From NCBI GenBank assembly GCA_037043015.1, contig CM073322.1, forward strand, positions 1,127,601 to 1,191,600: 64,000 nt of DNA, written 5' to 3'. Under the pieces are notes generated by a model. It had not been told where the DNA came from and made no database searches. It worked only from the letters and a program-made list of their open reading frames with translations. The stretch comes from Bryum argenteum. Its lineage: Eukaryota; Streptophyta; Bryopsida; Bryales; Bryaceae. The translations under genes were made by a program, and so were the position numbers. The number at the start of each line of letters is the position of its first letter. The first letter of the stretch is position 1. Shown here piece after piece: positions 1-64,000 of this stretch.

Positions 1-721
1 TGATTAGCTTGTAAACAACGAATAATTCTAATCTGTAGACACTTGAGTTGGAGTTGGAGTCTCGGTATTTGAGTTGGAGACTTGTATTCTTGATGAACAT
101 TCATCCGAACGTTCCAGTCACTCAATCTTTCTTTCAATCAACTTGTCTGTTTTTTCTTGTTGTTCTTGCCAATTTTTTGAATGATCATTTTGTTGAGAAC
201 GATCTTTTTGTTCTTGTTATGGACAGCTTCTTCGGTGGTTCTGCATTCATCTAATCGTTTCTTTGTTTATTGTGAAATCTTCTTACAGTTACTCTCAATG
301 AAATAAGTGGCCTCTGCACCCTGCTCTTGATGAAAAATTTCCAACTCTTTTTCTGTTTCTTTTTAATTTCCAATCTTTAATCTTCTTTTTTCTTTTTTCA
401 ATGAAAGTATGGGTACATGTTTTTGAGTTCCAGGAGAGGTCAGTTCCAAGAGGGCTTTGTTTCATTTGATTGTAAAATTTATGGTTCTAGCTTTTATGGG
501 GATTAATTGTTCTTCTGAGCCAAATCTTATCAATCACTGATTGTGTTTATTTGAGCTTTGATTTCGTTGGACTGTGAGCAGCCAGGATGATGGGCAACAA
601 AATAAATTTGCTCCATTTTGTTCGTTTTCTTATTTACGGTGTATTTTGTTGGGTTTTAGGACTTGTGTCTGGGATGTGTTTATTCGATCAATGTAAGAAA
701 GTGGGGAAAAACAGAAGGTTA

Positions 722-1109
722 TGGTAGAGATACCCATTACCACCACCCACCCCACTTCTGTCCTGTAGACCTTTCTTTGGCCAACACAGTCGAGACCTAG
801 AACCACCAATTGCACAATTCAAACTGACCAATCAGAACACTCAAAAAGCTGGTGGTTTTGGGTATCATCATGAGTGAAACTTAGTACCACATGGTGCGGT
901 TTTTGCATACCCCTATAGGTTGATTACGGGTCCTGCAGTACTTTACTGTTTGAAAATTTGTATTAATTCATGTGTTTTACAAAAAATTACAAAAAAGTTA
1001 CAAACCTTCCTAAAAACTATTTTGCCACCCCCAGAAAATTACAGACTATAAATAGACCAGCTTTAAATAGGAGAATTTTCTTATGTTGGTCGTTTTGGGT
1101 ATCTCTACC
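722..1109. mobile_element. MITE with 3-bp TTA target duplication (PIF/Harbinger-type)
   Basis: A 388-bp insertion with terminal inverted repeats: GGTAGAGATACCCA near the left end and its reverse complement at the right end (TGGGTATCTCTACC). It is flanked by TTA at 719-721 and TTA at 1110-1112. The same host sequence without the insertion, with a single TTA, is at about 6032-6034 in the next array copy. A 3-bp TTA duplication is the hallmark of PIF/Harbinger elements, so the class assignment rests on that and on the short non-coding body. The left end carries one extra base before the repeat. Confidence 0.75.
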
Positions 1110-2638
1110 TTAGATGGCTACTCATTTTACAAATTGAACATAAAAATCATGCGACAATACTTAGTGGCTAACAGAAGTTGGGTAATGTTGACAGAGCTAG
1201 TTTGATGAGTTCATTGTTCATGCTCAATTAACAGGTTCAATCTTCTGTGACTATGGTTTTCAATTTGATTTTCAATGTGTGCCTTTTTATGCTGGTGAAT
1301 GTACTCATTTCACCACCTTTTGGAAGATATTCAACATATATTTCTCAACATTAGGAAATTTAGAGAATTGCAAAATTGGATGGAGTAATTAATTATGTGT
1401 TACTTGTGTGATATTTTTGTATCTTATGTTTCAATAAATGTCTCAATGGAGAACCAAGGAAAGCACTGCTGATTGTTAATTGGCAAAGATAATTACGTTA
1501 TGCTTATGTCAACTTAAAGCACTTCAAGGAGAAGTACAATCACTCACACCCTCCTTATCTCCAATTTTAAACCGAATACCTTTGCAAGTTTGAGAGATTG
1601 AGGTCAATTTTTTACAAAACATTGTGACATCAAAAGATTTGTAAAATTTGGAATACCAAATTTATATTGTAATGAATGAGCACACTTGGTTCAATTCAAG
1701 AATAGATGTAACCTAATTATACTCCAAATGATGCGCATCACATTTGTTATTTATTGGATCCTTGTAAACCACATTCATAGTAGTTTTACACAAAATAAAT
1801 CACTAAATCAAAGTCAGACCTTCAATTTATCCTCATCAAATGATTGTATCTACAATCATCAAGACTCAGAGACCATAATTGTGAGAGTGTGCAATTATTA
1901 TACCAAAAAACTTATGGCAATCGTTGTGGTGGTTCAAATTTTTACATTCTACAAGCACTTAGTGTGTCTCTTTTTCAAACATTGAACAAATTATGAACAT
2001 TTAACTCTTTGCCTTCGTAGAATGTAAATGTGTGTAAGTCATAAGCGGTTTTAGATATGTTCATAAAAATGCTTGTACCATGGTTGTCTTTTGAGACAAA
2101 AATCCTATTCATTTGAAAGACAGAATTTAGATGAGATGTACATCTAAGATGTCTTGCACTGTGTAAAATGTAAATCTTCTCTAAATTTTTTTTAATAAAT
2201 AAATAGGAATGTTGTCTAATAAGACAACACTAGGACATACATCTCTAGATTGTTAACACATACCAAGAGCTCGGAAGGTGCATTCCACAATGACAAAGAT
2301 ATGTATTACATATACACACATACATATGTAATTATATTGAATAGGCATTAGTGATGGTGAAGTATAAGAAATTTATCTTTTGAAGTCCTTTGAGTGCCAA
2401 ATTCATCACTTTCAAGGTATAATATGCTTCGAAGACTCAAAAAATAGTGCCAACTCATACATAATAAACCTTGTTATTCTTGTCCCTCTATGGATGCTTC
2501 CACTCAATTACTCGAAATCATTCTATCCCTGGGACTAGCTTTTATATGGCCCCAAACTTGAAACTCCAATTAAAAGTCTATAAATTGACTAGTTATGGGT
2601 ATTTGTGTGTACAGAAACCAATCCTCAAATATATAATA

Positions 2639-4216
2639 CAAGTCCTAACCCGTGTCCTCCGGACACGGACATCAAAAAGGTAAGATCGAAATTTATGAAA
2701 ACATGTAAAAAATCCAGACCTAGGTATAAAAAATAATCATACCCCATTGAGAATCCTCCAACTACATATCTCTTTTTATACCTGAGTTTAAATTTTTAGT
2801 TTTTTACGTGTTTTAAAAAAAAAAAATTGATCGTCCCTTTTTGATGTCCTAGTCCAAAGGATATAGGTTAGGACTTCTATATACCGATGTCCTTTGGAAA
2901 TAAAAAAAATAAAAATAAAATAGTATTCAATTAATTGGTGAGTAAGTTCCCCTCGTCCCATGGGTAAGCACTTTATTTGGTGCTCTTCAAAAACTACACC
3001 CTATCCTCGGTTCCCTCGTAAATGGTCTTCCTACTTTTTAAGATTTATAGCATGTCATACATTCCCTTTTTCTAGGTTACCCATGCTTTGGCCCGTTCCC
3101 CGTTCTCATCATTTCTTTTGTGTTTCAACAACTTTCCTTTTTGGTTTCCGCCATTTGTTCCTAGTTTCCATCATTTGTATGTAGTTCCCATCATTCGTTC
3201 TTGGTTCTCATTATTTGTTAGTAGTTCTCATGCTCCTTTCGTAATTCTTATCCTTTAATCTCGATTCCTGGTTCCCCTCCGATGTTCCCTTGATCTCCCC
3301 TCAAGTGACTCTTTCTTTGCTCCCATTTTTATGTTCCATATTCCTTGTCTCTTTAACTCCTTGTATTTTTATTATTGGGATCTAATAAACTCTTAATAAC
3401 AACCACATACCATTTAGAGAACTCTTCAAAATCTTTAAAACAGTTACTCTTCATGTTGTGTATACATGACCAACTGATAATGGCCATGACCATGCATGTC
3501 TTTGATTAATTTCTCCCCCTCATTCCGATGGATGAGCTTTTTATTTGGTGCTCCTCAAGAACTGACCCCCATCCTTGATTCTCTTGTTGATTGTATCTCC
3601 TTGCTTTATAAGAATTTTAGGATATCCTTCATTCCATGGATCCCTACTTCCCAGTTGTCCTCTATTCTATTCTGGTTTCTATTCTCTTTTTCTTTACTAA
3701 TCACTCCCAACCTCTAATTTCCCATTCGTGGTTTCCATCCTTTGTTCCCGATTCCGGCTCCCCCATCCGGTCATCCCCCAATTTCCCTTCTTGGTTTCAT
3801 CATTTGTTCCCGATTTCCATAATTTGTTCCCAGTTCCTATCATACATTGACATGTGGTTCTCATTATTTGTTTTTGTTCCCATTCTCCGTGCCCAATTCC
3901 TAGTTCTTGTTCCATGTTTCATTGATCTCCTCTTTACTCCTTACTTTGCTCCATTTTACATGTTCCACATTCCTTGTCCCTTCGACTCTTGTTATGTTAA
4001 TGAGATTTGATAAATTCTTAATAACAATCAAGTATCACCTACGGAAATCCTTCAAAATCTTTAAAACTCTTCATACCGTGTATACTCTCATGGGCAAACC
4101 ACCCTACTACCGGGAAGGATCACCAAGGGCAAACAGAGAAAACCGGCCGCATCGGGGTCGGGCAACTGCAAAGGATCGCTAGCAGATAATCGTGTTCTTT
4201 TATATATATAGATAGA
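2639..4216 (-). mobile_element. Helitron-like non-autonomous element
   Basis: A 1,578-bp insertion defined by comparison with array copy 3, where the site reads straight through at 15222/15223. It sits exactly between A and T, as Helitrons do. Read on -, it begins with TCTATCTATATATATAAAAG, and its far end has a GC-rich hairpin (arms CCGTGTCC and GGACACGG, 3-base loop) about 11 bases before the terminal CTTG. The usual Helitron end is CTRR, so the terminus departs by one base. A diverged second copy of the same hairpin end lies inside, in opposite orientation, near 2846-2885. No Rep/helicase frame is present. The body contains two related pyrimidine-rich blocks. Confidence 0.6.
2940..4085 (+). 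repeat. Two ~550-bp related blocks, pyrimidine-rich
   Basis: Blocks at about 2940-3475 and 3515-4085 share a start (…TTTATTTGGTGCTC at 2971 and 3540) and an end (…CTTAATAACAA…, then CTTCAAAATCTTTAAAAC). Between these lies a degenerate minisatellite built on variants of TTCCCATCATTTGTTCC. Both blocks are inside the Helitron-like element. I see no primer-binding site, polypurine tract or coding sequence, so I treat them as an internal duplication and not as paired terminal repeats. Confidence 0.6.
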
Positions 4217-7200
4217 TTTTAGGCATAAGTACATTTTCAAATTCTCAAATACAAGAACATTCATGAACTTTGGCAACACTTATGTTCAACGCTAAGTGAA
4301 TGGTTGTAACACGGTACTTTTTTTTCTCATTTATACAAAAAATGAAAAATGAAAAGATTTTCTCATCTATACACAAACTCATGAAACTACTACATGTCAT
4401 CATATATTCTTTTCTCTAACCAATTATCTACCAAAAGAATATATCCACTACTTACATATAGACCCTCTTATTCATTCATATAACGACCTTTCTACATTAA
4501 ATTAGTAAAGAAGGGCATAGGATTTCAATAGTTGTAGTAAATATTTTACAAAAGTGGAATATCTAATGGATTTTGTATTCGTGAATATTATTATAAGTCA
4601 CACCGTCACAAAGAAACTATCGATCAAGGACACCTGCATTGCAAGCTGATCAATTATTGACATGTACAAATACGTGATACCGTATACGGCCACTGATGTT
4701 GATTGTGACGTTTACCCACTTGACCGGCCTCGTCGACCGATAGCGACAATCACCCACCGGGGCTCAATAATGGCGCTTCATGCCTACAAGTTCACTCGGT
4801 CTCTCAAGGCATTCGTGAGGTAGCCTCTCAAAGGCATTCGCCAGGTCTCTCTCTCCAAGGCATTCGTGAGGTCGGTCTCTCCAAGGCATACACCATGGCA
4901 AACTCATAGAGTCTTCATCTGTAGTTCCCTATCCGAGCATTGTAGAGTCACTACGGTTCGAGGCGCGTTTCATCACGGCGCATTCGTACAGGAACGCCGA
5001 GGAGTCCAAAGGCTACATGTTCTTACGGTGCGTCATTTAGGGATGGGGAGTACCAAGTTCTACATGCATTTAAGGCGGCCTTGGCGACCATATGCGCGTG
5101 TGGTGATTGCCTACACCAATGCCATGGCCGTCTCAAATGTATAATGACTTGGGACTTCCGATTCCTCTGATCGCGCATTGTAAGGACACGTACTGTCGCC
5201 AAGAAATCTACTCCTAGCCTCGAGGATGCTGATGTCGATGCAACTGAAGCTGTTGATGTGAATGTCGATGAAAACATGCTGGCTGTTCAGGAAGTCATTT
5301 AGGCCATTGCTAAAGGTTTACAGGAGCATGGTACCAGTAATGGGAGCTGATTACAGAAATAATTCTAACCTCTCAAACCTTGAGTTGGAGTCTCGGTATT
5401 TGAGTTGGAGGCTTGTATTCTCAATGAACATTCATCCGATCATTACTTACAGTCACTCAATCTTTCTTTCAATCAACTTGTCTTGTCTGTCTCCTTTTTT
5501 TTTTCTAATTTTTTGGATGCACGTCGAAGTCATGTTTGTTGAAAATGACCTTTTTGCTTTTGGTATGAAAAGCTGTCTCCGTGGTTCTGCATTCATTGAT
5601 CGTTTCTTTGTTTATTGTGAAAACTTCTTACGTTTACCCTGCTCTTGATGAAAGATTCCAACTCTTTTTCAGTTTCTTTTAATTTCCAGTCTTTATTTTT
5701 CTTTCGTCATTTCTTCTTTATTGCTTTTTTCGATGAAGGTTTCGGTAAATGTTTCTGAGTTTCAAGAGAGGTCAGTTCCAAGAGAGCTTTGTTTTGATTT
5801 ATGGTTTTAAGCTTTCATGAGGATTAATTGTACTTCTAGGCCTTATCAATCATTGATTTTGTTTATTTGAGCTTTGTTTCCGTTAGACTGTGATCAGCCA
5901 GGATGATGGGCAACAAAATAAATTCGCTCCATTCTGTTGTTTTCTGAATTTGTTGTATTTTGGTGGGGCTTAGGACTTGTATCTGGGATGTGTATTTTGT
6001 CCAATGTAAGAAAGTGGGGGAAAACAGAAGGTTAGAAGGCCACTCATTTTACAAAATGAACATACTGGAAAAATCATGTGACAATAATCAGTGACAGACA
6101 GAAGTTGGGTAATTTTGAGAGAGCTTGTTTGATGGGTTCATTGATCATGCTCAATTGATATGTTCAACCTTCTGTGACTATGAAATTTTAATGCATTTTT
6201 CAATTTGATCTTCAATCTGTTACTTGTGTGATACTGTTGTACCTCTAGGTTTTAATGAATGTTTTTGAGTGGATCAAATTGAACGCCGACATTGCAGGCT
6301 GATAACTCAATGATATCGTACAAATACGTGAGTATTACAAATACCCTTTGCCGCCCCCTGATTGTGACGTTTACCTACCTCGTCGACCGACAGAAACGGT
6401 CACCGGGCTCAAGAAGGGCGCTACAATTGAAGAGAGGTGCAGCTCAGTCTCTACAAGCCATTCACCATGGCGAACTTGTAGAGGCGCGATCTGTATTCCC
6501 ATCTGTGCATTGCAGAGGCAAGCGAGGGTTCGAGGCGGGTTTCATAACGACCGAGCGCGATCTGTAATTCCCCATCTGTGCTAGCAGAGTCAAGCGACTG
6601 AAGCGACAGTTCGAGGCGGGTTTCATCACGGCGCATTCCATGAGTGCCGAGGAGTGTACATGCTACGTGTTGCTATATGTGCTTACGGTGCGTGATCATA
6701 GGAATGGGGAGTGCCAAGCTGTGCATGCATTTGGGGCAACCTTGGCAATCATGTGCGCGTGTAGTGATTGCATACACGGTTGCCATGGCCGTCCTAAATG
6801 TATAACGGCTTGGGACTTCCGATTTCACTGATCGCGCATCGTGAGAACTCGTATTGTCTCCAAAAATCTGGTCTTGCCTCGAGCGAGTGTCATAAGAGAA
6901 GGTTAGCGCAGAGGCTCTACTTTCCCGCTTCTCGAGGAACTTCGTGTTTTGACATCATAGTCTGTAATTGTTCTTGACACTGTTATGTTGTCAAGTTCTT
7001 CATTCAACAACACTCTTCAGAGTGAAAGCACGCACTTCGCTTCTTCTACGGATGTTTTTGCCAATTTTTGGAATGCATGTGGAAGTCGTATTTGTTGAGA
7101 ACGATCTTTTTGTTCTTGTTATGAAGAGCTGCTTCGGTAGTTCTGCATTCATATAATCGTTTCTTTGTTTATTGTGAAATCTTCTTACAGTTACTTTCAT

Positions 7201-8214
7201 TCAATGAAACAAGTGGCCTCTGCACCCTGCTGCTCTTGATGAAAAATCCATTTGGATCCTTTCCAACTCTCTATCATTTTCTTTTTTCTTTTCAATCTTT
7301 TTTTGCTTCTCTTCTTCTTCGATGACAGTTTCGGTGAATGTTTTTGAGTTTCAAGAGAGGTCAGATCCAAGAAGGCTTTGTTTCAATTGATCGTAAAATG
7401 TATGATAGTAGCTTTCATGGAGATCAATTGTTCTTCTGGGCCACATTTATCAATCACTGATTTTGTTCATTTGAGGTTTGTATCCGTTGGACTAAGAGCA
7501 GCCAGGATGATGGGCAACATTTAAAGTTTGTTCCATTTTGTTTCTTTTCTTATATTGTTGTATTTTGTTGGGTTTTAGGACTTGTATGTGGGATGTGTTT
7601 TTTCGTTCAATGTATGAAAGTGGGGAAAAACAAAAGGTTAGAAGGACAATTGTTTTACAAACTGTGCATAAAAATTCTGTGATATTAACCCTTAAGCGGG
7701 CCGAATGTCGAAAATCGACATTCTGGATGAGGCCGGGGATGTTTGAAGTCTTCCTGTCTTCTCATCCTCGCAAATTTTCATCCGTCGTTTTTTGGAGTCC
7801 GTTGGTGAACGAATGTAGTATACTGTGATCTTTACTGCCCTATCAAATGTTATTTGCACATTTTACAGGGGTGATTTTAGTGGGAGGCACTTATCTTATT
7901 GAGTGTGTTTCTTCCATTTCGGTGTGAAATTTTTGCAATTGGGCATTGAAATTGGGCAGTTGGGCATGGAGTGTAATTTGCAAAAGAAAAAAGAATGGAA
8001 AGAGGGATTTGATAAGTAAGTCATGATTTAGAAAGAAGTGAGGGTGATTAGTGAGTAATTACTACGACATGGCGGTTGAGCCACCATTTTTGAGTGTACC
8101 ACCAATTTAGAAGGGTCCACCCTTGGGTTTTGGACACCAAGGGCTTATTCATATTCAAACATGTTCCAAACATGTCTTGCACCATACAAAACTCACCCAT
8201 CATCAATGCTCTAA

Positions 8215-8430
8215 TGGCAAAATGTAGCATATTGGAACATCCAACCTCTCACATTCAAATTTCAAACCAATGAATCTCTCCTAGAAAATCACACTCCTAA
8301 AACATTCCATCAATGCAATAAGTTTGAAATGGCAAAATGTAGCATATTTGAACATCCACCATGTCCCATTCAAATTTCAAACCAACAAAATCACACCTAC
8401 AAAATCTCTCCTAAAACAACCCATCAATGC
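8215..8430 (+). repeat. Two-copy ~110-bp direct repeat inside the piggyBac element
   Basis: The two copies start at about 8215 and 8330. Both run from TGGCAAAATGTAGCATAT through CATTCAAATTTCAAACCAA to CATCAATGCAA, with small length differences. They lie between the left end and the extra reading frame. No role is evident; such subterminal repeats can bind transposase, but that is inference. Confidence 0.7.
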
Positions 8431-8509
8431 AAAAATATTCAAATTTCAAAGTGGAAGTACATGGGCTTCTCAACAAATCTGCCCCACTTGTATTTGATGC
8501 ACACAACTC

Positions 8510-8965
8510 TTGCTTTTCTCTATCTTGCATAAAATGGGGACATCAATGGAGACTTTGCTTGTTAGTGCAAAGGAGGAGTTAGTGAGATGGGGAAAATATG
8601 AGAAAGGCTTGGGAGAACAACAACTTGGGTATTTGCTAGATCTATTGGATAGAGATGTGCTATTGAGTTTGCCATGCTCTTCCAAGGTAGAGAAACGTGA
8701 CACACCTCAAGGAATACGCCATTTATTTTACCATCATGTGAGCAATATCTTGGGGTGGAAGGAGAGAGTGCCTGAGGGAGACAAGTTAGGAATTAGTCCT
8801 CTCTTATATGCTTTAGTGCGACAAATTTGGCCTAATGAGCACGATGCATACAACCAGGAGCAGATCAACACAACTATCAGCGGAGATGGAGCAATCTCAA
8901 CAGCAAGAAGTGGGCAACAACTTCCAAGTAAGAAAATCCATACCTTCTCTATGCACACCATCTGA
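8510..8965 (+). CDS. Unrecognised open frame inside the piggyBac element
   Basis: A 151-codon frame with no family that I recognise. From about residue 12 it looks protein-like: charged, mixed composition, with MSAKEELVRWGKYEKG-like helical character and a later stretch LLYALVRQIWPNEHDAY. A donor-like GTAAGA follows the codons for QQLPS at about 8925, so the frame may be an exon that splices before its apparent stop. It lies 1.8 kb upstream of the transposase on the same strand. It could be a second protein of the transposon, a captured host exon, or chance. I do not assign a function. Confidence 0.35.
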   Translation: MLFSILHKMGTSMETLLVSAKEELVRWGKYEKGLGEQQLGYLLDLLDRDVLLSLPCSSKVEKRDTPQGIRHLFYHHVSNILGWKERVPEGDKLGISPLLYALVRQIWPNEHDAYNQEQINTTISGDGAISTARSGQQLPSKKIHTFSMHTI

Positions 8966-9298
8966 TTTGCACATTTAGTGACATGGTGGCTAACACCAAT
9001 GGTGGGGGGGGGGCCATCCAGGGTCCACTCCTTCGAAACAGAAACGCTTGCGGTGCCAGCCTCTTGGCCGATCTAGAGGGCAGAGGAGATGCACTGGCGG
9101 CGACTCTGCAGGAATCGACAGTAACGGCAGCGAAGGCAGCCAATGTCCGCACAGCTTGAGCGTTGGGGGAACGAATGCACTCAGCGGTGCAGATACCCAT
9201 GGGGAAGCTGAATATCATGAAGATTCTCATGGCGAGACCTGCCGCCAAACCTGCATCAACGTCGAGGGAGAGACCGGCGCAATCAACAACATCATAAG

Positions 9299-9500
9299 GC
9301 AGGGGTCAGGAGGCGGATCAATCACCGTGGAGGCCTGCAGTGCCGTCGAGAAGGCTGCCACATCCCCGAAGCACCAACAGCAAGGGAGACACAGCAGGGA
9401 CCTCTGGCAGGGGTCGGGAGGTGGTTCACCCACCCTGGAGGTCTGCAGGGCCGTCGAGGGGGCTGCTAGCGGGCCGGAGTACCGACAGCATGGGAGGTAA
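9299..9500 (+). repeat. ~108-bp tandem duplication within a GC-rich frame
   Basis: Two tandem copies (about 9299-9405 and 9408-9500) each contain GGCAGGGGTC(A/G)GGAGG followed by TGGAGG(C/T)CTGCAG and GCCGTCGAG. In the + frame 9048-9500 they encode two related peptides, each with QGSGGGS and AVE(K/G)AA. The surrounding 9.0-10.7 kb is markedly richer in G+C than the array around it and has several overlapping frames on both strands. None of these frames is recognisable. Confidence 0.65.
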
Positions 9501-10045
9501 AGCAAGGATCTCTGGCCGAGCGGGCCTGGGAACGCCGACAATATCCGGACCGGCTGCATCAACGAGGAGTCGGGGCAGCCACGGCAAGGAAGCGGAGATC
9601 ACGAGACCGTCGCTGCATTGCGTCGATTGCGCGAGGAAGGGACCAACGGAGGATCTCTTGGAGCAACTTCGAAATTTCCTGCATCACGAAGCAAGCATGT
9701 GACCAGCACAAGGACGGAGGTGCATCACGCCAGAAGTTCGAGGGTCCATGACAATTTGTTGTCATGGGTAAATGTAGGAAAGACAAACCGTAGTGATCTA
9801 GGTCGCAGCAAAGAAAGATCACGATCGGGACGCATGGATCCGTTTGCCACGACAAATCGTTGACCTGTAGAAGTTAGATTACTTGAGAGAAGTCGATATA
9901 GATCTAGATTGTGAGGAAGAGAAGAGGACGACGATAGTGGTGAGCGGTGGGTGAGGGAATCTGCGACGAAAAGTTTTGTGTGTCGAATCATCATCTAGAT
10001 TGATCTATGTGGTGGAAATCAACGATGTAACTAAAGAAGTTCCAT

Positions 10046-10231
10046 TTGGTGAGGTTGCTTCAATCTACGCTCATATTCAATCGCGAACATGAAGAAGAAG
10101 TGAGTTTTGAAGAACCTCCGGATCAAGCCGTTGGTGATGCAAGTGACTTTGAGGACACCGATAGTGAAGACGACCTTGATCTTCTTCTCATCGGGGATGA
10201 TCTTGGGCACGACTTACGAAGAACACGGTGA
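10046..10231 (+). CDS. Possible acidic N-terminal part of the piggyBac transposase
   Basis: A 61-codon frame with a strongly acidic stretch (residues about 28-54, rich in Asp and Glu, including DFEDTDSEDDLDLL). piggyBac transposases commonly have an acidic, poorly conserved N-terminus, so this could be an upstream exon of the transposase. The stretch from 10232 to 10718 is not continuous in frame with either part. A strong donor-like GTAAGT at 10702 hints at splicing. The link to the transposase is inference. Confidence 0.35.
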   Translation: MVRLLQSTLIFNREHEEEVSFEEPPDQAVGDASDFEDTDSEDDLDLLLIGDDLGHDLRRTR

Positions 10232-10718
10232 CGATGGCGGAAGCACTATGCGGAATCCAGGTGGGTTCGATCCCTCAAGTGGTGAGTGCCGAAGTGCCGC
10301 AACTTCAATGAGCAAACAAACAAATGAGCACCTCGGCGTGGGCGTCGGGACAAGCACGGGTGGCGCCAACGGCACCTTATCCGAACGGCTCAGTAGCGAG
10401 CCGGCGTTACGGTGTGGACCAAGCTCGGCGGATGGCGAGCCTGTCGAGGCGATCAACGTGGCGACGCCCGATTCGGATGGAGGGGGCTCGGGCTCCGAGC
10501 GGTCTCATGTCCACGTGGACGAGGTGAGAGTCTGCATACTGCAAAGACAGACACCATGCATCGACCGGGCTGTGGGCAACAACGGAGTAAGGGTCCCCCT
10601 GAGAGAGTCCTCAAGGCACCATGGGTGTTGGTGAAAGGCATTCGTCGTATTTTTCGGGCATTTCTCACAAGATGATCGAACACGAACCCCAATATACGAT
10701 GGTAAGTGACATCCCTAG

Positions 10719-12354
10719 TGGGGGAAGGGGCGGGGAGGAAGGGAGGTTCCAAGTGGACTAAGGGATTGGGATAATGGGCCAACATTCAAGGAGTGCTACA
10801 AAGATGAATATTGGGGTCAATTTGTGTCAAAGTACACCCATGATGATGTTGTATTCACGGGACCTAGTGATGGCCCCCCCTATGTTCTTAGGAAAATGTC
10901 CCCCGTGTTAGACTTGTTTCACAAATTCTTCACTAAGAAGACTTTGAGGAAAATAGTGAGAGAGAGCAACCGTTATGCCTCTTCCATTGACCCGGCCACG
11001 GGTTTTACTAGGGGACCCAAAGAATGGTGGAGTTTGACGGTCCCGGAGTTGGAGGCGTGGTTGGGAATCTCCATACTAATGGGGTTGAAAATAGAACCTA
11101 ATCGTAGGTGCTATTGGAAAAGTAGTGAGCCATTTTACTATTGCCATACCATTGCTAACACCATGAGCATGAAAAGATATGAGGCTATAACAAAATGCTT
11201 ACATATCTATGATGACTCTATGGCCCCTACGGATAAAAACGATCCGAATTATGACAAACAAGTGAAGTTAAGGTGGCTAATTGAGGAGGTGAGACTTCAA
11301 TGTGTTGCAAATTGGAATCTTGGCCAATTTGTCACCGTTGACGAGCTCATGGTTAGGTACAAAGGAATGTACGGCCACGGCATGAAACAATACATGCCAA
11401 ACAAGCCGGTGAAATTCGGATTCAAGATTTGGGCGGCGGATTCCAAATCCAAGTACCTTTACAATTTTCAAGTCTACACGGGGCCGATTTGAAGAAAAGT
11501 CTACGCACGGCGAAACCGGGGAGGCGAAAACGGGATACGAAGTGGTGATGGGGTTGATGGAGGGTTTGCACGGGGGGGGCCATGTGGTCGTCACCGACAA
11601 TTTCTTCACATCTCCCAAGCTTTTTGTAGATTTGCACGACTTGGGGACATATGCGACCGGCACCGTGCGTGCGAACCGGATTGGCTTGCCAAGCGACTTG
11701 GTGGACAAGCGGCGGTGGGCAAAACAACCCCAAGGGGCATCCGATTGGCGCATGCATTGCACGGGTACGTTATGCTCTATTGTTTGGGTAGATAAAAAAC
11801 GGGTGTTATTATTGTCAACCCACGCCGAGCCTTTGCCACCGGATCCGGATGTGCCTCTTACGGTGCCTTGATATTGCCGTGGGGAGGACGAACACATACC
11901 CACTTCTCCAATACATTTGGAGTATAGCCGTATGATGCGGGGCGTTGATGTGAGTGACCAACTAAGAGGGGTTTATACGGCGTTGTCCAAAACCCACAAG
12001 TGGTGGCACCGCATATTTATGTTTTTGGTAGACCTTGCGATTACAAACTCTTGGATAATTCATAAACGGGAGAGCTTGGACTTGAGGAACACCTCCATGA
12101 ATCATTTGGAGTTTGTGACGGCGTTGGCATTTGCACTAATGGAGCGTTGGAGACAAAACCGGAAAGGTGTGGTTTCTCTATGCTCTTACACCCCAGGCAC
12201 TCATGGGCTTGTGAAGGTTCAAGGAGGTAGGCACCAATGTGCATATTGCAAGGACAAAAAAAAATTAACCAATCTTGTGTGCAAAGATTGTGGTGGTTTA
12301 TGGTACCATATGGGAGATTGCTTCAGCAAATGTCACTTCACTCTAAGGAGATGA
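10719..12354 (+). pseudogene. piggyBac transposase (DDE_Tnp_1_7 type), interrupted
   Basis: This is the cut-and-paste transposase of the surrounding element. It cuts and rejoins at TTAA and should act in the nucleus. The recognisable part opens near 10719, with RDWDNGPTFKECY, and lacks an obvious ATG. The three catalytic aspartates are visible: VDELMVRYKG (Asp codon at 11340), VTDNFFTS (Asp at 11596) and RGVDVSDQLRG (Asp at 11947). A C-terminal cysteine-rich zinc domain follows (CAYCKDKKKL, CKDCGGLWYH, DCFSKCHF) and ends at 12354. The frame shifts once near 11490, and one in-frame TGA at 11869-11871 falls where family members usually have an Arg. CGA to TGA would be a CpG decay change. Both lesions are mild, which suggests a fairly young element. 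Confidence 0.9.
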
Positions 12355-12439
12355 GCATGTAAGATTGCATTCCTTGCATATTCTTTGTGTTAGTTTGTTT
12401 TATTTTTTTTCTATTCCATTTGTACATGAAATTTAGTGA

Positions 12440-12745
12440 TGCTATGGACTACAGTGGGTACTCCAGGGACTAATGTACAGAATTTGGAGTCACTCCAGGG
12501 TTTTTTCTATTACATTTGGAGTTACTACTGGGTTTTATCCTATTACATCTGATGTCACTCCAGGGACTAACTTAGTGGGTTACATTTCGAGCACAGGGAC
12601 TCCATGTCGATGGAGCAGTAATCCAATTTTTGGAGATAAACGAAAGGCATCCAGGGGAGGTTACTTGGAAAGGTGGCATCTTCCAAATTACTAAACCAGG
12701 GCTAATCAAGGGGAGGTTACTTGGAAAGGTGGCATCAGTAAAGCA
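12440..12745 (+). repeat. Short tandem repeats downstream of the transposase
   Basis: From 12440 to 12610 an imperfect ~45-60-bp unit recurs, each time with GTCACTCCAGGG or ACTCCAGGGACTAA. A second direct repeat follows: GGGGAGGTTACTTGGAAAGG occurs at about 12654 and again at about 12711, 57 bp apart. They lie inside the piggyBac element between the transposase stop and the right end. I see no gene from 12355 to 13708. Confidence 0.6.
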
Positions 12746-15361
12746 CATACTGTTTCAGAAAAAAAAAATGGCATTTTTGGCAAACCAGGCCACCAGCTGC
12801 CCAATTCCCCTTCGTTGTGGCTGCAGGTGTAAGGAGGAGCGAAGGACGGGCTTGGGATTGAGCCTGCCAGCAGTGGCTGAGCCGGCCACATCTTGCAGAC
12901 CGATGACGCGGGCATGGGGAGGAGCGCGCAGCATCAACGGCTGCGGACCCATCAACGGCTTACAATTTTGGAAGGCCCCTTGAGGCCACTTACTATTCCA
13001 GGGCTTTCTCTATGAAAATAGTTATGCATGGCAGAGGGTGGAGTTATGACCCTCAGAGGTGACATGCACGGGTTTTTGGCTTATAGCGCATATTTTATTC
13101 ACTTTTAGGATGGCATTATGGATTCTCCATCCATTTTAGTACTTTTTTTCATGTACTTTGCCATGGTGTCAGGCACCCAACGGCTTGTAAGTGTCATCTT
13201 TTTGTTCTCTTCTTTATAAAAGTCTGCCCGTCTTACACTAAGTTTTGTCCACGTACGACTTGAGCTTGGATGGGCAGGCTTGGAATAGTATTGGGCTAAA
13301 ACAGTATTCTCAAGCCACTTGCATTGCAAATATGAGTGTGTGTGATTGGAAAGGGATATGTTTGTTTTTTTTTCGTGAATAGCTTCCTTACTTCATGCCA
13401 CACATTTTTCTAGTTTACCAAATTTGCTTGCGAGGCAATTATCAATATGACTTTTCATTGCAAAGTCCAAAAATGGTACCTGCCCCTCCATTTCGAGCAC
13501 TCACTTTCTTCCATGAATCATGTGGATCAAGCCTCACCCCAACCCCAAATGGAATAAAATTTTGCACATGTACTCTTTAGCCAGTAGAGATCAAGATCCT
13601 ACGGTTGGATTTGGAATTTACTGCCCTTGCTCTCATCTAATGAGCTTGACATTTTTTATAAATTTGGACCCCTCTCCATCTGCCTCAATGGAACGAAACG
13701 TTTAGGGGTTAAGTAGTAACGGACAGAAGTTGGGAAATTTTGAGGGAGCTGGTTTGATGATTTCATTGATCATGCTCAATTGACAGGTTCACCTTTCTGT
13801 GACTACGATTTTCAATCTGATTTTCAATTTGTGCCCTTTTATGTTTGTGACCTTTTTTTTTCGTGGTGAAAGTACTTATTTCACCACCTTTAGGATGATA
13901 CTCAACATATACTTCTTAACATTAGAAAATTTACAAAATTACAAAATTGGATGGAGTAAATAATCAATGTAACTTGTGTGATACTTTTGTATCTTTAAGT
14001 TTCAACACATGTTTTTGAGTAGATCAAAGGAATGGAAGTACTTTTAGTTATTGATATGTTGTTTATGGCAAAAATAAATGCGTGATGCTTATGTCAACTT
14101 AAAGCACTTGAAGGAAAGGTCCAATCACTCACACCCTTCTTATCTCCAACTCAAAACCAAATACCTTCGCAAGTGTGAGAGATTGAGGTCATTTTTTCAC
14201 AAAACATTGTGACATCAAAAAGTTTCAAAAGTTTGGATTACCAAACTTATATTGTAAGGAATGAGCACACTTAGTTCAATTCAGGAATAAATGTAATCTA
14301 ATTGTACTTCAAGTGATGCGTATCACAATTGTCATTTATTGGATCCTTGTAAACCACATTCATAGCAGTTTTAAACAAAATAAATCCACGAATGGAAGAC
14401 CTTTAGTTTATTCTAATCAAAGGATTGTAAGTACAATTATCAAGACTCGTGACCATAATTGTAAGAGTGTCCAATTATTATACAGAAAGCTTATGGCAAT
14501 CGTTGTGGTGGTTCAAATTCTACATTCTACAAGCACTTAATGTGTCTCTTTTTTCAAACATTGAACAAATTATGAACATTTGACTCTATGCCATCATAGA
14601 ATGTAAATGTGTGTAACGTATACAAATTTTCTACAATGTTCATGGAAATGCACGTACCATTGTTTTCTTTTCAGTTATGATTCCTATTCATTTGTAAGAC
14701 TCAATTTAGATGAGATGTACATCTAAGACATCTTGCAATGTATCAAATGATTGTACATCTCCTCTAGATTGTGTGTGATAAATAAATAGGAATTTCATTT
14801 AATCGATATAACACTAGGACATACATCTTTAGGTTGTTAACACATACCAAGTCACCGGAAGGAGCATTCCACAATGACAAAGATAAGTATTACATACACA
14901 CACATACAAATGTGATTATGATGAATAAGCGTAAGTGATGGCGAAGTATAAGGAATTTATTTTTGAAGTCCTTTGGGTGCCAAATACATCACCTTCAAGG
15001 TATAATATACTCTCAACACTCAAAAAATAGTGTCAACCCGTACATAATAAACCTTCTTATTCTTGTACCTCTATGGATGCTTCCACTCAATTACCCGGAA
15101 ACCATTTCATCCTTGGGACTAGCTTTTACATGGCGCCAAACTTAAAACTCCAATTAAAAGTCTATAAATTATCTAGTTGTGGGTATTGGTATGTACAAAA
15201 ACCAATCCTCAAATATATAATATTTTAGGCATAAGTACATTTTCAAATTCTCAAATACAAGAAAATTCATGAACTTTGGCTACAGTCATGTTCAAGGCTA
15301 AGTGAATGGGTCGCAACAAGTACTTATTTCTTTGAAGAATGAAAAGATTTTCTCATATATA

Positions 15362-15794
15362 CCGTACTTTAGGGGCAGCTTCGTCACCCCTTGGTCGAAT
15401 AATTAATTAATTTCAGTTTTAAATGTCCGACACTAAAAAAAGGATTTTTTAAAGATTCATCTTTTTGAGGAAATAATTAAGTATAAGTTCGACTTTCATG
15501 CACTATTGATGGAAGTTTCATTGCATGTGTGTTATGTCATCGTCTTTTTTTGAAAGTGGTCTTATTTAATATGCAAGGAGCTCATGAGGAACTATGAGTA
15601 CTGTAGAGGACTTCATGGGATATGACAATTCCTTTAATATATATTTTTTCCTCTTCATGCGTTAGATTAAAGATATTTCGTCATTTATTTAAATTTATTT
15701 AATAGTTTTCCGGCAAATTGATATCATAATTTCTTTAAAAATCCGATATTATAATTTGCAATTAATTTTTGCCGAAGCTGCCCCCGAAGTACGG
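15362..15794. mobile_element. MITE with TA target duplication (Tc1/mariner-type)
   Basis: A 433-bp insertion with inverted ends CCGTACTTTAGGGGCAGCTT and CCGTACTTCGGGGGCAGCTT (right end, reverse complement). It is flanked by TA at 15360-15361 and 15795-15796. Copy 3 has the uninterrupted sequence with one TA at about 20765-20766. A TA duplication is typical of Tc1/mariner and Stowaway MITEs. The interior is AT-rich and without a frame. Confidence 0.75.
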
Positions 15795-16098
15795 TACACA
15801 AAGGCTCATGAAACTACTAAATGTCATCATATATTCTTTTTGCTAACCAATTATCTATGAAAAAAATATACCCACTACTTATATTCAGACCCTCTTATTT
15901 GATCATATAACGACCTTTCTACATTAAATTAGCAAAGAAGGACGTAGGATTCCAATAGTTGTAGTAAATATTTTACAAAAGTTGAAAATCCAATGGATTT
16001 TGTATTCCTGAAGATTATCAAAGGCTGCGACTGTCACTGTAATTATCAACTGAAGGACGCTGGCATTGAAGGCTCATCAATTATTGATAATTGACATT

Positions 16099-19000
16099 GT
16101 ACAAATACGTGATACCGAATACTGCCACTGACGTGTGATGTTTACCGGCCTTGTCAACGGACAACGACAACGCACAATAATGGCGCTTCATGCCTACAAC
16201 TTCAGCTCAGTCTCTACAAGCCATTCGCCATGGCGAACTCATAGAGGTGTTGTCTTCCATTTTCGGTCCGAGCATTGTAGAGTGAAGCTAGGGTTCGAGG
16301 CGGGTTTCATCACATCGCATTCTTGCGGGAGCGCGAGGAGTGCGGGAGCGCGAGGAGTGCAAGAGCGCCGAGGAGTGTAGGAGCGCTTAGGAGTGCGGGA
16401 GCGGTGAGGAGTCCGGAGGGTGCGTGTTGCTACGAGTTCTTACGGTGCGTGATCATAGGGAGGGGTAGTGCCAAGCATTTAGGGCGACCTTGGCAACCAT
16501 GTGCATGTGTGATGATTGTGTATACCGATGCCATGGTTGTTCAAATGCATAATGACTTGGGACTTCTTCTTGCATTGATCGCGCAATGTAAGAACACTTA
16601 TTATCGCCAAGAAATTTAGTCCACCCTCGAGGATGTTGATCTCGAGGATGTTGATGTCAATGTCGATGCAACTGAAGTTGTTGATGCCAATGAAAGCATG
16701 TTGGCTGTTCAGGAAGTCAGTCAGGCCTTTGCTAAAGGTTTACAGGATCATGGTACCAGTAATGGGAGGTGATGAGTTTGGCTTCTTTGAATCTCCTTCT
16801 TGTTCCTAAATTGATTAGCTTTTAAACAACAAATAATTCTAATCTCGAGCCACTGGAGTTGGAGTCTCGGTATTTGAGTTGGAGACTTTGTATTCTTGAT
16901 GAACATTCATCCGAACGTTACTTACGGTCACTCAATCTTTCTTTCAATCAACTTGTCTGATTATTTTGTTTTTTTTTTGCCAATTTTTTTAATTGCATCT
17001 TGAAGTCATATTTGTCGAGAATGATCTTTTGTACTTGTTATCGGAACTTCTTCTTCGGTGGTTCTGCAATCGTCTAATCGTTTCTTCGTGTATTGTGAAA
17101 TATTCTTACAGTTTATTGCTCAATGAAATGAGTGGCCTCTGCACCCTGCTCGTGATGAAAAATCCATATGGATCATTTCCAACTCTTTTTCGATTCCTTT
17201 TTAATTTCCACTCGTTTCTTTACTTTATTCCTTTCCTGTTCTTTTCTTTTTCAATGAAAGTTTCAGTGAATGTTGTTGAGTTTCAGGAGAGGTCAGTTCC
17301 AAGAGGGCTTTGTTTCATTCGATTGTACATAAATTTGCTTTCATGGAGATTAATTGTTCTTCTGGACCACATTTATCAATCAGCGATTATGTTTATTGGA
17401 GCTTTGATTTTGTTGGACTCTGAGCAGCCAGGATGATGGGCAACAAAATCAATTCGCTCCATTTACTTGTTTACTTAATTTGTTGTATTTTGTTGGGTTT
17501 TAGGACGTGTATCTGGGATGTGTTTTTTCGTTCAATGTAAGAAAGTGGGGATAAACAAAAGATTAGAAGGCCAGTCATTTTACAAACTGAACATCAAAAT
17601 CATGTGATATTAAGTAGTGACGGACAGAAGTTGGGTAATTTTGAGAGAGCTGGTTTGATGAGTTCATTGATCATGCTCAATTCACAGTCCAACCAACCTT
17701 CGTGACTATGATTTTTAATGCATTTTTTAATTTGATTCTCAATCTGTTACTTGTGAGATACTTTTGTACCTTTAGGCTTGAATGTATGTTTTTGAGTGGA
17801 TCAAATTGAACGCCAACATTGCAGGCTGAGAATTTGATGATATCGTACAAATACGTGAGAATTACGAATACCCTTTGCCGCCCCGTGCTTGTGACGTTTA
17901 CCGCCTTGTTGACCGACAAAGAACGGTCACATGAGCTCAAGAACGGCGCTATAATTCTAGAGGTGCGGCTCGGTCTCTACAAACCATTCGCCATGGCAAA
18001 CTTACGAGGCCCGATCTATGATTCCCCATGCAGAGGGAAGCGATTCGAGGCGGGTTTCATCACGGCTCTCTAGAAACCATACGCCATGGCGAACTCATAG
18101 AGGCCCGATCTGTGATTCCCCATCCGTGCATTCGAGAGGCAAGCGATTCGAGGCGGGTTTTATCTCGGTGGCTTGCGCGATCTGTAATTCCCCATGTGTA
18201 CATTGCATAGTCAAGCGAGGGTTCGAGGCATGTTTCATCACGGCGCATTCCAAGAGCGCCGAGGAGTTTACATGTTGTGTGTTGCTATGTGTGCTTCCGG
18301 TGCGTGATCAGAGGAATGGGGAGTGCCAAGCTCTCCATGCATTTAGGGTGGCCTTGGCAACCATGTGCGCGTGTAGTGATTGCATACACCGAACCGTGTG
18401 CGCGTGTAGTGATTGCATACACGGATGCAATGGCCGTCCTAAATGTATAACGACTTGGAACTTCCAATTCCTCTAATCGCGCATCGTGAGAACACATATT
18501 GTCTCCATAAATTTGGTCCTCCCTCGAGGGAGTGTCGCAAGAGAAGGTTATCACTCAGAGGCTCTACTTTCCCGCATCTCAAGGAACTTCATGTTTTGAC
18601 ATCATAGTCAGTCATTGTTCTAGATGGACACTGTTATGTTGTCAAGTTCTTCATTCAACAACACTCTACAAAGTGAAAGGACGCGGTTCGCTTCTTCTAC
18701 GGATATTTTGCCAATGTTTGGAATGGATGTTGAAGTCATATTTGTTGAAAATGATCTTTTTGTTCCTGTTATGTACAGCGTTTTCGGTGGTTCTAATCGT
18801 TTCTTTGTTCACTGTGAAATCTTCTTACAGTAACTCTCATTCAATGAAATAAGTGGCCTCTACACCCGCTCTTGATGAAAAATCCATTTGGATCCTTTCG
18901 AACTCTTCGCCATTTTCTTTTTTCTTTTCAATCTTGTTTTGCTTTTCTTCTTTTTCAATGAAAGTGTCAGTGAATGCTTTTGAGTTTCAGGAGAGGTCCG

Positions 19001-21058
19001 TTCTGAGAGGGCTTTGTTTCATCTGAGTGTACACTTTATGGTACTAGTTTTTTTCATGGAGATTAGTAAGTTGTTCTTGTGGGCCAAATTTATGAATCAA
19101 TGATTGTGTTTATTTGAGCTTTGATTTCGTTGGACTGTGAGCAGCCTGGATGATGGGCAACAAAATAGATTTGCACCATTTCGTGTGTTTTCTTAATTTC
19201 GGTGTATTTTGTTGGGTTTTAGGACGTGTATCTGGGATGTGTTTTTCGTTCAATGTATGAAAGTGGGGAAAACAAAGATTAAGACCGAACATTTACTTCT
19301 TATCATTAGAAAATTTACAAAATTACAAAATTGGATGGAGTAAATAATCTGTGTTACTTGTGTGATACTTTTGTATCTTTAAGTTTCGATACATGTTTTT
19401 GAGTAGATCAAAGGAATGGAAGTACTTTTAGTTATTGATATGTTGTTTATGGCAAAGATAAATACGTGATGCTTATGTCAAACTTAAAGCACTTGAAGGA
19501 AAGGTACAATCACTCTCACCCTTCTTATCTCCAACTCAAAACCGAATACTTTTGCAAGTGTGAGAGATTGAGGTCATTTTTTTACAAAACATTGTGACAT
19601 CAAAAGATTTCAAAAGTTTGGAATACCAAATTTATATTATAACGAATGAGCACACTTAGTTCAATTCGAGAATGAATGTAATCTAATTATACTCCAAGTG
19701 ATGAGTATCACAATTGTCATTTATTGGATCCTTGTAAACCACATTCATAGCAGTTTTACACAAAATTATTCCATGAATCGAAGACCTTTAGTTTATTCCA
19801 ATCAAAGGATTGTAACTATAATTATCAAGACTCGTGACCGTAATTGTAAGAGTGTCCGATTATTATACACAAAGCTTATGGCAATCGTTGTGGTGGTTTA
19901 AATTCTACATTCTACAAGCACTTAATGTGTCTCTTTTCCCAAACATTGAACAAATTATGAACATTTGACTCTATGCCTTAGTAAAATGTAATTGTGTGTA
20001 AGTTATAAAAGTTTTCGAGATATGTTCATAAAAATGCACGTACCATGGTTGTCTTTTGAGACAAAATTCCTATTCATTTGAAAGACACAATTTTGATGAG
20101 ATGTACATCTAAGACGTCTTGCAATGTGTAAAATGTAAATCTCTTCTAAATTGTGTTTTAATAAGTAAATAGAAATTTTGTCTAATAAGACAACACTAGA
20201 ACATACATCCCTAGATTGTTAACACATACCAAGACCTCGGAAGGTGCATTCCACAATGACAAAGATATGTATTACATACACACACATACATATGAAACTA
20301 TATTGAATAAGCGTAAGTGATGGTGAAGTATAAGGAATTTATCTTTTGAAGTCCTTTGGGTGCCAAATACATCACATTCAAGGTATAATATGCTCTAAAG
20401 ATCCAAAAAATAGTGCCAACTCATACATAATAAACCTTGTTATTCTTGTCCCTCTATGGATGCTTCCACACAATTACTCGAGTCAGAAATCATTTTATTC
20501 CTGGAGCTGGTTTTTATATGGCCCCAAACTTGAAACTCCAATTAAAAATCTATAAATTGTCTAGTTATGGGTATTTGTGTGTAGAGAAACCAATCCTTAA
20601 ATATATAATATTTTAGATATAAGTACAACTTCAAATTTCCAAATACAACACCATTCATGAACTTTGGCAACAGTAATGTTCAACGCTAAGTGAATGGTTG
20701 CAACAGGGTACTTTTTTTTTCTCATCTATACAAAAATTGAAAAACGAAAAGATTTTCTCACCTATACACAAACTCATGAAACTACTAAATGTCATCATAT
20801 ATTCTTTTCTCTAACCAATTATCTACCCAAAGAATATACCCACTACTTATATACAAACCTTCTTATTCAATCAAATAACGACCTTTCTACATTAAATTAG
20901 CAAAGAAGGACATAGGATTCCAATAGTTGTAGTAAATATTTTACAAAAGTGGAGTATCCAATGGATTTTGTATTTGCGAAGATTATTAAAGGCTGCGACC
21001 TCACTGTGACTATTGACTGAAAGACTCCCGCATTGCAAGCTGTTCAATTATTGACATC
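16099..21058 (+). repeat. Tandem array, unit copy 3 (uninterrupted, 4.96 kb)
   Basis: This is the best complete unit. Monomer A starts at about 16060 and monomer B at about 17815. Each monomer contains a GC-richer block followed by the text around TTCGGTGGTTCTGC and then GATGATGGGCAACAAAAT. The spacer (about 19300-21030) is AT-rich. The copy gives the empty sites for insertions in the neighbouring copies: 17610-17613 for the piggyBac element and 20765-20766 for the TA-flanked MITE. Monomer B carries a 33-bp duplication at about 18376-18420. A ~19-bp tandem module (GGGAGCGCGAGGAGTGC) is repeated about five times at 16325-16425. Confidence 0.9.
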
Positions 21059-21754
21059 GTACAAATATGTGATACCCGTATACGGCCACTCACGGTGATT
21101 GTGACGTTTACCGGCCTCGTAGACTGACAGCAATGGTCACCAGGGCTCAATAATGGCACTTAATGCCTACATGTTCAGCTCAGTCTCTCCAAGGCATACG
21201 CCATGGCAAACTCATAGAGGTGTTGTCTGTAGTTCCCTGTCCGAGCATTGTAGAGTCACTAGGGTTCGTGGCGCGTTTCATCACGACGCATAGGAGCGCC
21301 GAGGAGTCCAAAGGATACATGTTCTTACGGTGCGTGATCTTAGGGATGGGGAGTGCCAAGTTCTACATGCATTTTAGGCGGCCTTGGCGATCATATGCGC
21401 GTGTGGTGATTGCGTACACGAATGCCATGGCCGTCTTAAATGCATAAGGACTTGGGGCTTCCGATTTCTGTGATCGCGCATTGTAAGGACACGTACTGTC
21501 GCCAAGAACTCTAGTCGCCAAGAACTCTAGTCTAGCCTCGAGGATGCTAATGTCGATGCAACTGAAGCTGTCGATGAAAACATGTTGGCTGTCCAGGAAG
21601 TCATTCAGGCCATTGCTAAAGGTTTACAGGAGCATGCTACCAGTAATGGGAGCTGATCACAGAGCTGTGCGCTGCTTGGCTCCTTCTTTTAATCTCCTTC
21701 TTGTTCCTCAATTGATTAGCTTGTAGACAACAAATAATTCTACTCTCGAGACAC

Positions 21755-21852
21755 TGGAGTTGGAGTTGGAGTATTTGAGTTGGAGTCTCGGTATTTGAGT
21801 TGGAGTCTCGGTATTTGAGTTGGAGTCTCGGTATTTGAGTTGGAGACTTTGT
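21755..21852 (+). repeat. 20-bp minisatellite, about four copies
   Basis: The unit TATTTGAGTTGGAGTCTCGG repeats about four times. Other array copies have one or two of these units at the same place (near 50, 5390 and 16860), so the expansion is specific to this copy. Confidence 0.85.
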
Positions 21853-21974
21853 ATTCTTGATGAACATTCATCCGAACGTTACTTACAGTCACTCAATCTT
21901 TTTTTCAATCAACTTGCCTGACTTCTTTTTCTTTCAAATTTTTTGAATGCATGTTGAAGTCATATTTGTTGAGA

Positions 21975-22055
21975 ATGATTTTCTTTTTCTTTTTCTTTTT
22001 TTTTTTCTTTTTTTTTCTTTTTTTTTTCTTTTTTCTTTCTTTCTTTCTTTCTTGC
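21975..22055 (+). repeat. Pyrimidine microsatellite
   Basis: An expanded T-rich tract with interspersed C, ending in four TTTC units. It replaces a short TCTTTTTGTTCTTG found here in the other copies. The poly-lysine or poly-phenylalanine frames that it creates are not genes. Confidence 0.9.
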
Positions 22056-23669
22056 TGTCGGAACAGCTTCTTCGGTGGTTCTGCTTTCATCTAAGCGTTT
22101 CTTTGTTTATTGTGAAAACTTCTTACAGTTACTCTCGATGAAGTAAGTGGCCTATGCACCCTGCTCTTGATGAAAAATCCGTATGGATCATTTCCAACTC
22201 TTTTTCGATTTCTTTTCAATTTCCAGTCGTTTTTTTTACGTTATTCCTTTCCTCTTCTTTTCTTTTTCAATGAAAGTTTCAGTGAATGTTTTTGAGTTTC
22301 AGGAGAGGTCAGTTCCAAGAGGGCTTTGTTTCATTGGATTCTACATAAATTTGCTTTCATAGAGATTAATTGTTCTGGTAGGGCCAAATTTATCAATCAC
22401 TGATTGTGTTTTTTTGAGCTTTGATTTTGTTGGACTGTGATGATGGGCGACATTTTAAGTTTTCTCCATTTCGTTTGTTTTCTTATTTCGTTGTATTTTG
22501 TTGGGTTTAAGGACTTGTATTTGGGATGTGTTTTTTTGTTCAATGTAAGAAACTGGGAAAAAACAAAAGGTTAGAAGGTCACTCATTTTACAAAGTGAAC
22601 ATAAAAACCATGTGATGATAATTTGACTAACAGAAGTTCGGTAATTTTGTGAGAGCTGGTTTAGTGAGTTGATTGATCATGTTGAATTGACAAGTTCAAA
22701 CTTATGTGACTATGATTTTTAATGTATTTTTCAATTTGATTTTCAATCTGTTACTTGTGTGATACTTTTGTACCTCTAGGTTTCGATGAATGTTTTTGAG
22801 TGGATCAAATAGAACGCCGACATTGCGGTGATAACTCAATGATATCGTACAAATACGTGAGAATTACGAATACCCTTTGCCGCCCCCTATTACACCGATT
22901 GTGACGTGATTGGTTTGAGGGGGTTTCATCACGACACATTCCGGGAGCGCCGAGGGGTTTTACACGCTACGTGTAGTTATGTGTGCTTACGGTGCGTGAT
23001 GACATGAATGGGGATTGCCAGGCTCTGCATGCATTTGGGGTGGCCTTGGCAACCATGTGCTCGTGTACCGATTGCATACACGCAAGCATGTGCGCGTGTA
23101 GTGATTGCTTACATGGATGCCATGGCCGTCCTAAATGTATAACGACTTGGGACTTCCGATTCCTCTGATCGCGCATTGTGAGATCTAGCCTCGAGGCAGT
23201 GTCAAAAGAGAAGGTTATCACTCAGAGGCTCTACTTTCCGGCATCTCGATGAACATCATGTTTTGACATCATAGTTTGTAATTGTTCTGTTGTCAAATTC
23301 TTCATCCAACAACACTCTGCAGAGCAAAAGCACGCACTTCGCTTCTTCTACGTGATGTTTTTGCCAATTTTTGAAATGCATGTTGAAGTCATATTTGTTG
23401 AGAACGATCTTTTTGTTCTTGTTATGAAGAGCTTCTTCGGTGGTTCTAATCGATTCTTTGTTCATTGTAACAGCTTCTTAGAGTTGCTCTCATCATAAGT
23501 GGCCTCTCCACCCTGCTACTCTTGATGAAAAATCCATTTGGATCCTTTCCAACTCTTTGTCATTTTCTTTTTTCTTTTCAATTTTTTTTGCTTTTCTTCT
23601 TTTTCAGTGAAAGTGTCAGTGGATGTTTTTGAGTTTCACGAGAGGTCCGTTCTTTGTTTCATCTGATTG

Positions 23670-24029
23670 TAGATAGATAGAAGATAGATAGAAACTCCGG
23701 TCCCTTTTTAAGGGGCCGGCGTGAATGAAGTGTCTGTTTGTAATGCTAATATCCTGATGGCCACCCGGACAAGGGAAATTGGAACAATACTACTTCCCCC
23801 TCTCGAGGGTGGACACTATAACTACGCTAGTTTCTATTAATGCCTTAAAGATACTTGACATAGTATCCTCCCAAAGGGCTTTGAGGTACCCATACAACAA
23901 GGTCCAAAGACCACCCACAATAGTTGGGTGGACTATAGTGGTGAGCACCACGCAGGCATGGGGAATAGAACCCACGACCTCCTCATTGGGGGCCTAAGCC
24001 CTCACCACCAAGCCAAGGCTTCTGGTGCC
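23670..24029 (-). mobile_element. tRNA-derived SINE, full length
   Basis: On -, the element begins near 24029. It has an A-box-like TGGCTTGGTGGTGAG and a B-box-like GGGTTCTATTCC about 35 bases further on, both typical of tRNA promoters. A ~290-bp non-tRNA body follows, and the 3' tail is made of CTAT repeats. It is flanked by an 11-bp duplication TCATCTGATTG (23659-23669 and 24030-24040). The same target occurs once, uninterrupted, at about 29030-29040 in copy 5. A degraded relative lies at 63672-63960. Pol III transcription and LINE-driven copying are known for SINEs; here they are inferred. Confidence 0.9.
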
Positions 24030-24781
24030 TCATCTGATTGCACAATTAATGGAACTAGCTTTCTTCATGGAGATTAATTGTATTTCTAGGCCAAATTTAT
24101 GAATCACCGATTGTGTTTGTTTGAGCTTTGGTTTCGTTGGATGATGGGCAACAAAATAAATTTGCTCCATTTTGTTCGTTTTCATATTTTGGTGTATTTT
24201 CTTGGATTTTAGAACTTGTATCTGGGATGTGTGGTTTGTTTCAATGTAAGAAAGTGGGGAAAAACAAAAGGTTAGAAGACCATTCATTTTACAAAATGAA
24301 CATAAAAATCATGTGACTGACAGAAGTTGGGTAAATTGAAGAATGGTGGCTATGATTTTGACAGAGGTGGTTTGATGGATACATTACTCATGCTCGATTT
24401 AATAGGTTCAATCTTTTGTTACTATGATTTTCAATTTAATTTTTCGATTTGTGCCCTTCTATGTATGTGAACATCTCTTTCATGCTCAATGTACATATTT
24501 CACCACCTTTCAGAATGACACTCAACAACCACCTATATTTCTTATCATCGTTTGGTTGGAAAGCTACATAATTACGAAATTGAAAGGAGCAATTGACATG
24601 TGTTACTTGTGTGATACTTTTGTATCTTTAAGTTTCAAAGAATATTTTAATGGAACTCAAAGGAAAGTACTTTTTGATTATTAATATGTAGTTTATGGCT
24701 GAGATATAGTAGGTGAATGGTTAAGATTTGGTACAAGGAAGAGCATAACCGAGGAAAATATTCTTACTTATGCTAACTTAA

Positions 24782-25643
24782 CCCTTAAACGTCAGACCCA
24801 ACCCGAGGGGTTGGGTTTTTTTTTGAGAGAATCTTGCTCATAACTTACACTCCATTATACCAAATGGAATTTTTAAAATTCCAAACTGAGCACCTTAAAG
24901 AGATCTATACTTTCTTAGAATAGAGCTCACGCAAATTAAAAATAGAATAATGCTAAAGGGCAATGGTAAGCTTGGGGTATCACTTTTTGGACACACTAAT
25001 TAGGTTATTTTTATTGAAAGCCTCCAAAGTTTGTCTAATTTAGTCATTTTAATCAAGTAAAAAGACCCTAAAATAGAAAATAAAATATCATGCACCTCAC
25101 TAAAATCAAAGTATATATGCCTATAGATTTTCTTTTAGATTTTTTATTTTTTTTGGATCCATTCATAGATGAGGGAAAAAGTGCTGAATTTGGGGATTTG
25201 CAGGCATTATAGTGCACAATGAATTAATTTTTTTATTATTAAATAAATTATTTTGTATTCTATACAAGAAGATGTAGGTCATATTCAAAAATTATATTAA
25301 AATAAAAATGGATGATATTCCATTTGCTTGATTCAATGGATTTTAGATTATTGGAACATGACTTACTTTTTCAACTAAAAAATCAAATGAAATTACTTCA
25401 AAATATTTTTTTTAATTTTTAATTTTTTTTCTTGATACATTATAAGTATAGACAACTAAAACCACATCTAATGAAGTCTTATTGTATTACAGTTTAAAAA
25501 TAGATATGTTTGTCACACCAACATAGAGTGCAATTGTTCATGGGACAACCTTTTTGGGTACCCCAACCAGACTATCACCCTAAAAGTGGAGTTTTAGAAG
25601 AGATTTTGGGTGTGGTATCAGGACAACATATGACGTTTAAGGG
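24782..25643. mobile_element. piggyBac-ended non-autonomous element, 862 bp
   Basis: The ends are CCCTTAAACGTC at left and the exact reverse complement GACGTTTAAGGG at right. The element is flanked by TTAA at 24778-24781 and 25644-25647. The uninterrupted site with one TTAA is at 29658-29661 in copy 5. The interior is AT-rich without a coding frame. The ends resemble those of the 6 kb piggyBac element, which could be a source of transposase. Confidence 0.9.
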
Positions 25644-26529
25644 TTAAAGTAGGTGAATAGGCAGAATTTGGTTTGGAAAAGGTACAGTCATTCACACCCT
25701 TCCTATCTCTAACTCAAAATGGCACATGTAACATTGTGAGTTTGACAGATTGAGGTCGATCTTGTTACAAAACATTGTGACAATAATAGGTTTGAAAAGT
25801 TTGGAACACCAAAATTATATCTTAATGCATGAGCACACAAGTTTGGTTCAATTCAAGAATGATTGTAATCTAAAGACAATCCAACTAAGGGTCTCATTGT
25901 ACCAAAAGTAACAATGTGGAATTTCTTAAACAAGGGTTTTGTGATTTGGTTGTTGTAATCGTAACAAATTGTTTATAGTAATTTCTTGTTTGTTTTCTTT
26001 TTTATCAAAACATTGATTCTTCCTTAGCTTTTAGCATTCTTACTTTCATTCAAATACACTCAACTCTAACTTGAGTTTGAGACAATTGTTACATATAGGA
26101 TCCTTGATTATTTCTTAACCACATATATAGATGTTTTAGAGGAAATAAATCAACACATGGAAGTCAACCTTTAGTTTATTCTCCTTACAACTCAAAAATT
26201 TGAAGCTACAATCATCAAGACTCATAATTGCAAGAGTGTGCAATTATTATACATACGGCTTATTTACGGCATTTATCGTTGAGTTTTAAAATTGCTATTC
26301 TACCAGCTAATGTGCATATATTACAAACATTGAACAAATTATAATTGCCTTAGTAGATTATAAATGTGTGTAAGTTATATATAGGTATCAATGATGTTCA
26401 TAATGCACGTACATCTCTAAATTGTTATACATACCAAGACCCTGGAAGGTGCATTCCACAATGACAAAGATAAGTATTAGAAACACACACAGACATATGT
26501 GAGTATCATTGAAAACATATAAGCTTTCA

Positions 26530-27457
26530 CCCCTAAAAATCCAAGCGTTTCCTCAACCTCCAAAACCAAAAACTTGTCATGTTGCACCTTCCGTTGATGG
26601 GAAATGGGGAAACATTTGGAGAATTTTTTTTTCTGGTATTGGACTTCGAACCGTAAGATCTTGTATCTAACTTGTATACAAAGGATTAGTCACTATTTCA
26701 ACCGTTGGATGTTTGTCATTTGTGAGATCATAACTTCCAAAGTTTGTCTAACACTTTTTTTTGCCGCTGTCCGAGAGGCCTAAATGGTGCCAAGGGCAAC
26801 TTGATGATCATTACTCCAAACATTTTCCCCTCATTTTTCCCCATGTAGGTAATCAAGTTGGGTACACTCATGCAAAATTTTAGAGACTCATTCTACTTTT
26901 AGACCTTAATGTACATTATTTTATGAAAGAAGGTCTTAAAACAACAATATAGTGAAACAAGCACCACATATGATGTATTAAGTTTAAGAAGAATTTGAAC
27001 GGTGCGTAGGTGCCTTTATGAGTATGTGAATTTGGAAAAAAAATCACGGAAAAATCTAAAATCTAAAATTTTGACAATTCTTGAAAGAAAAAATTGTAAA
27101 ATTACTAGAAATTGTGATGATTGTTTTTGAAAGTTTTGGAGGTTGCCCTTGTAAAAGTTGTACACGTTTTGACTTTGAACACTTTGGAACTTGAATAGTA
27201 ATTTGGTAATGAACATATTTCCAGAAAAAAATTCTTTAAAAAAACATTATTTTAAACTGCCCATTTTGGACTTGAAACCTAAAATTTCTAGAGGAAGGTT
27301 ATAAAATTAAAATTTGGATTTGCATATTTTACCACATACACATTACAATATGGGGAGCACCCAGTAAAAATCTTAAGCAAAAATATCAATTTAACCCCTT
27401 AAAATGAGCTGCCCAAAATCTCAATAACCAAATCGGTTTTTCCTGGATTTTGAGGGG
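26530..27457. mobile_element. piggyBac-ended element at an array rearrangement junction
   Basis: The left end is CCCCTAAAAATCCA, after TTCA, which is one change from TTAA. The right end, reverse complement, is CCCCTCAAAATCCA, next to an intact TTAA (27458-27461). A further TTAACCCCTTAAAA lies inside at 27391. The left flank matches the spacer around 30535 and the right flank matches the middle of a monomer around 29074. The two ends therefore do not border one target. The interior is AT-rich. The array segment expected between the two flanks (end of spacer, monomer A and part of the next) is missing here. Confidence 0.75.
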
Positions 27458-30400
27458 TTAATGGTTCTTCTGGGCCACATTTATCAGTCACCGATTATGT
27501 TTATTTGAGCTTTGATTTCATTGAAGTGTGAGCAGCCAGGATGATGGGCAACAGAATAAATTCGCTCCATTTACTTGTTTTCTTATTTTGTTGTATTTTG
27601 TTGGGTTTTAGGACTTGTGTCTGGGATTTGTTTTTCGATCAATGTAAGAAAGTGGGGAAAAACAAAAGGTTAGAAGGCTACTCATTTTACAAACTGAACG
27701 TAAAAACCATGTGATAATAATTAGTGGCTAACAGAAGTTGGTTAATTTTAAGAGAGCTGGTTTAATGAATTCATTGACAGGTTCAATCTTCTGTGACTAT
27801 GGTTTTTGATGTATTTTTCAATTTGATTTTCAGTCTATTACTTGTGTGATACTTTTGTACCTTTAGGTTTTGATGAATGTTTTTGAGTGGGTCAAATTGA
27901 ACGCCAACATTGCAGGCTGATAACTCGATGATATCGTACAAATACGTGAGAATTCCGAATACCCTTTGCTGCCCCCATCTGACGCTGATTGCTGCCCCCA
28001 TCTGACGCTGATTGTGACGTTTACCTACCTCGTCGACCGACAGCAACTGTCACCAGAGCTCAAGGAGGGCTCTGTAATTGAAGAGAGGTGCAGCTCAGTC
28101 TCTAGAAGCCATTCACTACGGCGAACTCGTAGAGGTGCAATCTATAATTTCCCATCGTTGCATATATTGCAGATGCAAGCGAGGGTTCGAGGCGGATTTC
28201 ATCACGGCCGCGCGCGCGATCTGTAATTTCCAATGTGTGCATAACAGAGTCAAGCGACAAAAGCGAGGGTTCGAGGCGGGTTTCATCACGGCGCATTTCA
28301 GGAGCGCCGAGGAGTTTACATGCTACGTGTTGCTATGTGTGCTTACCGTGCGTGATCACAGGAATGGGGAGTGCCAAGCTCTGCATGCATTTTGGGCGAC
28401 CTAGGCAACCATGTGCGCGTTTAGTGATTGCATACACGGATGCCATGGCCGTCCTAAGTGTATAACGGCTTGGGAATTCCGATTCCTCTTATCGCGCATT
28501 GTCAGAACACGTATTGCCTCTAGAAATCTAGTCCTGCCTCGAGGGAGTGTATAAGAGAAGGTTATCGCTCATAGCCTCTACTTCCCCCCATCTCGAGGAA
28601 CTTCATGTTTTGACATTATAGTGTGTAATTGTTCTGGACAATGTTATGTTGTGAAGTTCATTCAACAGCACTCTACAGAGCAAAAGCACGCACTTTGCTT
28701 CTTCTACAGATGCTTTTGCCAATTTTTGGAATGCATGTTGAAGTCATATTTGTTGAGAACGATCTCTTTGTTCTTGTTATGAACAACTTCTTCGGTGGTT
28801 CTAATCATTTCTTTCTTCATTGTGAAATCTTCTTAGAGTTACTCTCATTCGATGAAATAAGTAGCCTCTGCACCCTGCTGCTCTTGATGCAAAATCCATT
28901 CGGATCCTTTCCAACTCTTTGCCATTTTCTTTTTTCTTTTCAATCTTTATTGCTTTTCTTCTTTTTCAATGAAAGTGTCAATGAGTGTTTTTGAGTTTCA
29001 GGAGAGGTCCGTTCTAAGAGGGCTTTGTTTCATCTGATTGTAAAATTTATGGTACTAGCTTATTTCATGGAGATTAATTGTTCTTTAGGGCCAAGTTTAT
29101 GAATCACCGATTGTGTTTGTTTGAGCTTTGGTTTTGTTGGATGATGGGCAACAAAATAAATTTGCTCCATTTTGTTCATTTTCTTATTTCGGTGTATTTT
29201 GTTGGGTTTTAGGACTTGTATCTAGGATGTGTGTTTTGGTTCAATGTAAGAAAGTGGGGAAAAACAAAAAGGTTAGAAGACCATTCATTTTACAAAATGA
29301 ACATAAAAATCATGTGATGATAATCAGTGACTGACAGAAGTTGGGTAAATTGAAGAATGGTGGCTATGATTTTGACAGAGGTAGTTTGATGGATACATTA
29401 ATCATGCTCAATGTACATATTTCACCACCTTTCAGAATGACACTCAACAATCATCTATATTTCTTATCATCGTTATGTTGGAAAGTTACATAATTACGAA
29501 GTGTTGTATCTTTAAGTTTTAAAGTATGTTCCAATGGAACTCAAAGGAAAGTACTATTGATAATATGTAGTTTATGGGTGAGATATAGTAGATGAATGGT
29601 TAAGATTTGGTACAAGGAAGAGCACAACCGAGGAAATATATTCTTACTTATGCCAACTTAAAGTAGGTGAATAGTTAGAATTTGGTTTGGCAATCATTTA
29701 CACCCTTCCTATCTTCAACTGAAAATGGCACATGTAACATTGCGAGTTTGACAGACTGAGGTCGATCTTGTTACAAAACATTGTGACAATAATAGGTTTG
29801 AGAAGTTTGGAACACCAAAATTATATCATAATGCATGAGCTCACCTGGTTCAATTCAAGAATGATTGTAATCTAAAAACAATTTAACTAAGGGTCTCATC
29901 ATACTAATATTAACATTGTGGAATATCTTAAATGAGGGTTTTGTGATTTGGTTGTTGTAATCGTAACAAATTGTTTATAGTAAGTCCTTGTTTGTTTCTT
30001 TCTTATCGGAACATTGATTCTCTGTAAGCTTTTAGCAGTCTTACTTTTATCCAAATACACTCAACTCTTGAGTTCGGGACAATTGTTACATATTGGAACC
30101 TTGATTTTTTATAAACCACATAAATAGATGTTTTAGAGGATATAAATCAATAGATGGAAGTCGACCCTCACTTTATTCTCCTTACAGCTTAAAAATTTAA
30201 AACTACAATCATCAAGACTCACGGACCATAATTGCAAGAGTGCAATTATTACACCATACGGCTTATGGCATTTATTGTCGAGGTTCAAAATTGCTATTCT
30301 ACCATCACCTAATGTGCCTATATTTCAAACATTGAACAAATTATAAAATTTAACTCTTTGCCTTAGTAGAATGTAAATTTGTGTAAGTTATAAAAAGGTA

Positions 30401-31132
30401 TCAACGATGTTCATAATGCACGTACATCTCTAGATTGTTATAACATACCAAGACCACGGAAGGTGCATTCTACAATGACAAAAATAAGTATTAAATACAC
30501 AAACATATGTGAGTATCATTGAAAACATTAAGCTTTAAAGACTCAATAAAATGTGGCCAATCTATACATAATAAACCTTGTGATTCTTCTACTTTTATGG
30601 ATACTCATACTCAATTACCAAAAAATCATTTGATTGCTAGAACTTGCTTTTGCATGGCTTTAAAATTGAATCCCCAATTAAAAGTCTTTAAATTGTCTAC
30701 CAATGGATATTTGTGTACAAAATTTAATCCTCAAGTATATATTATTTAAGGTATAGATATATGTTTAAAATTTGCAATTATAAGAACATTCTTAGACTTC
30801 GGCTTCCCTACAACCCATGTTCAAGGCTAAGTGAATGGTTGTAATACAATACTTTTTCTTTTGGAAAATGGAAAGATTTTGTCGTCTATACACAAAATCA
30901 TGAAACTACAGATCATCAACATATATTCTTTTCCCTCACTAATTATACACCAAAGGAATATATCCACTATTTATATACAAAAATGACCCTCTTATTCTAT
31001 CATACAACGACCTTTTCACATTAACTTAACAAAGAAAGACATAGGATTCCAATAGTTGTAGTAAATATTTTACAAAAGTGGTGAATGCAATGGATTTTGT
31101 AATCCTTAAGAATTTTAAAGATCTGAAGGACG
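27458..31132 (+). repeat. Tandem array, unit copy 5 (left part missing)
   Basis: It begins in the middle of a monomer (GATGATGGGCAAC at about 27540), then has monomer B at about 27905, the repeated marker blocks at 28790 and 29141, and the full spacer to about 31130. It holds the empty sites for the SINE (29030-29040) and for the 862-bp piggyBac-ended element (29658-29661). A 17-bp duplication (GCTGCCCCCATCTGACG) occurs at 27969-28010. Confidence 0.85.
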
Positions 31133-32602
31133 CTGGCATTGCAGGCCCATCACTTAATGACATTGCAGGCCCAAATACGTGATATCAAAAAACTACCGGA
31201 GTCTTACGCTCATTGTGACGTTTTCCGAACTCGTCGACCGATAGCGACGGTCACTGGGACTCAAGAAGGGCGCTTCATGTTTACATGTGCAACTCAGACT
31301 TCTGAACTCATAGAGGCATTGTCTGTAATTCCCCGTCCGTGCATTGTAGAGTCAAGTTAAGGTTTGAGGAGGGTTTCATTATGGAGCATTCCTGCAGCAC
31401 TAGTAGAAAATCGCACTAAAAGTGACTTCCGTAATAACTTGACCGTAATGACACATAGTGAATAATTTAAATTGTGCCTCTAATTGCATGACAGTAAATT
31501 ATTATATCTGTCACCTCTCATTTATTTTTTTACTAATCTACTAGGTTTTGGTATGTCTATTACACTAGTAGAAAATGGCAAAAAGTGACGGCCGTAATGA
31601 CTTGACCAGAATGACACAAAGTGTCAATTTTAATTGTGCTTCTAATTACGTCAAAATAAATCATTATACTTGTCACTTTTCCTTAATTTTTTTATTGATC
31701 TATTGAAGTGTGGTATGCTTATTACAACCCCAAAAAATCTAAGAAAAAGTGACAAATATCATAATTTATTTTGACGTAATTAGAAGCACAATCAAAAGTG
31801 ACACTTTGTGTAATTTAGGTCAAGTCATTACAACCGTCACTTTTTTGCCATTTTCTACTAGTGTTACAACAAAAAAAAATCTAAGAAAAAGTGACAAATA
31901 TCATAATTTATTTTGACGTAATTAGAAGCACAATTAAAATTGACACTTTGTGTCATTCCGGTCAAATCATTATGGCCTTCACTTTTTTGCCATTTTCTAC
32001 TAGTGTTACAACAAAAAAAAACCTAAGGAAAAGCATCAAATATTTAATTTATTTTGATGTTATTAGAAGCACAATTAAAACTGACTCTTTGTGTCATTAC
32101 AGTCAAGTCATTACGTTTGTCACTTTTAGTGCCATTTTCTACTAATGCACGAGCGCCGAGGAGTCCACAGGCAACGTGTTGTTACGTGTTCTTACAATGC
32201 GTGATCACAAGGACGAGGAAGTGCCAAGCTCTACATGTATCGAGGGCGGCCTTTGACTTGCGCGTGCCGTGATTGCGTACATGGATGCCATGGCCGTCCT
32301 AAATGCATAACAACTTAAGACTTCCGATTTCTTTGATCGCTCATTGTAAGGTTACATATTGTCGCCAGAATTCTAGTACTAGCCTTCTAGTCCCTCTAAG
32401 CCATTCGCCATGGCGAACTCATATAGGCGTATTCTATAATTCCGTGTACATGCATTGTAGAGTCAAGATAGGGTTCGAGGGGGGTTTCATCATAGAACAT
32501 TTATACATGAGCGCCGAGGAAGTATTTGCAGCTATGAAACTAGATAGTGCACACGAGCAGAGTAGTTATGTACTGAGGCGGGAGAGTAAGTTGCAGCTAT
32601 GA
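31133..32602 (+). repeat. Tandem array, last partial copy
   Basis: A truncated monomer A (31133-31397) is interrupted by the CACTA-type nest and resumes at 32148 with GAGCGCCGAGGAGTCCA. A second small fragment of the same block (CCATTCGCCATGGCGAACTC) is at about 32400-32530. After about 32600 the array similarity stops. Confidence 0.8.
31398..32147. mobile_element. Nest of CACTA-type foldback MITEs
   Basis: The outer left end is CACTAGTAGAAAATCGCACT at 31398. A second left end (CACTAGTAGAAAATGGCA) is at 31563. Right ends of the form GCCATTTTCTACTAGTG finish at 31863, 32005 and (as CTAATG) 32147. The inner unit 31563-31863 is a 301-bp near-perfect palindrome flanked by TTA on both sides. A 3-bp duplication and CACTA ends are the signs of the CACTA (En/Spm) superfamily. 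The right arm of about 142 bp is present three times in tandem (31722-31863, 31864-32005, 32006-32147). No transposase is present. Confidence 0.85.
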
Positions 32603-34310
32603 AGGAATGGAGATATAATGCTACAACGGTGGAGAGTATTGAGGAAAAATGATACATTCAACTGCAGGGAAAGAAAGTTGTTTACTTGTTGTATTGTAGT
32701 TTATAAATATCTGTCATATGTTTTTTGATATAGCAAAATAAGTAGGGAATGATGAAAAACTTGTATATGACATATCATTTGATGAAATCTACAATGCAAA
32801 TAATAAGGATTAAGGAAGAGGTTTTCGTACTGACTGCACTAGTATGTTGTACACATTTATGTTTCAGAGTCATTCGAATAATGATTTAACTTTGTGGATT
32901 TGTGCAAAATATGGCACTATGTATCCCAAGTACTTTCATGATAATAGGTGTGCTCATCTTACATAAATATGCATCTTAAGTAGCTATATGACAAAGTTGT
33001 GCTCATGAGAGTAGAAAGAAATAGCATGTCGACAAACCTTTGACCACTGAATAAAAAGAGCCTCTATTCTAAACCTATATTCTACGTAAATGCTCTTAAA
33101 CCAAAAGATCACTTGCTGGAGAAACGCATGTATATGAGACTAATGATATAGTGCACACATACATTTCAATGAAAGATCAAATTTTGTTTGTCAAAGAATC
33201 AAACATGAAGGTATTCTCAAACCAATTGGACATGACAAGAAGACCTTTGGTACGAATCGTTTTAGACACTTAAATTTGAAATATCATGATGTCGTAATGT
33301 CGTGAAGTAAGTTTCAAATGCTTCAATTGTTACGATCGTTCAAATGTGAGATATCATGATGTTGGCACGTGCCGGCGCGAAGATGCATTTGTTTATTTAC
33401 AAGTGAGGAAGGAACACCGTCGGATCCAATTAGAGAAACCAAAGTATCACAGCCTTCAACCTACCCTTCTTAATTTTCATGAAGCCTCCTTATTGATTAG
33501 AAGGTTTACACTCATGCTTTTATAGTATGGGTCTGTAGTTTTTACCACACTAATTAAAGTCTATTAAAGTCATTTTCTAAGTATGAGATGAGTATTATCT
33601 GAATATCACCCAAGTCACACATAAGTAATATGAAAGAGTACCAAATGATATTTTCAATAAAACATATGGTTGAATCACCTTAGAAACTTTCCTAATTGTG
33701 CCGCAGACCCGTAGATATTGCCATGAATATCATATGAGGGGCCTCTTCATATCAACGCCTAATACTTGAGCGGTTGAGCCCAACACCAACTCCATTGCGT
33801 CAATCAAATGAGAGTATAAATAAAATTGCCCCATATAAGCCTAGGGACTTTAATTTGACACTTGACCATTTTTCTTGAATCTGATATGGTAGGTGATATG
33901 TGACTGTTGTCACAAGAAATATCAGGTCTTAGGCAAAAACTTGGGTTGAGAGGGGTTGGAGTGAGGGGTTTGCACCATTTTCTTTCTAAACATCACTTAA
34001 GTGATAAACAACAATGTTTTGATAAGCAACAATTCATAGGTTTGAGATTGATAGTGTTGCCAAAAAAAGTATAAAAATGTTGCTATACTTGAGCAAGATT
34101 TGTAAGAAAACTCTACAAACCTTCCTTCAATTTAGGCGTAAATACTCACTTAAGGCCCCGTTCATCAATTTGTGATCACCTTCAAATGATAAATCGAGAC
34201 TTGAACTAGGCCTACCAATATTAATTTCTTTGGTTAAATATGTGACCCAACTCAAAGTAAAGTTTTTAATATGGGACACCTTGTAAGCTCGGACCTAAGA
34301 TTGAAGTCAA
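32603..34310. other. Intergenic, AT-rich, no gene recognised
   Basis: There are no frames of gene quality here. Sequence around 33840-34265 (ending GTGACCCAACTCAAAGTAAA) recurs in diverged form at about 36990-37250, so a dispersed repeat of unknown class is present at both places. Confidence 0.5.
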
Positions 34311-34314
34311 TTAA

Positions 34315-34739
34315 CCCCTAAACGCCCAAGGGGGATAAAGCTCCTAATAGTTGGTAATAACGCTGATTTTTTCAAAACTGCGTAAAAACAAATAAAATAT
34401 GAAAATGAAAAATCCAACCGTAGGATCTTCTTTGGAGCATGGCAATTAGTATGACTGCCAAGTAGCATGTCATTTGGAGCTATGGATTTCAAGATCCATG
34501 CAAAAAAAGGGTGAAGATCACACCACCAAAACTTTCATGCAATATCTCTTTCGCCCACTCTCACAAATTGAGGATCAAGTTTTTTACTATTTATCCAAGG
34601 AGGGAGTACAGTAAACCCGCCGAGGTGTTGGGCAAAAAAACGGCAGATGAAAAATCGATGGGATGAAAGCGGGGTTGTGCACCGAAGACGGAGCCTCACA
34701 TCAAGAATGTCGAAAAACGACACTGTGGGCGCTTAAGGG
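34315..34739. mobile_element. piggyBac-ended MITE, 425 bp
   Basis: It is flanked by TTAA at 34311-34314 and 34740-34743. The left end is CCCCTAAACGCCC and the right end is GGGCGCTTAAGGG. A subterminal palindrome (AATGTCG, AAAA, CGACA) precedes the right end, as in the 6 kb element. The interior contains CCAACCGTAGGATCTT, a phrase shared with other members of this family in the window. There is no coding frame. Confidence 0.88.
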
Positions 34740-34959
34740 TTAAGTTGTGGTAGGAAAGGTCATTGCCCCAATAAAAGTTACTCTTATAGATAGGAGATTA
34801 GACTATGCTTATCTGACTAGTTATTTACAAGAGAATATTTGTGTTTTAAAAATATGAGTTGTATTGTAGCTCACGCTTTATTGTCATATTGTAGTCACTT
34901 ACATATCACCATTGCTACATTGAAGAGGGTGGTAGGATATGGTTATTGGATATTGTTAA

Positions 34960-35219
34960 CCCCTAAAGATCCTTGATACAAAATTGTCTAAATCATCAAA
35001 ACGAACTTTCTTCTACTTCAGGCCCAAAGAAACTCAATCTAAGCATTAATTAGAAGATCCAACCGTAGGATCTTGAAGCTAACTTGACCCTTTACTCAAA
35101 TAATAAATTTGAACCGTTAATTTTTCTCTAATTTTGAGATTATAATGGTCAAAGTTGGCTGAAATTTTTCCCTGCGGAAATCCCAAAAAGCCATTTCGGC
35201 TTTCTTGGATCTTTAGGGG
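34960..35219. mobile_element. piggyBac-ended MITE, 260 bp
   Basis: It is flanked by TTAA (34956-34959 and 35220-35223). The ends CCCCTAAAGATCC and GGATCTTTAGGGG are exact reverse complements. The interior has the phrase CCAACCGTAGGATCTTG, seen also in the 425-bp copy upstream. The perfect ends suggest a relatively recent insertion. Confidence 0.88.
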
Positions 35220-35486
35220 TTAACAAATCATGGAAATATATTGAGATTATCAGCTTACCAAAGTGATAATATATATTTATGATTATTTTCAATTGGTAGC
35301 TATTATCAAGAAAATTCATAAATTGTTGCCTAACTATTCTAGTGTACCAACAACACTCTTGCGTAGTTGGATAAGCATGTTTTCAAAAACTTTAGTTTTT
35401 CTTAATTAAAAATCAAAATTATACCCAAGTACTTTGGTCACTCCAGACTTGAATAATCTTTAAGATAGATAGGGTTGCTGCATTAA

Positions 35487-36459
35487 CCCCTAAACGTCCC
35501 AGCCTATTTTTAGCAGAAAAGCACATTTCCATAAAAATCGTCATAGATGAAAATAAAGAGAAGCTATTAAGATCTCAACCGTACAAACTTGTAATAGACT
35601 TATCGAAGATCATGTGGACCAAAATTTGAGTCATGAGGTTTTATAGATCGGGAGATCATAACATATTAATACTAAAAACAAACTGCAAAATTTCATCATT
35701 TTCACTTTGAGGTGGAAATGCTACCAATATACCTATTGCAATGAAAAAGTCACCAACTAGAAAGATGTTCACCTTCATCTTAATAAGTCCTTTACCCAAC
35801 AAAAATTCATCAAAAAAATTTCTTGGCTCAAATAAAAGCCATGCAATGGTAAAAACTGCTGAAAATTTTACAAAGGAAAAATAGTCCAAAACTAGACCCT
35901 TTGCATTCAATTTCATGCCTTATCTTCAAAACATCTTCGATCTTGTTAAGGTTTCTACCACTTAGACTAGACTCTAATTGGAGGCCATCCCAAAAAATTA
36001 AGTTGAAATCCAACGGTGGATGAGGGAGATATAGCTCCTCAAATATCATCCATTTTCTCACTTTTTCTGTTGACAAAACATCATTGCAAATCCAATAGCA
36101 AAATCATTTGGATCAAAAAACTTCTCACTACAAAGTTGTTAAGAATCACCTTAAAATCATGACCATGAAAAAAAAAATCATGAAAAACTATTTTTAATTT
36201 CACATAATTGGCTTGCAATGGTAATACATGCCCCATGCTTGGAAACCCAAAAACAAGAGCTGTCTTCACTAAAGTGCATTCCATTAATTCATACTTTATT
36301 GTATGGGCTTGCAAATTTTACAACACAAACTAGACTTGATTTGGAACCTAACACAAGTGATTTCATCCAAAACGGAGTTTGGATGAAGGCGTTATGGCTC
36401 TTCAAAGTTTCTGCCCTCCATCCAAAATGTAGAAAAACGACATTGGGGACGTTTAGGGG
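35487..36459. mobile_element. piggyBac-ended non-autonomous element, 973 bp
   Basis: It is flanked by TTAA (35483-35486 and 36460-36463). The left end is CCCCTAAACGTCCC and the right end is GGGGACGTTTAGGGG, a 13-base match. A subterminal palindrome (ATGTAG…CGACAT) lies at 36427-36443. The small frames inside on both strands are not recognisable. It is the longest member of the family in this intergenic block. Confidence 0.88.
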
Positions 36460-36463
36460 TTAA

Positions 36464-37586
36464 AATACCTACAAGACTATGCAAGTTTTGAAAGATTGGC
36501 TTTGCTTTGGATACAAACATTTGCCAAGTAGAGTTCTTGTGGAAAGTAAGAAGATAGCAAAGGTAGTGGAAATGGGGTTCTTGAAGAACATAGTACAAGT
36601 GGCTCTTGAGAAGAGTGATGAGAATCTTGCATTAGAGAAGTTGAGTAATATATATATCATGGTTCATATTTTTCTTCCCACTTAGTGTTGCAATTTTGGT
36701 TGCCTCTGCTCATGACATGGGCGGTGTTTGGAGTTGTGATCTTTTGGACTTTTGTTGAGATATTTAGTAGTTTGAGACATTTGCTTGTAAATTTGTTTGG
36801 AAGTTTTTTATATGTACAAAATATATAGGATAAAACCAATTTCTAAATAACGTGACCTTACAAACTTCCTCTACAGTGTAGCAAATCCAAAATTATCCAC
36901 GATTGCCATATATAGTAAGTTCGTGGTTATAAGAAGGCCCAATTTGACATCAATCAATGTAAGACTTTAGATTGCCAGATCAGACCCCTAATATAAGCTC
37001 CAGGGCTTTACATTCACACTCAACCTAAGTCTCCTAATTTTTGTGGAGATTAACTCAGTCACATTTCGGTGGGAAAATTGTAGGCCCAAGCCAAAAACTT
37101 TGGTAGCATAGGTTGTAAACTCATTCCTCTACAAGGACCAATTCATAAATTTGTAACCAATTCCATGTAGGAACTCAACCTTTGAATTAAGCCTCTTGAT
37201 ACTAAGGTTACTTCGTATGATAGGTGACCCAACTCAAAGTAAAAAATTTAATTTGAGCTCTCGAATCAAGGTTACAAAACAACAATTTTTCTTTCTTAAT
37301 ACAATTTCTTCATTTTGTTTTGTTCGCTCTCGCATGTGTTTACTCAACACACAAGATGATCATTGCAAAGAGTTTTAAATGAATTTGCGAACCCTCACTC
37401 ACTTTATGACTCTTCAAACATTCCCAAAAGTGATAATATTTTAAAACTGCTCAAAAACAAATTCTCATATGATCCAATTGGACCTAGAGACTTTATATTG
37501 CAGGGCCCAATCCACGACCCAATCGGGCCCTGGCCCCAGTACAAACAGATAGACGAGTAGTCCACGAAATCCTTTTTTACACAGAC
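36464..37586. other. Intergenic stretch upstream of the dehydrogenase gene
   Basis: A 68-codon frame at 36479-36685 (+) has protein-like composition (KKIAKVVEMGFLKNIVQVAL) but no family that I can name. It could be a relic exon. From about 36990 to 37250 the sequence repeats the dispersed repeat seen near 33840-34265. No other structure is evident. Confidence 0.4.
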
Positions 37587-37766
37587 GTGTCTCTGAAGAT
37601 ATTTCGTGGCGAATCAAGCATGTTCTGCGGGAAATCGAACATTGCGTTTCATTTCCCTGTAGCAATCGACCGAGTGACAGATGAGGCAAAGTGGGTTGGG
37701 AGGACTCATTTCAAGCTTACAGGCAGCAGCAAGCAAGGAAAGCGGAGAGAGGTCTGGACAATCAGA

Positions 37767-39638
37767 ATGGGAGGAGGGCCAGTATCACCAGGTCGGCGAG
37801 ACGAGGTAGTCCTAATCACAGGATGCTCAGATGGCGGAATAGGCTCCGCCCTCGCTACAGAGTTTTGCTCAAACGGCTTCACGGTGGTTGCAACCTCCAG
37901 ATCGGTTTCCACAATGAAGCAGTTCGAGAACCAGGACAACATCGAGCTTCTGCCACTGGATTTGTTGTCTGAGGAGAGCGTCAAGCAGGCTGTGGACTCC
38001 GTTATGTCTATGTATGGCCGGATTGACATTCTTGTGAATAATGCGGGGATTCCGTGCACGTCTCCCTTGGCGGAGACTCCCATTCAAGTCATCGACAAAG
38101 TGTACAGAACCAATTGCCTTGGTATGTCAACCCTGTGCTCCATTAATTGTGAGAGAATGTGGATGTTTTAGGGATTTCATGAGATGAGTACTTGAGGGTT
38201 TTAGCGAACTGCATGTTTCATTTCCCTGCTCCATGAACTGGGACTTTGCGGATATTTTGGATTTAGGGTTTTCTGCATGTTGCAATGGTTATTGGAGTGA
38301 CTGAGTAGGGTAATTGGAGAAGGTTTTAGCTAAGCCATGGGCGATGCTTTTTCTTCGAAAGAAATGCATGTTCCCATTCCCTGATCCATGAATTGGCATC
38401 AATTTTGGGACTGTGTGGATGTCTAGGGTTTAGGGTTTCCCCACATGTTACAATGGTTATTGGAGCTTTTATGAAGTGATTAAGTGGAGATGGTTATAGT
38501 TGAGTGATGGGAGGTGGTATGAGATGTTGAAGATATGCTTCGTTTTCAAGTATTTTGATGTCTGGTAGTGATTTGAGAGGATGTATGTTTGTTTGATTAT
38601 GGGTTTTAAGAGGGTATATTTTTTTTCTCTTTCGTATTTGTGCTGCAGGTCCGATTATGTTGATTCAAGCAGTTGTGCCGCACATGGTCGCGAAAGGGAA
38701 GGGCAAGATTGTGAATGTAGGCAGTATTTCCTGTTTTGCAACTGCTCCGTTTACTGGAGCTTATGCTGCTTCTAAAGCAGCTTTACAATCCAGCACTGAG
38801 GCCTTAAGGTAGTCATTTCTTCCTCCAAACAGAGAACATCTGCACATGCCATGATCCGTGGAGTAAGAATTGTGTTGTGATACTAAAACCACTATATAAA
38901 TGAAGCTTCTCGTTTTCATCAATGAATGTTATTACTACAGAGAACCGAGTTTCAAAGACCGATATATACACAGGTGTTCACCATTATGTGAGGGTGAAAG
39001 CTGATGGTATATGAAGGAGAAGGCTCTGTATCTTCCTGAGAATTAGGGTTTAGGGTCAAGGTTATTGTGCTGATAATTTGCACCTTGTTCTTAGAAATTG
39101 TTGTATGGATACCTCATAGCTCTTTGAAGATAACATATTCGTTAATTAAGAGATTAGTGGCTAGGTTAGGACTGGGAGGGGTTATTAGTCCTACCATTGG
39201 TGCTATTACGACATGAACTAGGTTTAGAGTTCTTTTTCTTTGCTGATACTTTGCATTTTGCTATGTGTGAGCAGATTGGAGTTGAAGCCGTTCAACGTCG
39301 ACGTGATGATGCTGATTCCGGGAGGAGTAGTGACAGGTCTTGGATCCAAATCAGTCGACATTTTGAGGGCAATTTCGAGCTCATTGCGGATATTCAAGCC
39401 CTACGAAGACTACTTGCTGAAGCGGGCCATGCTTTCACACCACCCAGATTCTACTCCGGCCGCTCTTTTCGCAAGAAAGGCCGTAGCTTCTATTCTAGCA
39501 AATCCTACTCCTGCTTCCTACACATTCGGTTTCCTGTCTCGAACTTACCGCTTTCTTTATTACTGCCCTTACTGGATCCGAGATTGGTTTTTCAATTCCA
39601 AAGTGCCGAAGGTGATCACTTCGAAGAAACAGCATTGA
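37767..39638 (+). CDS. Short-chain dehydrogenase/reductase, AYR1-like
   Basis: An NAD(P)(H)-dependent classical SDR related to NADPH-dependent 1-acyldihydroxyacetone-phosphate reductase, which reduces acyl-DHAP in ether-lipid/phosphatidate synthesis, usually at ER or lipid droplets. Exons are 37767-38121, 38649-38808 and 39275-39638. All junctions are GT-AG and the phases fit, giving 292 aa, the usual length. Visible motifs are the cofactor loop TGCSDGGIG (18-26), NNAG (91-94), catalytic Ser144 (VGSIS) and YAASK (Tyr157, Lys161), then the PGGVVTG loop. The substrate is inferred from overall similarity, not from a diagnostic residue. The frame is open upstream to an ATG at 37587, which would add 60 residues. 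I chose 37767 because homologues start just before the cofactor loop; the extension could be a targeting peptide or 5' UTR. Confidence 0.9.
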
Positions 39639-42140
39639 GGAGCTTCGCCAAAGCAATGACTACTTGCCTTCACTTTAAGGCATTGAGTGATAGGTATGGA
39701 ATCCTCAGTTCTCAGATTAATTGCAGTCTACACCCATTTTTCTAGCTTAATAGAGTATATATGGTAAATTTGTACATTTTCAACAGTTTCATTTTCGGTA
39801 TAAATAACTGCTCGCTTCCCATGAATTGCAGTTTTGCCAGTTTTCAAACTGGGCTATCCTCTACTTTTTATATTTTCAAGATGAAAACTATGTAGCTGTT
39901 CACTTATTCAATTTCAATTGTGCGTTCTGGTGAAGTTGGACATGGATTTGTCGAGGTTTGGATATTGCCTAAGAATTTTCAGAGTAAGTCGAAAGAATGG
40001 ACACTTATTGGGAGGGTTAAATTTCAGTATGTAGCTATTAGACAACACCTAATATGAGTCCAAGTACTGTAGTAGTGATTGCTAATGGCTATCTCGGACT
40101 TGGAACGATGAAGTCGAAGAAGTCGAAGAGTAAAAAAGTAGTATTTGGCACATTGTTTTGACAACCCTTGAAGGACACCCATATCTGAAATTTGTGAACA
40201 AAGTTTTCTTGTAATTGATTTTGGGAAATTCAACCGTAGGATCTTGTTTACAACTGTCTAATTAGTCTTCACACCAATTTTTATCAAGTTTCACTATATG
40301 GATCTTGAGATACATTGTCAAAGTTTCATTATTTGTAAAAACATGTCTTTTTCAAGCAAATCGACCTGATTTGGGCTTCTCTTCTTTAGAGATAACATGT
40401 CCTAGGATTGCAAGTGCAAATTGATAGCACGATTGAAATAGGTGTCACAATATGAGATCACTTGCAAACCTCAACATGCAAGTGGAAATCTAGATCTTGT
40501 AAGTAACAATATTGCAAGAAGAGTCGACATTTAGTTACATATGAGCAAGATTTTAAAATTGAAAATTTGAGTTTGAGAGTGAAGGTTTTAATCGATTTGG
40601 AACTTTTAGTATTTCAATGCATAGGAGGGTGTTGTGAAGGGCCCAAGAGTCATAGATATAAGTTCAACCAAGTGCATATACTCGATGTGTTATGAGTGCA
40701 ACCAAGTGCATACACTTCATGCAAAAACACCATAAGCTTCACGATGTGCATTATTGTTTTTTTCAAAAAAACAACAAAGTAAGTAGAAGATTACATTTGC
40801 AATCATAATTTTTGGACCCTTTTGAGATTTTTTGTGAATTTTATAAGGTGGACTTGTAGGTGCTATTAAAGAAGGTGCAATCTAAAATGTTCTTATTGAG
40901 TACATGAGAACTATAATGTACCTCTTTCAAAGTTGACCAATTCTAATCGTGTGCGAGTTTTGAGCACTCTACTTGGGGCGATTAACTTGCTCCACATCTT
41001 TCATTGATATGGCTCCAATCAACAATATAATCAATGATCAGAGGTTGCAAACAATTTCAAAGAGGAATGATGGAATGTAATGAAAATCATTACAGATAGG
41101 AAGCAAAATAAGCAATGTCGTAGCCATGGTCTTCATGCCTTATCGTCAATATGCATGCTTGCTTGTTTCATCAGACTAGATAGAGAGATCATCTACCCCT
41201 TAAAGTTCAAACAAACCAAAACGGAGTTATTAATTCTGCATGGGCAATTTGGAGGCCAAGTCGAGGACCAGTAGAATTGCACAATTGGCATGAGCGAGTA
41301 GCCAGTTAGATGATGAACCTCAAAATTTTTGAATAACGTCAAAACAACCTATCATAATCAATTATCTATTGATTGGGTCCTCATGGTATAAGTTATTTCT
41401 CTTATCCTTTTATTCAGGTCCCTTTCTTTTGCACCTAGAGTTACATAGCTTTTGTTACATCCTAATAAAAGTTGTGATATTACATGGTCAAAAGATATCG
41501 AATGCTTATAAGCTCCTTCACAATAGAAAAAACACATACAAAGATAATTAGTAGGAATCTTTATACACTAGTATTGATGATTATTATTTTATTATTCTAT
41601 TTTGGCTAATGATAAGGTGAATATCTTCAATCATTTTTTATCCCTAATTCTGTTGTGCTTTACATGGGTTTCAGATCATTTATGAGAATTTTTTTATCTA
41701 TGATGATTCATATTTCTAGTAAGAGTAGCCTCAATAAATATAAAATGTGTATTTTGGAGATTCTATTGAAAGAAGTCTCAAGTCATCCGGTCGTTTTTAA
41801 AAAGAGAACAACTCATAATATAATAAGAGTTCCTACATTATTCTAAGCTTATTAGGAGTAACTTTCTCTATTTGAGACCATTGAGATGTTTTTATAAGTT
41901 TCATTCAATCTTTAAACGTATGGATTTACTAGGTTCTCTGAAAGTCTCTGTAAAACCTAATTTTACAAAATTGACTAAATTGATATATTCATGCATGATC
42001 TTGGTGCTAAAAAAATCTTGTAAGCCTTGGTAGTCAACACCCCATCTCGGACCATCTGTTTAAGTGACCATTAGTCATCAGAATCTCTTTGTTAATAGGC
42101 GGTACTACTCTTGGTGCCCTTTAACTTCTTAATTTATTAG
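39639..42140. other. Intergenic between the dehydrogenase and SPT20
   Basis: There is no gene that I can support. A degraded piggyBac-like MITE is at about 40163-40395. The rest is AT-rich without conserved frames; short frames at 41080-41850 have no protein-like features. Confidence 0.5.
40163..40395. mobile_element. Degraded piggyBac-ended MITE
   Basis: The left part is CCCTTGAAGGACACCC and the right part, reverse complement, is CTCTAAAGAAGAGAAGCCC. Inside is TTCAACCGTAGGATCTTG, the phrase shared with the clearer TTAA-flanked members at 34-36 kb. No intact TTAA remains at either end. It also resembles the sequence in the last TWD1 intron (60165-60520). Confidence 0.5.
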
Positions 42141-42248
42141 TAGTTGTCCTTTAGGGGTTTAGTTATCAGTATAGTAGTTGTCCTTTAGGGGTTTAGTTAT
42201 CAGTATAGTAGTTGTCCTTTAGGGGTTTAGTTATCAGTATAGTAGTTG
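42141..42248 (+). repeat. 34-bp tandem repeat, three copies
   Basis: The unit starts GTAGTTGTCCTTTAGGGG and continues TTTAGTTATCAGTATA. It occurs three times in perfect or near-perfect tandem, followed by a fourth partial unit. It ends about 490 bp upstream of the SPT20 start codon, so it may lie in the promoter region of that gene. Any regulatory role is speculative. Confidence 0.9.
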
Positions 42249-42733
42249 AATTTTCGTTCATCTCAAAAACACTAAATGAGGGATCAAAGAGGGGATGAAA
42301 AATAGGAGTTTCTTTTAGCATAACTCTAATTTAGGTTTTTCCCCTAAAGTGGTGGGAAGTCTAGCTCTCTCCTCCAGGGGCAGTTTTTCGAGGGGCAGGC
42401 CGATTAGTTGAGGAGCTTCGAAGCTCGAGAGGGAAGAAGAGAGAGAGAGAGGAAGGAAGGGAGAAGTAGCCCTAATGCAATCATCGGTGCCTCGATCGAT
42501 CACTTTCTGACGCGCATGCGTTTGCTAACGCACTTGCAACTGGCAATCGTTGCGCGCATTTTTTTCCGCGTTCAATTTGAGCTCAAATTCACCGACTTTC
42601 ACCGTTTCATGGTTGCCGACAATTTTTTATGAGCGCGAAACTCTTTCTCACCGTTTTACGAACCCTAGGTTCTGTAATCGTGAGCATTCCTGCCAATTTC
42701 GAGATGAGAGGTTGGACGAAAGACTAAATAGCC
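42249..42733 (+). promoter_or_regulatory. Probable promoter and 5' UTR of the SPT20 gene
   Basis: This region lies directly upstream of the SPT20 start. It contains a GA-rich stretch at about 42426-42465 (AGAGAGAGAGAGGAAGGAAG), common in plant 5' leaders. There are also several upstream ATGs, including a 74-codon frame at 42408-42632, which could lower translation of the main frame. No clear TATA box is identified. The transcription start cannot be placed from the sequence. Confidence 0.4.
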
Positions 42734-45700
42734 ATGGTAGGCATTTCTTTTAAGATTTCCAAGAGTGGCACTCGGTACGTTCCAAAGCTTTCTGCCAATG
42801 TGAAGATTCAGAAACATGAGGTTGCAGCTGATGAGAATGGCGTTTTTAGCAACGGAATCAAGAGACAGACAGGTCTTGTGAACCTGAAACGGCCTCTTTC
42901 TGATGGATTTGAGAGTTCTCCTGCGAAGAAAAGCCGTGGAGAGGTATGTCGTGGTTTGTGTTTTTCTTGGCTACTGCATGTAATAGGAATTTTAGTGTCC
43001 TGACTTTCATCTTGTTACTTGCTCTATTCTATAATCCGATAGTTGGGCTGAGTTTCTCGTTATCAGTAGTTTTTGAAGGATTAGACTGGTACTAAGCCGT
43101 AGTTTTTTAGTTGTGCAACCGACAATCATCAGTTGTTGATTCGGGTGAATGCCATCCACGTTAGCAATGCCCTTAAGGAGGCACTCTTGGGGAAGCTTGC
43201 CTCTTTCCGTTTTAAAAAAAGGGGGAAAAGATACTATAGAACTGTTAATTTCACGGCTTTGCATATGGTCGTCCTCTACAGCTGAAACGGACGAGCTACA
43301 CTGTTTTTGAGTGTTTCGTAGGGGAGCTTTTCTGTAGTTTCCTCCCTTTCTGTTTTCTTGATTCTTTTATTCTTGTAAGAACTCTCAGACAGTTTCGTAT
43401 TGTTTTAGTAGTCTCAAATAGGCCTTATGTACAATTTTTGGGTTCTACTTGACGAGGTGTGCGTTGTAGGTTGCTCTGCGGAGTTCGAATGGAGATCACC
43501 GGTCGCGATACCTGGATTCTCTGGGGCGTAGTGTCCCAAAGGGTAAGTTTATTCCATTTTTGAATGCTGTGGGCGTTGTCATTACCTACTGAATTGTTGA
43601 TTTTCTAACTCTTTCTGCATTGTTAATCAGTTTATGATTTATTGTCTCATGTCCTTAGTAGTGTTGTCCTTTGTCTATATATGATGTGCAGACGCTAAGG
43701 CTTCATTTGCGATCAATCTGTTTCCTGATGGTTTCTCCATTGACAAACCGACGGAGGTACGTTGTCGTCTTCAGAAGATGTCATATAGGACAGCTTAGTT
43801 TTATGAATTCTGTCACGAAAAGTGGAATTTCTTTAGCCGTGATGATGAAGGCAAGCCTGGTCAAAATTTAATATTGTTCACATTTTTTTTTCACAGAAGG
43901 GAAAACTGCCTCCTCCAGCCTTAGAAGTGACGGAGTTGCACTTGTTACCATATGACCGTAATACGGGTGACTTCTTAAGGGTGCTACACTTACTCTTGTT
44001 CTCTCCTTTTGGCAAACCTTAGATATATCGTCAGTGCAATCTAAGTTCTATTGTCGGTAGAACTTTTATTGTGACACAAGTTCTTGCCTAGTATAATCTG
44101 GTTTATTGTCTTTATATTTCTGCTGGTGGGCGTGCTTGCTAATAAAAGTCGTGTTGTATGGGAGCAGGCCATTGACGGTGGATGGATTCCAAGTACATTG
44201 CTGGAAGACATACCTTGCACTTATATCGATGGTTGCGTTGTTTGCGAGGTTGGTCGTCGAGTTGTTGTGGCTGTTCAAGTGTTAGCATGTGCTTCCTTGA
44301 CGGAGTCAGAAGAGTTGGGACTTTCAGCAATTCTTTGACATAGCCTAGTTATTGATGGGTTTATGAATCAGTGGCTGATCGGTGTCTTTTGTCTCCAGCT
44401 TCGTGATTACAGAAATAGTCTTCAAGCTTCTTACGGAGATGGAATGTCTCGAAGTGGAAGGGATGGAGATTGGATGCCCACAGTGCAGCGTGTGCTACTG
44501 CAGCGAAATAGTGGGAACATCATAAAGGACCTGAAAAATATGGATCTCGATGGTTGGACTTTTCGTGAGTGTCTGGTGGGTCTCCTTCCTACATCATGAT
44601 TCGTGTTGATATTTGTCGGTCTACTATAGCAGGTTAAAATGCTACGGAAGGGTGATGTAACGCCCTCGAGAGATCTTTTCTCTTAATAGTAACTTGGAGC
44701 TTGGTGTCATCTGTTACAGGAGCTGGAAGCTAGACTGATAAACTCTGTGCAACCTCCACTTTGCTTGGACCCTACTCCAGAAGTTGCCAAAGAAGCGTAC
44801 ATAACCAATTACAATAAGGTTCGATGAGATTTCTTCTCTGCTCCCCGTGCTGATTCTCATAATCTCGATTCGACTCGAAGTTGGATGCTTGGTTCTTCTA
44901 CCATGTGATGGTGCAGTCAGTAGTATTCCTGTACATCATTTAATTCCTTGTCTCTAAGTAATCCTCTGAGGATTTGAACTTTTGTTGCACCCAAATGAGC
45001 AAACTTGCGTGTGTGTTGCAGTCGAAGTTTAACATTATAAATGGGAGGTATCGGAAAACTTCTGGTTCCTTGCGAGAACGAAGGCTACACATTGCTGCCG
45101 CCGCCAAAGCTTTATCGAGAGCCGATGGATTGGCGAAGCGAAGGAGATCAAGTCTTGAGAGAGGGTCGGCAGGTGCTAATGATCTCGTCCCTGGTGGTCA
45201 TCATCCGCCGGTGTTTCCTCAAGCAACTTCTGGCATGTATATGCAGCAGCCAAGTATGTCCCAAGGCTCGCTTGGGCAGCAAGGCCTTGTGCAGGGGGAC
45301 TTATCTATGCCTCGTGCAGGAGGATTCTCACATCCAATGCCTGCACTATCAGTTCCTTCCGGTCCTATGTCTCCTTCATTAAGCACGCCCTTGACTCCTG
45401 CGACATCTGCTGGTGGATATGAAGTAACAAGTGGTCTGGGGGGTGCATCATCCATGCTCGGAAGAAGTCAAAGCAAAGAATCAGCCGCTGCGGCTCGGGC
45501 CGAGGCAAAGCAGATAAAGGCCAAGCAGGTGTAGCCACTATTACTCTTCGTTTGATACGTCCCTTGTGAAAGTTAATTCTTGTTTGTCCTGTGTAGCAAG
45601 ATTCATCCTACATGAAATTTTAAGAGGTCTTATGTTCGACCGGATGAAATATGGAGAATTCCATAATGGTCGTTCTGATGCGAAGCTCGGTATTGGGTGC

Positions 45701-48700
45701 AGGCAACTCAGTTACAACAACGCAAGCTTCAAGAAAAACAGGATGCAAAAGATATCAAGGATAAACAGCGGAAGGAAAAATTGCAGCAGCAGCAGCAACA
45801 CAAAATGGAGAAGCAGCTTTCACGAAGCAGCAGTCACTTGTCATTGTTGTCTCAGCACTCAGGTTCCATCTCTATGGGTGACGGTTCTACAACTCCGCGT
45901 TCAGAGAACAGATCTTCTATGGGAGGAGAACTGAGGGATGGAAATGACGTGGCGATTAAGATGGAACCGCAAGTAAGCCATCGTGTCTGTGATCCCTCTA
46001 TTATATTAAACAGCAGAGAATCTTATGTTTGAATGCAAGTGATGTTCCAATGGGGATGGCTGTGATAGAACTGAAGTGGTTCGAATTTGAGTTGAGCTCA
46101 CTCTTAAGGCACGTTATGCACATCCGAAGCAATTCTCATTAGTTTGATTGCACAGAGTTACTTTCATCGATTGTAAAGTTTCTAGTACATAATAGCAATC
46201 TGGCTTGAACTGAAACCATTAATGTTGAATAGAAATTCGGACGAGGACTTGTACTTGTTTGCTCTTCCTTGTATTCGATCTTAATTTTCATGTCGCATTC
46301 TTATACAGGAGGTTGCAAGACCTAAACAAGAATTTGACTCGCAAGGCCTTGAGGAAGTAAGGCAAGAGCTGCAAGTGCCGGATGCGAGAAAACATGGTAT
46401 GTCAAATTTGAGATCAGCTTTTCTTGCTTATGCTCTGATTGCTCTTCAGTCGCCGTGTACCTTTTCACGTCTTGCAAACCCTGTCATTCTTTCAACTGCC
46501 GGAGGCTCTTATAATTACTAACTGAAGTGCTGCAATCAGGTCAACCGATGCAACATATGGGGGTGCAGTCTCTGCCCACAAATCCCTTGCTGCCTCAGTC
46601 TTCGGTGCCAACCTCTGGCGTGAGTTATGGTTCAGGAATTGGGGTACAGGACATGCGAATGGGGCCCAATCACAATTTGGGCTCTCCAATGGCACAGGCG
46701 CAAGCTCATGCAATGGCTTCAAATCTTGTACCGGCTGGAGGTCCGAGCCATATGGATCAGGTATTCGTTTGCTCGACTCGTTTGTATTATGTTGCTAGTG
46801 TTTTCTAAGAGGTAATTCTGCTGTATACTGATGGTAGTGGTTCAGTCCTACATAAAGTGCAAATTCAATTTGGAGCGTTCTTAAGTATGAACTGCTGTCA
46901 TGAGTACGCCAGTGTTCCCATGTTAAGTTAAGTCACCCGTGATCTGCTGATAATTCGAAATAAGGCAAGATATGAATAAGGTCAAACCAATGAATAGGCT
47001 TATTTGTAGTTTTACTAGTTTGTTTTAGGAACTTTTGCCAGTTTGTTCTAGGGTAGGGCAAACATAATGCTAGGTTCTGATACCGAAACGTCAGTAAGCA
47101 GAAAGAAAGGGAATAAGTAGATGATTTCAACAAAGTCATAGACAGAACTACGGCGCACATCAATTCTTACTTGTGTTTTCCTGAAATGATGTTTACGAAC
47201 TTCATGAATCGGTGCAGATGCAACACTCTTTGGCTCAATCACGACAGAGGCAGAATTCCTTACCAAAAGCCACAAGTGCATTGCAATCGCAAAATCCCGT
47301 CCCTTTTATGGTGCCTGGGGCACTTCCGACACCCGGTGTAAAGATAGAACCAACAATTGGTGGACCACGGGTTATTGCGAGCGGTGGTCCAGAAGATCAG
47401 GAACACAAGAAAGAGTTGGAGACAATGCATACACTAGTTAATTGTATTCAACGGTATGCTTTTCTCTACGACTTGTCCCATCTATCCTGGTGCTGTCTCT
47501 TCTCATACCTTCAACTTTATTTAACGATACTATCTTTTATGCAGGCATGGGTTGAACGTTAAGAAGAAGCCTGCCGAAGATGTTGTACGTCCTTCCAGAG
47601 CTACTGCTGCATCTTTACAATTGTTAGCACGAGCCTTGTCCGAAACTAATGATGAGGTGAAGGAGCCAATCGGCCAGCGAAGCATGGCGAACTCTCTTGT
47701 GGGTGGAAACATCAACTCTCGGAAGACCCGCTCCTTGCTTTTTGTGAAAACTGAACAGAAGCCGGATCAGCAACAATTTCAAGGCAAGTCACTTTTCTCT
47801 CGTGTTGATCTGCAAGTCATGATTCGCTCATCTTGTAGTTTGATATGTGAACTCAAAACACAATGGGCTGAGAGTGGTGGTAACAGGGCATGCGTAGATG
47901 AATCGTAATTCATACCAACTTTATTTGATGTATTGTGAAACTTACATGGTTGGGTGAAAACAGGACAAATGAACTATCAACCTTCTTTCGTTCGTTCTCG
48001 GAAGCGGCTTGTCTTATGTGGTCGAGCGAAAGATAGCCTGGTGGAAGCTATCATCCAAGTTGGAGATGATCAAGAAGAAGAGGCAGTGCCTCCTCATCAT
48101 GTCTTGCCTACCATGTCTAACGTTGTAAGTAATTGCTCTCTTCTGGTTCGAATTAATAGTTCAAGTGTTTTCCAGTGGTTCTGACTAGCCCCTTTTTCTG
48201 CTCCCATTCATGTCTCGAGTAAAACGTGCATTATGTGGGAACATAAGGTGTTTGACGACCATATTTTTAGGTCGGTGAGTGTGGGCTTACCTTATCATTC
48301 AGCAATGTACTAATGTCGTGGCCTGGTGTTTTCAATTGCAGCACGTGGCTGACCGGTTTGCAAAGCAGTACAGCGCTCTGGTAAGCACTGCTCATTGCTT
48401 CTTAATTTCGTTCACTTGTATCTGTGCCCAGCATAATTTACGCTACTACCAGGACGTATACTTTTGCTGCAAGGTGTAGTGATTGGTTCTACAGTTGCTG
48501 GTCATAGTGACATTTTACTGAGATGAATTTAGTTACTAACCCTAAGCAGCTGCAGAACATCTCTCAAAACAGGAGTTTTTGTATGTAAGAGGTGAAAGAG
48601 AGTGACGGTTTCCCTCTATCAATGTACCTTTCGCATTCTCATGTTTATACTTTGTACTGTCGCAGCTGAAGAAGGAGAACTATGAGCTGGTGTCAGATGA

Positions 48701-50824
48701 AGTCCAACAGAGTGCTCCTCGAAACCCCGTAGTAAATGCAGCTTCAAGTGCTCGAGCCTTGCCTGCTGGTGCTTCGACTTTGGGCAACCCTCAAGCTGGC
48801 CATCTTGCAACGACGCAGAGGGCGGGAATGAATCCGCAGATGATGCAGGGTGCTATACCAGGCAATGTAATATCGACTCACAACCCTATGCAGCCATCAT
48901 CGCCGAGCCAGTTGGCCGCTAACCGGATGCCACCTCCTTCGAATGCTCCGAGCCGGCAACAACAGATGATGAACAGTCATTTAGGGCAGCAGGCTGTCGC
49001 TGCAGGGGGAAAGAATACTCAAATCGACTCTGCTCAAGCGAATCAATTAGCTGCTGCTCAACAACAGCAACATCAACATCAGTTGCAGCAGCAGGTGCAG
49101 ATGCAGCAGCGGCAACCCCAGCAGCAACAACAGCAGCAGCAACACCCGCAACAACATCAGATGCTCGCTGCTCAATTGACGGGCCAGGTATCTCTTCATT
49201 TTGCTCCCTCCCCTCTATTCCGAGAAGGGTTTTTGAGGATTATAGGCTAGTATCTTTTATTCTCCATATATTCAATAGGTCGTTTACGGACCTTTGCAAG
49301 TAAATCCCTCTACTTTAACTACAATTATAATATTCTCGTAGGTTTCTGTACTTTCAAGGATTTGTAGGCTAATTTCATAGGTTGCATTTGTAGGGTCCCC
49401 GACACTGTTTCTGAGCTCTACTTTGTCACTCAATATCTAACCTCGCTTGATGTGAGCAGGGTCAAAATGCTCAATCAGCTCAGCTCCAGCAGCTGCAGTA
49501 TATGCATCAGCAGCAACAGCATCAGCAGCAACAACAAGCACGGCAACACCAGCACCACCAGCTCTTGAATCAGCGGAAGCTAATGCTACCAGGCTCAATG
49601 GGGAACGCGCTGGCAGGAATGAACACTATGAACGGAGTAGGGATGCCAGCGAATGCAGGAGGTGGGCAAGCAACGTTAGCCAACATGGTGAACCTTGGGG
49701 GAATGAACAACGTGGGTATGGGTGCCATGTCTGGAATGACATCGCTTGGAGGGATGCCAGCTCTTGGAAACATGAATCAGTTGGGTGCCATGAACGCCAT
49801 AGGACAGCAGGCCAATCTACTTCGCCCGGGAACCATGAATCAACAAGCTGCTGCTCTTCAAGCCTCGAAAGCGCAGCAATTAGCGGCAGCTGGACGGGGA
49901 GGGCGAGGTACTGGCGTACTTCCGAACGGTGCTGGAGGGCCGCGAAACCCGGTCGATGCACTTTCTGCACTAGGCGGTGGAGGAGCAGTCATGAACCGTG
50001 GTCCAATGCAACGAGCCCCAGTGACAGGTCTCGCTTCTCCGAAGATTCCAACTGCGAGTCAGAGCTATTACTTGAACTCCTCCCAGCTTACTCCCCAGCA
50101 ACAGCAGCAACTGAAGGCGCAGAATGCTCAGCAACTGAATCCGCAGCAACAACAGCAACTGCTAAACTCGCAGCAGCAGCAGCAACAACAGCTTTTAAAC
50201 TCCCAACAACTCAACGCCCAGCAGCAGCAGCTCAACACTCAGCAACTCAATACCCAACAACAGCAGCAGCAGCTCAATGCTCAGCAACTAAACTCCCAGC
50301 AACAAGTGAACACGCAGCAGCAACTTAATCCTCAGCAGCTCAACACCCAGCAGCAATTGAACTCACAGCAGCAGCAGCAGCTCAACGCTCAACAACTAAA
50401 CTCCCAGCAGCAGCTCAACCCTCAACAACTCGGTTCCCAGCCGCAGCAGCAGCAGCTGAACTCGCAGCAACTGAATCCACAACAGCAGCAGCAGCTGACC
50501 TCGCAGCAACTGAATCCACAACAGCAGCAGCAGCAGCAGCTTAACCCTCAACAGCAGATGAGTGGACAGCAGATGAGTGCTCAGCAGCTGACTCCGCAGC
50601 AACAGTTGAGTGGGGGTGGCAGTTTGAATTCACTTGTTGGGAATCCTGCGAGTCCACAACTGAGTAGTGGCCAGAGTTTAGGTGCGTCTGTTGAGCTTCA
50701 GAATGCTTCGAGGGCTGCGGCGGCTGCTGGGCGAGCTCCTGTATTACCACCATCTGCGAGGAGGCCGAATATGCCACAGCCAGGGCAACCTCCACAACCG
50801 GGTCAGCCTACACAATCCCAGTAA
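42734..50824 (+). CDS. SPT20 / PHYTOCHROME-DEPENDENT LATE-FLOWERING-like protein
   Basis: Plant SPT20 homologue: a SAGA co-activator subunit; the Arabidopsis relative PHL also binds phytochrome B and affects flowering. Exons: 42734-42943, 43470-43542, 43692-43756, 43897-43980, 44168-44248, 44399-44575, 44720-44818, 45022-45528, 45703-45972, 46309-46396, 46540-46760, 47218-47453, 47545-47783, 47964-48124, 48342-48380, 48666-49187, 49460-50824. Phases fit throughout and give 1,478 aa, slightly long for the family. The N-terminus has MVGISFKISKSGTRYVPK, then ASFAINLFPDGFS, IPCTYIDGCVVCE and LCLDPTP of the Spt20 domain. A Gln/Lys-rich coiled region follows (exon 9). The C-terminal third is Gln-rich and Met/Gly-rich with an (LN-x-QQ)-type repeat. 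The intron after exon 13 starts GC, and the intron after exon 4 has a weak donor (GTGCTA). Confidence 0.93.
50085..50605 (+). repeat. Coding CAG/CAA minisatellite in the SPT20 tail
   Basis: Glutamine runs alternate with short spacers of the form LNSQQ, LNPQQ, LNTQQ and LNAQQ. CAG and CAA codons are mixed, which tends to slow slippage while keeping the peptide. Poly-Gln tracts are typical of SPT20 and other co-activators; the length here is probably variable. A separate Gln-rich stretch is at about 49055-49165 in exon 16. Leu-rich frames on - over this stretch are antisense shadows. Confidence 0.9.
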
Positions 50825-51057
50825 ACTCATTACGCTTGTACATAGGATAATGACTAGTCCATTGGTGAATTTTGCCGACCGAGCGTCAGCTGCTGCCATG
50901 TTCGCATGTCCCAGTTTTCCTCGTGGGACTATCTTTGGGCCTGGAGACTTCACCTGGGAAGGAGCTGTGACGCTTGGGATCCTTCCATTGTAAATATACT
51001 GAGGATGAACTTACCTCTTGAGCCTATTCTTTTCTGGTTTTGTTCTCCGTCTTTCTG

Positions 51058-51063
51058 AATAAA
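51058..51063 (+). terminator. Polyadenylation signal candidate for SPT20
   Basis: AATAAA lies 234 bp after the SPT20 stop codon, in a T-rich context. It is the first canonical hexamer downstream on +. The cleavage site itself cannot be placed. Confidence 0.5.
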
Positions 51064-51410
51064 GAGTCCCATCGCACTTGTGAACGCATTCATTAACGTT
51101 TCCATGTACCATGTAGGAAAGTGCATTTTGCAACTTGATTGACCTTTCCTTTTCTTTATGACATGGTAGTCCAATTTCGTTCCTGCGTTGATGCTAAGTT
51201 TCAAAATGCCAATAAGTTCGCTTGTAGAGTGTGATTGGCGGAGTGAGAAGTGGCAAGCTTGTGAGAGTGGTTGATTTAGAATGATAAGTTTGGGACTATT
51301 TTTGAATTGTTAGTAAATATGCGTAGTTACAAACGTCGGGTTGCTTCAAAGAGTCCTCCCCTACAATGTTTTCCCTGGGTACACTAGTCTTTTCCGTAGG
51401 CAGTGACGGC

Positions 51411-51446
51411 CTTTACAGTCGGGCCTTCCCGACTGTAAAGGGTTAA
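51411..51446. mobile_element. Lone piggyBac-type end with perfect subterminal hairpin
   Basis: The arms CTTTACAGTCGGG and CCCGACTGTAAAG (13 bp each) with a 4-base loop are followed by GG and TTAA (51443-51446). Read on -, this is TTAA, CCCTTTACAGTC and a hairpin, the same layout as the other piggyBac ends in the window. No matching second end is visible upstream, so it may be a truncated remnant or a very short hairpin element. Confidence 0.45.
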
Positions 51447-52029
51447 TATTTTGTTTAACATCTTTGAATGTACCTCTTGAATTGCAATTGCAACGATGAG
51501 TTTAATTAGTGTTTATGATGGTAGTATTGAATAGTTATTATCTGGTTGAATATTAATGAGTAATCTTAATAAGTGGGGTATCAACGCTGCACATAAATCA
51601 AGTGGCGTGTGCTTTTTTGCTCTCTAAAATGCTTGAAGAAACCTTTTTAGGGTAAGTACTCCTATTTTCGGACAGTGAAGCCATTCACCATTCTTGGAGT
51701 GATGACATGTGTGATTCATTATTTTTCAGTGATTAGCAAATAGGAAAAACAATCTTTCCACATTTTTCTGATATATTTAAGTACTTAGATAATCAAACAC
51801 AAATTTTACCTAGTATTGAAAAACCTGGTATAGCCTTACCTATGACCGAACTCTCAAATATGTATGCATTGGGTACATGCAAGGATTAGCTAATCTAAGA
51901 ACCAAGTGAGAAAAAGGTTGTCCGATCAAAGTGTGGCGTTCAAATATAGATGTATCTACCTACATCAAACCTTGACATCAAGGTTATGCATAAAGTCTCA
52001 ATGAAATCTACATTTTTAATTTAATCTTT
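51447..52029. other. Intergenic, AT-rich, nothing recognised
   Basis: No frames or repeats of note were seen. The stretch separates the lone piggyBac-type end from the tRNA-like repeat. Confidence 0.4.
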
Positions 52030-52544
52030 TTAATTCGCACATGGGCGTGGCGCCCATGTGCAGTTAGCATCAAGTGAGTTTTTTAGGGTGGTTTGCATCC
52101 GTAGAGAAGTGCATTTGCAGAGGGTCGAACCAGAGACAGGCACAAAGTCCCTCCTCTTCCCACCATCCTTTGCTAGTTTAAGGTTGATTCCGATTGAAAC
52201 CTTCATTTTGTATACTAAAAGAAAGAAAGGGGCAAAACAAACTTGGACCGAAATATGTGGCAATAGAAGAGCAAATAATACATATATCTCAAAAATCTTG
52301 CCATAAGCATTCTCATTACCTTGCGACCCTCGTGTTAGAGATTCCTCCATGTTCAAAGTAGGCCAGTCTACCAACTGAGTCATCAGAGATTCCTCCATGT
52401 TCAAAGTAGGCCAGTCTACCAACTGAGTCATCAGAGATTCCTCCATGTTCAAAGTAGGCCAGTCTACCAACTGAGTCATCAGAGATTCCTCCATGTTCAA
52501 AGTAGGCCAGTCTACCAACTGAGTCATGGTATATTAAACTTGCT
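52030..52544 (-). repeat. tRNA-like (SINE-related) repeat with a 48-bp head module in four copies
   Basis: On -, TGACTCAGTTGGTAGACTGG resembles a tRNA A-box region. It is part of a 48-bp module repeated four times (about 52331-52528). The last copy runs into CTCTAACACGAGGGTCGCAA, which resembles the region before a SINE B box. Further along is TGGTTCGACCCT (about 52112-52123), a good B-box match but far away. A perfect 11-bp hairpin (GCACATGGGCG, CGCCCATGTGC) lies at 52037-52061. Because 48 is a multiple of three, a 165-codon frame with a 16-residue repeat (MTQLVDWPTLNMEESL) is open across it; I regard this as incidental. Confidence 0.55.
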
Positions 52545-54581
52545 AAATGAGGTTACCAAGAATCAAAATCTTGAAAAGAACCCATCAAAATCTCGAAAAA
52601 CCTTCATGTAGAACTCTAATACCTAGAAACCAAAAATTGTTTTATACTAAGTGATTGGACACTATTTGCAATGTGGCACTTATTAGTCATGGTAGTTGGT
52701 TCATGGACTTGCTATAATTATAAGCTCCCTACTTTCAAATTTTATATAGTTTGAAGACTTATATGTATATATATAAAAGGATGATGGTGTGATGATATTA
52801 TTGCACTTAAGCCATTATAGACTTAAGTATATAGGTTCTAAATGTGACATCTATCACAACACCTAAAACTAGTAGCATGTTCACCCTTCACACTTTTAAT
52901 TTTACAATGAAATTGGGAAGTAGGCCCTAATTTGGATCGGGATGTAAAATTTTATATCCTTTATTTACTATAATGACTTGTAAGGGTGAACATAGTTCGC
53001 AAATGAGTTGAATAAATCTTATGCTAATAATCAACACCTAATAATAACATACACCCAAAGTGGTCTTTTTTTCACTCTAATTGAGCTCAGATTTAATTAA
53101 ATTGCAAGTAATAAATTTATCTTTAATTTACTTCTCCTTATGCTAATAAGCTATGTAATTGGAGTATTAAGAGGTTTCTCACCTTGCTAATAATTTCTCA
53201 TTTTTGTATAAATACTGAACAGGAATGGCTTATAATTACAATCACCTTTAGCGACTTACAACCACACTCTTCAAATGTTTCATTTGGTATTGTGTTTGAT
53301 GTACAATGCATAATTGTAAATTCAAGGGGGAAATGGATGTACTTTTGTGAAATAACACATCCATTTTTAAGACATTATTGACGTCCAAGTGGCCAATGTG
53401 ACATTTCAAACAAGCAGAAGGTGTCTCACAAGGTATTGTATTATATACTCAGGTTCATAAATACTCAATATTGTAGTTACATGATTGTGTAGCAACTTGT
53501 TGAAGTTATTGCAAGCTTGGAGGAAATAGGGAATATTTCATTTACAAGTTGTTGTATAGAGAACGAAGATGCTCAAAACACTAGACAATTTGATGAAGCT
53601 ATAAGAAAATAAACCCTCTTATACATAGCTAAAACTAATGAAAGTAGTCTTTGTGATCTCTCTCAATTCTTTTACTTGTATGAAGTTTGGTTGTTATATT
53701 TGTTGCATATCAAGAAGAAGTGAAATTTGATTCCACTGACATACTACTCTACGTGCAAATACTTGTTTGGTTTAGTAAGACAAAAGGTTATGGGCTGGAT
53801 GTGTGGGGTAACAACTACATTACTTGTGAGACAACAAAGTCACTCTTGAAAGAAAGTTCCTACAAAGTTGGATGAGCGGATGTGGCACTAGTAGTTTGAA
53901 AATCAAGAGGAATAGAATCTAAGGCTATTTTTATATGGCAGCAAGCAAGGATTCAACAAATTTTCCTAGTATTAGTATGGTAGATTCATGCAATGGCACC
54001 AACTTTTCTCTCTAGAAGATGCACATAACTTCCATTTTCAAGTCCCATTATCTCTTTATATAAGTAAATGGTACAACTAAAAAGACGAATGCTTTTACAA
54101 CCAACTGAACTAGAATCTTAAGTACAACTAGCAATTGTTGTCATTCATGGTATGATAAATTCCTCCTAGAAGAGTGAGCTCATGAGTTATTCAATTGCTA
54201 ACATGCGAAAGTAGTTATTTATCTCCATGTTTACTGTAATAAATGCATCATTGACTTACAAGAAAAACATTACTCTAGTTATAAAGTGGCGAGTCCATGA
54301 CAGCTTTCATTAAAGGTCTCCAAATACTTGTTGAGCAAGTATCTCACCTTTGTAAGTCAATCAATGAGCAACAAGTGATATATTGAATCAAATGTCCACT
54401 TCTCACATGTTTTGCCTCCAAACTATTTGCCAAGAACCTCAATAATGTCGTCAATCAAACCTTATAATCTTTTCGATTCCATCTAATTGGTTTCCAGGAG
54501 CAGCTCAAAAAACTTCGTAGTATCCACGTTGATAAGCACTCTGTTGGAGAGCTTTATATTGATAAACTCTTTCCTTTAGAT
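52545..54581. other. Intergenic, AT-rich, possible decayed coding relic
   Basis: Most of this shows no structure. Around 53490-53880 (+) several short frames in sequence look protein-like (QLVEVIASLEEIGNI, SLCDLSQFFYLYEV) but are broken by stops, and I cannot name a family. Confidence 0.35.
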
Positions 54582-54891
54582 CACTAGCAAAAAATGGCAT
54601 TAAAAGTGGCGACTAAATGACTTGTCCATAATATCACGGAGCACCAATTTTGATTGTGCTTCTAGTGACATCAAAATAAATCATAAAAAAATCTACTTTT
54701 CCTTAATTGCTTCTACTAATCTAGTAGGCCTTGGTATATATGCTTATTATAACAAAAAAAAAACTAAATCAAAGTAATTATTATAATACTTTATTTTGAT
54801 GTCATAAGAAGCATAATTAAAACTTGACACTTAGTGTCATTATGGACAAGTTATTACGGCGAGTCACTTTTAGTGCCATTTTGTACTAGTG
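54582..54891. mobile_element. CACTA-type foldback MITE, 310 bp
   Basis: The left end is CACTAGCAAAAAATGGCATT and the right end is GCCATTTTGTACTAGTG. It is flanked on both sides by the 3-bp duplication GAT (54579-54581 and 54892-54894). The arms share sequence with the nest at 31398-32147, including TTGTGCTTCTAGTGACATC, so it is the same family. There is no coding capacity. Confidence 0.85.
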
Positions 54892-54894
54892 GAT

Positions 54895-56142
54895 CTAGCA
54901 TACCTTCTCTTATAGTAGATCCAAAAAATGAGTGTGCCAAGGTTTAAGTTGAAATAAATAAAAGTAACCTAATACTATAAATGTAGTCAATGTTGTCACT
55001 TTGGCGGAGAGTGTCCATATAGTCACAGATTAAGATTCCAGTTTTGTATCACCATATTTTGTCCCAAACTCTTGCCCACCGCACTGCTATCAGTGAGCCA
55101 AGGCTATATTGCGTTTGCCCGAGGGAGGCAAGGGGTACGGAACAGTGAAGATCCTACTAGTGGCAAACAGGTTCACTCAAAGAAATGACATCAATTATTA
55201 AAAAAAAAATTGCTCTCACTCAGATTGCTTGTATATTGCTTGTTGTTGCCACAATTAAGGATCTCCAAGTTGTCAAATTTGGAATCAAATTTTCCTATCT
55301 CCATTGCCAGAGCATGTGGGCTAGCGGGCCCCACCGCCAATTGCATGGAGGCAAGTGGCAGCCCTCTTTTTTGTATTTTGGGCTGGTTAAGGTTAACAAT
55401 TGGGCTACTGGGACCCTCTTCCCCCCTACCCACTCGAAGGTCCAGAGAGTCTCTTTGTACTCCCATCGTCCTTCTTTTGGAGCTTTGATACTCTCATACA
55501 TTTCTTTTATTTATTTTTTTAAAACTACTTCTTCCTTTTTTTTCTTTTTTTTTTTATTATTATTTTTCTCACCTTCTTTATATTTGCTAATAATTATTCA
55601 AAGTTCAGGTTGGTAGAGGTAAGCTAAAGTAATTTGTGAAAAGTAGTTCGGATTTTTTAAAACCATTTTGATGCTTCCTCAATTTTTTTAGTGTACTAAT
55701 CAACTACTTTAAATATAAAAACCCCTTCCCATTAACCCTTTTCTATTTACCTCGAAAAGCCCCTTCTACTTTGAAATATGAAAATTAATATCAAAATGAG
55801 ATATATAGATTTAATTAGTTAGTTAGGTACATGGTTTTAGAATTTTCATGTCCTCATAGGTACCATTTGAATTCAACACAAAATATACAAACTTTTATTG
55901 ATGTAGAAAATATACTACAAAACCAATTCAATTCAAAACAAATAAAAAGGTAGAAACTACATTCTTAAATGTTTGCAACAATTGCAAGCCTCCATAAAAT
56001 CAAATTCAAACATCTCGACTAGAATCAAGAAGTTGAAGAATCCTTCTTCAGAATCTCTGCAAATAGGGCCGCTATCTGCAAATTTCCTTCCATAGCTGAT
56101 TTGCGCCCTTCCTTCTCGTTGTCAATCAACTTGTTTGTCAAT
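54895..56142. other. Intergenic, nothing recognised
   Basis: A T-rich tract is at 55520-55570. Overlapping short frames on both strands at 55185-55616 are not gene-like. A single TTAACCCTTTTC at about 55733 resembles a piggyBac end but has no partner. Confidence 0.4.
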
Positions 56143-56146
56143 TTAA

Positions 56147-58142
56147 CCCTAGGACGTCTGAGCGTGCCGGTTTGGCACGTAAAATTTGGTCTACGGTGTA
56201 TATACACCCACCCACTGAAATAGTGGGTCGCAGGGTAGCCAAGCTGGCAATGGCTGTTTGAAGATTCAGCGCGGGAGAAGACTGTCTGCGTGGGAGCGGC
56301 TAGGGTTTGAATTCCGAGGCTATGGCAAGGGTTGAGCAGGCGCGAGCAAGCGCAGCCTCGGGGACAGGGTTGAGCGCTGACGCCTTTGGGAAGTCAAGCG
56401 CAACAATGAAGTCATTGTGGAAGCTCGAACCTGGGAGGGGCGTTCTGCGTCCAGCCTCGGTGCAAAGTGGGGTTATGGTTTGTGGAGGTACAAGCTGCCT
56501 TGGATTCGTCTCGAAGTGGAGCTGTACTGGAGAGATCGCTGAAGTGTTGAAGGAGTGGAGCGAGTGGCGCCGTCTCCGGAGCAATTCGACAACATGTACG
56601 ATTGTTTACTATTTGCTAGAGGAAAGAGAATTACAAAACGATGCATGGATGCGGTTATGCTAGTCCCATCAACCTCTGTTTTTATGCGCTCGAATGATGG
56701 ATCGAGTTGCGTTCAGTTGTTGAATCATTTCTCCACTCCTCTTTCAAAAGAATTTGTCCCTTCATCTATACTCCGGCGTGGTTACGGCATGCTCCAAGCC
56801 GCCACCAGCCTTGACAGGGACGGAGGTGGAATGTGAGGTTATATATATGTCAGCGAAGGAGCTTGTTATGCTGGACAATGGCACTTTTGTCATCACAGAA
56901 GAGGAGATGGAAGACTGCAGAGCTACATGAGGCGTTATATGAAGCTACAGAGATTAGTCGTTGAAAGCAAGGCACACTTGGGTGTCATTCATAGTGAGTA
57001 TAGAACCGCCATCATGTGGACATGATTCTAGGGACGATGAATAGACACTTTATGCACGCCAGCCTATAGGATCGGAGTATTTTATATATGTATGAGTGTA
57101 GGACTACATGGTAAAGGACGTAGTCGCCTTTTGAACCACATTGTTGACATACCTTTCTGTTGTTTTATCATTGTAATTCGCAGTTCGTCGTCACTCATTC
57201 CCACAAGCAATCTATGGTACTCCTCATCTCTGTGGTATTCAATTTGTTGGGTTTGCATAATAGCGTTGCGATGACTGAAGTTTTCGTATCTGCATGGAGA
57301 ACTGGTGAACTTGAGAAGGCTTGTGTAGATGGTAGACATCGGTAGAAACCGCGCTTGTTCTTCAGTATATTGCAGTCAGGAGACTATTTCTCGCAACTGC
57401 CGAGGCTTTGAAGAAAGAGCTTGTAAAGGCTCTTCTCGGAAGACCCCAGTAACATCATGTTTCACTTCGTCTGTCAGTCTCCGGATTCATTGATAATAAG
57501 CACGCAGGGAATGAACTCCTTCAACCATTTCTCGTCCGTGACGTGCGCACCGTGGATCTTGGCAATCTTGAGCACTTCGACCCCAACTTCACGGTCCCGG
57601 ACAAAGCAGCAGAATGCATAGCCACCGTCATAGCCCATGCTTTCCTTGCACAACAGATATAATTGATGCAACACAATAAAACACTCCCAACGCCGTCACG
57701 TCATGGCCTTGTCTGTTGAATGAAATTCAGCGCAGGTGCCCGCATGAAGTTGGCGGGAAGCACGCAAGCTCCCTTCACCACATACGGGATTCCACATCAG
57801 CGATTGCATTGGCTTCATTTCACTACCGCTCCCGGGAAAACTAGAGTGAAATCACATACGTGGAATTGCAGATACCATAACCATCTTCAAAGCTGGCAGA
57901 GGTCGTGCACTCTAGAAGGGAACCACCCCTAGATGGTCCGGGCCACCCGACGACAACGCCTACGATAGTCTTGGTGGCAAAGTTGCGGAATCCGCGCTGA
58001 TGACGCAGTGAATGCAGTGCTTTGCATCGCTAATTGTTGAACGATCAGAACCAATAGAGGCTGCGATGGAAAATTTGAGTTTCAGAACTGTATGGAAGCA
58101 CTACGATTTTGATACATACGGACCCCAAGGGACGTCCAGGGG
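56147..58142. mobile_element. piggyBac-ended element, ~2.0 kb, with unrecognised internal sequence
   Basis: It is flanked by TTAA at 56143-56146 and 58143-58146. The left end is CCCTAGGACGTC and the right end, reverse complement, is CCCCTGGACGTCCC. The left end is followed by a subterminal hairpin (CGTGCC, GGCACG). The interior is richer in G+C than the other non-autonomous members. It has short frames at 56307-56663 and 56555-56836 (+) and 57474-57674 (-), none of which I recognise. It may carry host-derived fragments or the relic of a longer element. No transposase motifs are visible. Confidence 0.75.
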
Positions 58143-58261
58143 TTAAGTTTCATCTTCTTCAATCCAAGAAGACCGGAACTAATCGAAGAAATGGTAGTGG
58201 CTATAGCATCATCACCTTATAAAATCTTGCGCTTCTTTTTGTTGGCGTTGCCGTTCACTTG

Positions 58262-58837
58262 TCACTCACATCCGGGAGCCCTATCAGCCTTAGAGCGAAG
58301 AGTGAGATTGGAAGTCTCGGAGGAGAAAGGGGGCAGTGGAGTTTGAAGAATCACATCTTCATCACTCAGAACATGGACATCCTTCTCTTTCTCCTTGTAC
58401 AAAGAAGGGCGCCCTTGATCAATACCATTAGGAATGCCATTGACTTTAGCAGTGCCGGAATACATACCATTGAAAAGGGCAAACCATGGAGTCCATGTTG
58501 AAGGTGCCGCTCCAATCGCCGATTGCTTCTCTTTTTCTTCATGATATAAACTCCTCATTTTCCCCCATTTCTCCCTTCTTTGTTTGCCACTGCGTGGAAT
58601 CTCCTTTGGAAATTGTGCATTGATGATATCGGCAAAATAATCCCAATTCTCCGCCTTGAAATCCTTCCTATCATACTCCCAATACTTTTCCTCAACAATT
58701 TTGAACAAAAAATCGATAACTCCATTACTCCACTTTCTCTCATAACTTGCCTTTGGAACCACATTTTGAGTCCCCTTAACCTCCCTAGAGCTATCATCTA
58801 GCATCAACGCCAATAGGCTACCTACCCAGTCACCCAT
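58262..58837 (-). CDS. Myb/SANT-like (trihelix-like) DNA-binding protein, possibly truncated
   Basis: A nuclear DNA-binding protein is predicted from a tryptophan-spaced helical domain: KWSNGVIDFLF, then ENWDYFADIIN, then QRREKWGKMRSLY, and a fourth helix STWTPWFALFNGMY. This pattern fits the Myb/SANT-like or trihelix families. Start at 58837 (MGDWVGSLL) is my choice. The frame stays open to an ATG at 58984, but residues there look like translated leader sequence. The frame stops at a TGA (58262-58264). The same frame continues for 14 codons to a TAA at 58217-58219, encoding a basic nuclear-localisation-like KKKRKIL. The TGA may therefore be a late nonsense change. Such proteins also accompany Harbinger transposons, so a transposon origin is possible. 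Confidence 0.6.
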   Translation of the reverse strand: MGDWVGSLLALMLDDSSREVKGTQNVVPKASYERKWSNGVIDFLFKIVEEKYWEYDRKDFKAENWDYFADIINAQFPKEIPRSGKQRREKWGKMRSLYHEEKEKQSAIGAAPSTWTPWFALFNGMYSGTAKVNGIPNGIDQGRPSLYKEKEKDVHVLSDEDVILQTPLPPFSSETSNLTLRSKADRAPGCE

Positions 58838-58984
58838 TGCAAAACAAAAAAAAAGAATAAAATGACTAAAATTGCTGATAATAGAACAAACTCTAATCAC
58901 AACTATGAGTCTTCTAAACCTCTCTCGAAAGTCTCTGGAGTCACTGGAGTCCGTGGAGGGGTCCCTGGAGGAGTCCATGTGCAC

Positions 58985-59729
58985 TCACTTGTGGGAGCCC
59001 TTTACAGAGACGGTTTAGATTCACGTCCGTGACGAAGGGTGTTGATTTTAGCGTTAATTTTTGTTTACTGTTGTAGCTTGCACGTGATTGGTTGAGCAAA
59101 GTGAGGGAGAAGTAAACAAACGGGAGTCGCACGCGAAGAGCAGACTCTTCGGTCTACTTGGGTTTGAGCAAATGCGGAGACGTTGGAGCCGCACAAACGC
59201 TTTCAAACGGAGCCGTTTGGCTCATGTGCGTAGGCTTAATGCTACATTGCTTGACGAAATCTACATGAAATTTCCACAAGAATATGAGAGAAAAATCAAT
59301 AGTCATTTTCCTAGAAGTTGTGGCATGTTCTGCCATCTTTATAGGTCGACGCAATCAGCGTGCAAATGGAATCAAACGTCCTCACATTTTCTCAAACAAT
59401 CCGACCTTCGAAGTCTAGGTCTGTGTATCTTTTACTCTATCATTAGCCAAAATGGTTCTGGAAGCCAGAATTTGAGCTTCAGAAGTTCAAAGTTCAGACT
59501 ATAAAACCCATACAAAGTTCTGCCTTAACAGAGTGACATTCACATTCTTCGAAGTAAATACAAACCCATCAAAGTATAGTTAAACAGAATACCAGCTTGA
59601 GGCATCTCATCTCAATGCTACAACACTCATAGCTTCTTGTTCAATGCATCTGTGGCCCAGTGGCTCGTCTGAGAGGGGCAATGCAATGCAACACTAAAAT
59701 AATGAAAAGGAATAAAGAGAAATTCTAGA
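58985..59729. other. Intergenic between the Myb/SANT-like frame and TWD1
   Basis: A 138-codon + frame (59088-59504) has no recognised similarity and lies beside the 3' end of TWD1. Treat it as unsupported. The last ~150 bp is the probable TWD1 3' UTR. Confidence 0.4.
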
Positions 59730-62422
59730 TCATTCCTTTTTGGCCCGTCGGAGCTTGGAGAAAAGTTGCAAGAAGGGGGCAACCCAAAGCCAGATCTTGG
59801 AATACCAATGCGCAGGACTGGTAAGCTGCGATGTAGCTGAAGGTGCAGCAGCAGGCGGAGGTTTGAACAGGCGGCCCTTGTACATCTCGCGTTGCTTCTC
59901 ATACAACTCCCGCTCGTGCTTCGCTATCACTCGCAACTCTCGCTGCACATCCTTGTTGGATGGGTCCAGCTTTAGAGCCCTCTCGAAGTCCTCCTTGGCT
60001 GCGTCCGTTTGGCCTAGCTCGGAGCGAGCTTTGCCGCGGCGGAACAGAGCTTTGGTATTGTTCTTGTCCTCGTTCAGTACCTGACATGGCAATTCCCACG
60101 GCTAAGATTTGTCATATCCAAAATTGTCTCACGAACCTGCAATCGTACTCTGTTGTGATTATCAGCCCCTGAAGTTGACTGACCCAAAACGACTAAATAT
60201 TTTGAGAAATTTAACTTCCCAACTAGTGTGCCCATCAATTATTATTAAATTTGAGCATGTGGATCTTGAGATATATGCAGTCAAAGTTCCAATTTTGTAA
60301 AGTAAGCTTTTCTGTTCTGAGTCAAATCAATGTGCAAATTTGTTCTGGAACTTCATTTTGAGAATTTCAACTATAAGATCTTGTTTCAAACTATCTAAGT
60401 AGCTCCATGCGGATCTTGACGGATCCTGAGATATATTTAGTCATAAGCTCCATTAAAAAGAGCAAGTTCCAAAAGATCTCAAAACAACCCAATTCGAGCT
60501 CTTCTCGACTTTAGGGCTTCGTCTAGTCTGGGGGTTAGCTGGTGGTGTCTCGATTACTATTAACATGTATGGAATGCAGAAGTCAGCAAATTTACCACAG
60601 CGCATTGACCGATAGCTTCATCAAACTTGTGGATCTTGAGCAAGCACGCAGCCAGATTCAGATGGCACGGATGTTTCACTGCAATTGCCATATCATGGTA
60701 TTTGCCGTAGAGTTGAAACATGAAGTCGTCTCCCATGAGAGCAAGTGCCTGCAATCCCAACCATTTACTAAATCAGGCACACTGATCAACTTTTCTTTAA
60801 GAATTTGACACCTACTGAAAAATGGTCATGAAAGAACCAACACCACGAAAAAATAGAAACAAAACAATCTGCTTCCTTGGTTTAAGAAATGATATTAAGT
60901 GGTCACCATTTCATATTGCTGCATTGCTTCTGCTATTTTCCCCTCCTTGAAAAGCTCATTGCCGTCGACTTTGCGGCGATCCGCGGCCTCAATACGCTCC
61001 TCTACTACCATCTCACCCACTTCCTTTCCCTGGAACACTCATCTATGTCAGTTCTCGAAGAAAAGCCACAATCCACTAAAGCATTATTGTAGCAGCCAAT
61101 TTAACGTACCTCCCGGGGCTCTTCATAACCAATGAGTTCGACCTCGTATATGACATCAGCCGCAGGAGGTACATTGGGAAAGGAAAAGCTTCCTTCCTTG
61201 CCATAAGCAAGAGAATGGTCGACTTGAAATAGAGCACGTTCGCCTATTTTCATACTGCCCACACTTATCGCAAGTCCTTTGAGCACTTGTTTCTCTGCAG
61301 TTGTCAAACACCGATATGAGAAGAGTTGAGCCAACACTCTCTCTCATCATTAAGAGACCCATTTCTGCTGTAAAAACTACTCATAACAATTTCTCATAGG
61401 ACTAGAGCGCTTGCAAACAGACATTCAGCTACTTTGGGTTGCAAATGTCGAGCTTCATTAATGCAAAAAACAGTTCTACTGCTTGAGTAAGCTATAACTC
61501 ATTTGATCAATGTCATTTTCACACCAGTCTAGGAAACAAGAATCAACATGAAGACGTCGTTGGTAGGTCCTCCTAGAATATGAAGGTTACAAACTATCCC
61601 TCTGGAGTGGATTGCTCAAAATCCATCATAAGGAGTCATAAGCTTGTTCTCTGCTTTAGTTGCTCCAGAAAGTTAATAGGGCAATTCCATTTGAACACGC
61701 CAGACATACCAAAGTGACAAAGTGGCAATTTTGGTCATATTGGTGGCATATCTGATTATACTTCCAGATTGGAAGCTCCAATGTCATCACGGAGCACCAT
61801 TGCTTCTTTGTAATATCACCTCCTCTTTCAACTGAATTCTAACCTCCAAAACAGTGGCATTATTGCAGAACATTGCAATTTTGACGGAATTGAGGTTATA
61901 GCTACCAGGGTAACCCTTATAATGTCACTTCCACCAACAATCATGAACCAACATCTGCCGAGGACATGAACACAACTAGTTGGAGTTTGCAATTACCATG
62001 ACCAATGCGAAACTCTGCAGGTTGATTCTCGGCCCAAGTGTCATAGAATTTGTGCGAAGTGCTGGCTGTCCATGCTCGATAGTGAACTGCACAGCAAGCC
62101 CTTTGTTAACGCGGATTCAATAAGTAAGCTGTAAACAGAACCATTTGTATGTGAGGAGAGGCGTACCGAAGCAGCTGGAATGTCTTGGAGGAGGCCCGCG
62201 ACCATCTCCCTCTTTCATTACTTGCTTCGTGACACCCTCTTTCACCAGGATTGTCTCGGAGTCCACCTTCGGCGGCAACGATTCTTCCCCATCGTCTCCC
62301 TTAGAAGCTTTCCGAGTACTAGAACTGTCCTGTTTTTCAGATTTGATATCATCATCGGAGCTGTCTGCTGTTATCTCAGGCTGGATCTCTTCCTCCGGAT
62401 GAGCTTCATACTCGTGCCCCAT
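59730..62422 (-). CDS. TWD1: FKBP42 / TWISTED DWARF 1-like immunophilin co-chaperone
   Basis: A membrane-anchored FKBP-TPR protein. In Arabidopsis it binds HSP90 through its TPRs and helps ABCB auxin transporters reach and work at the plasma membrane; its FKBP domain lacks measurable isomerase activity. Exons on -: 62422-62167, 62086-61997, 61294-61110, 61029-60907, 60748-60596, 60080-59730. Junctions are GT-AG and phases fit, giving 385 aa (Arabidopsis 365). The order is an acidic N-terminus (1-55), PPKVDSE (conserved entry), an FKBP domain (about 60-175, with AYGKEGSFSFPNVPP), then a three-TPR region (EERIEAADRRK to LDPSNKDVQREL). A basic helix RELYEKQREMYKG follows (calmodulin-binding region in homologues), and then a C-terminal membrane segment (about 361-377, WYSKIWLWVAPFLQLF). 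Intron 1 is 80 bp and intron 2 is 702 bp. Confidence 0.95.
60165..60520. mobile_element. Degraded piggyBac-like MITE in the last TWD1 intron
   Basis: The left end is CCCCTGAAGTTGA and the right end, reverse complement, is CCCTAAAGTCGAGAAG, a good inverted match. Inside is TTCAACTATAAGATCTTG, close to the family phrase CCAACCGTAGGATCTTG. The element lies wholly in the intron 60081-60595 and makes up most of its length. TTAA is not preserved at the edges, which suggests an old insertion. Confidence 0.55.
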
Positions 62423-63671
62423 GGTAGAAGAACCAGCTTATTAGTTCTCGAAAAAGGCTAGTATTCACGCCTCGCAACCAGAAACGCTGCGAGCCTGGAA
62501 ATACACATCAAGGAAAGCAACGGAACAGGAGCGGGTATGAGCCCCGAACCCTAATATCCGATATTAGACTTTTCTGCAAGTCAACTTAGTATCCTTTCAG
62601 TCATCTGTACATTTTCACCATTGTGGAGGCTTTGACTGTCCTCTAATGTAACATTTTTCGGCAATCTGGCAACTTCGTAACTCAAATGGTTCCCGGCATC
62701 CTCCAGAACCTAACCACTACGATCGAGCATGTAAACGATCGGTGTCACCTGCACGCATAATTTCCATTAATAAAGCCCTTCAAAGAAGTAATACTGCTGT
62801 GTGTCAATCCTATATTCACAGTAATGTAATCAACTTGATTCTGAGAGAATCAGATACTATCAATGGACATTGCCGCTTGGGTTTCAAGCTCAAATCGGCT
62901 CTAAGAAAATTGACATTGGAGCACACAGGAAATCCATGGGAAAAGCACTTCGACTGGTGTCAATCGAGCCTATTTTTTCCAGTTGGGTAAACAATCAACT
63001 GCATTTTCAGGGGACCAAATCCTATTAGATAGAGTGGACAATGCCACTTAGGGTTTCCAGCTCGAAGAAAATTAAGACTGGAGCTAACTTTCTGTTTGCA
63101 AATGTACCCCGATTACTAAAAACAGAGTTTCACGATCAACTCAAGTCATTTCAAGCTAAACCTCACTTGGAAGAACCGATTTTACAGTGGAATTGGAATC
63201 ACTTGTGCAATGCAATGAGATATGAAACTTGCAGAATAATGTTCTGAAAGTCAACGAGCAAAGCAAACAGGGTTTCCCGATCAAGAACGAGGCATTTCAA
63301 GCTGAACCTCGGTTAGAATGACCAAATTTGAAATTGCAAACCCTACCTACAGTGAAGTGGAACCGTTTGTGAAATGCAATGAATCAAAATGTGATACGAA
63401 ACTTGCAGAAAGGTATTCGAGAAACAGAGTGAGGAAAAGTACCAGGTAGTTTGATCGAAAGAAAGCCTTCGGCGATTGGATTCCGTGTTTTGCCGCACCG
63501 ATTGAGCGACTGCAAACGTCTCGAATGAGTTGCGTATTGGCGAGTGGGACATTGATAGTCCTCCGTCTGTCCGAAAGATTTGATACCCTTCCTTGTCTCC
63601 GGGTATCAACATCTCCCGGGTCCCGAGTGTCTATGTGAGGAAGAGAAACTCCAGCCTATTTAGAGACTGGT
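62423..63671. other. Upstream region of TWD1
   Basis: This should contain the TWD1 promoter and leader, but no TATA box or start site stands out. A 89-codon - frame (63343-63612) has a protein-like part (SMSHSPIRNSFETFAVAQSV) ending near a GTAC donor-like site at about 63443. It could be a 5' exon of an unknown gene or a TWD1 leader exon. The phrase TTTCAAGCT(C/G)AA and similar phrases recur at 62880, 63150 and 63297, giving a loose direct-repeat feel. Confidence 0.35.
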
Positions 63672-63960
63672 GTGAATAAAGTGTTCATTCAACCTATTCT
63701 TCAATGAATGCCCAGAGGTCATCACATCAATGGGTGGATTACTAACTCCTCTCCGGATGAACATTATGTTAATTCCTACCTAGCCACTAGTGCTTTAAAG
63801 ATATCCGATATGGTATCCCCCAAAGAGTTTTGAGATACCATACAATGATACAACGAGGTCCAAGAACCCCTCACCATAATTGGGTGGATGAAGGTGGTGA
63901 AGTTTAATATTAACCCCTAATGGAGAAGCTCTGTAATATTGTCGAGACAAGCCTCATGTG
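63672..63960 (-). mobile_element. Degraded relative of the tRNA-derived SINE
   Basis: Sequence from GAATAAAGTGTTCATTC to CCATAATTGGGTGGATGAAG parallels the 23670-24029 SINE over most of its length. Shared phrases are GCTTTAAAGATA(T/C), ATAGTATCC/ATGGTATCC and CAACGAGGTCCAAG. The part that would hold the tRNA-like head is badly diverged. It is an older copy on the same strand as the other one. Confidence 0.65.
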
Positions 63961-64000
63961 AAATTTTTTTTCTTTTTAAATTTGAGTCATGAAATTTAAC

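Follow-up and report, generated by a model that had tools for sequence, protein, structure and literature searches.

A decayed piggyBac-superfamily transposon and six smaller elements with related ends in 64 kb of probable land-plant DNA

The window, i.e., the whole 64,000-nucleotide stretch of DNA that was analyzed, carries a piggyBac-superfamily element (PB6k) inserted into repeated host sequence. The element measures 6,028 bp with both TTAA copies (6,024 bp with one), and its identification rests on a TTAA duplication, inverted ends, an empty site, and Pfam matches. Its features are:

7685-13712, + strand: PB6k
7685-7698, + strand: left TTAA and terminal inverted repeat, matching the reverse-complemented right end at 12/14 positions
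7703-7723, no strand: left-end palindrome GAATGTCGA-AAA-TCGACATTC, bp 15-35 from the tip (counted without TTAA), centre 25
8534-8965, + strand: open frame preceding the transposase, 143 aa when read from its first ATG
9298-9516, + strand: tandem repeat, two copies of a 108-bp unit, in a GC-rich block
10719-11492, + strand: transposase piece 1, frame 1
11464-11871, + strand: transposase piece 2, frame 2
11872-12354, + strand: transposase piece 3, frame 2, with Cys/His tail
13593-13610, - strand: right-end motif ATCCAACCGTAGGATCTT, at 102 bp from the edge of PB6k with TTAA included
13699-13712, - strand: right TTAA and terminal inverted repeat, pairing with the left end
17610-17613, no strand: empty site of PB6k in a sister repeat, a single TTAA

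PB6k is bounded by TTAA at 7685-7688 and 13709-13712, and its short inverted ends (TTAACCCTTAAGCG / TTAACCCCTAAACG), which start with CC[C/T], are identical at 12 of 14 positions. When the two flanks were joined and aligned to the paralogous repeat at 17.6 kb, the repeated host sequence proved to be split precisely at the TTAA, which is thus duplicated relative to the empty site; among seven aligned paralogous segments, one has TTAA at the insertion point. This bears out the proposal, made earlier in a sequence-only reading, of a piggyBac element with its own empty site in the window, and the contrary outcome named there, flanks failing to join into the sister sequence, did not occur. That reading had also called the host sequence around the single TTAA identical: the single TTAA and the homology stand, but the flanks share 83.2% identity with the sister repeat over 375 columns, with 109 of 124 positions matching next to the site. 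Its length subtraction, in which removing the insertion would make two repeat copies equal, could not be reproduced, as marker distances disagree: markers D2, D12, and D13 lie 9,925, 11,427, and 11,527 bp apart across PB6k, i.e., 3,901, 5,403, and 5,503 bp after subtracting 6,024, vs 5,008, 4,968, and 5,004 bp in the next unit. The host repeat array is irregular, and the junction alignment is independent of where repeat-copy borders are drawn. A 21-23 bp inverted repeat located ~110-130 bp from both ends of PB6k was dropped, its score being reached in 37 of 1000 letter shuffles.

PiggyBac-type transposons are best known from animals, the source of most reports, which raises the question of animal piggyBac DNA joined to plant DNA through contamination or chimeric assembly. 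We consider this very improbable: both junctions fall exactly at TTAA within homologous host repeats, and related ends share the contig with plant-like genes. A nearby gene resembles, among solved structures, Arabidopsis FKBP42, a likeness that points to a probable land-plant host and not specifically to a flowering plant, the group with which the sequence-only reading compared it.

The Pfam profile PF13843 (DDE_Tnp_1_7) matches three reading-frame pieces of PB6k in profile order (positions 4-178, E 2.8e-37; 194-280, E 1.2e-18; 304-349, E 6.4e-07), each above the Pfam cut-off of 22.4 bits. PB6k hence carries a transposase with a DDE_Tnp_1_7 domain, and the profile search suggested in the sequence-only reading did not place it in another superfamily. 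Piece 1, stop-free from 10719 and matched by Pfam on 10824-11492, includes the first Asp (11340-11342) and ends at a stop after a frame change; its best-scoring PDB match is Trichoplusia ni (T. ni) piggyBac (6x67, E 2.8e-13), and only T. ni piggyBac and piggyBat match at E 0.01. Piece 2, matched on 11542-11871 and including the Asp at 11596-11598, is terminated by an in-frame stop (11869-11871) and has no PDB match at E 0.01. Piece 3 includes the Asp at 11947-11949 and matches piggyBat (9c0f, E 8.7e-07) and T. ni piggyBac (E 0.0013). Candidate relatives of piece 1 were confirmed in none of 5 stretches from viral contigs and none of 12 from genome contigs, while AlphaFold models of two pieces, built without an alignment, were too poor for a fold search (mean pLDDT 41 and 37).

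Two of the three Asp residues, those at 11340 and 11947, are aligned to Asp in T. ni piggyBac, and the one at 11596 is placed by the Pfam range and by a DN motif that we take to mark it. All three are catalytic-type residues, presumably the catalytic aspartates of the PB6k transposase, in line with the earlier claim of a complete set. The cysteine-rich tail claimed alongside them was likewise found: uninterrupted in PB6k, CxxC-CxxC-HxxxCxxxxH at 12232-12336 would supply zinc ligands in a piggyBat-like order. The count of one frameshift and one in-frame stop applies to the conserved part (~10.72-12.35 kb) alone; upstream of it, frames are broken up or spliced, so that more lesions may be present. 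"Nearly intact" was a generous description, since the conserved region is interrupted both by a stop and by a shift of frame, and no N-terminal region was assigned. PB6k as it stands has lost the capacity to encode an intact transposase. Although animals and ciliates are described, in the literature excerpts consulted, as having domesticated piggyBac genes, the broken frame, the terminal inverted repeats, and the empty site in the sister repeat leave hardly any room for the transposase region being a domesticated host gene instead of a mobile element.

Upstream of the transposase, the 8534-8965 frame is a possible first exon or second gene. When 7685-9000 was simulated, 14 of 500 runs gave a stop-free stretch at least as long; the frame had no match in Pfam or NCBIfam, none in PDB at E 0.01 (four weak matches at E 0.25-0.87), and no second copy in the window. 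Open frames of the GC-rich block around 9298-9516 were no longer than expected by chance (162/500), and Pfam gave no match to the three other upstream frames searched at 9.05-10.63 kb.

Six smaller elements with related CCC ends, absent from the sequence-only reading, were identified in the same window, five at 24-37 kb and the sixth at 56-58 kb:

24778-25647, no strand: M870, 870 bp, without transposase; TTAA, 13/14 inverted ends, palindrome 24796-24816
29658-29661, no strand: empty site of M870 in a sister repeat
26526-27461, no strand: M936, one TTAA decayed to TTCA; palindrome 27426-27438 (weak)
34311-34743, - strand: M433, without transposase; exact right-end motif 34412-34429, with the palindrome (34708-34722) at the opposite end
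34956-35223, - strand: M268, without transposase; palindrome 35187-35203, exact right-end motif 35057-35074
35483-36463, - strand: M981, without transposase; 14/14 inverted ends, palindrome 36426-36444 (weak score)
56143-58146, + strand: M2004, candidate seventh element, 2,004 bp; ends TTAACCCTAGGACGTC / TTAACCCCTGGACGTC, palindrome 56163-56179

The end pattern TTAACCCYTAARCG (≤2 mismatches) matched 15 times in the window, vs a mean of 1.17 and a maximum of 6 in 100 shuffles; of these, 11 mark element ends, a single tandem repeat at 42.1 kb accounts for 3, and the remaining one is at 63910. TTAA pairs with ≥12 of 14 inner letters matching numbered 7, vs 0-1 in each of 10 simulated windows, and correspond to four elements, one cross-pairing of their ends, and two pairs in a palindromic repeat at 31.6 kb. 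Empty sites were identified for two of the seven elements, PB6k and M870, the latter also showing duplication of its TTAA; M936 had no clean one. For M2004, five frames tried in Pfam gave no match, and one frame searched in PDB gave nothing at E 0.1. TTAACCC/GGGTTAA also occurs, unpaired into elements, at 27391, 40014, 50541, 51440, 55732, and 63910, the last of which is possibly part of an element that continues past the end of the window.

In each of the seven elements, the best palindrome score of one end lies ~25 bp from the tip (weakly in two), and these palindromes fall into five sequence kinds. One of them is common to PB6k, M433, and M981 by descent. Over the better ends of the seven elements, the summed score for a palindrome centred at 25 was 55.5, vs a highest value of 33.5 in 2000 own-end simulations, the centre having been fixed after some ends had been viewed and only M2004 (7/2000) having been found afterwards. 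For six elements, drawing at random from the window 20,000 times never gave so high a score. Taken singly, the PB6k palindrome score was reached in none of 2000 shuffles of the PB6k ends, while M936 (206/2000) and M981 (132/2000) are weak, and the same end of M2004 has another, higher-scoring palindrome at bp 73. The 18-bp right-end motif is exact in PB6k, M433, and M268, 101-102 bp from the end opposite the palindrome; M936 carries a copy with three mismatches, and it is absent or poor in M870, M981, and M2004. With one mismatch, this motif also occurs at 40228, where no element was found.

These ends bear on whether the small elements belong with PB6k at all, or instead represent one or more unrelated families of TTAA-inserting MITEs with convergent CCC ends. 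Several observations fit such convergence: the small elements have ends in common with PB6k, not interiors; no good copy of the right-end motif is present in M870 or M2004; and several end types occur (CTAAACG, CTAAAGATCC, GGACGTC). Against it, 45 bp of left end are common to PB6k and M433 (78% identity) and to PB6k and M981 (76%), M433 and M268 have the exact right-end motif at equal distance, all seven elements place the palindrome alike (two of them weakly), and TTAA duplication with CC[C/T]T ends is a piggyBac hallmark, as stated in the excerpt used of PMC2872659. Convergence thus appears unlikely. M433 and M981, through the 45-bp sharing, correspond to piggyBac-type MITEs, i.e., elements with a TTAA duplication and the ends of an autonomous element; M870 fits by its empty site and short ends, and support is weaker for M268, M936, and M2004. 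No second copy of a small-element interior was found in the window among the elements compared (M936 left out). Overall, we interpret PB6k as a decayed autonomous-type piggyBac-superfamily transposon that shares 64 kb of a probably land-plant genome with some six further piggyBac-type elements (probability ~0.88).

Among known systems, piggyBat of Myotis lucifugus is similar to PB6k in its DDE_Tnp_1_7-type transposase, in the CxxC-CxxC-HxxxCxxxxH zinc-ligand order of its tail at nearly the same spacing, and, based on the portion of PMC11707139 consulted, in having a left-end palindrome ~25 bp from the tip (P1, at ~bp 19-32 as derived from that description) and none at the right end. By the same partial account, a GCGGG stretch just precedes the palindrome in both (bp 8-12 in PB6k, bp 11-15 in piggyBat), whereas piggyBat has three left-end copies and PB6k one (≤4 mismatches allowed). 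PB6k further differs in its right-end motif ~100 bp in, its plant host, and its 6-kb length, which also exceeds that of intact beetle piggyBac elements (2.1-3.5 kb; 2025 paper). T. ni piggyBac shares the TTAA target, short CCC inverted ends, three aspartates, and a left-end palindrome at similar distance, but the sections consulted describe the same 19-bp palindrome at both ends (PMC11707139) and a different Cys/His order (CxxC-CxxC-CxxH-CxxC). Coral CMITEs are likewise TTAA-inserting MITEs linked to piggyBac-like transposons and supported by empty sites, although their interiors are, in the excerpt used, more conserved than their ends (PMC2872659), whereas the elements described here have ends but not interiors in common.

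In T. ni piggyBac and piggyBat, the left-end palindrome lies at about this place and is bound by cysteine-rich domains, as described in the consulted part of PMC11707139. The PB6k palindrome is a candidate binding site of the same type: a transposase dimer would bind the left end with two cysteine-rich domains on the palindrome, the right end would be recognized differently, perhaps via the motif ~100 bp in, and the element would leave one TTAA by excision and be inserted at another. Having no transposase of their own, the small elements would have moved using the enzyme from full copies. The palindromes agree in place and symmetry but differ in sequence from element to element, and this genome has therefore probably seen several transposase lineages at work, each with its own site preference. 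A more specific reading, to which we give slightly less than even odds, is that a land-plant genome hosted at least four piggyBac lineages, autonomous and MITE-like, seven elements in 64 kb, with transposases and binding sites diverging together as the palindrome kept its place ~25 bp from the tip and changed in sequence.

Whether piggyBac is as unfamiliar in plants as first supposed depends on the source. Rarity is consistent with a 2025 MITE survey covering 207 plant genomes, whose main text contains neither "piggybac" nor "ttaa", and with a 2025 paper that calls piggyBac occasional, e.g., in red algae. Conversely, PiggyBac is among the superfamilies present in every group of a survey including land plants, is among angiosperm MITE superfamilies, and is listed for the fern Ceratopteris richardii (PMC6890710). 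The fern repeats, a land-plant case with the same superfamily label, comprise 1,230 pieces totaling 122 kb, i.e., ~100 bp each, and the consulted part of that source describes no full element or end structure (PMC6890710). The superfamily is therefore already reported for land plants, and PB6k adds a member.

Taken together, these results suggest considerable past activity of piggyBac-type transposons in a plant genome. Researchers widely employ piggyBac to insert DNA and remove it again cleanly, and we found scant description of a natural plant lineage in the literature. The two natural empty-site pairs and seven end structures reported here allow the left-end palindrome to be tested as a general piggyBat-like recognition site, and the same window also bears on whether plants keep, or once kept, active piggyBac elements.

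In this plant DNA, the piggyBac-superfamily element PB6k is a true piggyBac transposon, though a broken one, and one among about seven related insertions in the window:

7685..13712 (+), PB6k, ~6 kb, broken transposase
24778..25647, M870, small CCC-ended element
26526..27461, M936, small CCC-ended element
34311..34743, M433, small CCC-ended element
34956..35223, M268, small CCC-ended element
35483..36463, M981, small CCC-ended element
56143..58146 (+), M2004, candidate seventh element, 2,004 bp

PB6k measures 6,028 bp with both of its TTAA copies (7685-7688 and 13709-13712), and 12 of 14 letters of its inverted ends agree, TTAA included. When its flanks are fused, the alignment with a paralogous repeat at 17.6 kb runs through the site, where this sister carries a single TTAA (17610-17613), so the proposed insertion with an empty site in the window is real. 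The sequence-only reading had, however, called the empty-site host sequence identical; it is homologous only, with 83.2% identity over 375 columns and 109 of 124 positions the same beside the site. TTAA occurs there in one of the seven paralogous segments aligned. The simplest order of events is duplication of the host unit first and PB6k insertion afterwards. Positions 1-31400 form an irregular direct tandem array of ~5-kb host units at ~70–90% identity, with internal sub-repeats ~1.6 kb apart.

Three frame pieces of the transposase (10719..11492, 11464..11871, and 11872..12354) match Pfam PF13843 in profile order (4-178, 194-280, and 304-349), which places it in the DDE_Tnp_1_7 family as first suggested. 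Pieces 1 and 2 are separated by a frame change ahead of a stop at 11490-11492, while pieces 2 and 3 have a common frame interrupted by a stop at 11869-11871. The initial count of one frameshift and one stop holds for these pieces only; further lesions are possible upstream of 10.72 kb, where frames are interrupted or spliced. An acidic stretch at 10046-10231 and other frames in this upstream part may represent N-terminal coding sequence; Pfam returned zero matches for the upstream frames, and open frames at 9.0–10.75 kb were not longer than chance (162 of 500 simulations). Against 177,635 distinct PDB sequences, piece 1 matched T. ni piggyBac (E 2.8e-13) and piggyBat (9.2e-09), with no further match at E 0.01. 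Piece 3 matched piggyBat (8.7e-07) ahead of T. ni piggyBac (0.0013), the remaining three PDB matches up to E 1 all being weak, and piece 2, searched singly in PDB, gave no match at E 0.01. The cysteine-rich tail reads CxxC-CxxC-HxxxCxxxxH, as in piggyBat and unlike T. ni piggyBac.

Evidence for further elements came from several scans. The end pattern TTAACCCYTAARCG (≤2 mismatches) had 15 matches against a shuffle mean of 1.17, and 0 of 100 shuffles reached 15. Ten of these are the ends of PB6k, M870, M433, M268, and M981; the others are one M2004 end, three sites that fall inside the 34-bp tandem repeat found at 42.1 kb, and one at 63910. The sequence at 63910-64000 (TTAACCCCTAATGG) is possibly the left end of another element truncated by the window border. 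M936 was discovered from sequence around a weaker motif copy. Scanning all TTAA pairs 150–8000 bp apart with ≥11 of 14 inner letters matching yielded 12 pairs, versus 0–3 in each of 10 simulated windows: M870, M433, M268, and M981, three cross-pairings of their ends, two pairs in a palindromic repeat at 31.6 kb, and three unexplained, a list without PB6k, M936, and M2004. TTAACCC and GGGTTAA together occur 19 times (simulated mean 7.6, maximum 14, n=50), and M2004 emerged from this listing, in which 6 of the 19 are unpaired. The joined flanks of M870 align with 29658-29661, likewise one TTAA (109 identities, 6 mismatches, and 18 gap letters over ~60 bp per side). For M936 there is no clean empty site, as one end is TTCA and the right flank departs from the sister sequence. 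The M2004 interior, with several open frames (no Pfam match in the five tried), is possibly captured host sequence.

We scored inverted symmetry centred 25 bp (±1 bp) from each tip, TTAA not counted. Better-end scores, with the own-end simulations out of 2000 reaching them, were 11 for PB6k (0), 12 for M870 (0), 5 for M936 (206), 6.5 for M433 (24), 7.5 for M268 (9), 5 for M981 (132), and 8.5 for M2004 (7), whereas all seven opposite ends scored ≤4. The M936 and M981 palindromes are thus weak singly; the summed score of the seven elements was reached in 0 of 2000 own-end simulations. Among the first six elements (without M2004), centres 24–26 ranked top of all centres 12–99, and 0 of 20,000 random window draws reached the six-element sum, likewise for M870, M936, and M268 alone. 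The palindrome sequences are of five kinds (PB6k/M433/M981; M268; M936; M870; M2004). Within the first kind, the PB6k left end has 45 bp in common with M433 (78% identity) and 45 bp with M981 (76%), and M433 and M981 have 50 bp in common (82%).

At the end opposite the palindrome, PB6k, M433, and M268 carry perfect copies of ATCCAACCGTAGGATCTT, which lie 102, 101, and 101 bp from the edge (TTAA counted). M936 carries it with 3 mismatches, 119 bp from the edge, and M870, M981, and M2004 lack a good copy (mismatches: 6, 6, and ≥7). A 36-bp stretch at 40226-40261 has 83% identity to the PB6k right end and includes ATCCAACCGTAGGATCTT with one mismatch at 40228; we could define no TTAA element around it.

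The piggyBat left end has GCGGGA at bp 11–16 and an imperfect palindrome three bp further, which the repeat unit places at ~19–32 by our own reckoning. The piggyBat right end is without that palindrome, and the two motifs closest to the tip are positioned and spaced much like their piggyBac counterparts (PMC11707139). Two cysteine-rich domains sit on the palindrome in the T. ni complex, and in piggyBat the first palindrome is likewise bound by both (PMC11707139). PB6k has GCGGG at bp 8–12 and its palindrome at 15–35. By analogy, a cysteine-rich domain dimer would occupy the PB6k left-end palindrome and the transposase core domain its tip, and the element would be cut at TTAA, then pasted into TTAA. 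Published work has established that the piggyBac family excises cleanly, and PB6k may have done likewise.

Elsewhere in the window, a gene at 59.7–62.4 kb (−) has an FKBP part best matching Arabidopsis FKBP42 (E 3.9e-22), then a wheat FKBP (1.2e-20), and a TPR part matching an engineered TPR protein first and FKBP42 second. Short-chain dehydrogenase exons lie at 37.8–38.8 kb. Judged from these few genes, the host is probably a land plant. The region from 42.7 kb on, which we take to resemble a plant SPT20-type gene, gave no Pfam match for the pieces tried. A long glutamine-rich open frame spans 49451-50824, and a 48-bp tandem repeat with four perfect copies (52337-52527) can be translated on the minus strand into a repeated peptide. 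Palindromic repeats of ~140–160 bp units at 31398-32147 have a relative at 54577-54897; one unit starts CACTAGTAGAAAA, reminiscent of CACTA-type MITE ends.

In the literature, PiggyBac is listed for Ceratopteris (PMC6890710), counted among superfamilies present in all groups, land plants included (PMC4438587), and among angiosperm MITE superfamilies (PMC10004981), with plant cases described as occasional, e.g., in red algae (PMC12732532). The main text of a study on 207 plant genomes contains neither “piggybac” nor “ttaa” (PMC12550479). In the passages and listings examined from the open PMC literature, we came across no account of a complete piggyBac element from a plant. The superfamily is already known; what is new is this member, in an under-described host group. 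The most useful part of the finding is the palindrome, at one end only and in a fixed place.
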